Program-made: the position numbers and the translations under genes
Notes under the pieces: model-generated
The model's input: the letters and a program-made list of their open reading frames with translations, nothing else
Databases searched by the model: none
Told to the model about the DNA's origin: nothing
Shown here: positions 1 to 62,517 of the stretch, in pieces
Layout: every line of letters starts with the position of its first letter
Numbering within the stretch: the stretch's first letter is position 1
Virus record (IMG/VR): IMGVR_UViG_3300044797_000113
Location: 1 to 62,517 of that record
Length of the DNA stretch: 62,517 bases
Strand: one strand, 5' to 3'
DNA from: a virus

Positions 1-127
1 CGGCCTCGGCGCGTTCGGCGCGGGCTTGGGCGGCGGCAAGTTCGTCCATCGTCTTCTTGCGGTCACTCAGTTCCTCGCGCCAGCCGGGAATGAACACATC
101 TAGTTCGGTGTCGCCAAATCCTCCACG
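1..127. repeat. Terminal direct repeat, left copy (assembly overlap)
   Basis: These 127 bases are identical to the last 127 bases of the window (62391-62517). 127 is a common largest k-mer size in de Bruijn assemblers, so the repeat is best read as the overlap of a circular contig and not as a biological terminal repeat. The unique genome is then 62,390 bp. A leftward reading frame passes through the repeat without interruption on both sides, which supports closure. Confidence 0.95.
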
Positions 128-559
128 GCACCACCCCTCAATCAAGGCGGGTTGTGCGCCGAACCTTTTGCAGTACGCATCATAGGCCCGCAGGTGCATT
201 TCCCAAGGGATGCCGGGTCCGTATCCCTGAACCGGAGCCATGCGCTGTTCCTTTGGCTTCTTCAGCGACGCCAGTTCCTCCCTCGCCCTTTTCAGGTCGG
301 AGGTGAGGGAGGCGGTGGCGCGGTCGATGGCGCATTGGATGATCTTGCCCACCGGAATTGCCGTTTTGCTGTTGTTGTCGATGGCGAGGCACAGTTTGTC
401 GGCTATCTCGATCACGGCGAGTTGAGCGGCGTCGCAGACCTTTGAGGGCGCCTCGTTCTGCGCGGTTGCCCCGGCGCGAGGGTCGGACTCTTTGCCGGGG
501 CTGCTCTGGCCCGGTGGGTTCGGTTGGATCGGATTGAACGGGTCTATTGCGGGCTGCAT
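1..559 (-). CDS. Coiled-coil phage protein crossing the circular junction (N-terminal part)
   Basis: Start is the ATG at 559, preceded by a near-perfect Shine-Dalgarno (AGGAGGTGA, about six bases upstream). The frame is open to base 1 and continues at 62390 down to the stop at 62176, giving 257 residues in all. The N-terminal 40 residues are Pro/Ser rich. Residues about 45-105 look helical and end in a Lys/Glu stretch. From about residue 107 comes a motif common in phage hypothetical proteins (key pieces: MHLRAYDAYC, IEGWCRGGFG, LDVFIPGW). A charged Ala/Glu/Arg coiled coil follows. An in-frame ATG at 694 would add 45 residues, but its ribosome site is poorer. Function unknown. Confidence 0.85.
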   Translation of the reverse strand, partial: MQPAIDPFNPIQPNPPGQSSPGKESDPRAGATAQNEAPSKVCDAAQLAVIEIADKLCLAIDNNSKTAIPVGKIIQCAIDRATASLTSDLKRAREELASLKKPKEQRMAPVQGYGPGIPWEMHLRAYDAYCKRFGAQPALIEGWCRGGFGDTELDVFIPGWREELSDRKKTMDELAAAQARAERAEA

Positions 560-712
560 TACATCACCTCCTTTCGGTGAAAGTGCGCGAGGTTCGGGGG
601 ATGGGGTGGGGGTGGTGTCGGTGGTTATGGAGAAATTGTGCCGGTCTTTCCCGGCTGTCACCTTTGAACAGGCTTTTGCGTTGGGTTCGCGCATTTTCGG
701 ATGCTTACCTGC
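560..712. other. Short leader before the junction-spanning gene
   Basis: About 150 bases between two leftward genes. The only visible signal is the strong AGGAGGTGA ribosome binding site for the gene starting at 559. An in-frame extension of that gene to an ATG at 694 is possible. I see no clear promoter or terminator. Confidence 0.4.
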
Positions 713-850
713 TTACGCCCCGTGCCTTCCCATCGTGTTGCGGGGATCGTTCTGCCGAGTCCGGGCGATACGTGAATACCGCCTAAGCCGATGGTGCGAG
801 AAAGTGTTGATTGGTTCCGTCCTCCCCTCCTTGTCGTTGGGCGGGGTCAT
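713..850 (-). CDS. Small basic hypothetical protein
   Basis: 45 residues, rich in Arg, Asn and Thr and strongly basic. The ATG at 848-850 overlaps the stop of the upstream gene as ATGA, the coupling used throughout this module, and this is the main support for translation. No domain recognised; a nucleic-acid-binding role is possible only on charge. Confidence 0.45.
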   Translation of the reverse strand: MTPPNDKEGRTEPINTFSHHRLRRYSRIARTRQNDPRNTMGRHGA

Positions 851-1038
851 GGCTTGTCCCTTTGTTTTGCGGCTGCTTTGCGAAATGCGATCAGTTCCCA
901 CGCTTTGAAGCGATCGATTGGGCGGCTATGCTGTCGGCACACGGCTATCTCTTGGCCGAAATGCGTGGTGACAAACACAACCGCCTTCTTGTCGCAAGGC
1001 TCCAAGGGGGAGATAATTCCATGCTGGCAACGGCTCAT
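847..1038 (-). CDS. Small Cys/His protein
   Basis: 63 residues. It carries a CxH near the N-terminus (RCQHG), a later EPCDK and a CRQH, an arrangement that could hold one zinc ion. A purine-rich ribosome site (AAGGACGAAGG) lies directly before the ATG. It lies 34 bases downstream of the 1073-1567 gene and overlaps the next gene by four bases. Small zinc-knuckle proteins of this type are frequent in phage early regions, but no function can be assigned. Confidence 0.6.
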   Translation of the reverse strand: MSRCQHGIISPLEPCDKKAVVFVTTHFGQEIAVCRQHSRPIDRFKAWELIAFRKAAAKQRDKP

Positions 1039-1072
1039 CCTTCGTCCTTTCCTTGGGTTGGCGGGGTGGCTG

Positions 1073-1567
1073 TTACGGGAGTTTTATTGGGAATCTGAAC
1101 CGCGAGAAAACCTGCGGCCATTGTTCCTTCGCGGCTTGAAGCAACTGTTCCGCCGTAACTTCTGCTTCAACCAAGAAAACGCTGTGAGAGCCGGGACGAC
1201 TGTCTACGGTTCTGTCGGACCATCCGATAGCGGTCCATCCTTCGCGCCGCGATAGCATCGCCACGCCCTGTTGGTCTTGGGGGTCTAACGCCCCATCCAA
1301 AGAGTTGCCCCAAGGGGTAGAATCATACCGTCGTTGCGGGTTGAGCTTGTCGTGTAGGTAATGACCCGAGCCGCCAATGCAGCCAAAATAAAGGACGTTC
1401 GCGTTGACGATAAACGCAGGCTTCTTGAGCGCGGCAATCTCTGCGTCCCTCTCGCTTAGGGCGGTGAGGAGGTCGGAAACGTCCGCACTCCATACGTTGT
1501 GCGGCATCCTTGACCGAATCTCCGCGATGCGTTCCGCCGACACGCTGGGCTGGGGGTGGGTGCTCAT
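1073..1567 (-). CDS. Hypothetical early protein
   Basis: 164 residues from the ATG at 1565-1567, which overlaps the stop of the PP-loop gene as ATGA. The N-terminal half is predicted helical (a stretch ending LLTALSERDAEIAALKK is coiled-coil-like). The C-terminal half is mixed, with Trp/Gly-rich segments. I do not recognise a family. A longer start seven codons upstream is possible, but the coupled ATG fits the pattern of the operon. Confidence 0.7.
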   Translation of the reverse strand: MSTHPQPSVSAERIAEIRSRMPHNVWSADVSDLLTALSERDAEIAALKKPAFIVNANVLYFGCIGGSGHYLHDKLNPQRRYDSTPWGNSLDGALDPQDQQGVAMLSRREGWTAIGWSDRTVDSRPGSHSVFLVEAEVTAEQLLQAAKEQWPQVFSRFRFPIKLP

Positions 1568-2463
1568 ACGCCGCACATCCCTTCGCACTCGTTGCCGAAT
1601 CCGGCAAGCATCCCCTGGCCGCGCTCCGTGTCGGTGGAGAGGTCAACTTGGTCGAGGGGGACGCAGGATCGGTGAACGTAGCACTTGGCGCGGACCTTGT
1701 TTATCCCGGTGCGGATCGCCCGGTCGAACTCCACGGCCTGCTGCCATGCGCTCGGGCCAGCCGAACGGTCCCCGTCTCGAATGGATTTGTCGTGCTCATA
1801 TTTCATCTTCCTCCATGTGGCGTTTGAGTGATGCGGGCAATAGACGCAGGCCGAACGTGGCGGCGTTTCAAATCCGGCCCTCTCAATCCATCGCAAGCAA
1901 TCGTGGCGCGTCAGCTCCATTTCAATGAGCGGGAAGCGGTGGGTGCTATATTTCACCCTGCTGGACTTCATGCGCTGTACTTCATCTAGGCTTATCCCAA
2001 TCCACTGAATAACCGCTTTGGCCTTTGCCTCTCTCATTACCCGCCTAACCTCCCGCTGAATGGGAGCCACCTTGAAATCCCGCGTACAGTCTCGGGTTAG
2101 TATTCCTTCCGGCCCGATATGCGCTGGAACTTCGTAGGGCTCGTCTCCATTGTCGGGCTCGACAATATGCGCTGGAACGGGCTGTGGCTCCGTGAACAAC
2201 GGAGGCTTGCTAACCCTCCGTTGTTCACGGATGGCCTTGAAGATGTGACCGGACAGGCTCCCCGCCGTCACCCTATGCACTGGGAACGGCAACTGCTTTT
2301 CCAGCCAGTCTAGCCAGCGATAGACCGAGGCCGGTTCATCCTGCGTATCCGCGAAGATTGCGCAATGCGGCATGGGCGTGATCTCGCCCGCAGCGGCCAT
2401 GAGAGCCATCGTGGAGGATTGGACCCCGGCCCCAAGGCTGATGATGTGCAGTGGTTCGCTCAT
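1564..2463 (-). CDS. PP-loop ATPase, PAPS reductase-like phage protein
   Basis: 299 residues. The N-terminus has the PP-loop nucleotide-binding signature (LGAGVQSSTMAL, about residues 8-19), followed by an FADTQDE segment typical of PAPS reductase/adenine-nucleotide alpha-hydrolase folds. A Cys pair (CVYCPHH) lies in the C-terminal half and could bind metal or a cluster. Relatives in phages are usually called PAPS-reductase-like; true sulfate reduction is unlikely, and base or tRNA thiolation or defence-related nucleotide chemistry are alternatives. The start at 2463 is set by a GGAGGGAC ribosome site just upstream. The gene contains a perfect 17-base inverted repeat at 2189-2231. Confidence 0.85.
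   Translation of the reverse strand: MSEPLHIISLGAGVQSSTMALMAAAGEITPMPHCAIFADTQDEPASVYRWLDWLEKQLPFPVHRVTAGSLSGHIFKAIREQRRVSKPPLFTEPQPVPAHIVEPDNGDEPYEVPAHIGPEGILTRDCTRDFKVAPIQREVRRVMREAKAKAVIQWIGISLDEVQRMKSSRVKYSTHRFPLIEMELTRHDCLRWIERAGFETPPRSACVYCPHHSNATWRKMKYEHDKSIRDGDRSAGPSAWQQAVEFDRAIRTGINKVRAKCYVHRSCVPLDQVDLSTDTERGQGMLAGFGNECEGMCGV
2189..2231. repeat. Perfect 17-base inverted repeat inside the PP-loop gene
   Basis: Bases 2189-2205 are the exact reverse complement of 2215-2231, with a nine-base loop (CTTGCTAAC). This would form a very stable hairpin in mRNA or a cruciform in DNA. It lies inside the coding frame and encodes a basic loop region (around IREQRR to PPLFTEP). Confidence 0.9.
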
Positions 2464-2464
2464 G

Positions 2465-2878
2465 CTATCGTCCCTCCTCATCCCCCGGTGACGCGGGGCT
2501 CCCGTCGCGGGGGGCGTGCGCGGCGCGGAGCGCGAGGCAGATTGCCCTTGGGAGCGTCGTGGCGCGTCCACTGAACCTATCTTCGCTGATATTCTCCCCG
2601 TCCTCCATGACTGTGTTCACACCGATGCTGCAAAAGTATTCGTCGCTGAAAGCAGACCGCCCCATGTTGAATTGCCAGTTATCCTGCTTAGCAAGCAGCG
2701 CGATCCCCGCGTCGGCGCAGTGCAGGTAGTCGGGGATTTGGCAACGAGGGCCGCCCAAAGGATGGGCTCCCACTGGCCTCCCGGTGCCATAATCGACAAT
2801 CTCCTGCCACCCATCAAACGCAGCCACCGCCGCGTTCAGTTCGGCATCCGTCATCTTGGAATAATCGGGGGGGCTCAT
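2465..2878 (-). CDS. Phage ABA sandwich domain protein
   Basis: 137 residues from an ATG overlapping the upstream stop (ATGA). It begins with a short helix (MTDAELNAAVA), then has a PDYLHCADAG segment, a Trp/Phe strand region and a C-terminal helix near ATTLPRAICLALRAA. This matches the layout of the small alpha-beta-alpha sandwich domain common in phage accessory genes. Biological role unknown. It is followed almost directly by the PP-loop gene. Confidence 0.65.
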   Translation of the reverse strand: MSPPDYSKMTDAELNAAVAAFDGWQEIVDYGTGRPVGAHPLGGPRCQIPDYLHCADAGIALLAKQDNWQFNMGRSAFSDEYFCSIGVNTVMEDGENISEDRFSGRATTLPRAICLALRAAHAPRDGSPASPGDEEGR

Positions 2879-3774
2879 GGCTGCTTCAGTCGATCCAGCT
2901 TCTGCTTGTTGAGGAGTAGATTCCGCTCGCAATCGGCCACGGATTTCTCTGCTTGGGCTAACGCGGTTTCTTTAATCCATGCCGTTATCGGCTCGGGAAC
3001 TGGAATCTTATGTGAGACGCAGAACGTCGCCATTCTCTCAAGTCCGCTGTGGTAGTTTCCCCTTTCCAATGCTGTTGAGAAATAGGCTTGGGCGAGTTTG
3101 GCCGCCTCCGCAACCGCCTCCTCATAAGAGCAGCAGGGTATGCAGTCGGGTGACGATCCAGACCCGTCGTGATACTCGGAGAGCTTCCAGTCTAGAGCGT
3201 CAGGCTTGTTCCAACTCACAGTCATTGATAATTTAAGCAGGCGAAACTCCTTTGAATATCCTGATCTGGTCTTGGCCTCCTTAACCTCGATGATGGATAG
3301 ATGCTCGTATTCAACTTGAACAAAGTGGGTGATCTTCCCTTGGAGAAAGAGGTCCAACATCTTTAGCTTGTCGTGAGCCATTACGCGCTCTTTGCGCTCT
3401 CGGATTTCTTTTTCGACAGCGGCCTGATCCTCGCGGGCTTTTTGCGTCTTGGCCTGCAACTCGCCTATCTGCTTAGTAAGAGCCGCAACCTCGTCATGCA
3501 GGACCGCGACAGGCGGCGACAGAAAGTATTCGTGCCAAGTTGCCACCGCTTCGAATGTCTCCACGTCACCGCCGTCTTCATCGTAACAGGGAACCATTAT
3601 CGCCGGGTGGACGTAATGCACCTTCCCATCAGCCGATGAAGTTGCGTATTTCGCTTTTTCTCCCGCTCGGTTATACACGAGCGTTCCGGGCTTTGGTTGT
3701 ATTTTTATTTTGCTGGAATGTCGTAGTAGTCGCTCATCCGCATCGCCCCTCCCTGCGTGGTCAGGCGCGCTCAT
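2875..3774 (-). CDS. Coiled-coil hypothetical protein
   Basis: 299 residues. Residues about 95-150 form a highly charged coiled coil (ALTKQIGELQAKTQKARED and following), and a second Lys/Glu-rich helix closes the C-terminus. The middle has beta-like segments with a CIPCC cluster. Start is the ATG at 3774, in ATGA overlap with the upstream gene; it is followed by an ATGA overlap with 2465-2878. No family recognised. Confidence 0.7.
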   Translation of the reverse strand: MSAPDHAGRGDADERLLRHSSKIKIQPKPGTLVYNRAGEKAKYATSSADGKVHYVHPAIMVPCYDEDGGDVETFEAVATWHEYFLSPPVAVLHDEVAALTKQIGELQAKTQKAREDQAAVEKEIRERKERVMAHDKLKMLDLFLQGKITHFVQVEYEHLSIIEVKEAKTRSGYSKEFRLLKLSMTVSWNKPDALDWKLSEYHDGSGSSPDCIPCCSYEEAVAEAAKLAQAYFSTALERGNYHSGLERMATFCVSHKIPVPEPITAWIKETALAQAEKSVADCERNLLLNKQKLDRLKQP

Positions 3775-4400
3775 GGGCGTATCCTCCGAAACGTGATGGC
3801 CCACACCCAAGGGTTGACCGCCCAGCCGAAGCCGCGCTTGGCGTTGATCGAGTCCCAGAGTATTTCGTATGGGCGACGATACATCCTTCCATCTACGACG
3901 CTGGGCCGGTGGCCCTCTACCCCCTCCGCAATCGCGTCCTCCTCGCTGATCTCCTGCACCCGCTGCACCCGCACCTCCGTAACCTCAAGCTGGATGCGGG
4001 AGGCGGCACGCGGCATGAAGATCGAGGGCGTCCATTTGCCGTCGTCGGAAGGACATCCGATCCATCCATCGTCGCGGAAAGCAATTTTGTCGCCGTCTTT
4101 GCAGAACGTCTCCTTCACCCAAAGCTGGTCGCCGGCAACCCCGTAGGGGCAGAACACACGGTTGACTCGGCCATCCGGTCCATCTGCGGGATGCTCGCAG
4201 GGCACCTTCAGGTATGGACCCGGACCCCAAATATCGGTGCCTCCTGGATCTATCCACGCTTTCGAGAAATCAGGAACCAGGGGTTTGAGCGACCACTTCA
4301 CCACCCTCCGCGTCTGCGTCTTTCGACCGTCCAGAATGGCCCGGACCATCGGCCCGCTGAAAAGGATCGGTCGCTCACGAATATGTGCAGGCACGCTCAT
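3771..4400 (-). CDS. ASCH/PUA-like phage protein
   Basis: 209 residues. The N-terminal motif (ERPILFSGPMVRAILDGRKT followed by QTRR) is the signature of the phage ASCH-like family, a PUA-superfamily fold expected to bind RNA or modified nucleotides. A central LWVKETF and a C-terminal NPWVWAITFRR fit the same family. The chosen ATG at 4400 has a GAGGAG ribosome site about eight bases upstream. A second ATG at 4442 would overlap the upstream stop as ATGA and add 14 residues. Confidence 0.8.
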   Translation of the reverse strand: MSVPAHIRERPILFSGPMVRAILDGRKTQTRRVVKWSLKPLVPDFSKAWIDPGGTDIWGPGPYLKVPCEHPADGPDGRVNRVFCPYGVAGDQLWVKETFCKDGDKIAFRDDGWIGCPSDDGKWTPSIFMPRAASRIQLEVTEVRVQRVQEISEEDAIAEGVEGHRPSVVDGRMYRRPYEILWDSINAKRGFGWAVNPWVWAITFRRIRP

Positions 4401-4438
4401 GGGCGGGGCTCCTCTCTCTCGGGCGTTGTCGGGGGTGG

Positions 4439-4678
4439 TCATGGCTGCGACGATTTGCTGACCTTGCGCTGCTCGCGGGTGAGCTTCTGCCGTGGAATCG
4501 GTCGGAAGCAGCATACTCCTCCGTCGATGGTTGGAATGTACTCGATTTCAAGGGAGGCAATCGCTTCATCGCGCACGTCCTGAACCTCCACGCTGAGAGC
4601 CGCTGCGCACTCACGCAGGGAACGATGCCCGTTCCAGCCGCCTTGATGTTCGGCAAGATACCGGGTCAACGCGCTCAT
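4439..4678 (-). CDS. Small hypothetical protein, possible winged-helix
   Basis: 79 residues. The pattern of a short helix, SLRECAAALSVEVQDVRDEA and then an EYIPTIDGG turn resembles a small winged helix, but this is only a shape argument. The start overlaps the stop of the upstream gene (ATGA at 4675-4678). Confidence 0.6.
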   Translation of the reverse strand: MSALTRYLAEHQGGWNGHRSLRECAAALSVEVQDVRDEAIASLEIEYIPTIDGGVCCFRPIPRQKLTREQRKVSKSSQP

Positions 4679-5010
4679 TTCCCCCTCCCTCCGATGATGC
4701 CGAGGCTGCGCAGGACGGCCCGGGCCTGTGCCTTGAATCCTCCGTTGTGGCCGTAGTTCGACGGATTCTCCAGTATCGCCTCCGCCACCTGCTCGACCAG
4801 CGCTGCCTCGTCGGATACGTCGAGCACGGCGACGCGGCGAACCCGATTAGGGTCTTTCCAAATGAAGCCGGCGGCGCTCATCTCAGCCAACTCCCTATCG
4901 CCCGTGACGGAGAACGTGCGTTCCTTGGCTCCAGCGTGGTAGCCCCAAACGCGCCTCGCCCTGACCGCCTTCGGGCGCGATGGGCTGCGGGGGGTGGCGG
5001 GTGTGCTCAT
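4675..5010 (-). CDS. Hypothetical early protein
   Basis: 111 residues from the ATG at 5010, coupled (ATGA) to the gene upstream. The first 20 residues are basic and Pro/Arg rich, then comes a compact region with VWGYHAGAKERTFSV. The C-terminal helix contains YGHNGGFKAQARAVLRSLG. No recognised family. Confidence 0.6.
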   Translation of the reverse strand: MSTPATPRSPSRPKAVRARRVWGYHAGAKERTFSVTGDRELAEMSAAGFIWKDPNRVRRVAVLDVSDEAALVEQVAEAILENPSNYGHNGGFKAQARAVLRSLGIIGGRGK

Positions 5011-5243
5011 GTTGAAATCGCTCCCGCGGACCTCGCCGCAAGTTCCTTCTCTGCTGCATCCTTCATCCGTTCCTTGATTGCTTCCAGGTCGCCGTGAGGG
5101 AACACGGTCGCATCCCGGACCGATTGAATCATCCGGAGCTCGGAGTACGGCACGCCAGGATAGAGCGTCGCCGCATAATCCAAGAGATCCCGGACGCGGT
5201 CCTGGGTGTCGCAACGGGCGGAGGGTTCGGGGAGGGTTGTCAT
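5007..5243 (-). CDS. Small hypothetical protein
   Basis: 78 residues, largely helical (RDLLDYAATLYPGVPYSELR and an amphipathic C-terminal helix). Two bases separate it from the upstream stop, and its own stop overlaps the next start. No function recognised. Confidence 0.6.
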   Translation of the reverse strand: MTTLPEPSARCDTQDRVRDLLDYAATLYPGVPYSELRMIQSVRDATVFPHGDLEAIKERMKDAAEKELAARSAGAIST

Positions 5244-5245
5244 GG

Positions 5246-5467
5246 TTAATAAAGGCAGAACAGTTCAACATGCTCCCATTTTTCAATAGCCTTCAATACC
5301 TCGTCAGCTCCTTTAACGCCGCCGGCTTTCAACCCGCGAAACAGAGGAACGTCTGACTCGTCGAATATACGGTCGATTCGCTCCTGGGCTCTCTCCAAGG
5401 CATAGCGTAGTTCATCCGGCAATGTTGTGCCGCGGTCAGCCGGCCGCATTTTAAGTGTGGCGCTCAT
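5246..5467 (-). CDS. Small hypothetical helical protein
   Basis: 73 residues with a charged central helix (ELRYALERAQERIDRIF) and a hydrophobic end. The ATG overlaps the upstream stop as ATGA. No function recognised. Confidence 0.6.
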   Translation of the reverse strand: MSATLKMRPADRGTTLPDELRYALERAQERIDRIFDESDVPLFRGLKAGGVKGADEVLKAIEKWEHVELFCLY

Positions 5468-5997
5468 TTAGCTGTGATCCCGAGATACTTGTCCGCAAGG
5501 GCGATTGCTTTTTCATGTCGAGACCAAGTTTGGTCGGATACCTGCGCGTATTCCTTTAGCCAGTCGGCCATTGTCCTGAGATCGTCCCGGGACACCCAAA
5601 CGCAGTCCGGATTCGCCAATGATTTTTCCGGCCCATCAACCTGTTTGCCTGCCGTCGGCGTATGCAAACGGGCGGCAAGCATGGCGTCGGCCTGCTGGTA
5701 AGACCATTCGGCGGCCGTCTGCGGAGACCCGCCAAACCGCACGGCCCCTACTGCAAGCGCCGCCATCGCGAAACGGTCGCGAAGGTCGGCGTCATTCAGC
5801 TGTTCGTTGATCGCTTTGGTCCTGCTGAATAGATCATTCCAGCTGTCGACGATGTATTGCGCCCGGCTTTCAGGCATCGGCGGCTCAAAAGCATAATCCT
5901 GGCCGCGGTAGGTGAGCACGTAACGCTCTATAACAGCGCCTGTCGCGTCTCGGGCTTCTATCTTACGATGCGCCCAGGGTCTTTCGTTCGTCGGCAT
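5464..5997 (-). CDS. Hypothetical early protein
   Basis: 177 residues, mixed alpha/beta, acidic to neutral. A YVLTYRGQDYAFEPP strand pair at residues 26-40 is followed by helical segments containing RDRFAMAALAVGAVR. The last 60 residues are helical with WKEY/DKYL ends. Start is the ATG at 5997, first in a group of four tightly spaced genes. Not recognised. Confidence 0.65.
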   Translation of the reverse strand: MPTNERPWAHRKIEARDATGAVIERYVLTYRGQDYAFEPPMPESRAQYIVDSWNDLFSRTKAINEQLNDADLRDRFAMAALAVGAVRFGGSPQTAAEWSYQQADAMLAARLHTPTAGKQVDGPEKSLANPDCVWVSRDDLRTMADWLKEYAQVSDQTWSRHEKAIALADKYLGITAK

Positions 5998-6040
5998 GGG
6001 TGTCAGTTTGGGCCCGGTCGCTGTCCCGGGCCCGGGTTGG

Positions 6041-6499
6041 TTAGGTGGTCACAGGATCCTTGAAGTGCGCGTCGTTAGCCGCGTAAATCTTTGTCAGGAT
6101 GGTTTCGCCGTCTTTGTCGGGCTGGAAATACGGGTGTGTCCGGATTGCGTCGAGCATCAGAATCAGGCCCTTTTCAGCCAAGTTACCGCTGGGAATGTGG
6201 CGGATCTCGGTTGCCCCCTCTCCGCGCTTCACGATGAAAACACCGTTGTCACCGTTGTCTGTGTTGAGATTTGCCAGGCTCTCAACGCCAACGGAGCAAG
6301 TTCCGCCGAAGAAGTTGGCGATTAGTTGCGCGACTCTTGCGACCTGGTAGGCGTTGTGGTTATTTCCTCGGATCTTGTAATGGTCCGCGGCGTCCATGAA
6401 CGCAACAACGCTCTCTGGACCTCCGTTCCAATGCAGGTAGATGCCGACCGAATTATCGGTGGGCTTCTCGTCGAATGTAATGACTGCTCTGTTTCCCAT
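6041..6499 (-). CDS. Conserved phage/mobile-element protein of unknown function
   Basis: 152 residues. The start (MGNRAVITFD) followed by VGIYLHWNGGPESV is a recognisable hallmark of a widespread small protein found in phages and conjugative elements. Its function is not established. A clear AGGAG site precedes the ATG at 6499. Its position in an accessory gene cluster agrees with that distribution. Confidence 0.75.
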   Translation of the reverse strand: MGNRAVITFDEKPTDNSVGIYLHWNGGPESVVAFMDAADHYKIRGNNHNAYQVARVAQLIANFFGGTCSVGVESLANLNTDNGDNGVFIVKRGEGATEIRHIPSGNLAEKGLILMLDAIRTHPYFQPDKDGETILTKIYAANDAHFKDPVTT

Positions 6500-6550
6500 G
6501 GGGTGATCTCCTGTTGTGGTTTTCTTTCGCCGGCTGGTTTTTCCGGCGTC

Positions 6551-6751
6551 TTAAAATAGGTTCATCTGTCCGGCGCTCGGGACGCATTCAAGCTGCGTTT
6601 CGTGCTCCTGGCGGATCAGCGGTTCCCTCATCCCAACTGCGAGCTGCAGGCGCGCGGCTTCTCGGGTCTCCCATGCAACCGCCGATGAGTCGCGCAACGT
6701 CTCGAGGATCCGCCTATCGGTCTGGCTGGCGATTGTCTGCGCGGTGTTCAC
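6551..6751 (-). CDS. Small protein ending in a sliding-clamp-type motif
   Basis: 66 residues from a GTG at 6749-6751 that overlaps the upstream stop (GTGA). Mostly helical. The extreme C-terminus reads GQMNLF, which fits the bacterial beta-clamp binding consensus QxxLF, so the protein may dock on the host DNA polymerase clamp. This rests on a short motif. A longer ATG start at 6766 exists but has less support. Confidence 0.6.
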   Translation of the reverse strand: MNTAQTIASQTDRRILETLRDSSAVAWETREAARLQLAVGMREPLIRQEHETQLECVPSAGQMNLF

Positions 6752-6894
6752 TGCTTCTCCTCCCAAATTCTCCGGATCCAGTCCGGCACACTCGAAGCTG
6801 GCGCCTCAAATTTCCCGTAGCACGTCCGCGCGGGCCCGGAGATAATCCGGATCGCGACAATAAACGGGTGAATCTTCACGGCCCGGGTTGTCAT
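6748..6894 (-). CDS. Very small hypothetical protein
   Basis: 48 residues, basic N-terminal half with a hydrophobic segment (HPFIVAIRIISGPAR) and a C-terminal WIRRIWEEK. The ATG overlaps the upstream stop (ATGA) and the stop overlaps the next GTG. It is supported by gene coupling only. Confidence 0.5.
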   Translation of the reverse strand: MTTRAVKIHPFIVAIRIISGPARTCYGKFEAPASSVPDWIRRIWEEKQ

Positions 6895-7103
6895 GCGTAG
6901 ACGCTCCGCAGTTCGTCCACCTCTTCGCGGTCGTCTTTCTCGGCCTGCCTCTCGTCCGCGCAGTCCGGGCAAATACGCTCCAGGCCGTCCGGGATCAGGG
7001 AAACAATCGGAAACAGAAACCCACAGCAGCCGCATTCTGCCTCCACGGGTGAGCGCGGATGGATCAGCGGTGCCGTAATTCGGCTGATGGCGTCGACGTT
7101 CAT
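6891..7103 (-). CDS. Small zinc-knuckle protein
   Basis: 70 residues. Two Cys pairs (CGCC, CPDC) about 20 residues apart form a probable zinc ribbon, followed by an acidic helix. ATGA overlaps occur on both sides. Possible nucleic-acid or protein adaptor. Confidence 0.6.
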   Translation of the reverse strand: MNVDAISRITAPLIHPRSPVEAECGCCGFLFPIVSLIPDGLERICPDCADERQAEKDDREEVDELRSVYA

Positions 7104-7339
7104 GCCGCGCCCTCCTTCGCCGGTCCCGTCCAAATCAGTTCATGGGCGCGCTCCTCAAGCACTCCGGCGCCCTTCAAAATGTCCAAAATCTTCGTGAATG
7201 TCGGCAAGTCGACGCTGCCGCAGATCCTGGCGTAAAACTCTCCGGCCGGAACCCGGCCAAGTTCGCGGATCGCTTCGGCGACGGCCAGCGTTGCGCCGAC
7301 TGCAGCCCGGATCTGTGTGGGGGTGATCTGTGGGTTCAT
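7100..7339 (-). CDS. Small hypothetical protein
   Basis: 79 residues. The order helix, LGRVPAGEFYARICG, helix resembles a small winged helix: a recognition-like segment (SVDLPTFTKILDILKGAGV) precedes a short hairpin (EERAHELIW). DNA binding is possible but unproven. Coupled by ATGA to the next gene. Confidence 0.6.
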   Translation of the reverse strand: MNPQITPTQIRAAVGATLAVAEAIRELGRVPAGEFYARICGSVDLPTFTKILDILKGAGVLEERAHELIWTGPAKEGAA

Positions 7340-7410
7340 GGGTGAAATTTCGCGGCTGGCGGTGCTCCTCGCACTTGCGGCGCCAGTCCTACGATGGAAG
7401 TTGTAATGTG

Positions 7411-7923
7411 TCAGCTGGACTCGGGGTGGGGTAAAGTCGGGTAGTGCTTCTTGACGATTTCAGCGCAGAGTTTCAGCACACGCTCGCGATCGTCGGCGGC
7501 GACGGCGACGGCGATGGCGGCGAGGGCGGCGGCGTCGGCGGCGAGGGCGGCGTCGGCGGCGAGGGCGGCGTAGGCGGCGTAGGCGGCGGCGGCTCTTGCT
7601 TTTCGCACCTCATCAATCCCAACCTCACCGCGAGTCCATGCCTCCGTTGTATCGAGGCAGACCCGCACGCGCTTGTCGTTGGGAAACTGCTTTTCGAAGA
7701 TGGGCAGGGCAAGCCTCGCGCACTCGACCGCGCAGAGGACAACCTTCTTGCGGGCCTTGGTGGTCGGTCCACCGGATACGCGGGCGGCGTACCATAGGAG
7801 CCAGCTCGGATCATCACAGGAGATCCACGCGCTTTCGAGGTCCGGGAACTTGCCAGCCGTGACCCAATCGCGGGCGGACGGGCACGAGCCGATTTCGGAA
7901 AGACAGGAGATTGGCGTGCTCAC
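7411..7923 (-). CDS. Alanine-repeat protein of the putative immunity-protein type
   Basis: 170 residues from a GTG overlapping the upstream stop (GTGA). The N-terminal 110 residues carry conserved-looking elements (CDDPSWLLWYA, ECARLALP). An Ala-rich repeat (units such as AAYAALAADAA) follows at about residues 112-145, then a charged C-terminal helix. Proteins with this plan occur in phages and beside toxin genes and have been labelled putative immunity proteins. The repeat corresponds to a GGCGGCGAGGGCGGC-type DNA tandem at about 7500-7600, which is prone to expansion and contraction. Confidence 0.65.
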   Translation of the reverse strand: MSTPISCLSEIGSCPSARDWVTAGKFPDLESAWISCDDPSWLLWYAARVSGGPTTKARKKVVLCAVECARLALPIFEKQFPNDKRVRVCLDTTEAWTRGEVGIDEVRKARAAAAYAAYAALAADAALAADAAALAAIAVAVAADDRERVLKLCAEIVKKHYPTLPHPESS

Positions 7924-8315
7924 GACGCCCTCCCTTCGGCGCGGGTGAGCGCCCGCACTGCTTCCTGTGCCGCGTCAAAGCGGGCGACCCTGCGGGGATC
8001 CCGTGTGTCGTAGGCCACGCTGGCCTCAGCGAGGCGTAACTCCCATCGAGCCATACGGAGCGTCTCCCGCCTCTCCGTCTCAGTCTCACCATCAGCCACG
8101 GAGTTGCCGGCGTGGTCGAAAATCTCCCACTTACCGACCGCCGCCCCTGGAGCCATGCCCCAGTCGGTGGTCTCTCCGTTAAAGTTCCGGCGGATCCGCT
8201 TCCGCAGCCGGCGCAGGTTGGTGTCCTCGGCGGTCGCTGACGAGCCATCAGTCCAATCGACTGTGGCGAGGTACTTGTGCGCTACCGGCGCACTCGGTTG
8301 TGTCTGTGCGAACAT
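7920..8315 (-). CDS. Hypothetical early protein
   Basis: 131 residues from the ATG at 8315. Contains a basic helix (NLRRLRKRIRR) early on, a WEIFDHAGNSVADGE beta hairpin, and a C-terminal helical region. Its stop overlaps the GTG of the next gene. No recognised family. Confidence 0.6.
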   Translation of the reverse strand: MFAQTQPSAPVAHKYLATVDWTDGSSATAEDTNLRRLRKRIRRNFNGETTDWGMAPGAAVGKWEIFDHAGNSVADGETETERRETLRMARWELRLAEASVAYDTRDPRRVARFDAAQEAVRALTRAEGRAS

Positions 8316-8413
8316 CGTAGGTTTTTGCCAGGGCCTAATTGCCCGGCGCAAACACCCTACGGCAACCGCTTGCCGAAACTCAATCGCAATCGCTTGCGGT
8401 TACTCGACGAACC

Positions 8414-8620
8414 TTATACCCCAACACCTTGCGCGTTTCTTTCCTTCGCCGCCCTCTCTCGATTCGCCGCAATACGGGCCGCAACTCCCAGCCTTGAAAT
8501 CCGCTTGTAGTGCGCCGGTATCCGTCTTTTTGATACGCCTTTCACTCGTCCTCCGAGCCTTCCAAGTTCGACGGCGGCCGGGTTCTTTTCGTGAGTTATT
8601 TCCTGGGCTGAATCGCTCAT
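8414..8620 (-). CDS. Small basic protein with a GRLGG motif
   Basis: 68 residues from the ATG at 8620. The segment NPAAVELGRLGGRVKG followed by a basic helix is a short motif seen in many small bacterial and phage proteins, often regulators or DNA-binding accessories. It is the first gene of the long leftward module, just below a palindromic control region. A longer ORF upstream of this ATG is likely spurious. Role: probable DNA binding, not certain. Confidence 0.55.
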   Translation of the reverse strand: MSDSAQEITHEKNPAAVELGRLGGRVKGVSKRRIPAHYKRISRLGVAARIAANRERAAKERNAQGVGV

Positions 8621-8753
8621 CCCGCAAACGCTGGCCGTCCCACGTGGAACGTCAAGCGCCCAATCCGTCAACCCTTCTATCGGCCATCCATCCCAGGCAT
8701 CAATCCACCGAGACTCATTCCAGACAGGCATCAATCCATCCATTCACTTTACC

Positions 8754-8795
8754 GTCAAGTAACCCTCCGGTACTCTCGACACTTGACAGTCAAGT
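8754..8795. promoter_or_regulatory. Divergent control region with ACTTGAC half-sites
   Basis: A perfect palindrome ACTTGACAGTCAAGT (8781-8795) sits between the leftward module (first start 8620) and the rightward gene at 8834. A third half-site GTCAAGT lies at 8754-8760, about three helical turns away. The palindrome contains TTGACA (8783-8788), usable as a -35 box towards 8834, with a weak CATATC 17 bases further on. This suggests an operator overlapping divergent promoters. Confidence 0.5.
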
Positions 8796-8833
8796 GAATC
8801 GTTACCATATCGTGATTCACGCCCCCTAAAATT

Positions 8834-9397
8834 ATGCCTGTAATCGTTACCGAAAAACGAGTTAGAGATTGGGAACCCGTTAGAAAGGCTTTTATTGAGG
8901 ACGCTGAACGGCCTACGCATGCTGAGCTTGCGGAGCGGTTCTCGATTCCATTGTCGTCGATTTCCACGATCGCCGCGGATGAGGGGTGGGCTTACCTTCG
9001 GGCACAACGCCTCGAGCTGGAACTGCGCAAGGGTGACGCCGTCGGAACATTGCTCTCCGTCGCAAAAAATGAGTCCATCCTAACAACTCGACTGCGTGAG
9101 TTTGCGGTGGTCGCTCTGCAGGTCTTGACTGTGGAGCTCGCCAAGCTTCCGGATAAGCAGGGCCCTAGGCTTAACGCGGTTCAAACCGCGTCCTTCGCCG
9201 TGCTGAACGTCTGCAACAGCCTGAAGGCGGCCGGCGTCTTTGGGATCCCGAAGGAACTCCGTGAGCGCCTAGCGGGCGAGCCTGGTGGTGAAGGATGGAA
9301 AGGCGCTATGCGTGACCTGAACGTCATGCTCAAGGTGGACGTCGGTGGATCTGGGCCGGTGAAAGTTACGGAAGTTACTGCGACTCCCAAAACGTGA
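8834..9397 (+). CDS. Helix-turn-helix DNA-binding protein, candidate small terminase subunit
   Basis: 187 residues. The N-terminus (RVRDWEPVRKAF, then ERPTHAELAERFSIPLSSIS and EGW) is a helix-turn-helix of the kind found at the start of many phage small terminase subunits. Central helices (residues about 75-140) could mediate oligomerisation, and the C-terminus is flexible. It is the only rightward gene between 1 and 17 kb and lies about 6 kb from the large terminase, which is unusual for a TerS. A transcriptional regulator is the main alternative. No clear ribosome site precedes the ATG. Confidence 0.6.
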   Translation: MPVIVTEKRVRDWEPVRKAFIEDAERPTHAELAERFSIPLSSISTIAADEGWAYLRAQRLELELRKGDAVGTLLSVAKNESILTTRLREFAVVALQVLTVELAKLPDKQGPRLNAVQTASFAVLNVCNSLKAAGVFGIPKELRERLAGEPGGEGWKGAMRDLNVMLKVDVGGSGPVKVTEVTATPKT

Positions 9398-9870
9398 TTT
9401 TGGGACATTTATCAACGACTTACGAAACGGCTTGGGTTTCAGGCTGATTTGAGACTTTCGTAACCAGTTTAGTTTACGTGTGTTGCGTGCCATTCGTCGC
9501 GCAATAGTTATTATGTTAACCTTCTGTAAGTCGTGCGCGTCGGTCGTCGACCCCTGAAAAAACCGGCCTTTCCTTTCGATTTGCGGGGCGATCGCCTACA
9601 GGTGGCTAGTGGAAGTCCTCGCCGGCCCCAGATCGTTTGCCAGCGCTTAACGGGCGGCGGCCGTGCGCCGTCCTGGCGGCGTCTCAACCCCTCCTGCGCT
9701 GATCCAGGTAGGACCCAGGCGCCGGCCGGCGGAGCTCGGTGCGCGTCCCAGCGGCCGTGGTTTCAACTCTCCGCGCGGCTCGGACCCCTGGCCTGGATCA
9801 TCCCAGCGGCGGACCCTATACCACCCCCGCGCCAGGTCCGGACACCCTGGGTGTGGTCTCGGAGATGGCT
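9398..9870. other. Gene-free stretch
   Basis: No convincing gene on either strand. Open frames here are Arg/Pro/Gly rich and unlike the phage proteins around them. There are a few short T/A-rich runs at 9450-9530 and then very GC-rich sequence. I see no tRNA that folds convincingly. It flanks the origin-like repeats that follow. Confidence 0.4.
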
Positions 9871-10120
9871 ACAAAATTTTTTCTATTATCGAAAAAATGG
9901 GATAAAATTCCGGGCTGGAAAATGGGACAAAAAACGGGCCAAAAACATGGTCCGATTTTGTGGCTTATTTTTGAGGTGTTTTTTTGACCAAGTTGGCGCC
10001 GGTCGGCGAAGAACTCACGCCACGCGCCAACCCCTAAAGGGGTTTGGCGCTGGCGCGAGTTTTCGGCCACGCCATGTTCGCGCCTGGCGTGAACAGTGGC
10101 GCGAGTTTGGCGCGAACATA
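9871..10120. other. Origin-like region: AT-rich segment plus GGCGC repeats
   Basis: 9871-9985 is unusually AT-rich, with two near-copies of a 14-base unit (AAAATGGGATAAAA at 9894 and AAAATGGGACAAAA at 9919). 9990-10120 holds at least six GGCGC/GCGCC elements. These include GTTCGCGCC (10076-10084), a near-inverted GGCGTGAAC (10086-10094) and an exact inverted GGCGCGAAC (10109-10117). A hairpin GCGCCAACCCCT/AGGGGTTTGGCGC spans about 10025-10050. It sits at the 3' end of the replicative helicase gene. DUE-plus-iteron layout is typical of theta origins, but the assignment is inference. The hairpin could instead terminate the leftward operon. Confidence 0.45.
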
Positions 10121-10123
10121 CAA

Positions 10124-11797
10124 TTACTCGCTAACTGGTTTATTACCTAACTTATAGGTACCACGCTTCTTACCTTGTCTCAAGTACCCTCCATCAACAG
10201 CCGAAGAAATGAGGCGCTGGAGCGTGCGAAAAGGTATACCTGTTTCCTTCATTGCCTCCGAAATGGCCGAAGTGCTGATTTCGTCGCCAGAAAAGGGCAA
10301 ATTTTCAGCCACAACTTCAATGATTTCTTTGATAGAAAAAAGGCTCTTTTTTCGCTTGCCGGCGACGTCGTCCCGCCAGGCATCCAAATCGAAGTCAAAG
10401 TCGAGGTCGTAGCGAAAAGTTTCAGGGTCGAAGAGGACGCCGCGGGTAGTGAATTTCTGGGTGTTGTTGGCTTTGCCGCAGGCCAGGACGAGGCGGTTGG
10501 GGTCGTCTCGGTCCTGGGGGGCGAGTTGTAATTCGCAACGCACTTTGGAAAACAGAGCCTTGGATCCGCGGCCGAAGTTACCGGCGTTGTAGTTGTCGCC
10601 GGCCTGGGCGACGTTGACCGCACCGGTGCGGGCGTGGTGGATGATCAGGATGGCGGCTTCTGGGCAGGCGGAGGAGGTTAGGCGGCGGAGGGTTTGGAGG
10701 GTCTGGACAAGGTCGGTGGTTTTATTCTCGTCACCATCAACCATATCTGCGAACGGGTCGAAGATGACGAGTCCCGGGGCTGGCCGGGAAGAAAGGGTGG
10801 CGTGGAGCCGGGTGACGGTTTCAGGGATTCCGAGGTTAAGGTCAGCATCGTCCTTGGCGGTGAGGGCTTGGATACGAAGATGGGATTCGAGTTTGGTTTG
10901 GGATGCTGGCGGAAGGTTGGTGTAGAATTTCTCGATGTCGGATTTCCAGCGGCGCAGGCCGTTCTCGGTTGAAAGGATGATGGTGTGCTGTGGGACGGCC
11001 TTAGTGGGGATACCAAGGAACTCACGGCCAATGATTTGGCAGATTGCGAAGTAAAGCGCCAGGCGGGTTTTGCCGAGGCCGCCTATGCCGACAAGGGATG
11101 TCCATTCGCCTTTTTCGATAAACCCGTCGCCAAGGAGGCAGTTGGATGGGTCTGGGGTGTGGGCGATGAATTGGGAAGGGCGCCAAAGGTCGAAGGGTCG
11201 GGATCGGGTAGAGGGAGCCGGCTGGAAGGCGATTCGGGCCCGGTCGATCAGGTCGTCAGGATCCTGGCCTTCGGAGAGGCCGGTGATTAGGGATTGGGCG
11301 GCATGGACGGCGGAGCGGCGACGCTCGAGCGTCTGGAGGGTGGTGATGAGCGACGGGGCCGCAAGGGTGGTTGTGGCCTGGTTGTTGAGCTCGGAGAGCC
11401 TGGTGATCAGGGGTGGTGTGAGGCGACCCTGGGTCTGCAGGTTTGAGGCGACCAGGGACGGGTCGGCTGGCTCGTGGTTGCGGCGCAGGTCCAAGACGGT
11501 CTCAAAGATCAGACGGTTGGAGGGGTCAGTGAAGGCGTGGGGCGAAAGGGAGGTGGCGAGGTCGGCGGTCTGGGGTGTGGCGTCGATCAGGATGCACGAA
11601 AGGAGGGATGATTCGGCGGCTGGGGAGGATAGGCCGACTGACTCGGGGTGGGGTTCGGATGGCGCGTGGACGCCGTTGGAAGGCGGGAGCGAGGCGGCGG
11701 GCGGCTGGGCGCGGGACTGGATCTCGTTGGCGGCCGGTATCGACTCGAACGGGACGTCGGGTTCTTCGGTTGCTGGTTGTTCGGAGTCGGGATTCAT
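10124..11797 (-). CDS. Replicative helicase/primase-type ATPase (DnaB/RepA-like)
   Basis: 557 residues from the ATG at 11797, in ATGA overlap with the VRR-NUC gene. A disordered N-terminus (1-57) precedes a DnaB-N-like helical domain (about 58-165; AESSLLSCILIDA, then HAFTDPSNRLIFETVLDL). A RecA-like motor domain follows with Walker A GIGGLGKT at 237-244, STENG, and Walker B LVIFDPFAD. The last 80 residues look like a winged helix. RepA/AAA_25-type helicases load at phage and plasmid origins. No primase active site is evident, so priming may be done by the host. Its neighbourhood (origin-like repeats, helicase, nuclease) supports replication. Confidence 0.85.
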   Translation of the reverse strand: MNPDSEQPATEEPDVPFESIPAANEIQSRAQPPAASLPPSNGVHAPSEPHPESVGLSSPAAESSLLSCILIDATPQTADLATSLSPHAFTDPSNRLIFETVLDLRRNHEPADPSLVASNLQTQGRLTPPLITRLSELNNQATTTLAAPSLITTLQTLERRRSAVHAAQSLITGLSEGQDPDDLIDRARIAFQPAPSTRSRPFDLWRPSQFIAHTPDPSNCLLGDGFIEKGEWTSLVGIGGLGKTRLALYFAICQIIGREFLGIPTKAVPQHTIILSTENGLRRWKSDIEKFYTNLPPASQTKLESHLRIQALTAKDDADLNLGIPETVTRLHATLSSRPAPGLVIFDPFADMVDGDENKTTDLVQTLQTLRRLTSSACPEAAILIIHHARTGAVNVAQAGDNYNAGNFGRGSKALFSKVRCELQLAPQDRDDPNRLVLACGKANNTQKFTTRGVLFDPETFRYDLDFDFDLDAWRDDVAGKRKKSLFSIKEIIEVVAENLPFSGDEISTSAISEAMKETGIPFRTLQRLISSAVDGGYLRQGKKRGTYKLGNKPVSE

Positions 11798-12147
11798 GGA
11801 ATGGATAGGAGGGCGCGGGCCTCGTCGACGGACCGCACGATGCCTGCAATGCCGCCGGCCCGGAGCACGTTGTCGCGCCAGATGAGTTGTTCGATGGATG
11901 GCCGGCCGCGGGGGCCCTTGACTTCGATCGAAAGAAATCTGGGGCCGTACCAGCCGATAAGGTCCGCGCACCCGGTGGTTAGGCCGGCGTGCAGGGGTCG
12001 GGCGTGACGGAGGATAACTGTGCCATCGGGCGACTTGGAAACGAGCTGGCCCGCCCATCCGGTCCCTGAGTTGCAGCGAAACAGCCGGACTTTGGGGTCG
12101 CGCGTGAGTTCGCGCAGGATGGCGGATTGGATGGCCGCCTCACTCAT
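11794..12147 (-). CDS. VRR-NUC domain nuclease
   Basis: 117 residues. A compact PD-(D/E)XK-type fold with the VRR-NUC signature: CADLIGWYG supplies the metal-binding Asp and SIEVKGPRGRPS supplies the E-x-K pair. A C-terminal GGIAGIVRSVDEA follows. Phage VRR-NUC proteins act on branched or Holliday-type DNA. It is encoded between SF2 helicase and replicative helicase with ATGA overlaps on both sides, so it is probably made with them for replication or recombination intermediates. Confidence 0.9.
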   Translation of the reverse strand: MSEAAIQSAILRELTRDPKVRLFRCNSGTGWAGQLVSKSPDGTVILRHARPLHAGLTTGCADLIGWYGPRFLSIEVKGPRGRPSIEQLIWRDNVLRAGGIAGIVRSVDEARALLSIP

Positions 12148-13550
12148 ACCTCAATCTCCTGTTGTTCCGGCGCCTGAACCTTCGGTGTTTTCCTCCACCG
12201 CCGGTGTTTCCACTGGATGTAAGCCCAGGTAGGTTTGTAGCCGCGCTGTTTGCCAATCGCGATCAAGGCTTCAAGGGTTTCGGCCCGGCCGACTTCTTGG
12301 CGGGCTCTCACGCGAGCGACTTCCGCGGCGGTGATTTGCTCAAGTGTTCCGTCGGTCTGGCGGATGTCTCGGGATTCGATGGGGTAGACGTGGCCGCATT
12401 GTGGACAGGCGAGGGCGAATCGGTGAACGCGGTAGCAAGCTGGACACTGGCGGTTTGGAAAAACCTTCTCGGTCTGGCGGCGAGGCTTGGACTGGTCGAG
12501 AGTCCATTCGATCGGTTCCTCGGCAAATCCGTGCCGCATGGTGTTTCCGGCGTGGTCAAGAATTGTGGCCTGGGTTTTGCCGGGTGCTGGCCGAAGGATT
12601 CGGCCGACGTGCTGCCTCCAAAGCGCGAGGGATGCCGTGGGGCGAAGCATGATCCCGACTGAGGCTCCTGGTGCGTCGTAGCCTTCGCCCAAGAGGTCAA
12701 CTGAAACAAGAATCTGGATACATCCTTCGCGGAAGCCGTCGGTCAGGCGGCGGCGTTCCTCGTCGTCCATAGTGCCGTCGATCATCTCCGCGCGGTATCC
12801 ATGCAGCCGAAACTCGTCGGTGACGGCGTGCGCGTGTTTCAGCGATACACAAAACACGAGCGCAGGCTGACCTTCGCATAGGCGCCCGTAATGCTCGATC
12901 GCGTCGCCAGTGATTTTAGGGACGTCCATCGCAAACTCGGATTCCTTCCGGTTGTAGTCGCCGGCAACGATATGGAGTTTGGATGGTCCGGCCGACGGCG
13001 CGTAGTAAACCGGGCGGGCAAGGAACCACTGGTCGATCAGTGATTGAACGGTCGGTCCAAGTATCAGCGAATCGAATACATCTCCAAGGCCGCGGCCGTC
13101 GAGCCGGGACGGGGTGGCTGTGACTCCAAGGCGGGGAACAGCCGGCCAAGCGTCGAAGATGCGCCGGTAGGACTCCGAGGTTGAATGATGCCCCTCGTCG
13201 ACGATCAGGAAATCCGGGGGCTGGATTGCACCGAGCCTGCGCGTGAGCGACTGAACACTGGCGACATGGGTGTGTAGATGCGGCGAGGGTCGATGACCTG
13301 AGAAAATGATTCCGTGCGGAACGTCGAAGGAAGTGAGTGCATTGGAGATTTGCCGAATAAGTTCCTGGCGGTGGACCATGATAACGACCTGGTTGCCTTT
13401 GGCCTGGGCGCCCTGGGCCATGTAGGAGAACGTGACGGTCTTGCCGGATCCTGTGGGAGCCACGTAAAGCGGCGCCCGTTTGCCCGCGCGGAAGGCTTCG
13501 CGGATGGCGGTGACGGCGGAGAGCTGGTAGGGACGGAGTGATATACTCAC
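12144..13550 (-). CDS. Superfamily 2 DEAD/DEAH helicase with zinc ribbon
   Basis: 468 residues. Motif Q region LRPYQ, Walker A APTGSGKT (about 31-38), DEGHH box, VTATPSR, and C-terminal motifs including EGYDAPG and QHVGRILRP define a complete SF2 motor. A CPAC...CPQCGH zinc ribbon follows at about residue 365-390, then a basic tail. The GTG at 13550 is chosen because it overlaps the upstream stop (GTGA) and starts directly before the Q motif; an upstream start is possible. Likely an unwinding or remodelling helicase in replication or recombination. Confidence 0.9.
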   Translation of the reverse strand: MSISLRPYQLSAVTAIREAFRAGKRAPLYVAPTGSGKTVTFSYMAQGAQAKGNQVVIMVHRQELIRQISNALTSFDVPHGIIFSGHRPSPHLHTHVASVQSLTRRLGAIQPPDFLIVDEGHHSTSESYRRIFDAWPAVPRLGVTATPSRLDGRGLGDVFDSLILGPTVQSLIDQWFLARPVYYAPSAGPSKLHIVAGDYNRKESEFAMDVPKITGDAIEHYGRLCEGQPALVFCVSLKHAHAVTDEFRLHGYRAEMIDGTMDDEERRRLTDGFREGCIQILVSVDLLGEGYDAPGASVGIMLRPTASLALWRQHVGRILRPAPGKTQATILDHAGNTMRHGFAEEPIEWTLDQSKPRRQTEKVFPNRQCPACYRVHRFALACPQCGHVYPIESRDIRQTDGTLEQITAAEVARVRARQEVGRAETLEALIAIGKQRGYKPTWAYIQWKHRRWRKTPKVQAPEQQEIEV

Positions 13551-13849
13551 AGCGTAAAGTAGCGTCGCGCCATTTCGTCGGTCACTTGGATGCATCGGCA
13601 GTTGGGGGGAAGTTTGATCGGGACTGCGACCCCTGTGATAGTGATTCCCATTTTACGCGGAACCGCCGGGCCGACATCGAGCGGGAATCCAACCGTGTCC
13701 TTGCGATGCGCCATTCCCCGAATCCAAAGTTCTAGATTCCCGGTAGGCCGGTTGGTCTCTAAGTCGATCGACGGCGCCGGTTGGATCTGGATAATTCCAA
13801 TTGGTGTCTGGTCGGGATCGTCAGTTTGTGGCAGTAGTGCGAAGTTCAT
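13547..13849 (-). CDS. Hypothetical replication-module protein
   Basis: 100 residues from the ATG at 13849 (a GTG at 13870 would add seven). Beta-rich, with repeated hydrophobic strands (PIGIIQIQPAPSIDLE, LELWIRGMA, KMGITITGVAVPIKL). This could be a small OB-like or beta-barrel fold, but no motif proves it. Its stop overlaps the helicase start. Its place beside helicases would suit an ssDNA-binding or accessory role; inference only. Confidence 0.55.
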   Translation of the reverse strand: MNFALLPQTDDPDQTPIGIIQIQPAPSIDLETNRPTGNLELWIRGMAHRKDTVGFPLDVGPAVPRKMGITITGVAVPIKLPPNCRCIQVTDEMARRYFTL

Positions 13850-14083
13850 AAAATCTGGCGGGCGCCGCACGCCCCTCCGGCCAGTAGATGAAAGTCCATC
13901 GCAAGCGACAGCTCACACCCTCGTCGAGACGTGCGGGCCCTTGCCGGAGGCAAAACAGGTAAGATGGCGGAGTCTCGGTGATCGCTACTGGCGGAGCGAT
14001 GCGTTTGTGACGGGACCGTGACGAATGTGTGCCTACGCAAAAAGCGCAAGAAGAAATTGCGCGATCGACGAATTATCGATCAC
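13850..14083. other. Intergenic stretch with operator-like palindrome
   Basis: About 230 bases with no convincing gene; a 67-codon frame starting at TTG is Ser/Arg-rich and probably spurious. It contains the imperfect palindrome at 14034-14048 and could hold an internal leftward promoter for the helicase operon. Confidence 0.4.
14034..14048. promoter_or_regulatory. Operator-like palindrome, copy 1 (one mismatch)
   Basis: TACGCAAAAAGCGCA: arms TACGC and GCGCA (one change from GCGTA) around an A5 spacer. It matches the palindromes at 15148, 24077 and 59569. It lies upstream of the leftward helicase operon. Confidence 0.55.
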
Positions 14084-14320
14084 TCAGAGCAAGGATTCCG
14101 CGTCCGCGATCGCGGCCTCGAGCTGTTCACGCTGGTTCCCGACAAGTCCTTTGATGATCTCGATGCGCTTGCTCCGCTCGATCACGAGAACGGAGGTCAG
14201 TCGGATAATCGGAATGAAAGGATCTTGCGTGCCTGGGCAAACGATTTCTCCAGTCACCTCGCATTTCATCGGCGGATTCACGTAGCCCGGAAGAGTCGTG
14301 CTGACGGTCACGGAACGCAT
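14084..14320 (-). CDS. Small hypothetical protein
   Basis: 78 residues with a beta-like N-terminal half (MKCEVTGEIVCPGTQDPF; one CxxxxxxxC pair) and a charged C-terminal helix. Its start overlaps the end of the zinc-finger frame 14308-14730 by 13 bases, which favours that frame as the genuine upstream gene. Confidence 0.6.
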   Translation of the reverse strand: MRSVTVSTTLPGYVNPPMKCEVTGEIVCPGTQDPFIPIIRLTSVLVIERSKRIEIIKGLVGNQREQLEAAIADAESLL

Positions 14321-14730
14321 TTCAGGTTACGGATTATTTTCGCCAGAAGCGAATCCGTGTTCTGGCCGCGCGCAGCCATCGCGCCCAGAAGCCGGCGGTC
14401 GCGGGTTGGGACGGCAAAGAAACAGCGGCGGCAGAGGAAGCGGACGTTTCGTTCAACGGTGCCACAGGCGGGGCATGTAAATGCGACAGGTTCTGCGCCC
14501 CCACGGGGCCCCACGTCACGGGAATCTCCTGCGGTGATGGTGCCGACTGTTGCAACCGTGGCCTCGTCGAGTTTTCGGAGTGCTCTCCGGAGCGGGTCCT
14601 GAATCGTGCGATGGATAGGCGCGGGTCGGACTGGCGGTCCTTCTTGTGATGGGACCGCTTGGGCGCCGGGATCTCTTTGGTTTTCTTTCCAGACAGTTTC
14701 TTTTGCGATTTCGGAGTTGGCATGGGACAT
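14308..14730 (-). CDS. Zinc-ribbon protein, overlapping in another frame
   Basis: 140 residues from the ATG at 14730. The C-terminal part contains a clear zinc ribbon (CPACGTVERNVRFLCRRC) and a following helix (TRDRRLLGAMAARG), strong signs of real coding. The first 50 residues are low-complexity. It overlaps almost the whole second half of 14334-15065 in a different frame. Either these are two overlapping genes, or a -1 frameshift (natural or sequencing) fuses the N-terminal domain of 14334-15065 to this zinc ribbon. Confidence 0.6.
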   Translation of the reverse strand: MSHANSEIAKETVWKENQRDPGAQAVPSQEGPPVRPAPIHRTIQDPLRRALRKLDEATVATVGTITAGDSRDVGPRGGAEPVAFTCPACGTVERNVRFLCRRCFFAVPTRDRRLLGAMAARGQNTDSLLAKIIRNLKCVP

Positions 14731-15065
14731 GGATGACGGGTTACGAGGTTCCACCAGATTGAGCCGTCTGGATTACGGCGTTCGCTGACCATGATGTCGC
14801 GGTAAGACTGGCCGGTCGCTTCGGCGAAGGCGGATACTGCCGCGTCGCGAACCTGGTTGAATAGGCCGTGCTCCGAGTAGAAGCTGGTGCCTCCATCACT
14901 GTCCGGCTGTTGCTCGGAAGCCTCGGCTGCTTTCTTGGCCGTTGCGCCATCAAACGAAAACCAAAGGCTTATCAAATGCCCGGACGGGATCTGCTGAATC
15001 GCCATCTCGCGCGGTATCTCGGCGACGGAATTGGCTGTCAGTGGACTGAGCGCGGCGGAAGGCAT
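14334..15065 (-). CDS. Hypothetical protein with a doubtful 3' half
   Basis: 243 residues as an open frame. Residues about 20-115 look genuine (MAIQQIPSGHLISLWFSF, RDAAVSAFAEATGQSYRDI). A Lys-rich linker (PTPKSQKKLSGKKTKEI) follows. From about residue 160 the sequence becomes Ser/Arg-rich and unlike a folded domain, just where the alternative frame gains a zinc ribbon. Start may be 15065 or 15005. It is the first gene of the leftward replication operon, about 85 bases below the palindrome at 15148. Confidence 0.5.
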   Translation of the reverse strand: MPSAALSPLTANSVAEIPREMAIQQIPSGHLISLWFSFDGATAKKAAEASEQQPDSDGGTSFYSEHGLFNQVRDAAVSAFAEATGQSYRDIMVSERRNPDGSIWWNLVTRHPCPMPTPKSQKKLSGKKTKEIPAPKRSHHKKDRQSDPRLSIARFRTRSGEHSENSTRPRLQQSAPSPQEIPVTWGPVGAQNLSHLHAPPVAPLNETSASSAAAVSLPSQPATAGFWARWLRAARTRIRFWRK

Positions 15066-15147
15066 AAATTGTCCCGACCGCTCCGCGAGACAAACGCCGA
15101 ATAGGCGGCCTGCTTAACGATCGGGTGGCTGTGTTAGAGCCAACGCC

Positions 15148-15162
15148 TACGCAAATAGCGTA
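15148..15162. promoter_or_regulatory. Operator-like palindrome, copy 2
   Basis: TACGCAAATAGCGTA: perfect TACGC/GCGTA arms with spacer AAATA, identical to the copy at 24077. It lies in the gap between the leftward gene ending at 15190 and the replication operon starting at 15065. Confidence 0.65.
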
Positions 15163-15189
15163 AGCCGGCAAAAGAACGCAAGAGGAAAA

Positions 15190-15372
15190 TCAGTAGACCG
15201 CCCCGCCAGCGTTTCCGCCGATGCGATTCAGCCTGGGGTTTTTCTTGCGAGCGAGGGGCCCTGCCTTGCGTCCTGCCGATGCGAGGATCGCGCCAGCCGC
15301 CTTCTTGGAGACGCCTTCCTTCTTCTGGATGCCTGCTGCGACCTTGGCAAATCCTGGATGCTTCGAAGCCAT
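15190..15372 (-). CDS. Small basic phage protein (KHPGF family)
   Basis: 60 residues, very basic. The pattern KHPGFAKVAAGIQKKEGVS followed by KKAAGAILASAGRKAG is recognisable from many phage genomes, where it is a short Lys/Ala-rich protein of unknown function next to packaging or head genes. It could bind DNA by charge. It starts one base below the terminase stop. Confidence 0.75.
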   Translation of the reverse strand: MASKHPGFAKVAAGIQKKEGVSKKAAGAILASAGRKAGPLARKKNPRLNRIGGNAGGAVY

Positions 15373-15373
15373 G

Positions 15374-17368
15374 TCAATCCTTTTGGGAGAACGCCGTCAC
15401 TTCGTCAAATCCTTTTATGTCGCTGCTTCCCAAGCTCTGCATCTCCAGCCCGAATCCGCCCTCCCGCGGCGGTTCGTCGCCTTTCTCGGTGTCCTTAGCG
15501 CGCGGCATCAGGTTCGCGGTCCCAAGCCTTGCCAGATGCACGACGCCTGTTACAGCGTCCGCCAAGTCAGGCGACGGGTTTCCGGTCCTGGACTTGTAGA
15601 CCTCCTTGGATTCGACGACCAGTTTCTTGGCCTTCCCCGTAGGTCGGCTCCCGCGGCGGCTTCCGAGCTCCTGAAATGTCTTCGGGTCCACCATCCGGCC
15701 AATCCCAATGATGTCGAACTCGCACAGTTTTCCGAACGCGTACCAGACCTCGGTCGCGATGCCGTCGTACATGTCGCACGGAAGCTGGCTGTCCTCCTCG
15801 GCAATTCTGGTGGACGTCGCGGACTTTCCGAAATGGATCCCGTAGGTCGGCGCAAAGTTGTCCCGGGTGTCGAATCCCTCCGTGGTTTCCAACTCGTCCA
15901 GGTCCGCCATGTTGAACGCGCCTACTTTCTGTTTCCACTGCCGGCGCACGATGTCGTGGGGTCCGGCGCCAAGACCGGTCATGTCGTCGCCGTAGTGGTG
16001 GGGTTTGATCGAAAGGTTTTTGTTCCGCTCCAGGACTTCATCGGCGAGCGACTGCGTGTCTCCGCGCTCCATGACGGCAGCTAGGTCGATCTGAATTTTC
16101 ATCGCCGGCTGGTCCAGCTTGTGTTCCTCACCATCGTATCCGCGCCAAGCGATTGCCCGGCCGGACCTCGCCACGCCGTAGGTCGGGCGGTCCCCGGTGA
16201 ACGCGTAGTCCGAGAAAGCAAACGTCTCCGTGGGCCCGTCGAAAATCCACTCGCGCTCCGAGCGTTGAAGATCCTTCAGGGCCACGATCGCCCGGGACGT
16301 TCCCTGCGGCGGGAATTTCCCGTAGACGTAGGTGTACATGTCCGGGTGCTCGGGGTCGCCGGAACACGCCTCCAGCCAATTCTTCACGCCCTCATGGGTG
16401 ACAAAGCCCGGGAAGATAACCCTCCGGGCGACGACATTCTCGTGAACCATCGCATTCAGGCTCACAACCCACCAACCGCGTTCAGAGCGCCATGCCTCGT
16501 CAGCCATGCTGATCGAGTCCCATCCTTTGATCGGTTTGCAGTTCTGGCCGAATGGAGAGTACGGGTCTTTGGGATTTGCGCAGACGATGAATTTGATGTG
16601 CTCAACGTCGCCTTCCATCACGGTCGAAAATCGGTTTGGTATCTCCGAGAACACGTTCTGGGCGACTTCCTGGCCCTCGTCGATAAGCGCCCGGACGCGC
16701 GACCGGGTTCCGAACATCGGATGCTCGGGCCGGGGTTTCGTGTGAACGCCTCGGATTTTGCCCTTCGACTGCGGACCGCCGGGAATCGTCAGTAGGAAAA
16801 TCCCCATGCCGCGTTTCTTGTCGAGCGAGATGGATTCGGCGTCGACGACGCCCGGGAGCGGCAAGACTGACTCAGAGTGCAGCCGAACCATGTCGGCATA
16901 GAGGTTTTTCTTCAGGTGGTCTTCGGTGTTTGACGAAATCTGCACGCGGGTCCACTCGGGGTCCAATACCCAGTCAAGTAATAGCCAGGCGCTTGGACTA
17001 AAGGTTTTTCCCAGCCCGCCGCCGCCAATGAAAACCATCATCCTTTCCGTGAAAAGCGAGTTCCACATTGACTGGACTCCGTGCGGCTCCGGCGTGAACA
17101 CGTCCTTCCCCCAAAGCATCAGCGCCGCGGACACGTAGTCGCGCCTGCCGAGGTGGTAATACAGGCAGGTCATCATCATCCCCACGAGGTCGCCGGTAGA
17201 CTGCAGTGGTTTCCCGTTCCGCGTCCTGGCGAACGCATGCCGGAATCCCTGATCCTCAAGTGCCGCGGAGGCTGCCGCCTCGATCGCCGGCGCGGATCCC
17301 GACTCCTTGAACTCGGCGAGTTTCGAATTGATCCTGCGAAGCCTCGAAAGGCTGGTCGCGTCAGGCAT
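15374..17368 (-). CDS. terL: Terminase large subunit
   Basis: 664 residues from the ATG at 17368 (a GTG at 17380 would add four). ATPase half: Walker A GGGGLGKT at 115-122, Walker B with catalytic acid in RALIDEGQE near residue 225. Nuclease half: first acidic residue in FSDYAFTGDRPTYG, second in HYGDDMTGLG, last in SPDLADAVTG. This is the full ATP-driven packaging motor with RNase H-like nuclease. It docks on the portal, which is encoded on the other strand about 1.1 kb away. The opposite orientation of terL to the other head genes is unusual. Confidence 0.95.
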   Translation of the reverse strand: MPDATSLSRLRRINSKLAEFKESGSAPAIEAAASAALEDQGFRHAFARTRNGKPLQSTGDLVGMMMTCLYYHLGRRDYVSAALMLWGKDVFTPEPHGVQSMWNSLFTERMMVFIGGGGLGKTFSPSAWLLLDWVLDPEWTRVQISSNTEDHLKKNLYADMVRLHSESVLPLPGVVDAESISLDKKRGMGIFLLTIPGGPQSKGKIRGVHTKPRPEHPMFGTRSRVRALIDEGQEVAQNVFSEIPNRFSTVMEGDVEHIKFIVCANPKDPYSPFGQNCKPIKGWDSISMADEAWRSERGWWVVSLNAMVHENVVARRVIFPGFVTHEGVKNWLEACSGDPEHPDMYTYVYGKFPPQGTSRAIVALKDLQRSEREWIFDGPTETFAFSDYAFTGDRPTYGVARSGRAIAWRGYDGEEHKLDQPAMKIQIDLAAVMERGDTQSLADEVLERNKNLSIKPHHYGDDMTGLGAGPHDIVRRQWKQKVGAFNMADLDELETTEGFDTRDNFAPTYGIHFGKSATSTRIAEEDSQLPCDMYDGIATEVWYAFGKLCEFDIIGIGRMVDPKTFQELGSRRGSRPTGKAKKLVVESKEVYKSRTGNPSPDLADAVTGVVHLARLGTANLMPRAKDTEKGDEPPREGGFGLEMQSLGSSDIKGFDEVTAFSQKD

Positions 17369-17441
17369 GAGCAGTGGCACGGTTGCTGGGCCTACAACTC
17401 TTTCGGCTTGCTGTCAAAGCCGGTTGCGGTCAGGTGAGGCC

Positions 17442-17624
17442 ATGCCTATTGTCGGTGGACCCATCCCGCAGGCGAACATCTTCAGCCGGCCGCTTGCGCC
17501 GAAGAACCCGGCAGCGGTTGCTGGCGCCAAGGCTTCGGCAATCACAGCGCCCGGCCAAGGGGTTCAGCAGTTTTCGCGGGACAAGAGCAGGCTGTTTGCT
17601 TCCAAGAAGCGGAGGAAATCGTGA
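17442..17624 (+). CDS. Small basic hypothetical protein
   Basis: 60 residues from the ATG at 17442, first gene of the rightward virion module, facing the terminase across a gap of about 70 bases. Pro/Ala-rich start and a strongly basic end (SKKRRKS). Its stop overlaps the next GTG (GTGA). No family recognised. Confidence 0.55.
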   Translation: MPIVGGPIPQANIFSRPLAPKNPAAVAGAKASAITAPGQGVQQFSRDKSRLFASKKRRKS

Positions 17625-18223
17625 TCCTGCCGCGGGGACGTGTTCCGCCAGGCCAATGGCATTTTCCGGTTTCCCCGGGAGTCGAGCTGAAAGCCGTCAC
17701 CGAGGAAAAGCTCTACGCAGCTATCCACGAGTACCGGGTTCGGAACAACGTCCCGATTGGCGACATAGAGCGGGACGTGAACGACTTTTACTGCACGACC
17801 TACCCATCGGCGTGCGTGAAGGAGTCCCACGAGTACGGAAACCAGCGCAGGGACTTCCCGCACTCCGAATCCATGCTGAACCGGGTATCCCGCTGGGCGT
17901 CGGGACTGTTGCGCGGCGCGCCGGCCGGCGGTTACTTTTTGGTCAGTCCGGAAGAGGCCGCGAGCCGGGCCCGGGTGTGCATGAACTGTCCGAAGAATGT
18001 TCCGTGGCGCGGAGGGTGCGCCGGCTGTTCAAAGTCCACGATCACAGTCCTCTACCAGATTCGGAAAACGAACCGGACGCCGTATGACGGGGCGTTGCAG
18101 GCGTGCTCGGTCCTTGGGTGGGAGAATTGCACCAGCGTTTGGTTGAGGGAAGGCACGATCCCGATTACCGACCAGCAGCGGCTGGCTGTTCCGACAAACT
18201 GCTGGCGGAGGGGGCTGCCGTGA
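17621..18223 (+). CDS. Cysteine-rich protein, probable zinc ribbon
   Basis: 200 residues from a GTG overlapping the upstream stop. The N-terminal half has an FYCTTYPSAC segment. Residues about 123-137 hold CMNCPKN...CAGC, a four-Cys zinc site, and further Cys residues follow near the end. It is translationally coupled to another Cys-rich protein. The pair lies just before the portal gene. I do not recognise the family; a packaging or transcription accessory is a guess. Confidence 0.65.
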   Translation: MILPRGRVPPGQWHFPVSPGVELKAVTEEKLYAAIHEYRVRNNVPIGDIERDVNDFYCTTYPSACVKESHEYGNQRRDFPHSESMLNRVSRWASGLLRGAPAGGYFLVSPEEAASRARVCMNCPKNVPWRGGCAGCSKSTITVLYQIRKTNRTPYDGALQACSVLGWENCTSVWLREGTIPITDQQRLAVPTNCWRRGLP

Positions 18224-18492
18224 AATTCGGATGGCGGATGATCCCGAATGCCGCGCGCGCGGCGTATCACGCGGGGGTGTACCTGTTTGCTGGGAGGCCG
18301 GTGTTGGCGCCGAAGGCCATCCGGGAGTTCCGAGAAAAGAAGTGTTTGGCGTGCAAATTTTACTGCGAGGGACAATGCTTGAAGTGTTTATGCGTCGCGG
18401 ACCTGAAGTGCGCCGTCGCATCGGAATCGTGCCCTGTATCGAAGTGGCTTGCCTTGACATCCGGGCAAGATAAGGCCACTAGCGAAGGCTAA
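18220..18492 (+). CDS. Small cysteine-rich protein
   Basis: 90 residues from a GTG coupled to the previous gene (GTGA). A dense Cys cluster (CLACKFYCEGQCLKCLC, then two more Cys) could bind two zinc ions. Basic N-terminus. Unknown role; its pairing with the upstream Cys-rich gene suggests joint action. Confidence 0.65.
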   Translation: MKFGWRMIPNAARAAYHAGVYLFAGRPVLAPKAIREFREKKCLACKFYCEGQCLKCLCVADLKCAVASESCPVSKWLALTSGQDKATSEG

Positions 18493-18503
18493 TCGCCTAT
18501 CAA

Positions 18504-20831
18504 ATGGCCGACGACGACACCGTTACCATAGAAGCCCAGAGCGACGCGGGCTCTGCGAATCCCATGCCGACAAGTGGGGCTGCGACGATCAACGCGCCCC
18601 AATTCGATGAGGCCGGGAATGAACTGAAGCTCGAGGCGAAGTCGATTTCAACAACCGCGCAAGCCTGGCAGATTTGCACAACTCTTGAGCAGAACAACCG
18701 TCAGCGCGCTCTCCGGACGGCGCAGATTCAGGCGATCCATGATGGCGAACCCCCAAAGTCCGCGGGCGCCCAGTCCGAGAAAGCCAAATCATGGGAGTCG
18801 AATTTCTCAAGCCAGTGGCTTGCAGGGATAGTCGGCCGCCAGGCCCAGCGTTTTGTCAACGCGATCATCCAGCAAATCTACCTGACCTATTCGCGGTTGC
18901 CTGACTCATACCCGGACGCGAAGTCGAAGTCGGACTTCATGCAGGCAAAGTTCACGCGGCTGGTGCGCTGTCAGCCGACGTACACGACGACGATCAACAC
19001 CCTTGCCGTGGAAAACGTCCTTCAGGGGTACACGTATGCCGTGTTTCTGGACCCGATCACCTCGAAGCCCAGGATGTTCAAGCAGGACCGTCTGTTTCTG
19101 CCCGAGCTGGCGCCGATGCACGCGAACGAATTGCAATTCTTCTGCTGCAAGGAGGATTACCGGCTCGACCAGTTCCTCGACCTGATTTCCGACGAAGAGG
19201 CCGCAAAGGACGCCGGGTACGATCTGGACAACTGCATGACGGCCGCGAACACGGCGACCATGCAGGATCCGCGCGAGGACGCGACGACTACCCAATACCG
19301 GAAGTGGGCGGACATGATCAACGAGGGGACGCTCGGCCTGTCCTACTCGAACACCGGGGAACGCGTCGTGAAGGTCTGGCTGCTGTTTTATCGGGAGTAC
19401 GACGGAAGCGTTTCGTTCTACATGATCCAAAGGGACAACGGCCTGAAGCTCCGGTTCTCCTTTAAGCTGTTCAAGAAAATGCAGGACGTGCTGGTGATGT
19501 TTTCGTTCGAGCCGGGCAACGGGTGTATCCATTCATCGAAGGGTCTTGGCCGGAAGCTGGCCGCGCTCGCGATGGTTAAGGAGCTGTTCCGGTGCGGCAT
19601 CGTCGACCTTGCCCGCGTGCAAATGCTGCTGGTCGTGATGACGGACGCGAAGGACCGGAACAAGATGGCGCCGCAGCTCATGTCGCCGTTTATCTACATG
19701 GACAAGTCGAACGCGATTTCCGTGACACAGTTTCCGGGCAACGCGCAGGACGCCAAGGTCGTCGACCAGCTTATCGACAACTGGGCGGAGCAGGCGGTAG
19801 GGGCATTCCTCGCTTCCCAGACCCAGGACCGGACGCCGGACAAGACGGCGACCCAGGTGAACATCGAGGCCAAGCGTGAGCAGGAAGCAGCCGACATTCA
19901 GCTTCGCCGCTGGCTGGACCAGTATTTCAGCCTCACGCAAGCCCAGCAAATTCGCGCGTTTTCGGATGAGAACATAGATCGCGCGGAGGGCATCGCGGAG
20001 AAAATCGCGAAGGACCCGACCGAGGATAAGCCCGAGATTTACGAAGGGTTTGAAGGGACCGAGCCGGAGATTCTTCGGACGCTGGTGGAAATTCTTCGCG
20101 GGCCGTATGATATTGACGGCGACCAGATCAAGGTCTGGCGGAGCACGCCGGCCAGCGTGTTCGCCCATGTTTCCGATGCGGTGATCCAGCAGGGGATCGA
20201 GGCCGTGTACGCTCAGTTCAAGGGCGACCCCAACGTGAACCAGCCAAAGCTGATCCAGAAAGTGATCGAGGGCCGGGTGGGTGCCGACGACGCGTCGGAG
20301 CTCGTCATTCCATCCGCGGACCAGACCGTCGTGTCGGAGGCATCGAATTTGCAGTACATGGAGGCGACGGCGATGCAGGCAAGCGGGTTCCCCATCAAGG
20401 CGAGCGCCCGGGACAACCACCTCATCCACGGCGCCGTTTGCCAGGACCTGCTGACGAAGCTCGCTCCGATTCTGTCGGCCATGGTGAAGCCGGACCCGCA
20501 CGAAATGCTGACGACCCAGCTCATCTACAACCACTTGGGCCAGCATCTCGAATTTGCCGCCCAGGGCATCGATGCAAAGAACCCGGCGTTCATCGAGTTG
20601 GAGAAATTCTGGAAAGGCTTCGGAAAGCAGCTTCGGCAGGTGATCCAGATTCAACAGCAAGCGGCGGTAGCTTCCGCCGTTGTCCACGCCAAGATTGCCG
20701 ACGAACGAGGACTGCTTCCTGTGGTTGGGCAGCCTGGCGGCGTGCAGCCTCCTGCGGGTGCTCAGGCGCCCGTTACCCCGATAGCCCAACAGCAGGCGGC
20801 GCAGCCCGCTCCGGTCCAAGCCGCAGCCTGA
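18504..20831 (+). CDS. Portal protein
   Basis: 775 residues, in the size range of P22-type and podovirus-like portals. N-terminal tail disordered; stem/wing-like regions contain NFSSQWLAGIVGRQAQRF and YREYDGSVSFYMI, with long helices in the C-terminal half (QAQQIRAFSDENIDRAEGI). The last 60 residues are Gln/Ala/Pro rich. Assignment rests on size, fold-like pattern and position: directly before a scaffold-like gene and near terL. The portal forms the dodecameric DNA gateway at one capsid vertex. Confidence 0.8.
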   Translation: MADDDTVTIEAQSDAGSANPMPTSGAATINAPQFDEAGNELKLEAKSISTTAQAWQICTTLEQNNRQRALRTAQIQAIHDGEPPKSAGAQSEKAKSWESNFSSQWLAGIVGRQAQRFVNAIIQQIYLTYSRLPDSYPDAKSKSDFMQAKFTRLVRCQPTYTTTINTLAVENVLQGYTYAVFLDPITSKPRMFKQDRLFLPELAPMHANELQFFCCKEDYRLDQFLDLISDEEAAKDAGYDLDNCMTAANTATMQDPREDATTTQYRKWADMINEGTLGLSYSNTGERVVKVWLLFYREYDGSVSFYMIQRDNGLKLRFSFKLFKKMQDVLVMFSFEPGNGCIHSSKGLGRKLAALAMVKELFRCGIVDLARVQMLLVVMTDAKDRNKMAPQLMSPFIYMDKSNAISVTQFPGNAQDAKVVDQLIDNWAEQAVGAFLASQTQDRTPDKTATQVNIEAKREQEAADIQLRRWLDQYFSLTQAQQIRAFSDENIDRAEGIAEKIAKDPTEDKPEIYEGFEGTEPEILRTLVEILRGPYDIDGDQIKVWRSTPASVFAHVSDAVIQQGIEAVYAQFKGDPNVNQPKLIQKVIEGRVGADDASELVIPSADQTVVSEASNLQYMEATAMQASGFPIKASARDNHLIHGAVCQDLLTKLAPILSAMVKPDPHEMLTTQLIYNHLGQHLEFAAQGIDAKNPAFIELEKFWKGFGKQLRQVIQIQQQAAVASAVVHAKIADERGLLPVVGQPGGVQPPAGAQAPVTPIAQQQAAQPAPVQAAA

Positions 20832-20832
20832 C

Positions 20833-21147
20833 ATGGCCGACGAATCACAGCAACCAGATAAGCCCCGCGAGGAACGTGAGCGGCAGTTGCATCCAAACTT
20901 TGCGGCTCCGGCCTTGGAGTTCGTCAACAGCCCGCTATGGCGGGAGTTCAAGCGCGTCCTGATCGTTCGCCGGCCGCAGGGCCCCGACCCCTCGGAGGCG
21001 GTCCATACCCAGGCCGCGCGCGGATTTCAGGTTCAGGCGATCCTGGACGTGATTGAACTTATCGACAGGCTGCCGCTTGAAATGGCTCAAATTGCTCCGT
21101 CTCTTGGAGATTTGATGCCGAAGGAACTCCTTGACCCGAAGGACTGA
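20833..21147 (+). CDS. Small head-module protein
   Basis: 104 residues, acidic and helical, with FVNSPLWREFKRVL and FQVQAILDVIELIDRLP. It starts one base after the portal stop and precedes the scaffold. Position suggests a minor capsid assembly factor. No motif gives a function. Confidence 0.65.
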   Translation: MADESQQPDKPREERERQLHPNFAAPALEFVNSPLWREFKRVLIVRRPQGPDPSEAVHTQAARGFQVQAILDVIELIDRLPLEMAQIAPSLGDLMPKELLDPKD

Positions 21148-21167
21148 CGCCTTCGACGACCCATCTT

Positions 21168-22667
21168 ATGCCCTCAAGAATCCAAGTTGCAGGAGAGTTT
21201 GACGCAGCCGGGTTTGAATCCGGACTTGCCGATCTAATCACCAAAGCTAATCCCGATTTCGACCTCGAAGCCACGCAGCAGGACGGTGCGCAATCTGACG
21301 CCGCCGCCGCCGAAGAGGCCGCGCGGAAGATCGTCGAGGAGGGAGCCGTCCTCAAGGATAAGCTCGATGACAAACCGGCCGCCACGCAACCCGAAGGCGA
21401 AACCGAGGGAGCGAAGGCCGAACGTGAGGCCGCCGAGGAAGCCGCCCGCGTCGCAGCCGAATCTGAAACCCCAGAGGCCAAGGCGGAACGCGAGCGCGTT
21501 GCAGCCGAGGAAAAAGCCAAGGCCGACAAGGCGAAGGAGGACGACCCCGACAAGGACCTGGAGTCCAGGACGAAGGAGCTCACCGATGGCCCGCACGTCC
21601 GCCCGAAGACGAAGCAGCTTGCCGAATTTCTGAAGGGCGAGGCGAAAACCGCCCGGGCGGCCCAGCGCGCACTTGCGAAGGAGAAAGCCATCCTCGAAGC
21701 CCGTTTGGCTGAAGCCGAGAAAGCCCGGCCAGCGACCGCCGAGGTTCCGAAGGAGATCACCGAGGAATTGGCCCAACTCCGATCCCGCGTCCAAGAGTTG
21801 GACGCCACACAGGATCCCGCCCTGGTCGCGAAGTTCGACAAGCCTGTTGAACGGAACCGACTGGCGATCATCGACACTCTGAAGCAATACGGATTGGGCA
21901 AGACGGAAGACGGGCAGGACGATCCGCAGGCCGTTACCGATTTGCAGGCGGCCGGACTGAGCTTCAAGACCCTCAAGCCGTTTCTGGACAAGATGGACGC
22001 CGAAGGGGAGGTCGACGCCGCCGAGGCTATTCGCGACGCCCTCCGGGAGAACATCCGGCTTTCTCGGGACAAGGTTGCCGAGATTCAGGCTATCAAGGGC
22101 AACGCGTCCCAGCGCATCCAGGCGCGCACCGAGGAGCAGCAAGCCCAGATCGAAGGCCAGACCAAGCGAATCACCGAGTATGCGAAGGTCGCCCTGGCCG
22201 CTGACCTTGACGCCATCAAGAAGGACTTCCCGGAGATGGATCCACCACCCAAGCCGTTGCCGACGGACTCGGTCGAGGTCGCGAACGCGAAGAAGGCGGC
22301 AATCGCCGCCTACGACCGCGAGCAAGCAGCGATCGGAGAAACCGTGAAGGGGTTCAGTACGGGCGGCCGCCAGGGCGAGGATCTGGTCAAGGCGCATGGC
22401 CGTCAGGTTGCCATGGCCGTACAGGCTGCGATTCTCAGCAAGCGCGTGGTCCCGCGGCTGCAGGCCACGATCAAGTCTCAGCTTGCCGAACTGACTTCCC
22501 TGCGCGAGCAAGTGAACAAGGGCCGGAAGGCCGCAGGAATCACCCGGGCCCATTCCGTTGCCGTGGGGTCCGGAACCGCGAAGGAAGGCGAGTTCACGAC
22601 TAAAGCCGAGGAATCGACCGCCGACGCTCTCGCCCGGTTCGCCAGGGGTCAAGGCCACGCCGCCTAG
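21168..22667 (+). CDS. Probable scaffolding protein
   Basis: 499 residues, highly charged, Ala/Glu/Lys-rich and almost wholly predicted coiled coil (residues about 40-190 and 300-460). Composition, absence of a catalytic motif and its place after the portal fit an internal scaffold. Unusually, the major capsid gene does not follow directly: a 9.6 kb glycan island is inserted between scaffold and capsid. Confidence 0.7.
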   Translation: MPSRIQVAGEFDAAGFESGLADLITKANPDFDLEATQQDGAQSDAAAAEEAARKIVEEGAVLKDKLDDKPAATQPEGETEGAKAEREAAEEAARVAAESETPEAKAERERVAAEEKAKADKAKEDDPDKDLESRTKELTDGPHVRPKTKQLAEFLKGEAKTARAAQRALAKEKAILEARLAEAEKARPATAEVPKEITEELAQLRSRVQELDATQDPALVAKFDKPVERNRLAIIDTLKQYGLGKTEDGQDDPQAVTDLQAAGLSFKTLKPFLDKMDAEGEVDAAEAIRDALRENIRLSRDKVAEIQAIKGNASQRIQARTEEQQAQIEGQTKRITEYAKVALAADLDAIKKDFPEMDPPPKPLPTDSVEVANAKKAAIAAYDREQAAIGETVKGFSTGGRQGEDLVKAHGRQVAMAVQAAILSKRVVPRLQATIKSQLAELTSLREQVNKGRKAAGITRAHSVAVGSGTAKEGEFTTKAEESTADALARFARGQGHAA

Positions 22668-22669
22668 CC

Positions 22670-23575
22670 ATGCTCGACCTAGTAGCGTTGCCGAAACGCT
22701 ATCTCGAGCAGATGGGTAGGCCGAGAGTTGCCGAGATAGCCGGGGTATCGGAAGCCGTGCTTTCCATGTGGCTCAAGCGGGAGGATTTTCCGCTGGCCGC
22801 AGTGCAGAAATTGCTCGAGGCGGACCCGACGCCTCTCCATGAGATTCAGCCGTTTTACACAAATCCGGTCCGGCATCCGAAGCTGCTGATCATCGTGCCG
22901 TGTATCCTGCCGCCGTTCATCGCGACGACGATGTGCCTGACGAAGATGCTGGACCCGGACATGCAAATCGAGACGGCGTCATGGAACTCGTTGTACCACG
23001 TTCGGAACATGGCGGCATCAAAGTTCGAGCGATCAGGCGCCGAATGGTCGTTCTGGTCGGATTCCGACATGATCCATCCCTGCGGCAACGCAGCTTGGTT
23101 CAAGGAAACAACGGAGAACCCCGGCATCCCTGACATGTTCGCCGGACTTCATACGATCTACCGGCTACTCAGCCACAAGAAGACATTAGTCAGCGTGGCC
23201 TATATCGGGAAGAAGCGGTTTGGACCGGCGCAGTTCCAAGGCGGCGGAACGCCGGAAGGCCAGCAATCGGTTGCCCGCGGACCGCAAAACCTACTGGTCA
23301 AAAAGGACTGGTCAGGCTTCGGCGGGATCCTCGTTCACCGGAGCGTCTTTGCTGCCATCCGGAACAAATTTCCCGAGCTTGAAGTCAAAGTGCCCCACAT
23401 CCGCGAGAAGCTGGGGTACGACTTCAGCTTTTTCAACCCCGTTGAGCAGGACTTTGGGGACGACATTTCCTTCTGTGCCCGCGCCAAAACTGCCGGTCAC
23501 GATCTTTTCGTCGATCTGGCCGTCATGTCCGAGCACATCGGGCTGCGGAGTTTCGGGTACAAGGATCTTCGATAG
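22670..23575 (+). CDS. Helix-turn-helix plus GT-A glycosyltransferase fusion
   Basis: 301 residues. Residues 1-50 look like an Xre/Cro-type helix-turn-helix (RVAEIAGVSEAVLSMWLKRE). From about residue 65 a GT-A-like domain follows: hydrophobic strand KLLIIVPCILPP, then SDSDMIHP around residue 130 as the metal/nucleotide-sugar DxD, and a late EQDFGDDISFCARAK, a typical acidic loop before the catalytic base. First gene of the glycan island, two bases after the scaffold stop. DNA binding by the N-terminal part is untested; it could instead be a structural helix bundle. Confidence 0.7.
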   Translation: MLDLVALPKRYLEQMGRPRVAEIAGVSEAVLSMWLKREDFPLAAVQKLLEADPTPLHEIQPFYTNPVRHPKLLIIVPCILPPFIATTMCLTKMLDPDMQIETASWNSLYHVRNMAASKFERSGAEWSFWSDSDMIHPCGNAAWFKETTENPGIPDMFAGLHTIYRLLSHKKTLVSVAYIGKKRFGPAQFQGGGTPEGQQSVARGPQNLLVKKDWSGFGGILVHRSVFAAIRNKFPELEVKVPHIREKLGYDFSFFNPVEQDFGDDISFCARAKTAGHDLFVDLAVMSEHIGLRSFGYKDLR

Positions 23576-24073
23576 CACGGTCGCGACTTCGCGGGGCAGG
23601 CTGGGGTTCCTGATCGGGGATGAGATCCATTCAGGAGGTATGAATCCGCAGAATACGTGCCATTCGTTTGGATTCCCTAGGTCGAGATTGATTTCGTCCT
23701 CCATCTTGGAATCCAGTTTGAAAAGCTGGTTCCCCTCAAAGTACCCTCCTTCGATCATGTGCCGCGCGAACGTCCGCCAGTCCGGCGTGTTCCGCCTGAA
23801 CTCCGGAGGGATCGAAACGGTCACGCGGTAAGCCGCCTTCCTGCCCGGGTACAGGCTGCTTCTGGGAGGGCCCATCGGCGAGTCCATGGGGATGAAATGC
23901 TTGTTTGTTGTCAGCCACTGGATGCCCCGCATATGCTTGAACGTATTCCGCTTCAAGTTGTGCGCGTCCGGGATCACCGCCAGGGCGAGTACGCCGTTTG
24001 CGATTCCAGTTTGTCTTGCGTCGATCAGATCGGCTTCGGAAAGGAAGTGGTAGAACGTCCAGGGTTTCGGCAT
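23312..24073 (-). CDS. Unrecognised protein, antisense overlap with the glycosyltransferase
   Basis: 253 residues from the ATG at 24073, the only leftward gene in the virion module. Residues 1-150 look genuine (WTFYHFLSEADL, GIQWLTTNKHF, NEWHVFCGFIPPEWI). The YHF...G...WLTT spacing faintly recalls ADP-ribosyltransferase-like phage and toxin proteins, at low confidence. The last 85 codons overlap the end of 22670-23575 in antisense; that part may be chance read-through. A palindrome (24076-24092) covers its start region. It may be an acquired single gene (moron). Confidence 0.55.
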   Translation of the reverse strand: MPKPWTFYHFLSEADLIDARQTGIANGVLALAVIPDAHNLKRNTFKHMRGIQWLTTNKHFIPMDSPMGPPRSSLYPGRKAAYRVTVSIPPEFRRNTPDWRTFARHMIEGGYFEGNQLFKLDSKMEDEINLDLGNPNEWHVFCGFIPPEWISSPIRNPSLPREVATVLSKILVPETPQPDVLGHDGQIDEKIVTGSFGAGTEGNVVPKVLLNGVEKAEVVPQLLADVGHFDFKLGKFVPDGSKDAPVNEDPAEA

Positions 24074-24075
24074 GG

Positions 24076-24092
24076 TTACGCAAATAGCGTAA
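24076..24092. promoter_or_regulatory. Operator-like palindrome, copy 3 (perfect)
   Basis: TTACGCAAATAGCGTAA is perfect on both arms (6 bases each, spacer AAATA). It lies between the leftward gene starting at 24073 and the rightward Xre-type gene starting at 24136, so it is well placed as the regulator's own operator. Confidence 0.7.
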
Positions 24093-24135
24093 CGACTCTT
24101 GACAGGGCAAGAGAAATTCGACAACTCTCGCACCA

Positions 24136-24348
24136 GTGACTCCCGAAGAGATCATCAACAAACGCTGCCTGCTTGGCCTTTCGCGTGCGGCATTTGCAAG
24201 GAAACTTGGCGTTTCCAAGCGAACGGTTGAGGGATGGGAGAGCGGTCGAATACCTTCCCGGACGGCCATCCTGTGCATCCGTCAGCTATTGCGTGACGCG
24301 AAACGGATCGCTGACGCCAAAGCGAGACAGAGCGCCGTCGCGCGATAA
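24136..24348 (+). CDS. Xre-family helix-turn-helix regulator
   Basis: 70 residues from a GTG. A classic HTH_3 fold: INKRCLLGLSRAAFARKLGV, then SKRTVEGWESGR with the recognition helix, and a basic tail. Small stand-alone regulators of this type bind short palindromes as dimers. The perfect palindrome 44 bases upstream, repeated at three other leftward gene starts, is the obvious candidate target. It is the only recognisable repressor-type gene in the genome, with no integrase or antirepressor beside it. Confidence 0.85.
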   Translation: MTPEEIINKRCLLGLSRAAFARKLGVSKRTVEGWESGRIPSRTAILCIRQLLRDAKRIADAKARQSAVAR

Positions 24349-24353
24349 ATCTT

Positions 24354-26189
24354 ATGTCCAACATCCCAGGCAGCCGCCCGCCTCCTCCCCCGGGCTTTCA
24401 GTACATGGGCGCCCGCCTTGTGCGGTCGAATCCATTCGGAGAAGTCACCGCCCCGGTCCAGAAACTTCTGGTCGTCGTCCCGTACTATGAGGGAGACAAG
24501 GCCGACGCCGAGGCCATGCTTGGGCTCGTCTGCGATCTGGAGCGCGTGAAAATCAAGGAGGCGGATCTGTTCCTCGAAGCGCGCGCCGATGCGCTGCCGT
24601 TGTCCGATTCCCTCATGCAGCGCCTGCGCGAACGCTTCGACAAGGTTCATTTGAACACCTGCCGGCGCCGGGACGGGGTCGGCCATCCGTTCGGGGCGAA
24701 CCAGATGTTTTTCGACGTGCTGACGCTGTTCGGCCAGGTTCCGAGCTGGAACCAGTCGTACTACGCATTTCTCTTCATGGAACCGGACTGCGTGCCCACG
24801 CGGCCCGGATGGATCAAGGAGTTGGCTGAAGCCTACGTAGCGGCCAAGGAGAAGCGCAACAAGTCGGTGATCGGGTTCATTCACGGCAACCCGGTGATGC
24901 ACGTGAACGGGGTCGCGGTCTACTCGACGCAGCTCTACAAGCTGTTTCCTGGCGACAAGATGGGCGGCGGCAATCCGCAGAAGGCTTTCGACATCGACAA
25001 GGCGCCGGAGATTCTTTCGGTCGGTGAGGCGACGCCGCTGATCAAGTTTGAGTACCGGAAGGCGACGATCACGCCTGCGGAACTGTTTGCGCCGGCTCAA
25101 TTCGGAGTCGTTCCCTGCCTGTTTCACGGCGTCAAGGACGGTTCGGCGCGTGCCGCGGTGCGGGCCAGGCATATCACATTTTCCGAGAAATCCGTCACGC
25201 TCCGGCCGACGGTCTACACGTACTACCAGACGATCCCGGACTCCACTACGCAACTCGAGGATCAGTCGATCCTTCGCCTGTGGAGCGAAGCGTGGAAGGG
25301 CCGCGGGTTCAACCCGGTCATCCTGACGGCCAAGGAAGCCGTGAAGAACAAGTTCTATGCGGCCTATGCGGCTGCCTGCGACGGTCTGCCGGCCGCTGTC
25401 CGGAAGGAAACCCAGATGAACCGGTTCCTTCGTTGGATCGCCCTGGATACTGCTGGCGGCGGCCTGCTGACCGATTACGACGTCATCCCTGGCAGGCTTA
25501 CGCCCGAGGTCCTGGGGTCGCTGTCTGGATTCCATCTTGCTAGGCCGCGCGAGATTCCAGCCCTGGTCATGGCGTTCGTCGACAAGTCTGCGCTTCCTCT
25601 CTGGCTGGACAGGATCCAGAACTACCATCCCCGCGATGAGGACATGCTGGGTGACCGCCGGAACGTCACGGACATCAACGTCGTACATGGGTGCGCCCTG
25701 GACGACGGCGTGATTCCCGAGGACTGGGTCCGGAACTTCGGAGAACCGGGCTGGCAGGACGCGCTGGCGGTCCATTTTACGGCTGCGGCGATTGCCAAGT
25801 CGCCTGACCGCGCGCTCCGGAAAAGCCAACTGATCGAACGGTTCCTGGGCGGAGAAACGGCTGCGTCGACGGTTTCGGGGATGGCTCCCATTACGCCTGC
25901 TGTCGACGCCATCGCGCCAATCACGGTTTCGGAGCATGAGCAGACCCCGTTGCCGCCGCCGGAACCCGTCGACAATTCGGACATCGTTCAGGAAGTGACA
26001 GCCGAGAACGAGAGCCTGAAATCGCAGATTGAGGCGCTGAAGACGCAGATTGCGGAAATGCAGCGTGCGCCGGTTCCCCCGCCGTCCGCGTTACCACCCG
26101 AAGCGTCCGTTACGCCGGTCGCGCCGGTGAAGAACAAAGGTGGCCGTCCTCGCAAGCATCCTCTTCCCGCGCCTGCGACGGTGGCGTGA
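24354..26189 (+). CDS. Bifunctional glycosyltransferase with C-terminal AT-hook
   Basis: 611 residues. First GT-A-like domain (about 38-250): LLVVVPYYEG strand, then FLFMEPDCVP with an ExD-type metal motif. Second domain (about 285-480): WSEAWKGRGFNPVIL, ETQMNRFLRWIALDTAGG and the DYD of LLTDYDVI, the pattern of capsular/GT32-like transferases. A Pro-rich linker, a short coiled coil (AENESLKSQIEALKTQIAEM) and a final KGGRPRKHP, an AT-hook-like DNA-binding motif, follow. Part of the co-directional glycan island; six bases from the next gene. Confidence 0.75.
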   Translation: MSNIPGSRPPPPPGFQYMGARLVRSNPFGEVTAPVQKLLVVVPYYEGDKADAEAMLGLVCDLERVKIKEADLFLEARADALPLSDSLMQRLRERFDKVHLNTCRRRDGVGHPFGANQMFFDVLTLFGQVPSWNQSYYAFLFMEPDCVPTRPGWIKELAEAYVAAKEKRNKSVIGFIHGNPVMHVNGVAVYSTQLYKLFPGDKMGGGNPQKAFDIDKAPEILSVGEATPLIKFEYRKATITPAELFAPAQFGVVPCLFHGVKDGSARAAVRARHITFSEKSVTLRPTVYTYYQTIPDSTTQLEDQSILRLWSEAWKGRGFNPVILTAKEAVKNKFYAAYAAACDGLPAAVRKETQMNRFLRWIALDTAGGGLLTDYDVIPGRLTPEVLGSLSGFHLARPREIPALVMAFVDKSALPLWLDRIQNYHPRDEDMLGDRRNVTDINVVHGCALDDGVIPEDWVRNFGEPGWQDALAVHFTAAAIAKSPDRALRKSQLIERFLGGETAASTVSGMAPITPAVDAIAPITVSEHEQTPLPPPEPVDNSDIVQEVTAENESLKSQIEALKTQIAEMQRAPVPPPSALPPEASVTPVAPVKNKGGRPRKHPLPAPATVA

Positions 26190-26195
26190 GTCGTC

Positions 26196-27638
26196 ATGGC
26201 CGGGCCCCGCAAGGTCTATCTATGTTTGGGACGATACGGGGACATCGCAAATCTCCTGCCGCTAATGCTTCACGAATCCCAAGTCGGTCAGCGCCCAATT
26301 CTGTGCGTTTCCAGGGACTTTGAGTCAATCTTGGATGGCGTGTCCTACGTCGACAGAATCGTGTACCAGGGAGCCTACAACGAGGTCGACAAGGCATCGC
26401 GCTGGCTTCAGCAACAGTTCCAGGGCCGTGAAATCACGATAGCGCAGTACCACCGGCATCCTTACGACAACAAGCGAGTCACCGAATCCTACCAGAAAGA
26501 AAACTGGCGCCTGGCTGGTTCGCTCAGTGAGTTTGGAAAACACCCGCTTGTTTTCGATCAACGCGACGCCGCCCGGGATGCCGCTATTTCAAGGCTACCC
26601 GGGACCGACGGGATGCGCCATATCCTGCTAGCGACAGGGAGCGTTTCGTCGCCGTTCAAACAGGCTGGCGAACTCAAGCAAGCCCTGCTCAACGCCTTCC
26701 CAAACTGCGTCCTGTATGATCTGTCCGGCGTCCACGCAGAACGGATTTATGACCTGGTGGCGCTTTACGACAAGGCACTTTGCATGGTATCGGTCGACAC
26801 CGTCCATCTCCACCTTGCGCGGGCTGCTCGCGTTCCCGTCGTTTCTATCATCAATGACGGATTCTTTGGGTCAATCCCTCCGCCGGCCTCGGTCGCGGCA
26901 ATTCGGTATTCGGACCCCGACCTGGTTCATCAAGTCGTCGAGGCTGTCCGTCACGTAGTCGACGCTCAGGACCAGTACCGATTTGTGATCCAGACCGTGA
27001 ACATGCACGGCGACACCCCGCGCCACAAACGCGCTCAGGCCACCTGGCCGGCCGCCTTCGGGGATGAGTCGATCGTCGACTGCTTCCAGGACAAGTGGAC
27101 TTACGATGCGCGGAGGATTGACGACCCGCGCTCCGTTCCGACCGTCCAGTCCATGTTTCAGGATGCAATCAACCGAGCGACATCGCCGGACGACGTGATA
27201 CTGTTCCACAATTCGGACGTTGGTCTGCTGCCTGGGTGCGTGAAACACATGCGCAGGCACGCCGCCGTGTTTGGCGCCTTCTCCATGCGAAGGGTCGAGC
27301 CCGGAGCGACATATACGCATATCGGCCGGGATCTGTTTGCTTTCCGGGCGGACTGGCTGGCTGAACATCTTCCGAGTTTTCCGATCTTCTACATGGGTTG
27401 CCCGTATTTCGACTTGGTCATTGCGGCGATCATCCGAAAGGACCGCGGCATCGTCAGTACGATCAAGAACATGGAGGTGGACTTCTACCCCTGCGAAATG
27501 GCGCCCGGGATGGCGACGCACGAGCCGCATAAGTCGGCGTGGGTCGAGGATGGCGAGCATACGCTGCCCGGGAACCTGTTCAACCGGCGTGCGGCGATGC
27601 GTTGGTGCCGGGATAATATGCCGAGCCTTGTGCTATGA
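26196..27638 (+). CDS. GT-B (GT9-like) plus GT-A-like bifunctional glycosyltransferase
   Basis: 480 residues. The N-terminal half has GT9/heptosyltransferase character: LCLGRYGDIANLLPL at the start, then a second Rossmann half with LLATGSVSSPFKQAGEL and DTVHLHLARAARVPVVSI. From about residue 266 a GT-A-like domain begins (FVIQTVNMHGDTPRHKRAQ), with HNSDVG as its acidic motif and FPIFYMGCPYFDLV. Its stop overlaps the methyltransferase start (ATGA). Likely adds sugar units to an acceptor glycan or protein. Confidence 0.75.
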   Translation: MAGPRKVYLCLGRYGDIANLLPLMLHESQVGQRPILCVSRDFESILDGVSYVDRIVYQGAYNEVDKASRWLQQQFQGREITIAQYHRHPYDNKRVTESYQKENWRLAGSLSEFGKHPLVFDQRDAARDAAISRLPGTDGMRHILLATGSVSSPFKQAGELKQALLNAFPNCVLYDLSGVHAERIYDLVALYDKALCMVSVDTVHLHLARAARVPVVSIINDGFFGSIPPPASVAAIRYSDPDLVHQVVEAVRHVVDAQDQYRFVIQTVNMHGDTPRHKRAQATWPAAFGDESIVDCFQDKWTYDARRIDDPRSVPTVQSMFQDAINRATSPDDVILFHNSDVGLLPGCVKHMRRHAAVFGAFSMRRVEPGATYTHIGRDLFAFRADWLAEHLPSFPIFYMGCPYFDLVIAAIIRKDRGIVSTIKNMEVDFYPCEMAPGMATHEPHKSAWVEDGEHTLPGNLFNRRAAMRWCRDNMPSLVL

Positions 27639-28084
27639 AACTCCACCTTGCATGCGGGGAAACGCGCCTTGACGGATGGGAGAACCACGATGCGGACCTG
27701 GATCTCTACATACTGCCGTTACCGTATTCCACTGGATCGGTCGAACGGATACTACTTGAACATTTTTCGGAACACTGTGACAGCCCTCAGTTACTTAGGT
27801 TGTTGGACGAATTGTACCGCATCCTGAAACCCGGCGGCGTCCTTCGGATGCTCTGTCCGGTCATAGACAATCGCCTGACGATCGAGCACGCCCGGGACTT
27901 GGCCCTTAATCATGGGCATCGCCAAGTTCTCAATTCGTCGTCCATGCGTGCCTTCCTGTGGATGGCTGGATTCCGGGATGATCGGATTTTCATTTCGACT
28001 CGGGCCCCGGAGGACTCGCATTGGCGCGCGATCGGCGTCGAGAAGGACGATTTGGAAACCTGCAGGATGGTGGCGACAAAATAG
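27635..28084 (+). CDS. Class I SAM-dependent methyltransferase
   Basis: 149 residues. Motif I LHLACGETRLDGWENHDAD, followed by ERILLEHFSEH and YRILKPGGVLRMLCP, the standard short methyltransferase seen in glycan gene clusters. Start overlaps the upstream stop (ATGA). Expected to methylate a sugar or small acceptor with S-adenosylmethionine. The substrate cannot be read from the sequence. Confidence 0.85.
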   Translation: MKLHLACGETRLDGWENHDADLDLYILPLPYSTGSVERILLEHFSEHCDSPQLLRLLDELYRILKPGGVLRMLCPVIDNRLTIEHARDLALNHGHRQVLNSSSMRAFLWMAGFRDDRIFISTRAPEDSHWRAIGVEKDDLETCRMVATK

Positions 28085-28086
28085 TC

Positions 28087-28773
28087 ATGTCCAGATTCAT
28101 CATCGGCAGCTCCTACTTTGACGGCGGAAAACCCTTCAGCAAGGAGTTTTCTCGGATCTGGCATTGGAACACGCTGGCTACGGATCCCAAGCCGTCCCGG
28201 GTGATCATCGTTGCGGAGGGAGGCGGACAGATTCCGCTGATCTCTCCAGCGACGGACGTTATTCACCTGACCGGGGACTTGGGGCATATCGGTCAACACA
28301 TGTCCGGCGAGAAAACCCACGAGTTTACCGGCTGGTCGTCGTCGATGCTGGCTGGTGCGATGCTCGCCTATTCCGAATGTGCCGACTTCATCTACAAGGA
28401 AGAGGACTGCCTAGCGTTCGGCCCCTGGGTTGCCCAAATGTACGCTGATGCCGGCGACAGGCAATTCGTGTTCGGGCGGCGAATGACGTCTCCTCCGTGG
28501 CAGCTCTGTTCGCAATCGCTTTTCATGGTTCGCCACGCATGGATGCCGACGTTTGTCCGCGAGTACCTGGCGCTCGGCAAGGACGGGCAATCCGACAACA
28601 TGGGGGAACATAAATTTTGGAAGATCGAGCAGAAGTATGGTTCCTCCGTCGTAGCTCGTCTGTCGTTCGGCGTGGACAGAGAGCGCCCTATCCCGTGGGA
28701 TGATCCGGTGTGGTTTGCCCAGCAATGGACTTCGGAGGAACTTGACGAAGCGCGCCGGCGAAACCTTATTTGA
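28087..28773 (+). CDS. Glycosyltransferase-like protein
   Basis: 228 residues from the ATG at 28087, two bases after the previous stop. An N-terminal strand region (FIIGSSYF, RVIIVAEGG) and an acidic centre FIYKEEDCLAFG resemble a GT-A donor-binding site. SQSLFMVRHAWMP and a conserved-looking DRERPIPWDDP follow. No perfect DxD, so the assignment is from general layout and island context. Confidence 0.55.
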   Translation: MSRFIIGSSYFDGGKPFSKEFSRIWHWNTLATDPKPSRVIIVAEGGGQIPLISPATDVIHLTGDLGHIGQHMSGEKTHEFTGWSSSMLAGAMLAYSECADFIYKEEDCLAFGPWVAQMYADAGDRQFVFGRRMTSPPWQLCSQSLFMVRHAWMPTFVREYLALGKDGQSDNMGEHKFWKIEQKYGSSVVARLSFGVDRERPIPWDDPVWFAQQWTSEELDEARRRNLI

Positions 28774-28776
28774 CCC

Positions 28777-29358
28777 ATGGAACTGCTCCCCAAACGAATC
28801 GACCTCTTCAAACGTCTTCCACGGGGCGCTCTGGTTGCCGAGATTGGCACATGGCGAGGCTATTTTGCCGTCGAGATTCTGAACACCTGCCCCATCGGCA
28901 AACTGTTCTGCGTGGACCCTTGGACCGGGCAGTCAGGCAGCTATGGGCCAACCGAGAAAACCGAGGCCGAGCATGAAGAGGATCTTGCCGAGTGCCGGCA
29001 TCATCTTCGCGGGCATCTTCCTGGAGGCCGGGTCGAAATCATCCGCGGGTTCTCGGTGGATGTCGCGAAGAACAATACGACGATTCCTTTGCTGGACGCC
29101 GTTTACGTGGATGCCGCCCACGACTACGAGAACGTATTTGCGGACCTCGTTGCATGGTCCGGGCGCCTGAAGCCAGGCGGAGTTCTCATGGGCCATGATT
29201 GGACGGACAACGCCATGGCCCGGGAGAACGGCTGGGGCGTGAAACGCGCCGTCGCCGACTTTTGCCAGAAATACGGCTGGGCACTGACCGCCGTCACCAG
29301 CGAGGATTTCGCGTCGTTCCAGATCAACCGGGACAACTGGACCGGCGCCGAGCTGTGA
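28777..29358 (+). CDS. SAM-dependent methyltransferase (Methyltransf_24 type)
   Basis: 193 residues. AEIGTWRGYFAVEIL is the SAM-binding loop, KLFCVDPWTG the second acidic strand, DAVYVDAAHDYENV and LKPGGVLMGHDW the late motifs of the TylF/Methyltransf_24 group, which often methylate sugar hydroxyls. The TGA overlaps the GTG of the next gene. The second methyltransferase of the island suggests a multiply methylated glycan. Confidence 0.85.
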   Translation: MELLPKRIDLFKRLPRGALVAEIGTWRGYFAVEILNTCPIGKLFCVDPWTGQSGSYGPTEKTEAEHEEDLAECRHHLRGHLPGGRVEIIRGFSVDVAKNNTTIPLLDAVYVDAAHDYENVFADLVAWSGRLKPGGVLMGHDWTDNAMARENGWGVKRAVADFCQKYGWALTAVTSEDFASFQINRDNWTGAEL

Positions 29359-29978
29359 GCATACCCCGCATCATTCATTACGCGCTTTGCGGCGGATGGA
29401 AACTCTCTGATCTGGACGAACGGTGCATCGCCACCTGGCGCGCGGTGCTGCCGGATTACGAACTGCACCTATGGACGGATGAGAACGGTCCGAAGGATCG
29501 CCCGTTCTTCCGGGACGCGTGTCGGCTGCGGCCGGTGAACGCGAGCAACTACATCAAGTTCTGGGCGCTGAACGAGTTTGGCGGGATTTTTTTGGACAAC
29601 GACGTCGAGGTCGTGCGGCCATTCGATTTGTCGCCGGCGTGCTTCGTGGCGTTTCAGCGCGACGACGTGATCGACGACTGCATTAATACGGCGGTCATCG
29701 GCTCCGAACCGAAGCATCCGTTTATTCTTTCGTGCCTACGCCGACTCGATTCAGACCAGGCTGACACCTGGCCGATTTGGCCGGGTTGCGGGCTTCCGAC
29801 GGAAGAACTTCGATTCCGCGGTCTGCGCGGGCTGAATGTCGAGCAGGTAGTAGAAGGAGTCACGGTGTACGATAAGGAACGGTTTTACCCTTGGCGGTGG
29901 GATGAGCAGCCGGACAGGTCCCGAGTCACCGATAGAACCTTTGCGATTCATCACTGGGCGTCATCCTGGGCAAAATGA
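29355..29978 (+). CDS. GT32-type glycosyltransferase
   Basis: 207 residues from the GTG at 29355, in GTGA overlap with the methyltransferase. The start IPRIIHYALCGG and the core NASNYIKFWALNEFGG followed by IFLDNDVEV are diagnostic of the DXD sugar-binding (Gly_transf_sug, OCH1-like) family. Here DND is the metal-binding motif. HHWASSWAK at the end also fits. Uses a nucleotide sugar; acceptor unknown. Stop overlaps the epimerase ATG. Confidence 0.9.
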   Translation: MSIPRIIHYALCGGWKLSDLDERCIATWRAVLPDYELHLWTDENGPKDRPFFRDACRLRPVNASNYIKFWALNEFGGIFLDNDVEVVRPFDLSPACFVAFQRDDVIDDCINTAVIGSEPKHPFILSCLRRLDSDQADTWPIWPGCGLPTEELRFRGLRGLNVEQVVEGVTVYDKERFYPWRWDEQPDRSRVTDRTFAIHHWASSWAK

Positions 29979-30925
29979 AAAACGTCTTCGTAGCCGGCGG
30001 GGCAGGATTCATCGGGTCGGCGCTTGTTCGCCGCCTTTCTCTGCGCAAGGACGTGGCGTCGATCGTGATTTACGACAACCTGTCGTGCGGGACATTCAGC
30101 CGGATTCAGAGTGCTTTGGAGCCAAACCGGGTCGAGTTCCTGAAGGATGAGCTGTCCGATTTGGCTCCGCTGACCGCGGCCATGTTCGGCTGTGACACCG
30201 TTTTCTGCCTAGCGGCCAATCCGGACATTTCTAAGTCCGTCACCGATCCGTCCGTTGACTTCTGGCAGGGAACCCGGCTCGTTCAAAATGTCCTCGAGGC
30301 GGCCCGGGTGATCGGCGTCAAGCGGTTCTTCTTGCCTTCAGGGAGCGGGGTATACGGAGAACGGCCAGGCCACGCGTTTCCGGAGGACTACGGGCCCTGC
30401 CTGCCTATCTCTCCCTACGGTGCCTCCAAGCTCGCCTGCGAGGCCCTTGTTTGTGCGTACAGCCACATGTTTGGGATCGAGGGTCGGGTGTTCCGATTCG
30501 CGAACGTGGTCGGCCCCAGGCAGACACACGGTGTCGGCAGGGACTTCATTACCCGGCTCACCGTTGACCAGAAACACCTCCGCATCCTTGGCGACGGAAC
30601 CCAGCTAAAATCGTACATTCACGTCGACGATGTCCTGGACGCCGTCTTCATGGTGGCTGCGGCGGCCGGACTACCGAAATACGACGTTTTCAACGTGGCG
30701 AGCGAGGACACGATGAGCGTCACGGATGTTGCGGTGATGGCTTCCCGGATCGTGCCGCACGCGAGCCAGGTCCAGTTCGAGTACACCGGAGGGGATCGAG
30801 GTTGGAAAGGCGACGTTCCGAAGGTTATTTTCGACTGTACGAAGATTCGACGCTTGGGATGGGCACCGAAACACACCTCACGCCAGGCGATGTCAGGGGC
30901 CCTAAAAGCCATGCTGTGCGAGTGA
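29975..30925 (+). CDS. NAD-dependent nucleotide-sugar epimerase/dehydratase (GalE-like)
   Basis: 316 residues, normal for the extended SDR family. GGAGFIG is the NAD-binding glycine motif at residues 8-14, YDNLSCG the ribose-binding end. SGSGVYGE supplies the catalytic Ser/Thr region and SPYGASK the YxxxK pair. SYIHVDDV and the C-terminal sugar-binding half complete the family pattern. It would interconvert a UDP- or similar sugar, feeding the neighbouring transferases. Confidence 0.9.
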   Translation: MKNVFVAGGAGFIGSALVRRLSLRKDVASIVIYDNLSCGTFSRIQSALEPNRVEFLKDELSDLAPLTAAMFGCDTVFCLAANPDISKSVTDPSVDFWQGTRLVQNVLEAARVIGVKRFFLPSGSGVYGERPGHAFPEDYGPCLPISPYGASKLACEALVCAYSHMFGIEGRVFRFANVVGPRQTHGVGRDFITRLTVDQKHLRILGDGTQLKSYIHVDDVLDAVFMVAAAAGLPKYDVFNVASEDTMSVTDVAVMASRIVPHASQVQFEYTGGDRGWKGDVPKVIFDCTKIRRLGWAPKHTSRQAMSGALKAMLCE

Positions 30926-30929
30926 CTCC

Positions 30930-31709
30930 ATGACTGTACGGATATTTACCATCGTTTTGGACGGGATGCCCTGGGTCACGCATCACCTTCCGGTTTTCAA
31001 CCGCCTGACGATTCCCTGGACTTGGACGATCGCGCACGGCGTCTCCAAGAATGTCCGGGACACGCGATGGATCCGGGCGCAGGAGCCGCGTCTGTCGAAC
31101 GACGGGACGACCGAATACCTGGCTTCGATTTACCGGCATCCCCGTGTGCGGATTTTTAATGCCCCTGTCTGGGAAGGGAAAATCGAGATGGTCAACGCCT
31201 GCTTGGACGGCGTTCAGGAAGGCGACGTTCTGATTGAGGTCGACGTCGACGAGCTCTGGACGGCGGATCAAATCGAGACGATTACCAAGGTTTTTGCAGG
31301 GCATCCAGGCGTCGATGCCATGCAGTTCTGGTGCCGGTATTTTCTCGGCCCAAACATCGTCATTGGCCCGAGGGACGGAAACTCCTATGGCTGCCGGCAA
31401 ACCGAATGGACGCGCGCCTGGCGCATCAAGTCGCCCGCCCAGCGGTTTCTCACCCATGAGCCGCCCGTCATGCCAGAAGTCCGGCATCTCATGCTGCGAG
31501 ACGAAACTCTCGGCTACGGCCTAGAGTTCGACCATTATGCCTACGCGACGAAGGCCCAGTTGCAGTATAAGCAGAACGTCTACGGGTACGAAGGTGCCGT
31601 TCACGGTTGGGAAAGGCTGCAGGCGAACAAGGAATGGCCGGTTAAACGGCTGAAACTGTTCCTGCCGTGGGTGGACGAGAAGTCGACGGCGGACTTGTGC
31701 GTGCGATGA
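30930..31709 (+). CDS. GT2-like glycosyltransferase
   Basis: 259 residues. IFTIVLDGMPWV opens the domain; VLIEVDVDELWT holds the DxD (DVD) near residue 105; QFWCRYFLGPN and a late GLEFDHYAYATKAQ complete a GT-A-like layout also found in phage and capsule clusters. The stop overlaps a small gene (ATGA). Probably the last transferase of the island. Confidence 0.75.
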   Translation: MTVRIFTIVLDGMPWVTHHLPVFNRLTIPWTWTIAHGVSKNVRDTRWIRAQEPRLSNDGTTEYLASIYRHPRVRIFNAPVWEGKIEMVNACLDGVQEGDVLIEVDVDELWTADQIETITKVFAGHPGVDAMQFWCRYFLGPNIVIGPRDGNSYGCRQTEWTRAWRIKSPAQRFLTHEPPVMPEVRHLMLRDETLGYGLEFDHYAYATKAQLQYKQNVYGYEGAVHGWERLQANKEWPVKRLKLFLPWVDEKSTADLCVR

Positions 31710-31879
31710 GCGGTCCGTCAGAAGGCTCGCACGACACGGAAGGGCTTCGGGAAGACATGAACCGAATCATAACAAATTACCCCAGCCTGACCGTCGTGGA
31801 AACCCTTGGCGTACTCGAGCTCCTGAAGGCCGAATTGATCGAGCGAGTGCGGACTAGCGGGCCTGAGACTGACCGATGA
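31706..31879 (+). CDS. Small hypothetical protein in the glycan island
   Basis: 57 residues from an ATG overlapping the previous stop. Two helices (DMNRIITNYPSLTVVETLG and LELLKAELIERVR). Coupled on both sides by ATGA. The helical pair could be an adaptor or dimerisation module. No family recognised. Confidence 0.6.
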   Translation: MSGPSEGSHDTEGLREDMNRIITNYPSLTVVETLGVLELLKAELIERVRTSGPETDR

Positions 31880-32271
31880 ACATCCTCTTCACCGAAGGTT
31901 ACGACGCCCAGGACTTCAACTGGGTGGTTCCTGCACTCCAGGCCGAGTATTTTGGCGCCAATCGGACCCGCGACGACATCATGATCACGGCCCGCGCCTG
32001 CCATTGCTTCGGGGTACGTGATCAGGATTCAAACAGGCAGATCGCCTACGCTCGGGCCCTGAGCGACGAATGCGAGTTTTCGTGGATCGCGGATGTTGTC
32101 GTCGATCGGTCAGTCAGGCTAATGGGAGTCGGGACGTTCTTAATGAGGGAAATCCTGCGTCATCCGCTCATAAGGCCCACGGTAGCTACTCTGAGCACCA
32201 AGGACGCCCATGGATTTTACAGGCGAATGCGGTTCACGGAGAGTCTGGTTTTGTGCAGGTCGAAGGGGTGA
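31876..32271 (+). CDS. GNAT-family N-acetyltransferase
   Basis: 131 residues. The acetyl-CoA binding core is visible: a strand WIADVVVDRSVRLMGVGTFL followed by helix MREILRHP, then LSTKDAHGFYRRMRF, the usual motif A and B order of GNAT enzymes (R/Q-x-x-G-x-G/A as RLMGVG). It may acetylate an amino sugar made by the island, or a protein. Start overlaps the preceding stop; last gene before the capsid leader. Confidence 0.85.
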   Translation: MNILFTEGYDAQDFNWVVPALQAEYFGANRTRDDIMITARACHCFGVRDQDSNRQIAYARALSDECEFSWIADVVVDRSVRLMGVGTFLMREILRHPLIRPTVATLSTKDAHGFYRRMRFTESLVLCRSKG

Positions 32272-32550
32272 ATATGGGTAGCTGGGTATTTTAGGATGCC
32301 AAAATATCCGGTTGACACGCCGCCAGCTTCGTACCAAGTGAAGTCAACCGGCGGTTAATAGCGTTGAGCTTGGCCCGCCGCAGCTCGCAAGGGACTGCGG
32401 ATCACACCGACCGGGGGCCGATGGTCGTAAAGAGCGAGGAGCTCCCAAAAGAGGACGCCGACTAATCATCGGTCGCCGAAAACACCAGAGCAAGTCTGGC
32501 TGCTGTATTCAGTCAGCAGATACACAAACAATCATGTTTTCCTTCCTCTC
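32272..32550 (+). promoter_or_regulatory. Structured leader of the major capsid gene
   Basis: 279 bases without a convincing gene; frames of 20 and 34 codons exist but are weak. Structure is plain: CCGGTTGAC (32308-32316) is the exact reverse complement of GTCAACCGG (32343-32351), and CCGCAG (32378-32383) pairs with CTGCGG (32395-32400). A TTGACA occurs at 32312 without a good -10. This is the largest gap in the virion module and a likely site of a strong late promoter or mRNA-stabilising leader for the capsid gene. Confidence 0.45.
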
Positions 32551-33795
32551 ATGTCGTGTACTCCGATCAGCCCATCACTCGCGAATCAATTCTTCTCGAA
32601 TGATCCGACGAGGCTTTACGGCCCGATTGCCAAGTCTTTGGCGCTTGCTGTGCCGTACATCGCGTGCCTGAAGTCAGGCACCTTCCCAGCCAGCGTTTCC
32701 GCTGTGCTCCAGTCGGTCGCCCAAGGTCGTCCCTATCTCGGGACTTCAATGGCGAATCCCTCTTTCACCCCGATGCTGAACCTCTGCGGTTCCTGCTCGG
32801 TGCCGATCGACCAGAACGGCACGAACCAGTACAGCTACAACGCCAGCATCGCGAACGGAATCTCGGACAAGATCTGCTTGAACCAGGGCTTCTCGGCGTT
32901 TCTCGGATCGCTGATGGCTCAGCTCGAAGCCTACCAGGAGGGCATCGTGGAGTTGGTGAACGCCGACATCCGATGGTCGCTCTTCCAGGCATGCGGGATC
33001 AAGTGCGTTGTGCAGCCGGGCGTGTCCGTCGCCAGCATGATCTCGGGCGGTGAGTATTCGTATAACACGCCGGTCCCGGCGGTTGAGGCGGAGGCCACCG
33101 TTCCGTTTGCGCTGCTGCAGGCGCTGAACCGCTACCTGCGGACCGTTCCGCGGTGCGTCCCGTTCGGCTCCGGCATGGACAGGCACGCCAAGTTCATCGG
33201 TTCCCCGGACCTGCTCGACTCGCTGAGGAATGACCTCGGCGGCGCGGCTGGCCCCGGCGGGGTCGGTGGTGGCCCGGTCGTTCCCTTGGGCTACCCGACG
33301 GCGGGCGGAAACAAGGAGACCATGGCGGCGATCACGTCGTACATGTTCGAGCCCACGTACCGCGGCATCAAGTTCGGTGAGGATCCGCAGCCGCTGCGCC
33401 TCAACTGGACGGGTGGCCAGTATGTTCCCGTCGACCCGAACTCGCCGTACTCGGCCACGGTCGGCACGGTGTCGATCGCGAGCCAGGCGTGGATCGCCGC
33501 CTCCCATGAGGTGTCGTTCCTCATGTACGACAAGTCCTTTGAGCGGCAGGTGCCGGCGCCTTGGACGGGCGAGGGCAAGGCCAAGTTCGAGCGCCAGATG
33601 TTCGGCGGGGAGATTCAGTTCAAGAACCACCCCGACATGGCGGCGAACCTGTGGGGCGACTGGGGCGTGATGGCGTGGCGTATCGGCCGCGCGTACCGCC
33701 CGATCTACCCCTGGAACATAACGGCCATCATCAGCAAGCGTTGCGTCGAGAACGACAACGTCGTTATCTGCACGGGTGTTACCGGCCTGACCTGA
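32551..33795 (+). CDS. Major capsid protein
   Basis: 414 residues, typical length for an HK97-fold capsid protein without a long delta domain. Compact mixed alpha/beta sequence with few charged runs. C-terminal NHPDMAANLWGDWGVMAWR and AYRPIYPWNITAIISK resemble the A-domain strands of major head proteins. Single gene after a structured leader and before strong hairpins, as expected for the most abundant virion protein. Assignment is by context and fold-like pattern. Confidence 0.75.
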   Translation: MSCTPISPSLANQFFSNDPTRLYGPIAKSLALAVPYIACLKSGTFPASVSAVLQSVAQGRPYLGTSMANPSFTPMLNLCGSCSVPIDQNGTNQYSYNASIANGISDKICLNQGFSAFLGSLMAQLEAYQEGIVELVNADIRWSLFQACGIKCVVQPGVSVASMISGGEYSYNTPVPAVEAEATVPFALLQALNRYLRTVPRCVPFGSGMDRHAKFIGSPDLLDSLRNDLGGAAGPGGVGGGPVVPLGYPTAGGNKETMAAITSYMFEPTYRGIKFGEDPQPLRLNWTGGQYVPVDPNSPYSATVGTVSIASQAWIAASHEVSFLMYDKSFERQVPAPWTGEGKAKFERQMFGGEIQFKNHPDMAANLWGDWGVMAWRIGRAYRPIYPWNITAIISKRCVENDNVVICTGVTGLT

Positions 33796-33856
33796 TCAGG
33801 CCGGTTGGTGTTGGGCATAAGTTGGTGCGCTTGGTCACGGGGCCAAGTGCACCAAC
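33782..33856 (+). terminator. Two tandem hairpins after the capsid gene
   Basis: CCGGCCTGA (33782-33790) pairs perfectly with TCAGGCCGG (33796-33804) around a five-base loop. A second stem of 14 pairs (33821-33834 with 33843-33856, one G-U pair) encloses TCACGGGG. There is no T-run, so full termination is not assured; attenuation or mRNA end protection would explain high capsid expression relative to downstream genes. Confidence 0.6.
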
Positions 33857-33882
33857 GCCACTTTCAGAAAACAAACTAACCT

Positions 33883-35193
33883 ATGGGCGGACTTCCCGGA
33901 TGTTGCGGACCTAGCATTTGCCCGCCCGGGCCCGTGCAGACGTTCTTTCTGGCGGGGCCTCCTTCGCCTTCCGGGACATGGCCTCTGGCGCAGGGTCAAG
34001 TGACAGGGTCCGTGGTTTTCAACCCTCCTTTGGCTCAGGTTCCGACGTTGGTAATGGCGTGGGTCGAGATGCCGGATATTAATGGCGCCGTTATCGGCGC
34101 TGCGGTAGACCGGTCATCCATCACAGCCAATGGGTTTAATTTTGCGCTGGCAGGTCCGCCTCCTGACGCAAACCACATTCTGGTTTTCGCGATCAACCCG
34201 GCTGTCGTGAACTTTGGGGGTCCGCCTGGTCCTCCGGGATTGACCGGTCCGGCTGGTCCACCGGGTCCATCGGGCCCAACTGGTCCCGCTGGGACCAATG
34301 GAGCCGTTGGCGCAGCAGGCCCTCGGGGGAATGTTGGCCCGGCCTACGTGTACGCGGGCGACTACATTTCGACCGGCACGTATTACTGCACGGCTACGCT
34401 TGTCTCGATCGTGTCGTACATGGGGCGCTTCTATCTTGCCGCCAACGGAGAAAAAAGCGGCTTGGCAAACTGGGGCCTCCCGATCACGTCGGACTGGACC
34501 ATCATGGGGGTCCAGTATCAGTCGATTGCAACAGGACTCCTGCTGACCCAGGATGCCGTCGTCACCCAGATTCTCACCCTCGGGCAATCCGGAAGCAACG
34601 TAGGGATCATCCAGTCTGCTAACTATGTCCCGGGATCGGTTGGATTCAAGATCACGGCTGCCGGGTATGCGGAGTTTAACGGAGCCGTGTTCACGGGGTC
34701 CATTTCGGCGGCCCTGATCGGCGTTGGAACGGTGGCGTTCAATCCGGTTTCATACTCGGCAAATACGTTTCCAATCACCGGGAACGTTGCTGCCACAAAC
34801 ACCACGGGAACAACGATTTCTTCGGTGAAGATCATCGACGTTGTCACCGTAGAAGGATGGGGTGTCGGAGGCGCTGGATTTGCCGCCAACCGGTACGGAC
34901 AGTCCGCCATGGTGTTCAAGGTGGACGTTTCCGGGGACTACACGATTCCCACCCAGACGGTCGTCACGGACCTTGTGTACTCGCTGGACTCAGGGGCTAG
35001 TTGGACCGTGTTTCCCGGGGAGTGGGAGGAGATTTCCAGTTCCGAGATCCATTCTTTCGGAATGTCTATTTCCCTGACACTGACCGGTCTTTTGGCCACT
35101 GGAACCATCCACTTCGGAATTAAGTGTACCGCCGGGGATCCGACTTCTGTGTACAACGCATGCACAATGAACGTGACATGCTTTAACCTGTGA
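33883..35193 (+). CDS. Collagen-like virion protein 1
   Basis: 436 residues. N-terminal head (1-105) with [20 protein letters not shown], shared with the third collagen-like gene. About 14 Gly-X-Y triplets follow ([19 protein letters not shown] onward). A long C-terminal beta-rich part contains [18 protein letters not shown], a trimeric fibre-like repeat. Collagen triplets in phages form trimeric stalks. Likely a head fibre or decoration. Placed right after the capsid gene. Thr/Pro/Ser in the stalk are possible glycan acceptors. Confidence 0.8.
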
Positions 35194-35603
35194 CGCCTCG
35201 GCAAACAGTTCCGCCTATCGGTAGGCCGACGTCCAGTCCTCTTGTGGGCCCACAGGGACCCGCGGGGCCGCAGGGGACGACTGGTTCTACCGGTGCTGCC
35301 GGGAGTACCGGCCCAACCGGTCCTCAAGGGCGACAGGGCGCTCAAGGAGTCACCGGTCCGACCGGTCCCGCTGGTCCGATTGTCGGTCCAAGCCAAAAGG
35401 GACAATTCACGGCAAACGGGGCGTCCACCGTAACCGTCGCGAACTCACTTGTGACAGCCACCTCCTGCATCGTTCCCACGGTCAATACTCCCTCAGGAAC
35501 CGTTCATGGAGCCTTTGTGACTACAAAGACTCCGGGGACCGGATTTACTATCGTCAGCGTGGCCGGGGATGCGTCTCTTTACGACTACGCCGTCATAGGA
35601 TGA
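35190..35603 (+). CDS. Collagen-like virion protein 2
   Basis: 137 residues from a GTG overlapping the previous stop (GTGA). Residues 20-70 are about 15 Gly-X-Y triplets with Thr/Pro/Gln ([19 protein letters not shown] onward). A C-terminal domain ([19 protein letters not shown], then [14 protein letters not shown]) resembles small fibre-tip domains with a buried strand. Probable short trimeric fibre. Confidence 0.8.
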
Positions 35604-35785
35604 ACCCGACCAATTCCAAGCCACTGTACGCGCGCAATGGGTCCGTGACCCATCCGGCCAAGATTCATCGGACTCCGGTTGTTCAACTGTCGGCAATTGG
35701 AGGAGTTTTGAAGGCGAAGGCCGGGTTTCATGTGTCAATCTCCAAGACAGGTCGAGTCATGATGCCCGGAGGGAGGGTTAACTAA
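35600..35785 (+). CDS. Small basic protein between collagen genes
   Basis: 61 residues from an ATG overlapping the previous stop. Basic, Pro/Lys-rich ([27 protein letters not shown]). Its stop TAA shares its last base with the next ATG. It could be a fibre-linking peptide; no family recognised. Confidence 0.55.
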
Positions 35786-36465
35786 TGAGCTGCCCGGCCT
35801 CGAATCCGTGCTTGCCCGAAGGACCGGTCGGAACGTGCCAAGCTCCGCAGTGTTGCCCGCCGATTCTGAACGGGACTACGGCCGCTTCAGGGTTCATCGA
35901 ATTGCCGACCGGAGGCGTTGGAGGCACCGTCACCTTTCCTTCACCGATCGTTCCTGCTCCATCCCTGATTTTCCCTTGGGTTGTGAGTTCTGGTCCGGCC
36001 GGTTCCGTGATACTGGCCTGTGTCCTTGCAGGAACGATCAATGAAACCGGGTTCCAGTACGCTTTGAGCGGTCCCCCTCCTGACGGGAATCACCTGCTGT
36101 ACTACATGGTTAATCCGGCCACTACGGTTGCGGCTGGTCCGCAGGGGATTCCTGGCCCGGTCGGTCCGCAGGGCCCCCAGGGCGTTCCCGGGCCAAGCGT
36201 TACGGGCCCAATCGGACCGCAGGGTCCTGCTGGCCCGACTGGGTCCCAAGGGGCCCAAGGGCCGGCCGGGAATTATACGACCGGGACGATAATTCGGCTG
36301 ACCCCCTACACGGTGGACGCGCTTCCCGCAGCGGCTACGGCTGGGGCCGGGTCCGTTGCCTGTGTCTCGGACGCTACGGTCACAACTCCTTACACGACAG
36401 TAGCCGGCGGAGGATCGAACGTCGTCGTCGTTCTCAGCAACGCATCGAATTGGGTGATCATCTAA
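35785..36465 (+). CDS. Collagen-like virion protein 3
   Basis: 226 residues. N-terminal head similar to that of the 33883 protein ([19 protein letters not shown]). A collagen stalk of about 15 triplets with one interruption ([16 protein letters not shown], then [15 protein letters not shown]) follows, then a C-terminal 50 residues ending in NASNWVII, a form often seen at phage fibre ends. The shared head suggests both stalks attach to the same capsid site. Confidence 0.8.
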
Positions 36466-36478
36466 GGAACATCGAACC

Positions 36479-36901
36479 ATGGATACTGAAAACGAATACG
36501 ATAAATACTTCCCCACGCATGTGGATTTGGGGACCCAGCAGCCCGATTACGGTTCGCCCACGGTCGAATCTCCTCTGAAGTCTGCCAAGAAGAAAACCGT
36601 CTACCCGACGCTATACATTTCCGATGCCCCGGATGAATTGGCGAAGCTCCCAAAGACGGGTTGCGCACTGATCGAGTTTGACCGGCGCAGCATCAAGATT
36701 GGGAAGTCGACCGATGCCGACGGCAAGGAAACCCAGACCGTCACGGTGGAACTCGACATCAAGCGCATCTGCCTGCCAGAAGGCGAGTCCGGCGACCTGG
36801 CCTCGGACTTCGCGAAATTCGCCGCGAAGGCTGGTCGCAAGGATGCTCCGGCTGGTAACGCAGAACCCGAGGACGAACCCGAGGAGAAAGAGGAGTCCTG
36901 A
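36479..36901 (+). CDS. Hypothetical structural-module protein
   Basis: 140 residues. A compact middle (VYPTLYISDAPDELAKLPK, ALIEFDRRSIKIG) and a strongly acidic tail (EPEDEPEEKEES). Between head fibres and the head-tail adaptor, so a minor head protein or assembly factor is likely. Not recognised. Confidence 0.65.
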   Translation: MDTENEYDKYFPTHVDLGTQQPDYGSPTVESPLKSAKKKTVYPTLYISDAPDELAKLPKTGCALIEFDRRSIKIGKSTDADGKETQTVTVELDIKRICLPEGESGDLASDFAKFAAKAGRKDAPAGNAEPEDEPEEKEES

Positions 36902-36904
36902 CGC

Positions 36905-37927
36905 ATGTCTCTAGTTACTCTAGGCCGCGTCATTTTTGGCTCACAGTCAAACGACTGTTTGGGCATCAGCGCGTCCACGCCGTTTGGCCGCCAGCAGATT
37001 ATTTCGTACATCGAGCGCGCGATCGAGCTCGCCGCCGCAGAGGCAAATTGGCTGATCGAGATTGGCACACTGGACATGTGCTGCGACGCGCTTGGAGTCG
37101 TGACGCTGCCATATTTTGTGGGCACAGTCCTGGCGATCAACGTCAACGGGCTACCGACGTATTACAGAAACTCATGGTACGAGTTTCATATCAACGGACT
37201 TGGAGACAGGCGGAGAAACCAAGGTCAAGGCGGGGGCTGCGGCCAGGGATGCGGATGGTACTCCGACGACCTGCTGTGGACTCCGACGATCCGGGACCTG
37301 ACCGAATACAGCATGGTCGTGGCGGTGTGCGAGGATCCCGTCGATGGAAACTCCGGACTGAATCTCATTGTTCAAGGCGAGACGATGGACAAGTACGGGA
37401 ACCAGAAGGAGGCGTTGACGATTCCTGCGACCGGTCCTTCGCAGCCCGGGGTCATCATTCCCCTGATCAACAATTACGCGTCGACCGATCAGGCGTTCAC
37501 AATGTTCAAAAAGATCACGCAGGTAACGAAGCCAGTGACCCGCGGGTATGTGAAACTCCTCGGAATCAATCCTGCGACAAATCAGCCGGGCGTGGTTCTC
37601 GGGTACTACGCTCCCAACGAGTGCAATCCGAGGTATCGCCGAATCCGCGTGCAGAACAAGTGCGCCAACGTCCGTGTGAGGTATCGGCGCGCGGAAGTTC
37701 CGTATCAATGGGACTACGAAATTCTTCCCATCGCTTCCTACCAAGCCATTTTGGATATGCTGCGCGTGGTCCGTTACAGGGAAGTGAACCGCGGAGACGA
37801 TGCCGACAAGATGATGGCACGGGTCGTTGACCTGCTCACGAAGATCGAGGCGATCGAGCAGGGTCCGGCCGTTGCTCCGTTGCAGGTCGATCCTTCTTTC
37901 GGTGTGGGCACAATCGATCCTCGCTGA
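36905..37927 (+). CDS. Head-tail adaptor or tail-tube-like protein
   Basis: 340 residues. An N-terminal helical region (FGRQQIISYIERAIELAAA) then beta-rich sequence with a Gly/Cys loop (QGGGCGQGCGWY) near residue 118. C-terminal helix EVPYQWDYEILPIASYQAI. Gene order (capsid, fibres, this, hub) resembles the adaptor slot of short-tailed phages. No decisive motif, so the role is by position and size. Confidence 0.55.
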   Translation: MSLVTLGRVIFGSQSNDCLGISASTPFGRQQIISYIERAIELAAAEANWLIEIGTLDMCCDALGVVTLPYFVGTVLAINVNGLPTYYRNSWYEFHINGLGDRRRNQGQGGGCGQGCGWYSDDLLWTPTIRDLTEYSMVVAVCEDPVDGNSGLNLIVQGETMDKYGNQKEALTIPATGPSQPGVIIPLINNYASTDQAFTMFKKITQVTKPVTRGYVKLLGINPATNQPGVVLGYYAPNECNPRYRRIRVQNKCANVRVRYRRAEVPYQWDYEILPIASYQAILDMLRVVRYREVNRGDDADKMMARVVDLLTKIEAIEQGPAVAPLQVDPSFGVGTIDPR

Positions 37928-37929
37928 CC

Positions 37930-40002
37930 ATGGCCCAAGCAACTCCAACCAAGCGCATCAATCTGGACGGCGGGACCGACCAGGGAAAGATCGTCGGATT
38001 CGTCGACGGCGTGGACTCGTATAGTCATCCGGCGATGGTCAAACCCACTCAGGCTCGCTGGCTGGAGAACGCTGTAACGCGCGGGGCCATCGTTCAGGTT
38101 CGGCCTGGATACGATCAGCGTTTTGAGTTCGACCTGACCGAAGGAACGCCGTTCTACCTTTGGTGGGTTTCGGTCGGGAGGCCGATCATTCACCCGCAGA
38201 TGTTTCAGAAGTTCCAGCCGAACGGAGGTCGCCCTCAGGTCGTTTTTTCAATCAGCGGCTCGCTCTGGTTTGCTGAGGTGTATTATGACGGGTCTTTCTC
38301 TGACCCTGTTCTGATTTCGTCGAACCTGTTCTCGCCAAACACGGACCAGATTTGCGGATGCCCCTGTGTTCAAACCGGGTCCATTGCCGGGGCAGGAGTG
38401 TACGTGAACAACATCCAGCCAAGGAACATCCTGGTGATTCAGGACGGCGTGAACCGCGCTGCTATTTGGGACGGCAACGGGCTTCAGGTGATGAACCCAG
38501 GAAAGCTCGTCACCGTGGATTCAACCGGTAATACGCTGTTCCCAGTAGGGTACAACGAGACGATCATCGGCCAGTGGATGGCTTGGTCCGGCAATCGGCT
38601 TTGGGTCGGCAATGGTCCGATCGGCCGAGCTTCCGACTTGGGGGATCCTACCCACTTTACGGAGGAAATGAACACGTCGTCCGGCGGGGCGTGGGTGTTT
38701 CCTCAGGACATTACGGGGATGATCGATAGGGGCATCAGCGGGACGATCAACTCGGCATTGTTTGTGTTCACCCGTGATACGACGTGGGCCATGGCAACCG
38801 GGGTCCTGCAACGGCTGGAGAACTCGTCCGGCGCCGGAGGCTGGGCGCAGACGCCAGACTTCCAGACTCAGATGTTTTCCGGCGTTGGTTGTGTCGCAGG
38901 CAAGTCCCCGATCGTTCACCGCGGGCTTTTGTACTGGATGTCGCAGGACGGAATAGTGGTTTTCGATTCCAGCGGGACGGTGTTTTCCACGCAGAATCTT
39001 CCGCCGATCGATCAGGAAATGTCCTACTCGAAGTGCAGGATGTCGCCGAATATGACCGGGGCTTGTTCCGGGTATCGGGACTCCTATGTGTTTTGGGGCG
39101 TTCCCGTAGGATCGGTGACAAACGGGAGGGCGTACAATGGCCATCTTCAGGTTTTGGACCGACAGACTACGGTCGTGCATACCCTAGGGCTGAACGGCCC
39201 ATACACCTATGGGACCATCGGATGGCAGGGCGTCTGGACGGGGATTCGTCCGATCGAGTGGCAGACGTTCGACGTTTCCGGGACGATTCGACCCTACGCC
39301 ATGTCCATGGACCAAGACGGGGTCGTTAGAATTTGGGAAGCGTTCCAGGGGAACCGTTCGGACAACGGACAACCGATTCCTTGGTCATTTGAAACCCGGC
39401 GCCACCCGGCTGCCGCGACGATGTTTGAAACCTCAGTATTCAAGTTCGCCCGGGTCATCCTCGAGCAGATGCTTGGGAATGTATCGGTCACGATCTCGTA
39501 CAAGGGTATGCGCGGGATATACAAACAGATTTTCTCAGGCACGTACACGGCTACGCCGGGATCGGTTCTTGCGGGGATGGCTCCGTGGAATACCGGGGAC
39601 AATTCCACTCCAGGCGAGAGTTTCACGGTACAGACCCGAGATGTTTCTACCCCTCAGGATCTCGGCCCCCAGGACGGTTGCTCGTCCGGCGGCGTTGAAT
39701 CTCCGTGGGAGGACTCGCGGGACCATGCGTTCAATCTTCTGATTCGGGTGACGGGGCGCGCGGCATTGGTTGGATACCGCATGGCAGTCGACGAGAGCCA
39801 GGCTGATATGAACGAGGGGGACGGAGCCCCTGTGGCCGAAACCGGGTTCCATATCCTTCCGGAGAACGACTGCCCGCAGATTTTATCAGTCGGAACGACT
39901 CCGCCGGCCTACGTCGCCGCTACATCCTTGCAACGTAACGCGTTCGTGCCATACGTCGCTGACTATCCAGACGCCGTGCTGTACCAAGCCCCAACCCTAT
40001 GA
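37930..40002 (+). CDS. Tail hub/nozzle-like protein
   Basis: 690 residues, beta-rich throughout. The N-terminus (INLDGGTDQGKIVGFVDGVD; AVTRGAIVQVRPGYDQ) has the pattern of phage proteins that read out repeated propeller-like strands (VFVFTRDTTWAMA, GLLYWMSQDG), as in podovirus tail nozzles. It is two bases after the adaptor-like gene and overlaps the next gene by ATGA. Likely forms the tail tube end through which DNA exits. Confidence 0.6.
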   Translation: MAQATPTKRINLDGGTDQGKIVGFVDGVDSYSHPAMVKPTQARWLENAVTRGAIVQVRPGYDQRFEFDLTEGTPFYLWWVSVGRPIIHPQMFQKFQPNGGRPQVVFSISGSLWFAEVYYDGSFSDPVLISSNLFSPNTDQICGCPCVQTGSIAGAGVYVNNIQPRNILVIQDGVNRAAIWDGNGLQVMNPGKLVTVDSTGNTLFPVGYNETIIGQWMAWSGNRLWVGNGPIGRASDLGDPTHFTEEMNTSSGGAWVFPQDITGMIDRGISGTINSALFVFTRDTTWAMATGVLQRLENSSGAGGWAQTPDFQTQMFSGVGCVAGKSPIVHRGLLYWMSQDGIVVFDSSGTVFSTQNLPPIDQEMSYSKCRMSPNMTGACSGYRDSYVFWGVPVGSVTNGRAYNGHLQVLDRQTTVVHTLGLNGPYTYGTIGWQGVWTGIRPIEWQTFDVSGTIRPYAMSMDQDGVVRIWEAFQGNRSDNGQPIPWSFETRRHPAAATMFETSVFKFARVILEQMLGNVSVTISYKGMRGIYKQIFSGTYTATPGSVLAGMAPWNTGDNSTPGESFTVQTRDVSTPQDLGPQDGCSSGGVESPWEDSRDHAFNLLIRVTGRAALVGYRMAVDESQADMNEGDGAPVAETGFHILPENDCPQILSVGTTPPAYVAATSLQRNAFVPYVADYPDAVLYQAPTL

Positions 40003-40715
40003 GCCAAACCGTTCCAATCGTTCTTGTTTGGAGTCCCGTAGGAACCGGGGTGTCGTACACGGACATCAACTCTTTGGGAGGAATTATCGCCGCTCAGTTG
40101 GCGGCGAATATCGAGGCCAACGTGACGTTCTGTTGGGTGGGACCGTCCACTCCTTCCTCGTTTGAAACCAACCTGATTTTCAACACCTCGGAGGGCGTAT
40201 GGTTGTATTGGGATTCCGCTGGCAGTGGTCGGTATATCCCTGTCACTCAGTTCAATGTCGGCGACATCAAGTGGACTTTCAACGCAGGGGACGCACCGAC
40301 CCAGGGATGGATCGTTTGCGACGGTCGACTGATCACGGCGATTCCGAATCTGTCTCAGTATCAGGTTGCGGCGCTGGAAACGCTGTTCGGTACAGGAGGA
40401 TCCCTGCCAACGGTTTCTCCAGTTCAATCGCTCGCCGGGCTGCCGCCGACGCAGTCGTTTGCTTCAATCAAGAACCCTTCGATACTGCCGTCTACGGGTA
40501 CGTTTTCCGGGCTCACGATTAACAATCCCCCGGCGCAGGCCGACGTGCAGGCTGTGGCAACCAACTCGGAGACCCTGGACGTTTCCGTACAGGGCCTGCA
40601 GCAGGCGTTGGCCCAGGTGATTCAACAGTCGGAAAACATGCTGGACTCCCTGCAGAACTCGGGGTCGACGACAGCGCCGACGATGTATGCTCAGGTTTTC
40701 TGCGGATTCCCGTGA
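39999..40715 (+). CDS. Phage tail collar-domain protein
   Basis: 238 residues. Residues about 85-105 (VGDIKWTFNAGDAPTQGW followed by IVCDGR) match the tail-collar motif found at fibre tips, where a short loop projects a receptor-binding edge. N-terminal 80 residues are beta-rich. A C-terminal coiled coil (LQQALAQVIQQSENMLDSL) may trimerise. Start overlaps the hub stop (ATGA). Probably an accessory tail fibre. Confidence 0.8.
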   Translation: MSQTVPIVLVWSPVGTGVSYTDINSLGGIIAAQLAANIEANVTFCWVGPSTPSSFETNLIFNTSEGVWLYWDSAGSGRYIPVTQFNVGDIKWTFNAGDAPTQGWIVCDGRLITAIPNLSQYQVAALETLFGTGGSLPTVSPVQSLAGLPPTQSFASIKNPSILPSTGTFSGLTINNPPAQADVQAVATNSETLDVSVQGLQQALAQVIQQSENMLDSLQNSGSTTAPTMYAQVFCGFP

Positions 40716-41575
40716 CAATGATACACGTCCCGGAAATTGCCGGCCTACCCGACCTGGACTCCATCGAGTCCAGAATGCTTCGTCATCCAGCCGCCGACAT
40801 AGGCGGCAAGGTACTCTGTCAACTATCGCATCATTTTGGACCCCATGTGTACGTCAGAAAATTGAATCGTCCTGCGGACTGCTATATCCTCGGTCACGCC
40901 CACAAGACGGAGCATTTGAATGTCCTGATCTCCGGAAGGCTATCGGTCATCATGGATGGAAAACTCAGGGTGATCGAGGCTGGGACAGTGTTCCTTTCAG
41001 AAGCCGGGGTTCGAAAGCTGACCTACGCGCATGTGGAATCGACTCTTATTACGATTCACCCGACCGATGAAACCGACATCGACAAGCTGGAAGATGAACT
41101 TGTGGTGAAGTCCGGGGAGTTTCTTAGGTCCGAAGCCGGTTTGGACTTCAAACGGATGCAGGCCGAGTCTGATCGCCAGGACTACCTGGCGTTCGTCGAG
41201 GAAACCTGCATGAATCATTCTGACATTCGGGCCATCATGGAGGACGAGTCGGACATGGTGCCGCTCGCAGCGGGATCGGTTAGGTGCGGAGTGTTTCCGT
41301 CGAGCATTCACGGGCGGGGCGTGTTCGCCATGGACGACATTGGGATCGGCGAGGTTGTGGCTCCAGCTAGGATCCTAGATAAAAGAACCCCTGTAGGCCG
41401 TTACACCAATCATTCGGCATCCCCCAACGCTGAAATGTTTCCATTGGAGGACGGGGGCATAAACTTGGTTGCCATGAGGCCAATATCGAGTGGCGAAGAG
41501 GTGACGGTTAACTATCGACAAGCGAGGTCAGCAAACATTTCCGCAACTCGTAATCTGATGGAGGCAGGCACATGA
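40712..41575 (+). CDS. Cupin domain fused to a SET-type methyltransferase
   Basis: 287 residues. Residues 45-125 form a cupin-like barrel with GHAHKTEHLNVLISG metal-site residues and HPTDETDIDKLE, a phage cupin pattern. Residues 191-270 are SET-like: SSIHGRGVFAMDDIGIGE, NHSASPNAE (the NHS/PN pocket, 233-239) and GEEVTVNYR (261-269, equivalent of GEELTFDY). SET enzymes methylate lysine with S-adenosylmethionine. Lying among tail genes, it may modify a virion or host protein. GTG start is coupled (GTGA); an ATG two codons on is possible. Whether the cupin is catalytic is unknown. Confidence 0.8.
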   Translation: MTMIHVPEIAGLPDLDSIESRMLRHPAADIGGKVLCQLSHHFGPHVYVRKLNRPADCYILGHAHKTEHLNVLISGRLSVIMDGKLRVIEAGTVFLSEAGVRKLTYAHVESTLITIHPTDETDIDKLEDELVVKSGEFLRSEAGLDFKRMQAESDRQDYLAFVEETCMNHSDIRAIMEDESDMVPLAAGSVRCGVFPSSIHGRGVFAMDDIGIGEVVAPARILDKRTPVGRYTNHSASPNAEMFPLEDGGINLVAMRPISSGEEVTVNYRQARSANISATRNLMEAGT

Positions 41576-42342
41576 GCTTCGTTGCCGTAGCGGTTATCGG
41601 AGGCGCTGTGATCGGAGCTGGAACTTCCATCTACGAAGGCTCACAGACCCAGAAGGCCATCAAGTCAGATCAGGATCTGCTGAATAACCTGACCTACCAG
41701 CCGATCGACATTCCTTCGCTCCAAGCTGCCGCCACCCAAGCTTCGATCACGGATGCTCAAAACTCTCTCGCGCTGCAGACGGCCTTGCAGCCGAACGTCG
41801 TCAAGGCGAACAACGAGACCGCCGCGAGCATCGCCGGTCAGATTGCCCAGGGCGGGAATCTAGGCTCGGACATTTCTGATCAGGTGGAGGAGGCGGGGCG
41901 CACGGCAGGCGGAGCAACCGGAAATCTCGGGAACGCCGCACCGTACACCGCTGGGCTGATAGGGACAAATGCGCTGGCGTTGCTTCAGCAGAGGCAGAAC
42001 GCCGGGCTTGCGTTGGGGGCGGCGAACCCTGCGCCGGCAGTTGGGTTGTCCGCTCAGGACGTGGCTTCAGCAACCGAGGCCAACAGCAACGCGATCAACC
42101 AGTTTAATATCGCAAAGGCCGGCGGTCAGGCGAATTTGATCAATTCCCAGGCGCAGGCGAACTCAGCTTTGGCGGGGGGGATAGGGAGTAGTTTGACCCA
42201 AGCCGCGTCTCTACTTGCGCTGACCAATAGTTCCAAGGGTTCAGGGTCCACAACAGTTGTTAACCCAGGGGCATCTGGCACAGGTGTGTCAGGCCCAGTG
42301 CCGGCCACGACTTCGGGTTCCAATATCGGAGGATTTTCTTAA
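41572..42342 (+). CDS. Internal virion (ejection) protein candidate
   Basis: 256 residues. N-terminal hydrophobic helix (SFVAVAVIGGAVIGAGTS) and then Ala/Gln/Asn-rich helical sequence with many small residues. This composition and the order before two larger Ala-rich proteins is typical of small ejection proteins that enter the host envelope. ATGA overlap with the cupin-SET gene. Confidence 0.65.
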   Translation: MSFVAVAVIGGAVIGAGTSIYEGSQTQKAIKSDQDLLNNLTYQPIDIPSLQAAATQASITDAQNSLALQTALQPNVVKANNETAASIAGQIAQGGNLGSDISDQVEEAGRTAGGATGNLGNAAPYTAGLIGTNALALLQQRQNAGLALGAANPAPAVGLSAQDVASATEANSNAINQFNIAKAGGQANLINSQAQANSALAGGIGSSLTQAASLLALTNSSKGSGSTTVVNPGASGTGVSGPVPATTSGSNIGGFS

Positions 42343-42343
42343 A

Positions 42344-43645
42344 ATGGCGATCAATACTGGCAGTTTGGCGAGCGCCGCCCCGGAGCAGGTCTATGCGAAG
42401 GCTCCGGACTTTCCGTCGAACCTCGGAAAGCTGGACGTTGGTGCGATTTATGATGCGGTTAAGGCGGGGGCGGCTGTACCGCAGGACATGGTTTCCGCTG
42501 CCCGATCGGGCGCTATCGCGAATGCCTTGGCCAAGCCACAGACGCAAGAAGCGCAGGCACAAGCTCAGGCAGGGACGGCGGGGGCTGAACTGCAGTCGAC
42601 TCGGGCAAACTTCCTTGCCGGACTGAATCCGTACGCTCGGGAGAATGTTCTGGCCGGCAGGGTGCCGGGATCCAAGGTAACAAAGACCACTTACGATCCG
42701 GGCACTCAATCTATTCTTTCGACCGAGACCACCGAGGTTCCCGGGGCGACTCGAGGGTCTGCGCCTCAGCCGTTCGAGACCAGCACGAACAGCACTTTCT
42801 CTCCCCGCCAGATTGAGACTTTCCGCGAGCACACGGACACGAACGGAAACATCGTGACGAACACCGGGACATGGCGCGTGCTTGACGCCACGAAGCCCGC
42901 GTTTTCGTTCAACGAGAAGACCGGGGAAATTACGCCGATTCTCGGGCCGGACGGAAATCCGGTGAACGCAACCCTGGTCGGTTCGGCTGGCACGGCTGTC
43001 CGTGGTACGTTCCCGGGGTCAGGGGTTGGCGGAGACGCTGCGCATATTGCGAATCTGCAAGAGGCGATCACGGAGCATCCGGACCTTGCTCCGACTCTTC
43101 AGCCGCTCATTGACCAGATCAAGGCAGGGATTACCGGTCAGAACGCAAAGCTGGGCGCACAGACCGATGCGCTGAAAGGAACGAACGCCAAGCCTGGAAC
43201 GCCCGAATGGGATCAGGCCAAGATCGACGATTTGACGGCGGAGATAGGTCGGGCGACGCTGGCCGGAAACACGGCCTTGGCGGCGCAGCTCACCGGAACC
43301 GTTAAGGCGTATCAGGACATTCAAAAGGCCAGGACGGAGGGCCTTACCACAAAGCTGTCCGGGAAGGTCGGCGGAGGGTCAGACCTATCCAACTACGTCC
43401 CACCGGCAAATCCGGGAGGGCAGCCCGGGGTGACTCCGGTCGCACCGGCCGCGAAGCCCGCTGGCCCGACCTTGGCACCGACGGACAAGGCGGCGTACGA
43501 CGCCCTTCCGCCCGGTTCCGCCTACTACGTCTCGGGCAATCCGAACGTGTTCTTCAAGGGGAACGCAACTCCGCCTCCTGCCGCTGCTGCCGCTGCTCCG
43601 GCCAATCCGACGCCAGACCAATCCGGAGGGCCGCAGGGCCAGTAA
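42344..43645 (+). CDS. Internal virion protein candidate
   Basis: 433 residues from the ATG at 42344. Ala/Gln-rich helices alternate with beta segments (TWRVLDATKPAFSFNEKTGE). The C-terminal third is Pro/Ala-rich and probably flexible (PAAKPAGPTLAPT). Middle of a three-gene ejection-like set. No catalytic motif seen. Confidence 0.65.
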   Translation: MAINTGSLASAAPEQVYAKAPDFPSNLGKLDVGAIYDAVKAGAAVPQDMVSAARSGAIANALAKPQTQEAQAQAQAGTAGAELQSTRANFLAGLNPYARENVLAGRVPGSKVTKTTYDPGTQSILSTETTEVPGATRGSAPQPFETSTNSTFSPRQIETFREHTDTNGNIVTNTGTWRVLDATKPAFSFNEKTGEITPILGPDGNPVNATLVGSAGTAVRGTFPGSGVGGDAAHIANLQEAITEHPDLAPTLQPLIDQIKAGITGQNAKLGAQTDALKGTNAKPGTPEWDQAKIDDLTAEIGRATLAGNTALAAQLTGTVKAYQDIQKARTEGLTTKLSGKVGGGSDLSNYVPPANPGGQPGVTPVAPAAKPAGPTLAPTDKAAYDALPPGSAYYVSGNPNVFFKGNATPPPAAAAAAPANPTPDQSGGPQGQ

Positions 43646-43648
43646 GAT

Positions 43649-46600
43649 ATGGCCGCAGCCCCGGCAGTCGCCCCGGAGATCCCTGGCGCGCAAGCCGGTA
43701 GCTTGCCGACAGCGACGGTCGTCGCCCCGGAGGTGACGGATAACGTGTCCCCATTCGGGGATCATGCAGCCCCGTTGGCTGCGCCGGCGGTTTCTCCGTT
43801 TGGGGATAAGGCGGTCGCGCAAGGTTCGGTCCAATCGCCGTTTGGAGACACCGCGACGGATGTCCAGATTCCAACGCTGCGCGCGATGACGTGGCGCGAG
43901 AACCTTCAGGACCGACTCCATGATTTGTGGGTGAAGGCGAATACAGGGCCGTTCGATCTTCGGCAGTCTCATAGCGACATGGTAGACATTGCGTCCCAGC
44001 TCGGGAACGTGCAGCGGGAGCTTATTAATGGGGCGCTGTCTCCGGTGAGCACGGCTATGCTGGCGACTACCGGAGGGCTTGGTCAGGCTGCAAAAGAGGG
44101 TTCCGCGGTCGCACAAGTTGCAGCGCCTCTGGCGAATAAGGCAATTTTGTCAGCGGCTACCATACCCGCGGTTCTAAGGCTGCAGACAGCTCTTGAGGGA
44201 CTGAAGGATAACACGAAGTCGGCTGGTCAAAGAGCCGCAGCTATCATCGAGCCGATGATTCCTATTATCCTTGCCGGTCTTCAGGGTGGATTCGGGGAAG
44301 CGACGCGGACTGCGGGAGCCGAACCTGTCGACGTTGCTGGCTTGAAGAACGTCACTCATTCAGTGGCGGAGACGCCGGCAATTGCCGAGGCTCCTTCCGT
44401 CTCGCCGTTTGGCGATCGTGCCGCAGAACCAGCGCCCGGTCCGGCTGCGCCGTCTGCTCCCGTCTCAGAAGCAATCGTCCCGCAGGCTCCCGGTGGCGCC
44501 GTCGAGCAACCGATCGAGGGAGGCGTCGTGAAGCCTGGTGGCGGAGGATATCCGGGCACGCCAGAACCGATTCCGCATGAAGCGCCGCCTGTAACGGTCG
44601 CGCCTCCGGTGGGGTCACCGTTTGGTGATAAGGCGGCGGAGATTCAGCCGGTTGGGCAGGCGGGCGCGGTGCCGGTCGTGGCGCAGCCTCCGCCGGGTTC
44701 AACGTCCGCGCCTCCATCTCTGCCGTTTGATGAAGTCAAAAAGCAGTACATTGACGCCTTTGCGCAATCGAACAAGTACACGCCTGATCAGGTTGGCGGC
44801 AAGGACGCGATTGACAAGATGGCGGCACTTGCTGACGCCTACCCCGACTTCATTGAACATATCGACAACGGGACGGAACCGCCGGTTCTTCCCGGCGGCG
44901 GCATTGTAGGCCCAGAAGTCATTGAGCAACCGACTGCCGAACCGCGCTCTCCGCCGGGTCCGCGCTGGACTTTGGATCCCGGGGCGATCCCTGGAGAGCC
45001 GTCGTACTTTCTGGATGTCCCCGGGGGCGGTGCTTTGGACGAAGCGAAGGCCGCAATAACCGAGCGGGAGGTTCCCGGTAAGGGGGTTCTGTTTGATGCG
45101 ACGACGGCCGGCGGAGAATCAATTGGAACGTTCTCTACGCTGGGTCAGGTCGCCAAGGCTGCGGAGGCTTCTGTTGGACACGGATTGGATGCTGAGAACC
45201 ATCCGCTGAATGTTCTTCCAAACGGGGAATGGATGGATCTACCAGCAATCGGAGGTGCGGCCGTTAGGGTACGAAGATCGAACAATAAGATTTGGGTTGA
45301 AGCGTCAAAACCACAAGGGGTTTTCGAGAGAAGGGGAATTGCATATATTCATTTTGAAAAGGATGGGACAATGACTCCTGGGATTGGGGGGGATCCAGAG
45401 CTGCAGGAAACGGCGCGAATGGCGCTTCAAGATCTTGTAGACAAAACCAGCCCGAAGGGAAATCCAATCAATGAAGGCGTGGGGGCTGCGTTAGGCTCAG
45501 GGGAACCAGAAACTCACAGCCCGCTGCCCCCCGAAGCCCCGACCGAATCCGAGGCTGCCAACGCTCCGCTTGCCGAACCAACTCCCCCCGAACCGGAGGC
45601 ACCTGGGGAGTCCGCAAAGTCCGTCCAGCAACTTCGTCAGGAGGGTTCCGCGATAACTCCGCGCGAGGCAGTCCGAACGGTTTCCCGCATTTCGGCCATC
45701 GACAAGGAAGTCGACAAGCTCCTGAACGAAAGGTCGAATCTGGCTGGCAACGACAAGCGGACGTGGGCGCGCCGGAGCGACCTGACGGACCAGGCGAACG
45801 CTCTTCTTGAAGAGCGCCTTGAGCATCAGATTCGACTTGGAGACAAGGATGCGGAGGCCGCGTTGCAGAGGTGGCACATGCGATCGGAGTCCGGGGCAAA
45901 CATGCCGTCGGCCGATGCCATTATTCTGAAGTTCCTTCAGAAGAACAAACTGCCGTCGGCCAAAGCACTCGAAATGCGGGCGGAGCGCACGGGAGGCAAG
46001 TGGTCCGGAATGTCTGGCGAACTCCGGCAGCTGGACGCTCCGAAGAAGTTCTTCATGAAGGACAAGGATGCGTTGGCTGGGGGCCTCAGCAACACCAGCC
46101 TTGAGCGTTGGAATATGAGGTTGGCGGACGAGTTGTTGGGCAACCTGGGGCCTAACCCGGACGTGGATCCGGAGACCGGGACATTGGCGGCCGGAGAAGA
46201 TGCCGGTATACAACTTGTCGGACGGGCCCTTGCGGCACAGAACTCCGGCGCTTTAGACAGGCGTCTGGGCGAGACGGCGCCGCAGTTGCCGCTCAAGGAA
46301 ACGCCGCTCTTGTCAAAGGCCCGAGAACTGCGCCGGCAGGCCGGATTTATCTACGTTCCCAATTTTGGGACTGGGCGTGTTTCGTATGCGGCACGTAGGG
46401 CGATCGGAGAACTGAACGCAGAACGCCAGAAGATCGTGAATTACTGGAAGGCAGGCGACGTCCGGCAGGCCATGGCTATGACGCGGGATGTGGCGGAAAA
46501 CAAATCCAAATTATATGCAAGGCAGAGTTCAAATGACTTCCGCGGAGACCTGGAGCGAACCTACGGAAAGGATAAGGACCTTGCTTTGGATGCGTTGACC

Positions 46601-49303
46601 GCGGTCGTAGAGGCGGGCCAGGGTCCCCTTACCGGCCAGCAACAGATCGGTGCCCCGAAGGATGTTTGGGGCAAGGAATCGCTAAAGGCTATGAAGGCCG
46701 ACCTGGAAGCGTCTACAAAGGCCGATCCTTATTGGAAGAATCGCGATCTAGCCGCTATCGACTTTGCCATAAAGAATTACGAGTATCTGAGTAGTCTCGC
46801 CGACGACTACAACGCCGTACAGGATGCAGAACACTCCACGGAGAACGCTTCTGGTGTCGAGTCGCCTACTTTTCAGCGGTACGTGTTTCATCCCCAGGAC
46901 GTAGACCAGGAAATCTCGGCCCCGTCACTCATGGGCGGCGGTACGGGGAACGCGCAGTTCCGACAGATGCGCGTCTACCCGAATTATGCAGCCTCGATTG
47001 CCGCAGGGGTAAATCCCTACACGTTGAACGCCGCGGACCTCATGGAGACGCGCCTTCGCATCGGCGCGAACATGGTCAACAACCGCGCGTGGCTGGAGTC
47101 CCTGCATGACATTGTCGACCCTACCAACGGCCAGCCTGTGGCGGCGCCGATGGAGGTCGTTAAGCGTCCGGATGGCTCCACGTACACCAAGGCTCCGGAC
47201 GGGTATCACGCGGAGACCATGGGCGGCCAGCAAGTCGCGGTACAGAACGGATACGCCGGGATTTTCAGCGCGCTCTCGGATCCAAGCCGGTTTGCCGACG
47301 GGACCTGGGGACGGCTGATTCAGCGCGGAAACGCGACGGCTAAGTCCATGGCGCTGCTGTTCGACACGTTCCACCTTGGCCGCGTGGCTTTTTGGTCCGG
47401 GATCATCCGTTCTCCGCTTGCCGGCCTGACTGGGTCGTCCCTCACCGGCCCGTCGTTTGCCCGGGGTGTGGCGATGCTTGACCTGTCCCCGCAGGAGTTT
47501 CAAAGGCGGATCGCGTCAGGTGATATACCGGCACGCTTCCAGAAACAACTGATTCAGGACAAGTACCACTTGGACAAGGTGATCGACCACGGCCTGAACG
47601 TGGGGCGGATCGCGGACTCGCTGCACCAGGAATGGGTGCGCGCGGTTCCCGGTATCGGACATTTCAACAAGTGGGTGTTTGAGGACGTGCAGCGCGGTGC
47701 TATGGCGGAGATCGCCATGATCGAGTTCAAGCGTCAGGCGAAGGCGAACCCGGAGTGGAGCGAGGATCAAGTCGCGGCGAACGTTGCACGCGAAATCAAC
47801 ACCCGATTTGGAAGTCTTGGCCGCCAGGGGTGGATCAAGTCCCAAACCGGCCAGGACATCGCCCGACTGCTCGCGTTGGCGCCTCAGTGGAACGAGGGTC
47901 TTGTGAAGTCCGAATTCCAAGGCGCATGGAACACGGCGAGTGCCGCGGCAAAGAAAGTCCTTGGTAGACAGGCCGCGGTCGGGCTTTTGGGTCGGTCTGT
48001 GATGGCGGCCGGAATCGCGCTCTTTGCCGCCAACCAACTCATCAACCTTTACACCCGGGGGCATCCCACTTGGAAGAATCCGGAGAAGACCTTTGGTGCA
48101 AAAATCTCGGCATGGATACCGGACTACATCGGGCGCGCCATGGGGCATGAGGGCCCAGGCTTCTTTCTGAATCCAATGAGCCTTCCGGCTGAGATTTCCC
48201 ACGTTGCACTGACGGCATACGAACGAACGCATGACTGGCCGGAAGCGGCGAACGACCTTCTGCGGGGACGCGCGTCGATATTTATGCGGGCAATCCTGAC
48301 GGCGATCACGGGGAAGAATAACCTTGGGCGCCCGACTCGGCCGGGGCACAGGATTGCTCCGATTCTGGCGTCCCTCAGTCCGGCTCCGTTGGCAAGCCCT
48401 GCGCTGGTCAACGCAGTCCGCGGTATTGCCGGCGGAGGCAACCGGGAAGCGTTCCCGGGCCAGTTTCAGAAACAGCTCATGCAGTCGTTTGGAATCCGGA
48501 CCGATCAGGCACCGTCGAAGGAGCAACGCATCTACGGGCTGGCGGAGGAGTTCAACCGGACCAAGGGGATCCAGCCCTCTGCCGAGTTCTACCAGGGCGA
48601 CTACCAGCCGATTGTCCACGCGCTTGAGACCGGGAATAATGCCGACGCGAAAGACGCAATGACTGCGCTGCTGCACACTAAGACGCCGGATCAGGTGTTC
48701 GATCATTTGACCCGCTGGCCGTTGTTCCCGTTTACCGGGCAGGCTCGGCGCGAAGCCGGATTTGTCCAGACCTTGAACCCGGAGGAGAAGCAGGCATACG
48801 ACCAGGCTGTTGAGAATCGCGAAGCCGTGGCGCATCAGGCGATCGACCTTCTGCATGAGGTGAATCCAAACGCGCCGACGATCTCCGGGCCTGAGTACGA
48901 CCGCCTTATGGGTGTCATGAAAGCCGACAAGGTTGCGTCGTTGCAGTCTTCCGAGGACCGGGAGGCGGCAAAGGGCGAGCTCCAACGAATCCTGGCGTTG
49001 CCTCCTGCCGAACGCGGGCCCGAACTGGAAAAACTGAAACAGGACCCGGTTTTGGACGAGGAGGTAAATCGGCAGTTCAAGGAGCAGACCCGCGGGCTGA
49101 CCGTCGTCGAGAAGCATATCCAGTCCCTTCCTGTGGCGACCGGCGCCCGGGCGGAGTACATTTTCAACGAGGCAACGAAGATTCCGGCGGGCCCGGAGCG
49201 CGCGGCGTACATTCAAAACCTCAAGGAAAAGAACATCTGGAACGACCGCATCGAGGGCCAAATCGGAGAGCTCATGCAGGGTCGACCGGCGGTGGGTCGC
49301 TGA
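43649..49303 (+). CDS. Giant internal virion protein
   Basis: 1884 residues, the largest gene. Residues 1-130 and 250-460 are Pro/Ala-rich and contain five copies of SPFGD (34-38, 49-53, 63-67, about 251 and 322). A beta region near 520-620 contains GIAYIHFEKDGTMTPGIGG. Long helical regions follow, with a hydrophobic helix (VMAAGIALFAANQLINLY) near 1455. The C-terminal 250 residues are charged and helical. No peptidase or lysozyme motif is visible. Such giants in short-tailed phages are ejected to build a trans-envelope channel. Three bases after the previous gene. Confidence 0.75.
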   Translation: MAAAPAVAPEIPGAQAGSLPTATVVAPEVTDNVSPFGDHAAPLAAPAVSPFGDKAVAQGSVQSPFGDTATDVQIPTLRAMTWRENLQDRLHDLWVKANTGPFDLRQSHSDMVDIASQLGNVQRELINGALSPVSTAMLATTGGLGQAAKEGSAVAQVAAPLANKAILSAATIPAVLRLQTALEGLKDNTKSAGQRAAAIIEPMIPIILAGLQGGFGEATRTAGAEPVDVAGLKNVTHSVAETPAIAEAPSVSPFGDRAAEPAPGPAAPSAPVSEAIVPQAPGGAVEQPIEGGVVKPGGGGYPGTPEPIPHEAPPVTVAPPVGSPFGDKAAEIQPVGQAGAVPVVAQPPPGSTSAPPSLPFDEVKKQYIDAFAQSNKYTPDQVGGKDAIDKMAALADAYPDFIEHIDNGTEPPVLPGGGIVGPEVIEQPTAEPRSPPGPRWTLDPGAIPGEPSYFLDVPGGGALDEAKAAITEREVPGKGVLFDATTAGGESIGTFSTLGQVAKAAEASVGHGLDAENHPLNVLPNGEWMDLPAIGGAAVRVRRSNNKIWVEASKPQGVFERRGIAYIHFEKDGTMTPGIGGDPELQETARMALQDLVDKTSPKGNPINEGVGAALGSGEPETHSPLPPEAPTESEAANAPLAEPTPPEPEAPGESAKSVQQLRQEGSAITPREAVRTVSRISAIDKEVDKLLNERSNLAGNDKRTWARRSDLTDQANALLEERLEHQIRLGDKDAEAALQRWHMRSESGANMPSADAIILKFLQKNKLPSAKALEMRAERTGGKWSGMSGELRQLDAPKKFFMKDKDALAGGLSNTSLERWNMRLADELLGNLGPNPDVDPETGTLAAGEDAGIQLVGRALAAQNSGALDRRLGETAPQLPLKETPLLSKARELRRQAGFIYVPNFGTGRVSYAARRAIGELNAERQKIVNYWKAGDVRQAMAMTRDVAENKSKLYARQSSNDFRGDLERTYGKDKDLALDALTAVVEAGQGPLTGQQQIGAPKDVWGKESLKAMKADLEASTKADPYWKNRDLAAIDFAIKNYEYLSSLADDYNAVQDAEHSTENASGVESPTFQRYVFHPQDVDQEISAPSLMGGGTGNAQFRQMRVYPNYAASIAAGVNPYTLNAADLMETRLRIGANMVNNRAWLESLHDIVDPTNGQPVAAPMEVVKRPDGSTYTKAPDGYHAETMGGQQVAVQNGYAGIFSALSDPSRFADGTWGRLIQRGNATAKSMALLFDTFHLGRVAFWSGIIRSPLAGLTGSSLTGPSFARGVAMLDLSPQEFQRRIASGDIPARFQKQLIQDKYHLDKVIDHGLNVGRIADSLHQEWVRAVPGIGHFNKWVFEDVQRGAMAEIAMIEFKRQAKANPEWSEDQVAANVAREINTRFGSLGRQGWIKSQTGQDIARLLALAPQWNEGLVKSEFQGAWNTASAAAKKVLGRQAAVGLLGRSVMAAGIALFAANQLINLYTRGHPTWKNPEKTFGAKISAWIPDYIGRAMGHEGPGFFLNPMSLPAEISHVALTAYERTHDWPEAANDLLRGRASIFMRAILTAITGKNNLGRPTRPGHRIAPILASLSPAPLASPALVNAVRGIAGGGNREAFPGQFQKQLMQSFGIRTDQAPSKEQRIYGLAEEFNRTKGIQPSAEFYQGDYQPIVHALETGNNADAKDAMTALLHTKTPDQVFDHLTRWPLFPFTGQARREAGFVQTLNPEEKQAYDQAVENREAVAHQAIDLLHEVNPNAPTISGPEYDRLMGVMKADKVASLQSSEDREAAKGELQRILALPPAERGPELEKLKQDPVLDEEVNRQFKEQTRGLTVVEKHIQSLPVATGARAEYIFNEATKIPAGPERAAYIQNLKEKNIWNDRIEGQIGELMQGRPAVGR

Positions 49304-49370
49304 CATGGACTTGCAATTTAAGAACCAACCCTGTATCGGAAACCTGCTTCTGGCATAACTCACTCTGACC

Positions 49371-49841
49371 ATGGCTTATACCTACATGACCGGGACGATC
49401 AACCCCGGCGACACAGACTTTCAAAAATGGGCCAAGCTGCAAGGTGCCGCGTGGCTCGCGTGTTCAAATGCCGGAATCTCCATAAATACCGTGAGCAATC
49501 CACTACTACTTCCCTTGGCTCCTGGCGCAAACGAATGGCAGAAATTTGCCTCAGTCCAGGCCATGCTGACCAATCTCAGCAGCGGCCTTTCCCCGGCCGC
49601 CTCCGGCGTACAGTCCGGCAACCAGGCGGTCACGACCTCTGCAACCAGTCAAGTGATTGCCTTCGCAACGGGATTCGCTGCGGCTCCGGCTGTGGTCGCT
49701 TCGCTGGTCGCTCCCGGCGGCGGGGCGACAGTCCTCGAAAACGTGACCGGAATTTCCGCGACCGGATTCACGGCCAACTGGGGTTTTGCAATACCATCCG
49801 GGTACTCGCTGTCCTGGATCGCCACGCCAAAGACGCAGTGA
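49371..49841 (+). CDS. H-type lectin-like fibre protein
   Basis: 156 residues. N-terminal half helical (DTDFQKWAKLQGAAWLACS). The C-terminal half (FATGFAAAPAVVASLVAPG, ISATGFTANW, GYSLSWIA) follows the H-lectin/gp53-like repeat of phage fibres that bind sugars. Likely a small receptor-binding or fibre-connecting protein. It ends 10 bases before the tailspike start. Confidence 0.7.
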   Translation: MAYTYMTGTINPGDTDFQKWAKLQGAAWLACSNAGISINTVSNPLLLPLAPGANEWQKFASVQAMLTNLSSGLSPAASGVQSGNQAVTTSATSQVIAFATGFAAAPAVVASLVAPGGGATVLENVTGISATGFTANWGFAIPSGYSLSWIATPKTQ

Positions 49842-49851
49842 ATTTCCAACC

Positions 49852-52320
49852 ATGAATAAATTCCTCACAGGTTTGATTTTGAACGTCGCCCTGATCGGCG
49901 GCCCGTATGTCTCCCAGGCTTCCACGACCCCACTGAACAACGCCGTGTTCACGGCGCCTGCGAGCGTCGCTGCGCTCCGGGCCATTCCGGTCACGGCGGG
50001 CATGAACGGCTACCAGATTTCCACGCTTGGATATTGGACTTCCGGAGATGGCGGCGGAAACACGTTCATTTACAATTCCGCAAGCGGTCTGTCGGACAAC
50101 GGAGGCACCGTGATTGTCCCTTCGGCCGGGGGCGGGGCTTGGATTTCCACGAGCACCAACTACGACTGGAAGAGGTTCGGGGCGAATGGCAATTCCTTGG
50201 CGGTGCGCCTCCCGACTACGATCGGTCTTGGGTCGAACGTCCTGACGCTCAACGGTGCTTCGTTCGCGGCAACCGACGTCGGGAAGTCAATCGTGGTCGG
50301 CGGGGCCGGATCCGCCGGGGCTGGACTCTATGGCACGATCACCGGCTACACCTCGTCCAGCCAAGTGACCTTGAGCGTCACCGCTGCCACGGCGGTCACG
50401 GGCACCACGGAAATCAGCATCTATGGCACCGATGACACGACTGCGATCCAGAACGCACTCACCGCGGCGGGCAACGTGCCCTACTTCCAGACGAGCTATC
50501 CTTCCGCGGGGCTGTACTTCATCTCGCGGACCTTGAACCTGCCGCCGGGCGTCAGCATCCACGGCATCGGCGACCAAGCCACCTTTGCCTCGACCCAGTA
50601 CGGGACGCAGCTTGTCGGCTACCTCACGGGCTACGTGATCCAGCAGGCTTACGGTTCCCCGACCGAATCTTATAGCCACATCGACAACCTCTCCATCAAC
50701 GTCAACTGCACACTCGGATGCCTCTACTTCGAGAACGCGAACGAATGGGAGGTCGGCAACTGCACGCTCTACGGCGGCACATCGGTCGCGGACCTGACGA
50801 TTGACGGAAACCCCGGCTGCATCAACCCGCTGATCCAGAACAATATTTTCTTCGGGCACACGACCTACGGCATCCAGATCATTGGGGATAACCACACGAA
50901 CGTGTGCTTCTTCCACAACTACATCACCCCGGTCTGCACGGCGGGTTTGTACATCCATTGCACGCAGGGCGACTTCACATCCTACTCGGACATTTTCGAG
51001 AACAACGCCACAGGCGTGCTCGTGGATGGCGACGTTGCCTCGGCTGGCGGCGTGCCGAAGTTTTACAGCTTCAGCGATTACTTCGAGGGCGAGAGCACCG
51101 CATGTTACTCGGTGAACCCGGACGGGTACACGAACTTGGAGCCCATCGTGACGATCCGAAACGCGCACGAAAGCGGGAACTCGATCACGCCGAACTTCCT
51201 GCTCTACGGCCCCTGCAAGAACCTCGACGTGCAGGACGCTCAAATCACCGGGGAAACGGGCGCCTCGTTCGTCATGGGGACCATGACAGGGGTGACGGAC
51301 CCGGTGAGCCTCAAGGGTATCACGAGCACGGCACCGTACACGAGCAGCCCAATCGTTTCCTCGACGCCCTCCACGGTCAACACGACCGACTACGTTTGGC
51401 GGAGCGGCTACAATGGCTGGGGCGGAACGGGCGGGGTGGGCGGCCAAAGCCTGATCGCAGGATGGGAAGTGGCTCCCACCTATTCCGGCTCGGCCTATGG
51501 GATCTTTGACGAACCTCAATTCACGGCGACAGCCAATTCGCAGCAATTCTACGGTATGGAAACGCTGCCTTCGATTGCGACCGGCACATACTCGTCGCTC
51601 ATCTACCGCGGCGGCTACATCCCCACCCCCACGGTCACGGGCTCGGGCCTCGGGTCCGCCTACCAGATGATCGTAGACAACGGCGGGGCCTTCACGAACT
51701 TGGCGGGTTTGGCGATCAACAGCCAGACGAACGGCCTCACCAACAACACGGACCTCCTGTTTGGGACGCTCACGATTCCGAGCGGCACGTTCGGCCTGTA
51801 CCAAGGGGACAGCTATGCAAATTCGCTCGGGGGCAGCCTCACCCTTCGCGGCAACGGGGCGGGGGCCTTGGTGTCCAGCTCGGCGGGCCTCATTTCGGCG
51901 CAGACGAACGACTACCAAGCCGATCTTACCGGGACCGCCTACACGCTCACGGCCTCCAATGCCGCCATCACGGGGGGGACGACTTCGCCCACGATCACGC
52001 TAGGCGCCGCTGGCACCTACATCATCACGGCTGGAATCAATTGCCTCTACAGTGGGGCAACGTATGCCGCGACCCAGAACGTCACGTTTTCGCTCTACCG
52101 GACGAATAACACGCCGGCAAGCATCTACAACGGAACCTTCATCCTGCGGACGATCACGACCACGAGCGACACCGCCTGCACGCCGACCCTCAAGTACATT
52201 TACACGACCACCAACAGCAATGACGTGGTGACGATCTACGGGCAGCTATCCGCAACCCCGTCGGCCGGCTCGGTTCAGATCCAGAACCCGACCTACATCG
52301 TCGCCCAAAGAATCTACTGA
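49852..52320 (+). CDS. Tailspike with pectate-lyase-like beta helix and signal peptide
   Basis: 822 residues from the ATG at 49852. Residues 1-23 look like a Sec signal peptide (MNKFLTGLILNVALIG, cleavage near SQA-S). The VAALRAIPV, DGGGNTF and YDWKRFGANG run is the usual entrance to a right-handed beta-helix tailspike, and DDTTAIQNAL the first helix turn. An insert of about 60 residues separates the two. Beta-helix spikes bind or cut surface polysaccharide. A signal peptide on a spike is unusual and argues for capture from a secreted host enzyme, or a second secreted form. C-terminal 120 residues look like a separate fold. Confidence 0.8.
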   Translation: MNKFLTGLILNVALIGGPYVSQASTTPLNNAVFTAPASVAALRAIPVTAGMNGYQISTLGYWTSGDGGGNTFIYNSASGLSDNGGTVIVPSAGGGAWISTSTNYDWKRFGANGNSLAVRLPTTIGLGSNVLTLNGASFAATDVGKSIVVGGAGSAGAGLYGTITGYTSSSQVTLSVTAATAVTGTTEISIYGTDDTTAIQNALTAAGNVPYFQTSYPSAGLYFISRTLNLPPGVSIHGIGDQATFASTQYGTQLVGYLTGYVIQQAYGSPTESYSHIDNLSINVNCTLGCLYFENANEWEVGNCTLYGGTSVADLTIDGNPGCINPLIQNNIFFGHTTYGIQIIGDNHTNVCFFHNYITPVCTAGLYIHCTQGDFTSYSDIFENNATGVLVDGDVASAGGVPKFYSFSDYFEGESTACYSVNPDGYTNLEPIVTIRNAHESGNSITPNFLLYGPCKNLDVQDAQITGETGASFVMGTMTGVTDPVSLKGITSTAPYTSSPIVSSTPSTVNTTDYVWRSGYNGWGGTGGVGGQSLIAGWEVAPTYSGSAYGIFDEPQFTATANSQQFYGMETLPSIATGTYSSLIYRGGYIPTPTVTGSGLGSAYQMIVDNGGAFTNLAGLAINSQTNGLTNNTDLLFGTLTIPSGTFGLYQGDSYANSLGGSLTLRGNGAGALVSSSAGLISAQTNDYQADLTGTAYTLTASNAAITGGTTSPTITLGAAGTYIITAGINCLYSGATYAATQNVTFSLYRTNNTPASIYNGTFILRTITTTSDTACTPTLKYIYTTTNSNDVVTIYGQLSATPSAGSVQIQNPTYIVAQRIY

Positions 52321-52336
52321 AAAGGATCCGCCACCT

Positions 52337-54244
52337 ATGAACAAAACGCTCGCACTCATTTTCGCGCTCGCGCTGCCGTGCGCCGCCTTCGGTCAGCAGA
52401 CCGTTGGGACGCTGAACTTCGTGCAGAGCAGCGCGCCGGCAGCGCCGACAAGCGGGGTGACCGGATACGCGAACTCAAGAAATGAGCTGAACTGGGTATT
52501 CCCAACGGGGCCTAACTTCGCCGTGGCACCGCTGTCGTCTGGCGGGATATTGAATCCTTTTTCGGCGCCGATCCAGTTTGGATTCACGGCCCAGTCGGCC
52601 ACGTCGTTTGTGTACGATGATTTTCAGTCGCCGTTATACACGACGGGCACTCTTCTGAACGGCCTTGTTTGTCCAACTGGCCAAACGTGGTCGGTTTCAG
52701 GTGCGGGAGTAGCTACCACCACGATTTCCGGGAATGGATTTGTCACTGCTGAATCCTCAATCAGCAATACGTCTTACAGCTTTTTGAATTACGGGGCGCT
52801 AATACCTGAAATAAAAGTCGGGTTTGTAATGAAGACTCCGGCCGATTTTGTGCCGAGCCAAACGGTAACATTTCTGGTCCTTATAGCCGCTCAGGACACA
52901 AGCATCCAGAAGATGCTGCACTTGCAGATCACCCCAACTACTTGGGCTTTTCAAAAGACCTTGAGCGGCGGCGGCGGTTTGGTCACACTGCTCGCTGGCA
53001 CCCACCAATTACAGCCCGGCGTTCAGTACACATGCGGATACACAATTAACTGGGCGGCTGGAACGGCTACCGTTTATCCGCCAATGGGGCTTCCTCAGAC
53101 CTGTGCGGCGGATCCTGATATTACGACGATTGCCGGGCAGCAAGGCTGTTGGGAATTGACGAACCCTGGAACCTTCGGAGGACACTACAATGCAACCATA
53201 AATTATGCCAGCATGGGGCCAACCCAAGGTTCAAAATCGGTTGACTCTGGATATGCAACTCACACCGCCGACATGGGCCTTGTTCGCGGCAGCGACCTCT
53301 TGGGGCTCCCGGTTTGGCACCGAGTGACGTTTTCAATTCCATCGGGAACTGCGGCGGGATGGTACACGGTAGCCATAGGAGCGTCTGCGGAAGGGGTGAG
53401 GATTCATGGAACCGTGGCGGTTTCAGCAGATGACGGAACGTATTACACGCGCTGGCTTGGATATGTTGACGCCGTGCAAACCGGAACACCGACAATAATC
53501 ACGAATTGGGTGAGTGATAATTCGGGGGCAACTCAACTGAGATTGTCGAATCTCACATCTCCACCGAGTGCGCAACTGGACGTGTATCTTAACGGTCCAG
53601 CATCGACCCCTCCCAAGAACGTAACTGTGGATATTTTTGGTGACTCGATCCCGTATAATCCAGCGATTGGGACAAGCGCTTCGCCTTTGGGCGGAACCGT
53701 GACGACGACGCCTATCACGGGTCAACTGGCCCCGTTAATGGCCGCCAGCAATTTAGCGACGGCCTCCATGCAGTCCGGAGTGGCGCTAGCGGCAAACGCA
53801 AGCAACGGCAACACCGAGCCTGCCATCAAGTGGACAAATATCAATACCAGCAACTCCGTCGGAGCCGCAATCGACGCAATCAGGACCGGCGCAGGATACG
53901 CCCACTCACTTAGGTTTTGGACGGCAATTAACGGGAGCGGCGGCACGCTGACTCAAGCCGGGTACTTTGACACAAGCCAAAACTTTTTCGTGACCGGGAT
54001 CGCGTCGGCGGCCGGTCTTGCTCTAACTGGTGCAACCTTTGCGGGAACTGTCACGCTCTCGTCCGGAGCCGGAACGATTACGTCCGCAGCGATCTCAACC
54101 ACGAGCACCGTGATTTTGACCCAAGTCACGGCAAGCGGGACGGCAGGAACCTATGAACCGCTTGTCAAGGCCGGATCTGGGTCAGCGACCGTCACTGGGT
54201 TGGCCACCGACAACTCAACCTACAACTGGCGCGTCATCCAGTAG
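52337..54244 (+). CDS. Tail fibre with signal-peptide-like start
   Basis: 635 residues. N-terminus MNKTLALIFALALPCAAFG is a strong signal-peptide candidate. Residues about 90-260 resemble a concanavalin/LamG-like sandwich (QSPLYTTGTLLNGLVCPTG, PEIKVGFVMKTP). The last 200 residues are low-charge Thr/Ser/Ala fibre repeats (AIKWTNINTSNSVGAAIDA), ending in NWRVIQ. The same leader type as the preceding spike. Host-range determinant by position. Confidence 0.7.
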   Translation: MNKTLALIFALALPCAAFGQQTVGTLNFVQSSAPAAPTSGVTGYANSRNELNWVFPTGPNFAVAPLSSGGILNPFSAPIQFGFTAQSATSFVYDDFQSPLYTTGTLLNGLVCPTGQTWSVSGAGVATTTISGNGFVTAESSISNTSYSFLNYGALIPEIKVGFVMKTPADFVPSQTVTFLVLIAAQDTSIQKMLHLQITPTTWAFQKTLSGGGGLVTLLAGTHQLQPGVQYTCGYTINWAAGTATVYPPMGLPQTCAADPDITTIAGQQGCWELTNPGTFGGHYNATINYASMGPTQGSKSVDSGYATHTADMGLVRGSDLLGLPVWHRVTFSIPSGTAAGWYTVAIGASAEGVRIHGTVAVSADDGTYYTRWLGYVDAVQTGTPTIITNWVSDNSGATQLRLSNLTSPPSAQLDVYLNGPASTPPKNVTVDIFGDSIPYNPAIGTSASPLGGTVTTTPITGQLAPLMAASNLATASMQSGVALAANASNGNTEPAIKWTNINTSNSVGAAIDAIRTGAGYAHSLRFWTAINGSGGTLTQAGYFDTSQNFFVTGIASAAGLALTGATFAGTVTLSSGAGTITSAAISTTSTVILTQVTASGTAGTYEPLVKAGSGSATVTGLATDNSTYNWRVIQ

Positions 54245-54281
54245 CTTGACGCCGCACCCGTTCCCGTTCTATACCGCCCCC

Positions 54282-54533
54282 ATGACAAAGAGCCGCGCAA
54301 ATTGGCACTCACTGGTCGCCGTCGCCGCCGTCGTGGGGGCCGAACTCGAAGGCTTGAAGGGCGAGACCTACCAGCAGCTTGCCTCGCACACGATCATCTT
54401 CTGGGTGTGCCTCTTTTGCGCGATCATCGTCGGCTACGGCAACTCGGTGATTTCGACCAAGCCGACAGAGCCCGCCGCACCCTCCAATGCGACTCCTGCT
54501 TCCCCTCTCCCTCCTGCTGCTCCTGCTCCTTGA
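54282..54533 (+). CDS. Holin candidate
   Basis: 83 residues from the ATG at 54282. A weak hydrophobic segment (SLVAVAAVVGAEL) and one clear transmembrane helix (TIIFWVCLFCAIIVGYG). The tail is pure Pro/Ala (PASPLPPAAPAP) because that DNA also encodes a lipoprotein in another frame. First gene of the lysis cassette. Length, helices and position fit a small holin. Confidence 0.65.
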   Translation: MTKSRANWHSLVAVAAVVGAELEGLKGETYQQLASHTIIFWVCLFCAIIVGYGNSVISTKPTEPAAPSNATPASPLPPAAPAP

Positions 54534-54633
54534 CGGCTGCATTGCCGTCAGGGAACGCCCCGGCGACCCGTACACGGTGCTCGCTCCGGGCCAGCAGGCT
54601 TGCGGTATCAAAAACACGACCCTTTTCCCATGA
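54487..54633 (+). CDS. Small lipoprotein nested in the holin 3' end (Rz1-like)
   Basis: 48 residues, starting inside the holin gene in a different frame. MRLLLPLSLLLLLLL followed by lipobox LDGC (Cys 18) gives a clear lipoprotein signal; the mature part is Pro-containing and short, as in outer-membrane spanins. Its stop overlaps the ATG of the next gene (ATGA at 54630), which supports real translation. It is too short to stand out as an ORF. Confidence 0.7.
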   Translation: MRLLLPLSLLLLLLLDGCIAVRERPGDPYTVLAPGQQACGIKNTTLFP

Positions 54634-55067
54634 AAATCCAAAGCCTGATCCTCCTCCCGGTGCTTCTCATTTTGAGCGCCTGCCAGCTACCCCAGATCGA
54701 AGCCTCCGCCACCTACATTGGAGCCGAAGCCGCGACGGCGGCCCTGCTTCAAAAGCAGCCGCAGGCGCTTTTGCCGCTACAATCCCTTGTCGCGGACTGG
54801 CACAAGTACCAGCTCGGTACGCTGACGACCTCCGATGAGGCCGTGCTCCTTCAGCAGATCACCACGGCGACGAAGGCCAAACTGGACCCAGTTGCCGCTG
54901 CGACCCTCGACGGCGCCGTGCAGCAGATCCTCGCCAATGTGAATACGACCGCACCTACACCGCTCGGGGGTGCAGCCGCCGCAATCATCACCGACCTGAT
55001 GAACGGAGTGGCCCGCGAACTGACGGTTTACGTGCCGCCATCCTCGACCGCCGCGACCTCCCCCTGA
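54630..55067 (+). CDS. Second lipoprotein of the lysis cassette
   Basis: 145 residues from an ATG overlapping the nested lipoprotein stop. MKIQSLILLPVLLILSAC is a lipoprotein signal with lipobox LSAC (Cys 18). The mature part is helical and Ala/Thr/Leu-rich. Coupled (TGATG) to the hydrolase gene. It may act as a large outer-membrane spanin or superinfection factor. Confidence 0.65.
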   Translation: MKIQSLILLPVLLILSACQLPQIEASATYIGAEAATAALLQKQPQALLPLQSLVADWHKYQLGTLTTSDEAVLLQQITTATKAKLDPVAAATLDGAVQQILANVNTTAPTPLGGAAAAIITDLMNGVARELTVYVPPSSTAATSP

Positions 55068-55516
55068 TGCTTCAAGTCCTGCTCTTTCGCGGCACCGGGG
55101 CATTCTCCCGCCTGATCGAGTGGCAGACGCGCGGGCCGTACAGCCATGCGGCCCTGCTTCTGCCGGACGGGAGGCAGATCGAGGCATGGTCGGACGGGGT
55201 GGACATCAGGCCGCACTTTGAGGACCACGGGAGCCGCGTGGACCGCTTCACGGTGGCCGCGACCAAACAGCAGGTTGTCAAGGTTGCGAACTTCGCGCGC
55301 GGCGAGGTAGGATGCGCCTATGATTGGTACGCCGATTTCTGCTTCGTAACAAGGATGCGTCCCCCGCGTTCGGACAAGGCGTGGTTTTGCTCGGAGCTGG
55401 TGTATGCCTCCCTTGAGGCCGGCGGCATCAACCTGTTCCGGGGAACAGAAGCCTATGAGGTCAGTCCGTCCATGCTCGCCCGGTCTCCGCTTCTCACAAA
55501 GCAACATATCGCATGA
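55067..55516 (+). CDS. Permuted NlpC/P60-like hydrolase, endolysin candidate
   Basis: 149 residues. The motif FSRLIEWQTRGPYSHAAL places a His early, with SHAALLLPDG its strand, and WFCSELVYASLEAGG supplies the catalytic Cys late. This reversed order is typical of the YaeF/YiiX-type permuted papain-like group, which cut amide bonds in peptidoglycan or acyl substrates. In a lysis cassette it is the best endolysin candidate. No signal peptide, so it would need the holin. Confidence 0.75.
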   Translation: MLQVLLFRGTGAFSRLIEWQTRGPYSHAALLLPDGRQIEAWSDGVDIRPHFEDHGSRVDRFTVAATKQQVVKVANFARGEVGCAYDWYADFCFVTRMRPPRSDKAWFCSELVYASLEAGGINLFRGTEAYEVSPSMLARSPLLTKQHIA

Positions 55517-55569
55517 CTTGCATTGCACGCCACGAAGTAAGGAAAAGCGGAATCCTCTAAACTCGACCG

Positions 55570-55992
55570 ATGATCGAAGACTGCCTAACTTTCCTGGACA
55601 AGTTCATGCCGACAGCGCGAGGCACAACAGTTTGGCGTTCCGCGATTACCCTGCTCGTAGTAGGGCTGTTTGGCATGGGCGCCCTTGCGTGGAAGCTGCT
55701 TCCGGCGAATGTGGATGCCGCGATCGACAACAACAAGACGATCCTGGCGCACTCGGCGGCGCTCGTTCAGGCTCAAACGGCGGTCGTCGATGCAAAGAAC
55801 GAGGCGCAGGAGGCCGCCAAGAAAGCCGATTCGCTATTGGCTACCCAGCTTCGGATATTCGATGCGTTGAAACAGGGGCATGACGACACCGAGAACGTAC
55901 TGTTGAAGGTGACGGCCACGAATCAGAGCCTCGACGACGTCAAGGAACGCCTGACGAGGATCGAGGCAAAACAGGACCAGGCGTCCCGGTAG
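55570..55992 (+). CDS. Inner-membrane coiled-coil protein (i-spanin-like)
   Basis: 140 residues. One transmembrane helix (ITLLVVGLFGMGALAWKLL, about 26-44) followed by a periplasm-sized coiled coil (DAKNEAQEAAKKADSLLA to LTRIEAKQDQ). Layout matches Rz-type inner-membrane spanins, which pair with a lipoprotein. It ends at 55992, one base before the stop of the convergent recombination operon. Confidence 0.6.
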   Translation: MIEDCLTFLDKFMPTARGTTVWRSAITLLVVGLFGMGALAWKLLPANVDAAIDNNKTILAHSAALVQAQTAVVDAKNEAQEAAKKADSLLATQLRIFDALKQGHDDTENVLLKVTATNQSLDDVKERLTRIEAKQDQASR

Positions 55993-56466
55993 TCACTCGC
56001 CCCCGAACGGTGCTTCGTTCTGCGGGTCGGCGACCGTCTCGGCAGGATCGGCAGGATCGGCCAGCGCCAGTTCCTTCTGCAACTCGGCTGGCGTCATCTG
56101 GTCGACGGAAACCGTCTCCGAGGTGTCGAGGCGCACGGTCGTCTTGATGCCGGGTTTGGGGTCGTCGAGGCGAACTTCGCACGTCACGGAACGGTACTCG
56201 AATCCGCTGGTGATGTTGCTGGAAAGCTCGCTGATCTTGGAGGTGACGCGCTCCGATCTGGCCTTGAACTGCGTCTTGACCGTGGCGAACTCGTTCTCGA
56301 TCTGTGCCGCCTCCTGGTGCGCCTCGGCGATCTGGCGTCCCTTCTCGAGCATTTCCTCCTTGGTGAAGAGGACGCGCAGTTGCAGGGAGATTTTCTTGGG
56401 CAGCGTGATGGCGGGCGCAGCGGCTTCGGCCGCGGTGGTGGCTGTGACTGTGGGTTTGGTGGGCAT
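55993..56466 (-). CDS. Conserved phage protein beside the Sak4-like ATPase
   Basis: 157 residues. The pattern ITLPKKISLQLRVLFTKEEM, a central coiled coil, GFEYRSVTCEVRLDDPKPG and RLDTSE followed by MTPAELQ is a recognisable family without known function found next to phage recombination genes. Acidic tail ends APFGGE. Last gene of the leftward recombination module. Confidence 0.7.
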   Translation of the reverse strand: MPTKPTVTATTAAEAAAPAITLPKKISLQLRVLFTKEEMLEKGRQIAEAHQEAAQIENEFATVKTQFKARSERVTSKISELSSNITSGFEYRSVTCEVRLDDPKPGIKTTVRLDTSETVSVDQMTPAELQKELALADPADPAETVADPQNEAPFGGE

Positions 56467-56469
56467 AAA

Positions 56470-57456
56470 TTAAAATGGCTCGGGTTCGGGTGCTGTGGTG
56501 GACGTCGCGGCCGGAGCCTGAGTGGCCGGCTTCACGGCATCCTCTTTCCACTTCGCGAGTTTGTCCTTCAGCGCGACACGGTCGGACTTCGGCACAGTGT
56601 CCCACCAGGCTTTGAGGGCGTCGAGCCCCTGGCCGGCGGCGTTGGCGCCTTCGGCGGAGAAGTCGCGGTCGGCGGCAGCGGGCTTCCCCTGTGCCCATTC
56701 GGCGATTTTCTGTCCGATGTCCTCACTGAGAGGCTGAGGGTCCGCGAAAATGTCGGTGAACTGGCGGGCGGTCTTGATCATCATTTTCTCGCCCACCTCG
56801 TCGGACACCCATGTAGGAACTCCGCCGGCGTGTGGCATAAGGAGGCAGCAAGCGGTCATCTCGAACACGAGCTCGCTGCTTCCGATTGGCATGAAGCCGA
56901 TGTTTTCAATCTCGGTCTTCCCCTCGCGCTTCATGGGCTTCACCTTCTCCTTGGCGCGGAAGTTCATGATGAGGTTCGCCTTCAACTGAAGGATGCCGTC
57001 GATCATGGCTCGGCGCTCCTGGGATGGTTTGATGAAACTTGCGAGCTTGCATGCCTGGCGCTTCCCCCAGTTGTCGCCGGCCATGCGATCCAGCTCCGCT
57101 TCGGCGTATTCCAAATATCCACCGGCGCCGGAATGTTCATGGGTCATAGAGTCGACGACGATGGTGTTGACTCCCTTGTCGACAAAATGCCGGATGGCTG
57201 CGAGGTAGTCTAGCGACCGGAACGGCGCCTTGAAGTCCATATGCTGGAACTTGAAGTAGTCGGCGTAGTGGAGGGCGCGGCTGGCCTCGGTGTCTATCAC
57301 CCCGATCAGGCCGCCGGAAACACGTTGGATGCCCGTTGCGAGGCGAAGGGCGGACATGGTCTTGCCGCCGCCGGCTGGGCCCATGATTCCTAGAAGCACG
57401 GGCACGCTTTGGCGTGTGGCCAGCTTGTCTTCAAATGTACGCGGTGAGTTTGACAT
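56470..57456 (-). CDS. AAA_24/Sak4-like recombination ATPase
   Basis: 328 residues. Walker A IMGPAGGGKTMSALRLA near residue 30; VIDTEASR; Walker B with NTIVVDSMTHEH near residue 118. RecA-like core ends near 240, then a Lys/Asp-rich linker and tail (PAATSTTAPEPEPF). This family includes Sak4-type single-strand annealing/recombinase proteins and often pairs with a RecE-like nuclease, as here. Likely repairs and concatemerises phage DNA. Confidence 0.85.
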   Translation of the reverse strand: MSNSPRTFEDKLATRQSVPVLLGIMGPAGGGKTMSALRLATGIQRVSGGLIGVIDTEASRALHYADYFKFQHMDFKAPFRSLDYLAAIRHFVDKGVNTIVVDSMTHEHSGAGGYLEYAEAELDRMAGDNWGKRQACKLASFIKPSQERRAMIDGILQLKANLIMNFRAKEKVKPMKREGKTEIENIGFMPIGSSELVFEMTACCLLMPHAGGVPTWVSDEVGEKMMIKTARQFTDIFADPQPLSEDIGQKIAEWAQGKPAAADRDFSAEGANAAGQGLDALKAWWDTVPKSDRVALKDKLAKWKEDAVKPATQAPAATSTTAPEPEPF

Positions 57457-57459
57457 GGC

Positions 57460-58644
57460 TTAAATGGTTGAGGCTTTGTTCTCGATCCACAGGGCGAATT
57501 TCTCAGCCTGGTCGTGACAACTGGCGGCGGCGGCGCGACCGGCGTCGGTCACGCAATCGGGCGTCTGCAGGGCGCGGACAGATTGGGCGAACGCGGAGAT
57601 CTTCACGCGGTCGGGCGCCTTGGCTGCGGTTTGTCTGGCAAGTTCTTCGGCGGCCTTCCGGTCAGATTCCGCCTTGGCCGCATCGGCAATTCGCCTTGCC
57701 TCGGATTCCCTGGCTGCCCGGACCTCGGCTTCGGCCTTCTCGCGGGCCCTGGCTTCCTCGTTGGCCTTCTTCCATGCGGCCTCTTGGTCGGCTTTGGCTT
57801 TGGCTGCGGCTGCCTCGAGCTCTACGCGGGCAGCTTTCTCGATCTTCTCGGCCTTGGCCTGTGCCTCCGCGAGAATCGCGGCGCGTTCTGCGGCTGCTTT
57901 CGCCTCTGCTTCGGCCTTTTCCTTGGCAACCCGTTCACGCTCTGCCCGCGCAGCCTCCTCTGCCGCCTTCCGTTCGGCCGCTGCCTTGGCCTCGCGCTCC
58001 TCGGCTTCCTTCTTGAGCCGTTCGTTTTCCTCGCGCATGGCCTTCTCCCGGGCGAGCCGTTCGTTCTCCTGGCGGATTCTGTCCTCCTCGGCCTTTCGCT
58101 GGGCGTCAAGGCGCTGCTGGTGGGCCAGCTTTGTGTTATCGAGGAGCTGGTCGAACGACTCCCGGGACATTTCCCCCAGGCTGAAAAACGTCGTGTCGAC
58201 CTTGTAGACGGCCAGCTGAATCTCTCGTTCGGCCTTCAAGGCGGCCTTCCGCGCTGCTTCCTGCCGTTCCTCGAACTTCTCCTGGTCCTCCAAGTGCTGT
58301 TCGACCGGCTCGATCGTGCACTTGACCAGCGTTGCCATGGCGTCGATCGCCTTTCCGCGGCGCAGCGAGTCCTCTTTCAGCGTCTTTCGCTCAGACTCGA
58401 CCCGGCACCGAACGTCCTTCAGGGCGAGCCGGAGCGTCTTGACCAGCTTCTTGTCGGTCGGCGTGCTGGCCGCCGTGATATTGATGGACTTGGCCCGGTC
58501 GATCAACTGGCCGGCCTCGGCAAACAACGGCTGGAATCGGGACAGACAGGCTTGACGGCTCTGGGCCTCAAGCTGGTACGGCGCGACGGCTGCGGAAAGC
58601 GGCGATTCGTCGGCGACTTCTAGGGCGAGTGGTTCGGTGGACAT
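57460..58644 (-). CDS. Long coiled-coil protein (DUF1351-like) of the recombination module
   Basis: 394 residues. Residues 30-130 contain SINITAASTPTDKKLVKTLR and RVESERKTLKEDSLRRG, typical of the phage DUF1351-like group. The middle 200 residues are an almost uninterrupted Ala/Glu/Lys/Arg coiled coil. A short compact end follows (ALQTPDCVTDAGRAAAAS). Encoded between nuclease and ATPase; a tether or loader for annealing is plausible. Long antisense frames here are a side effect of the repetitive composition. Confidence 0.75.
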   Translation of the reverse strand: MSTEPLALEVADESPLSAAVAPYQLEAQSRQACLSRFQPLFAEAGQLIDRAKSINITAASTPTDKKLVKTLRLALKDVRCRVESERKTLKEDSLRRGKAIDAMATLVKCTIEPVEQHLEDQEKFEERQEAARKAALKAEREIQLAVYKVDTTFFSLGEMSRESFDQLLDNTKLAHQQRLDAQRKAEEDRIRQENERLAREKAMREENERLKKEAEEREAKAAAERKAAEEAARAERERVAKEKAEAEAKAAAERAAILAEAQAKAEKIEKAARVELEAAAAKAKADQEAAWKKANEEARAREKAEAEVRAARESEARRIADAAKAESDRKAAEELARQTAAKAPDRVKISAFAQSVRALQTPDCVTDAGRAAAASCHDQAEKFALWIENKASTI

Positions 58645-58650
58645 AAGATT

Positions 58651-59520
58651 TCAGGTGGTGCTCATCATCTCCCGGTACTCCGCGTACTTCGGTGCCTCGA
58701 CGCGGACAACGCCGGTGGCGTAGGACGGCCATTTTCCGGTTCGCATCCCTTCTCCCCAGCGTTTCAGGGCCCGGTCGTAGCGGGTCTGGCCGATTGCCTG
58801 GTACATGCCGGTCATTTCGACGGGCGTGCAAAGGAACGGGAATTTGTTCTCGACGTACACGTAAATTACGCGTGTCCGTCCGATCGAATCGGGATGCGCC
58901 GCGGTCACGCCGGCCGAAAGGTGACAGGCTTTGATGTCGTACCCCATGTCGTAAATGTTCCGCGCCGCGAAGTCCGGATCGGAGGATCCTGAGATTTTCA
59001 AATCGAAGATCGTTGTCTGGTTCGCGCCCAGGGTGAGCCGGTCGACCCGGCAACGCGCGAATAGGTCGGGCTCCGGTTTCCAGATGCAAGTGACTTCGGA
59101 TTTTCCGTCGGCCCATTCGACCGCCAATCCGTATTCGCCCAGCCAGTTGAATGTCTCGTCGCGGAGTTTTTGGGCGTTGACGTAGGTCGGGCGAAGCACA
59201 GGGATCTTGCCAGCCTCCCGGGCCGAGTCGCGGAACTCCTTCGCGGCTTTGGTCGTAAAGTTGTCAAACTCGCCAATCTCGAAGTCCTGGCCTTTGCCGA
59301 GGATGAGCAGATGGCAGATTGATCCGAAGTCCATGATCTTGGATTCCTCCTCGGATGGAGCCTTGGACTTACCGAGCCTGACGTGCTGGTAGAACGCATG
59401 CCGCGGCGTCTCTGCGGCGAGCGTCACGGCTACGGAGCCGGAGAGGGAAGGGCCAGGGGCCGGGTCCGCATGGTAGAGGTCATGCGGGCAGTCGTCGTAC
59501 ATGCCGGGTTCAAGTGTCAT
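58651..59520 (-). CDS. RecE/exonuclease VIII-like PD-(D/E)XK nuclease
   Basis: 289 residues from the ATG at 59520, chosen because it starts the family motif (EPGMYDDCPHDLYHADPAP). KIMDFGSICHLLILG, then RCRVDRLTLG with the metal-binding Asp, IFDLKISGS with the D-x-K, and MYQAIGQTRYDRALKRW complete the DUF3799/exonuclease 8 type core. It resects double-stranded ends for the annealing ATPase. A palindrome at 59569-59583 lies 49 bases upstream. Confidence 0.9.
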   Translation of the reverse strand: MTLEPGMYDDCPHDLYHADPAPGPSLSGSVAVTLAAETPRHAFYQHVRLGKSKAPSEEESKIMDFGSICHLLILGKGQDFEIGEFDNFTTKAAKEFRDSAREAGKIPVLRPTYVNAQKLRDETFNWLGEYGLAVEWADGKSEVTCIWKPEPDLFARCRVDRLTLGANQTTIFDLKISGSSDPDFAARNIYDMGYDIKACHLSAGVTAAHPDSIGRTRVIYVYVENKFPFLCTPVEMTGMYQAIGQTRYDRALKRWGEGMRTGKWPSYATGVVRVEAPKYAEYREMMSTT

Positions 59521-59567
59521 TGCGAAGAGGGACGGTTGGACGGTGGATGGGGCGACGCAAGCACAAT

Positions 59568-59768
59568 TTACGCTTTTTGCGTAGGCTGCAAATCGGGGTC
59601 GGGAATGAGTCGGGAAATGGCCTGGGCGTAATGCGCCGGGCATGGGCAATGGATCACGGGTATCTCGGCTCTGAGTGCCCACGCTGTGTCCGTGACCGAG
59701 TCCTCGCAAAGCTGGCAGATTTCGACAGCAATCCAGGACTCTCTAGTGCGAGATCGGGCGAAGGTCAC
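59568..59768 (-). CDS. Small Cys-containing hypothetical protein
   Basis: 66 residues from a GTG that overlaps the upstream stop (GTGA). CQLCEDS and a later HCPCPAHY give a possible zinc site. Its last codons (PTQKA and stop) are formed by the palindrome at 59569-59583. A longer ATG start exists but overlaps the upstream gene by 58 bases. Confidence 0.55.
   Translation of the reverse strand: MTFARSRTRESWIAVEICQLCEDSVTDTAWALRAEIPVIHCPCPAHYAQAISRLIPDPDLQPTQKA
59569..59583. promoter_or_regulatory. Operator-like palindrome, copy 4
   Basis: TACGCTTTTTGCGTA: perfect arms, A5 spacer on the other strand. It lies 49 bases upstream of the nuclease start at 59520, i.e. at the head of the recombination operon, and inside the end of the preceding small gene. 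Confidence 0.65.
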
Positions 59769-59992
59769 GGTGCTTGCGGTTTGAACTCCCACAGTCCGAT
59801 TTCGTACTCGGCGTTTGTCCATTCAGGGTTCTGTACAGATACCCGTTCACCGTCCACGTCGACGGTCACGTATTGGGTTATTTCTTCGGAGTAGTCGCCT
59901 CGGTATAGGGCGGCCTCGGCTGCGGAGATCGTGTGAAACCGTCGGCCGATTACACACGATTCCACGCCTCGATCTTGGAACGCGTGACTCAT
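59765..59992 (-). CDS. Small hypothetical protein
   Basis: 75 residues. Beta-rich middle (ITQYVTVDVDGERVSVQ) and aromatic end (EYEIGLWEFKP). ATGA overlap with the gene upstream and GTGA with the gene downstream. No family recognised. Confidence 0.6.
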   Translation of the reverse strand: MSHAFQDRGVESCVIGRRFHTISAAEAALYRGDYSEEITQYVTVDVDGERVSVQNPEWTNAEYEIGLWEFKPQAP

Positions 59993-60456
59993 ACGCTAAC
60001 CCCATATCTCTGCCGCCTGTCAAACATGGCATGGCGGCCGTAAATCACCCTGTCGCCGGAGTCGCGCTGGCGGACCCAGGCGGCGCGGCGGGACATTTCG
60101 AAACGGCCCGCTGGCGTGAGTCGGTAAGACATACGAAAAACCGAAGGATCAAACCAACCGGTAAAGCTGTTTTCATGGCGGAACTCCCAAAATCGAGAAT
60201 CGCGGGGAGGCTGAATTTCTATGTATGGGCACTCTGTGCCCACGCTTGCCCAGCCCGTCTCCGGCGCCACCCCTTGCGAGGCAGCGCCGGAGTTGTCTGG
60301 AACACCGCCCGAGATCACCCCTGAGACCGGGCGGGTCGTCGTCTCGCCGGAACCAACCGGCGAAAGCGAAAGTGTCGATGCGACGTTGGATTGAGCGTCG
60401 ATTACTTGCCACATGAATCGGTCCATTTTGTCGAGTCCCGGGTGTTCGTCATTCAT
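59989..60456 (-). CDS. Hypothetical early protein
   Basis: 155 residues. A low-complexity Ser/Gly/Val stretch (40-70) separates a helical start from a C-terminal domain rich in Arg/Phe/Tyr (RFWEFRHENSFTGWFDPSVF; RMSYRLTPAGRFEMSRRA). Overlaps the upstream gene by eight bases. Not recognised. Confidence 0.6.
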   Translation of the reverse strand: MNDEHPGLDKMDRFMWQVIDAQSNVASTLSLSPVGSGETTTRPVSGVISGGVPDNSGAASQGVAPETGWASVGTECPYIEIQPPRDSRFWEFRHENSFTGWFDPSVFRMSYRLTPAGRFEMSRRAAWVRQRDSGDRVIYGRHAMFDRRQRYGVSV

Positions 60457-60859
60457 GGCTTATTTCCTCCCTGTAAAGGTTTCCGACTCTGACCGCACTC
60501 TCTGGAATCTTGCGATACCTGAGAATCTTGTCGATGCCGCCGGTGAGGCCCCATCTCCAGCAAGTCGCTAGGTGCTCGGGCGTGATGGCGATATTCCGCT
60601 GGGTGAGCTCCCGGACCAGCCATGCGAGGTGACGGTTCGCGCAGTCGGCGGCAAGACGATCAACCCCGCAGTATTTCAAGAAGCTTCGACCGAACATATA
60701 ATCCTGCCAGACAGCCTCCGAGATTTGCCACCGGGTTCGTTCGCCGCGGCGCCCGATCTTCTTGGGATCGTCTCCTGATTCTACCTCAGCGAGAGCGTGC
60801 AGGAATACGGCCGGCTCAAACGCTGGCGCGTGGATGGCTGGAACGTCAAGTGGGATCAT
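60449..60859 (-). CDS. Lysozyme/transglycosylase-like protein
   Basis: 136 residues. FLHALAEVESGDDPKKIG has the catalytic-Glu helix of soluble lytic transglycosylase-like folds. RRGERTRWQISEAVWQDY is the usual second element, and CANRHLAWLVRELTQRNI with WRWG the end of the fold. No signal peptide. It sits in the leftward early module, not the lysis cassette, so a non-lysis use (entry or cell-wall remodelling) or a second lysin are both possible. Confidence 0.65.
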   Translation of the reverse strand: MIPLDVPAIHAPAFEPAVFLHALAEVESGDDPKKIGRRGERTRWQISEAVWQDYMFGRSFLKYCGVDRLAADCANRHLAWLVRELTQRNIAITPEHLATCWRWGLTGGIDKILRYRKIPESAVRVGNLYREEISHE

Positions 60860-61086
60860 GGGTCAATTTTCCCAGGCTTGGTGAATATCCGGTCCGATAC
60901 CATCGTGGTGATGCCGCCGGCGATGATCGGCCACAAAACGGCCGTAATGACGATGCTGGCGATTTGCAGAGCGACTGGCAGCGTCGCGCGGCGGATACCG
61001 GCCCGGACCTGGAACATCCTCTCGATCACCATGCCCAAGGCAAACAGCAACCCGATCGCGAGGTAGAATTTAACAAAGGGATTCAT
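60856..61086 (-). CDS. Small membrane protein
   Basis: 76 residues, two predicted membrane helices (FVKFYLAIGLLFALGMVIE and VALQIASIVITAVLWPIIAG) with a short basic loop. ATGA overlap on both sides. Could be a holin-like or envelope-modifying early protein; next to the lysozyme-like gene. Confidence 0.65.
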   Translation of the reverse strand: MNPFVKFYLAIGLLFALGMVIERMFQVRAGIRRATLPVALQIASIVITAVLWPIIAGGITTMVSDRIFTKPGKIDP

Positions 61087-61259
61087 GGCACGTATTTGGT
61101 TCCGGTCCCGTTGCAGTCCGGACAACTGTGCGCCGTCGATCGCTCGCCGGCCTGTCCGAGTTGGTAGACTTTGCCTCGGCAATATGGGCATAGGACGTGA
61201 TGGCGGTCGCCGTCGTCTCTCCCCTCCGGATCTGGGTCGTTTGGGTCGTAGTCTTTCAT
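61083..61259 (-). CDS. Small DnaJ-type zinc-finger protein
   Basis: 58 residues, acidic start (DPNDPDPEGRDDGD) followed by two CxxC pairs: CPYCRGK and CPDCNGTGTK, the second being the CxxCxGxG zinc knuckle of DnaJ. ATGA overlaps with both neighbours (61083-61086, 61256-61259) support the call despite its size. Confidence 0.7.
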   Translation of the reverse strand: MKDYDPNDPDPEGRDDGDRHHVLCPYCRGKVYQLGQAGERSTAHSCPDCNGTGTKYVP

Positions 61260-61453
61260 GCGGTGCGTTGCTTGGTCCTGAACTTGTCTCGCGGGCCGAT
61301 CGCGTGCGCGGACTTGCCGACGCCGTTTCGACGCATGCGTTGACAGAAGTTCTCAATGCCCTTGTCTCCGAGCTCGCACGGCAGGCGGATCGCCCAGAGT
61401 ACGCCGGCGCGAATCAGCCGGTCGCGTTCGTCAACGGTAAGCGGTGAGATCAT
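61256..61453 (-). CDS. Small hypothetical protein
   Basis: 65 residues, helical and basic (VDERDRLIRAGVLWAIRLP; ENFCQRMRRNGVGK). Its stop overlaps the zinc-finger gene start. No family recognised. Confidence 0.55.
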   Translation of the reverse strand: MISPLTVDERDRLIRAGVLWAIRLPCELGDKGIENFCQRMRRNGVGKSAHAIGPRDKFRTKQRTA

Positions 61454-61508
61454 CGAGGGCGGCGCGGGCGTCGAGGGCTTCGGAGGCGTGGATAGCTGCC
61501 GGGGTCAC
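61431..61508 (-). CDS. Micro-ORF, 25 residues
   Basis: GTG start overlaps the stop of the upstream micro-ORF (GTGA), and its end overlaps the next gene by 23 bases. Ala/Asp-rich helix (ALDARAALDDLTAYR). Coupling is the only evidence; it may serve mainly to carry ribosomes across the gap. Confidence 0.35.
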   Translation of the reverse strand: MTPAAIHASEALDARAALDDLTAYR

Positions 61509-61588
61509 CAGAGGATGCCGTTGTAGGCCGCCATCATCAGGGCGGAGGCCAGGAGGGCGCAGAGGTTGGACTTGGCGAGGTCGGTCAT
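61505..61588 (-). CDS. Micro-ORF, 27-residue membrane peptide
   Basis: ATG overlaps the stop of the upstream gene (ATGA). A single hydrophobic helix (LCALLASALMMAAYNGILW) suggests a membrane peptide. Coupled by GTGA to the next micro-ORF. Size makes it uncertain. Confidence 0.45.
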   Translation of the reverse strand: MTDLAKSNLCALLASALMMAAYNGILW

Positions 61589-61797
61589 ACCCCATCCTTC
61601 ATGTCGGCGTGGCTTGCGGCTGCCTTGAATTGCGGCCACCAGTAGGAGTTGAAGTCCATCCAAACGCCGCGGGTGTTATGGAAGCCCTGGCTGTCCTCGT
61701 GGACCGCCTTGAAACGCACGAATTGCACGTTCCGCTTGAACCGGTGACGACGGGCGGGTGAGCCGTTACAGGTGCCGTATTGCCAGAAAAAGCTCAT
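61585..61797 (-). CDS. Small hypothetical protein rich in aromatic and basic residues
   Basis: 70 residues with RRHRFKRNVQFVRFK basic strand and NSYWWPQFKAAASH. Coupled by ATGA to the downstream micro-ORF. No family recognised. Confidence 0.55.
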   Translation of the reverse strand: MSFFWQYGTCNGSPARRHRFKRNVQFVRFKAVHEDSQGFHNTRGVWMDFNSYWWPQFKAAASHADMKDGV

Positions 61798-61816
61798 GGC
61801 TCGGGTTGGTTGGTGC

Positions 61817-62179
61817 TCAGGGCTTGGCCTGCTGCGTGGCGAGCCATTCAGCGCGGACTTCCTGGAAGCTGTTGGCGAGAGCGAACCAAAACTCGCGTGA
61901 GGCGCGGTCGGTCGGCATGTCCTTGGGAAGCGTCACCTTGCCGGTGGTGAAATTAATGTCGATCTGGCCTCCGCTTGGAATGGCGATGATCATGTGGGTG
62001 GCGGCGCCGTTGCTTGGATCAAGAATCAGATATGACATAGGCGTCACGGCGACAGTGAGTTTGTCCATCTTTAGGATCGGGCTTTCGCTGTATGGGCGCG
62101 GCGGATTCGGGGTGACGATGATCGGTGTTTGGGCACAAGCGAATGACGCCAGGGCGAAGAACAGGATGGCGGTTTTCAT
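61817..62179 (-). CDS. Secreted or periplasmic early protein
   Basis: 120 residues. MKTAILFFALASFACAQ is a signal peptide with an Ala-Cys-Ala cleavage site. The mature part is beta-rich (KMDKLTVAVTPMSYLIL, GQIDINFTTGKVTLP) with a C-terminal helix (FWFALANSFQEVRAEW). Exported early phage proteins can alter the envelope or block superinfection; role here unknown. ATGA overlap with the junction gene. Confidence 0.65.
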   Translation of the reverse strand: MKTAILFFALASFACAQTPIIVTPNPPRPYSESPILKMDKLTVAVTPMSYLILDPSNGAATHMIIAIPSGGQIDINFTTGKVTLPKDMPTDRASREFWFALANSFQEVRAEWLATQQAKP

Positions 62180-62517
62180 GGGTGCTCGGGTTGGTTGGTG
62201 CTGTGGCGGCCTGCGCGCTTCGTGTCCATGTCTTGAATAAGTCTCTTGGCGGCTTCGGACGCAAATTGCCCGAACTCAGCAGCATTCCAACTGATCCCCT
62301 CGATAAAGCCTCGATAGGTCGCCATTTCGATTCTGTCCAGCCCATGCACCTTGACGGCCTCGGCGCGTTCGGCGCGGAGTTGGGCAAGCTCGGCCTCGGC
62401 GCGTTCGGCGCGGGCTTGGGCGGCGGCAAGTTCGTCCATCGTCTTCTTGCGGTCACTCAGTTCCTCGCGCCAGCCGGGAATGAACACATCTAGTTCGGTG
62501 TCGCCAAATCCTCCACG
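62176..62517 (-). CDS. Coiled-coil phage protein crossing the circular junction (C-terminal part)
   Basis: C-terminal portion of the 257-residue protein whose N-terminal part is at 1-559. The true junction is at 62390/1; 62391-62517 repeats 1-127. This part carries the Ala/Glu/Arg coiled coil, with a 36-base (12-codon) internal duplication around AERAEAELAQLRAERAEA, then YRGFIEGISWNAAEFG and a basic end. A GTG at 62487 is an apparent but incorrect start created by the cut. Confidence 0.85.
   Translation of the reverse strand, partial: RGGFGDTELDVFIPGWREELSDRKKTMDELAAAQARAERAEAELAQLRAERAEAVKVHGLDRIEMATYRGFIEGISWNAAEFGQFASEAAKRLIQDMDTKRAGRHSTNQPEHP
62391..62517. repeat. Terminal direct repeat, right copy
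   Basis: Identical to 1-127. See the left copy: probable assembler k-mer overlap marking a closed circle. Confidence 0.95.

Follow-up and report, generated by a model that had tools for sequence, protein, structure and literature searches.

A cupin–SET fusion conserved beside podophage ejection genes, a candidate minimal lysine methyltransferase

SET enzymes that methylate lysines are known in two settings, chromatin and bacterial effectors. In known SET enzymes the SET-I segment lines the groove that receives the lysine peptide. vSET is a stand-alone protein of an algal virus and acts on host histone H3. This 119-residue H3K27 methyltransferase (PBCV-1 A612L, PDB 1n3j/3kma) is a compact viral SET like the one described here, but it carries no cupin. 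Free-standing mini-SETs are also encoded by phages. That of the Kyanoviridae-type marine virus AG-345-P14 (L008) is a short SET with the motif R-T-P-x-G-x-[YF]-x-N-H, BFVD entry A0A6J5M2C6 is a 97-residue protein (TMt 0.81), and in phage Ps15 a SET protein is merely named (PMC9025141); these three have no cupin and, as far as seen, no link to a tail or ejection slot. A Ralstonia SET gene has been found divergent from an HU-like gene (PMC5390034).

The cupin half likewise has described counterparts. The cupins of PHROG 24280 and PHROG 12032 (PHA00672), for example VvAW1 gp04, VPMS1 MS_018, BA3_0007 and Sphaerotilus R1 gp38, are the same cupin in the same genomic slot; they stop after the cupin, 109–133 residues from the start of the barrel, with no SET in 24 such records. 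Both halves occur together in PHROG 34170, a family of unknown function whose members P26218 gp30, PH1 gp49 and MW202744 share the domain order and the pre-ejection slot of the protein studied here at 27–38% identity. No NCBIfam model covers a cupin–SET protein, and a full-text literature search found neither an account of the fusion nor a paper reporting such a protein in virions. Both halves are of kinds already known, and the fusion is present but unnamed in PHROGs and GenBank; the new element is the mini-SET joined to a phage tail-cassette cupin.

The window is the whole stretch of DNA analysed, 62,517 nucleotides of an IMG/VR virus record (IMGVR_UViG_3300044797_000113). The gene for the fusion, its neighbours and its parts are as follows.

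37930–40002, + strand: 690-residue protein in the position of a gp10/Hc3-type tail hub (positional analogy; weak PHROG 511 internal virion match, E 0.003)
39999–40715, + strand: 238-residue tail-collar-like protein, overlapping both neighbours (weak matches to PF07484, 0.037, and PHROG 9116 tail, 0.031)
40712–41575, + strand: cupin–SET fusion gene (ORF, Pfam and PHROG matches, fusion kept in IMG/VR loci)
40820–41104, + strand: cupin, RmlC-like beta barrel, residues ~37–131 (AlphaFold2 strands 37–116, PDB cupin fold matches, PHROG 24280/12032, phage tblastn)
41114–41242, + strand: helical linker, residues ~135–177, helices 135–165 and 169–177 (AlphaFold2 model)
41279–41521, + strand: mini-SET without SET-I, residues ~190–270 (Pfam, alignments, AlphaFold2 model, HMM)
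41399–41425, + strand: predicted SAM-site motif, R230–P238, R-Y-T-N233-H234-S-x-x-P (alignment of fusions)
41498–41515, + strand: predicted catalytic tyrosine motif, E263-x-T265-x-N-Y268 (alignment of fusions)
41572–42342, + strand: 256-residue protein with a hydrophobic N terminus in the position of a gp7-like ejection gene (start overlaps the cupin–SET stop by 4 bases, ATGA)

The fusion gene encodes 287 residues from a GTG start that overlaps the preceding stop (GTGA); an alternative ATG lies at 40718. Every junction in the chain of four genes from 37930 to 42342 is a 4-base overlap. The first-pass annotation had read the gene as a phage-type cupin joined in one protein to a SET-like half, pointing to GHAHKTEH and HPTDETD in the former and NHSASPN and GEEVTVNY in the latter. 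All four motifs are present and both assignments hold. The Pfam SET model (PF00856) matches with E = 5.2e-11 (43.3 bits, cut-off 22.4), and positions 32–280 of the 296 in the PHROG 34170 profile align with residues 33–273 (E 2e-50), covering both domains in one chain. E values near 2e-25 were obtained for each of two cupin-only families, PHROG 24280 (tail fiber adhesin) and PHROG 12032 (short tail fiber); the match to Cupin_2 (PF07883, E = 2e-4) falls under that family's own cut-off. In the full-length AlphaFold2 model (pLDDT 89.8, pTM 0.65) a barrel is followed by a long helix and then by the SET, and PDB cupins are the top fold matches of the first half. Judged by these profile matches, the cupin half is a member of the phage short-tail-fibre/adhesin cupin sequence family. 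Within the mini-SET the order of motifs is S-x-I-x-G-x-G-[VL]-F (SET-N), the connector A-R-x4-R-T-P-x-G-R-Y, NHSxxPN and GEEVTVNY. Chance occurrence of the SET motifs was ruled out: an HMM built from 53 other members, with the window excluded, scores the protein at 105 bits (E 7e-32) against 8.5 for the top of 1000 shuffles.

Structure prediction had been suggested at the outset as a check on the SET half. An AlphaFold2 model of the SET alone (pLDDT 84) has a SET fold that matches MLL1 (E 1.1e-6) and vSET (E 1.7e-6, TM 0.61/0.65), and the chain carries the SAM-site motifs G-x-G and N-H-x-x-x-N as well as the catalytic tyrosine in E-[LIV]-x-x-[DN]-Y. The SET of MLL1/KMT2A is the top match in sequence and in fold; its G-x-G, RFxNHSxxPN and GEExTxDY motifs align with those of the window SET. 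The fold was thus recovered, but without SET-I. MLL1 possesses SET-I and has 64 residues between G-x-G and NH, whereas the spacing is 30 residues in the window SET and in all 83 members measured, so that about 34 residues expected of a SET lysine methyltransferase are absent. With them go the peptide groove and part of the lysine channel of known SET enzymes. This lowers the claim to a working enzyme without removing it, because SET-I length varies among SET proteins.

Loss of the SAM-binding residues had been named as the observation that would speak against methylation; these residues are retained. Conservation was assessed in 41 non-redundant fusions (<85% mutual identity) from the IMG/VR scan. 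G201, G203, E263, T265 and Y268 are invariant, N233 and H234 are found in 40 of the 41 (the remaining one has an ambiguous base), N239 in 39, and R225 and T226 are nearly invariant. Members are 27–45% identical overall, yet N233, H234, E263, T265 and Y268 are essentially unchanged among them. As the first IMG/VR scan had partly used SET-motif patterns, conservation was retested with cupin-only patterns. The best 80 hits of this query contain 75 complete genes (related contigs included), 50 with a SET and 25 ending cleanly after the cupin; N-H and E-[ILV]-T-x-[DN]-Y are kept in every one of the 50, and no degraded SET form was found among the 75. Over 164 non-independent close pairs, median dN/dS values are 0.058 (SET) and 0.050 (cupin). 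The SET is therefore under strong purifying selection, like the cupin, and the possibility that it is a decaying remnant was rejected on this ratio and on the lack of intermediates among the complete genes. The conserved motifs, the selection and the modelled fold together argue for a SAM-dependent enzyme that probably works.

Most of the fusions (the SET domains of L010–L095) have a loop, I-x-G-C-x-G-G-x-x-G, ahead of [ED]E[IV]TxDY. The window SET differs from most members of PHROG 34170 in lacking it, as do the SETs of L080, L088, L007, L096–L098 and L162. In the SET tree the window SET groups, with weak support, with other SETs that have no such loop.

The fusion is not confined to the window. 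At least 461 IMG/VR stretches encode relatives, and a search for phage homologues and their neighbours, which had also been suggested, located the full fusion in podophages that have been isolated or assembled, at least five in all: Rhodoferax phage P26218 (gp30), Pseudoalteromonas phage PH1 (gp49), zth2-2 and two Manatee Spring podophages. In P26218, PH1 and records MW202557 and MW202744 it lies beside an ejection gene. The last of these, from a Manatee Spring podophage, annotates the fusion as ‘pbcV-1 histone H3-lys 27 methyltransferase structure’. Other matching phage records mostly hold the cupin alone, labelled short tail fiber, tail fiber adhesin or hypothetical. Cupin–SET is thus a common and conserved podophage architecture, and the earlier picture of the SET as a rare borrowing has to be given up.

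Whether or not it includes the SET, the cupin gene has a shared slot in three sets of phages: the P22-like P26218, VvAW1, BA3 and X14; the T7-like Sphaerotilus phage R1; and the PH1/VPMS1/Amaethon group. Upstream of the slot comes a gene for a tail hub, tail tubular B or an internal virion protein, in many cases separated from it by one or two small genes; immediately downstream is a gene for a gp7-like ‘DNA ejection’ protein or an internal virion protein. SET-less cupins occupy the slot in P22-like, T7-like (Krylovirinae) and VPMS1/Amaethon-type phages; Alteromonas phage R8W is an exception, its cupin gene following the RNA polymerase gene. The following gene, called mechanically as the longest ORF near the cupin stop, begins within 2 bases of that stop in nearly all of 118 distinct loci and overlaps it in 74. 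Its product has a hydrophobic N terminus in 116 of the 118, against 11 of 163 control (later) genes. In most loci the cupin gene, with or without SET, is translationally coupled to the ejection gene. We note that C-terminal Cys-Gln/His/Leu tails (LCQQ, KCQQ, LCHG) recur in cupin and cupin–SET genes, for example in L022, L091, L111 and L112. Since they fit a 13-base overlap with the ATGTC (Met-Ser) start of the next gene, they probably result from the gene overlap and do not form a protein motif.

The first-pass annotation had placed the gene in a tail cluster. Homologous loci agree, in that they place the cupin or cupin–SET gene before ejection genes; for the window's own neighbours hardly any homologue can be recognised, and the label ‘tail cluster’ therefore rests on the homologous loci. 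Profile comparison of these neighbours with the portal, capsid and hub families of P26218 gave no match. A search of 50,697 phage records turned up no homologue of the window's 775-, 499-, 611-, 690- and 1884-residue proteins (18504–26189, 37930–40002, 43649–49303), and IMG/VR yielded none for the gene in the hub position either. By positional analogy the 690-residue product would be the tail hub. The product of 41572–42342 is a putative ejection protein by its N terminus and position; its N terminus aligns weakly with the P26218 gp29 ejection family (hhalign, 21 columns, 35% probability). The other structural genes of the window are likewise unrecognisable beside those of the phages in PHROG 34170, and on its sequence the window phage is very distant from isolated phages.

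Elsewhere in the window are sugar genes (29975–31709 and 22670–23575). One product is an NAD-dependent epimerase/dehydratase (PF01370, 1.2e-40); glycosyltransferases are represented by a weak match and by a C terminus that resembles one. Collagen-like stretches rich in Gly and Pro mark two related proteins (33883–35193 and 35785–36465). The larger of the two has matches among tail fiber families, and the smaller resembles a partial duplicate of it.

Cupin and SET behave as separable modules. Mapped onto the cupin tree, the presence of the SET switches seven times, and supported branches force at least three of these changes; the closest neighbours of the window cupin there are cupin-only proteins, a placement that is weakly supported. 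Because many phages lack the SET (25 of the 75 complete genes) and none was found elsewhere in the 24 cupin-only phage records, some of which are fragments, the SET is accessory. Supply of the SET in trans in cupin-only phages was considered and was not seen in those 24 records. Two loci separate the halves. In Paraburkholderia ferrariae NBRC 106233 (L098:6608–8055) cupin and SET are separate genes overlapping by 4 bases; the pair adjoins a terminase-small-like ORF and lies outside the tail cassette. A Comamonadaceae contig (L097:6908–7474) has a SET-only gene, without cupin, shortly upstream of an ejection-like gene at 7755. This coupled gene pair and the SET-only gene near an ejection-like gene support the view that cupin and SET are separable but functionally linked.

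Informed by these comparisons, we propose a two-part late podophage protein in which the cupin docks an active mini-SET on the tail or ejection assembly to methylate a co-assembled virion protein, a reading that we favour tentatively and put a little short of evens. The N-terminal half would be the conserved cupin of the tail/ejection cassette and the C-terminal half a SET protein-lysine methyltransferase cut down to its SAM-binding and catalytic core. The cupin would anchor the enzyme to the tail, or to the ejection proteins, as these assemble, and the SET would use S-adenosylmethionine to methylate a lysine of a virion protein assembled with it. With SET-I absent, the wall of the peptide groove would have to be replaced, and the cupin or a partner protein may supply it. 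The parts of the proposal differ in strength. Going by its conserved residues, the protein is likely to be enzymatically active. Its association with the virion is somewhat less assured but still rather likely, and, given activity, whether the putative substrate is a virion or a host protein is evenly balanced. The presence of the fusion beside the ejection gene in the unrelated isolates P26218, PH1, MW202557 and MW202744 supports the proposal. The absence of SET-I, the accessory nature of the SET and the position of the L098 pair count against it, as does the sole computational test for a virion substrate, which found no SET-specific conserved lysine in the coupled ejection protein.

An injected effector is one rival. 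The protein would be carried in the virion, kept by the cupin close to the ejection proteins, and its SET would methylate a host protein after entry, for example a nucleoid, surface-structure or defence protein. The coupling to the ejection gene seen in most loci would suit this reading. Repeated gain or loss of the SET on the cupin tree is what a host-interaction function would lead one to expect, and the SET-only gene of L097, near an ejection-like gene, also counts in its favour. We nevertheless regard this as somewhat unlikely, as the very low dN/dS shows no arms-race signature and no host target was indicated by any analysis run. The uniform lack of SET-I, together with the annotation of cupin relatives as short tail fibers or adhesins, might instead point to a catalytically dead SET, that is, a SAM/SAH-binding or purely structural tail-fibre module that transfers no methyl group. 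Every complete fusion, however, retains NH and the catalytic tyrosine, at overall identities among members of 27–45%, and retention of the tyrosine is unexpected for a structural scaffold; we consider this reading unlikely. In T7 the gene for gp13 lies between the tail tube and core-protein genes, a slot comparable to that of the cupin. The cupin gene of the T7-like Sphaerotilus phage, between tail tubular B and internal virion genes, would accordingly fit a morphogenesis factor absent from the virion. Its SET would either regulate assembly or make a transient modification to a partner, and the distance of the L098 pair from the tail cassette is in keeping with this. Against such an assembly-time enzyme, cupin relatives carry the name tail fiber, though purely through annotation, and the record of Shewanella phage X14 labels its cupin-only homologue a ‘structural gene’, on a basis unstated in the record; we judge it improbable.

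Returning to the docked enzyme, the protein might represent a new class, a virion-tethered minimal SET lysine methyltransferase. A tail cupin or a partner would complete its groove, and it would methylate proteins of the virion or the host while particles assemble or the genome enters the cell; we hold this broader proposal to be doubtful at present. As P26218 and PH1 are isolated phages that carry the fusion, the question is directly testable. A SET that works without SET-I would show how little of the fold suffices. If the proposal is true, short-tailed phages methylate their own proteins or those of their hosts, an almost unexamined layer of phage biology.
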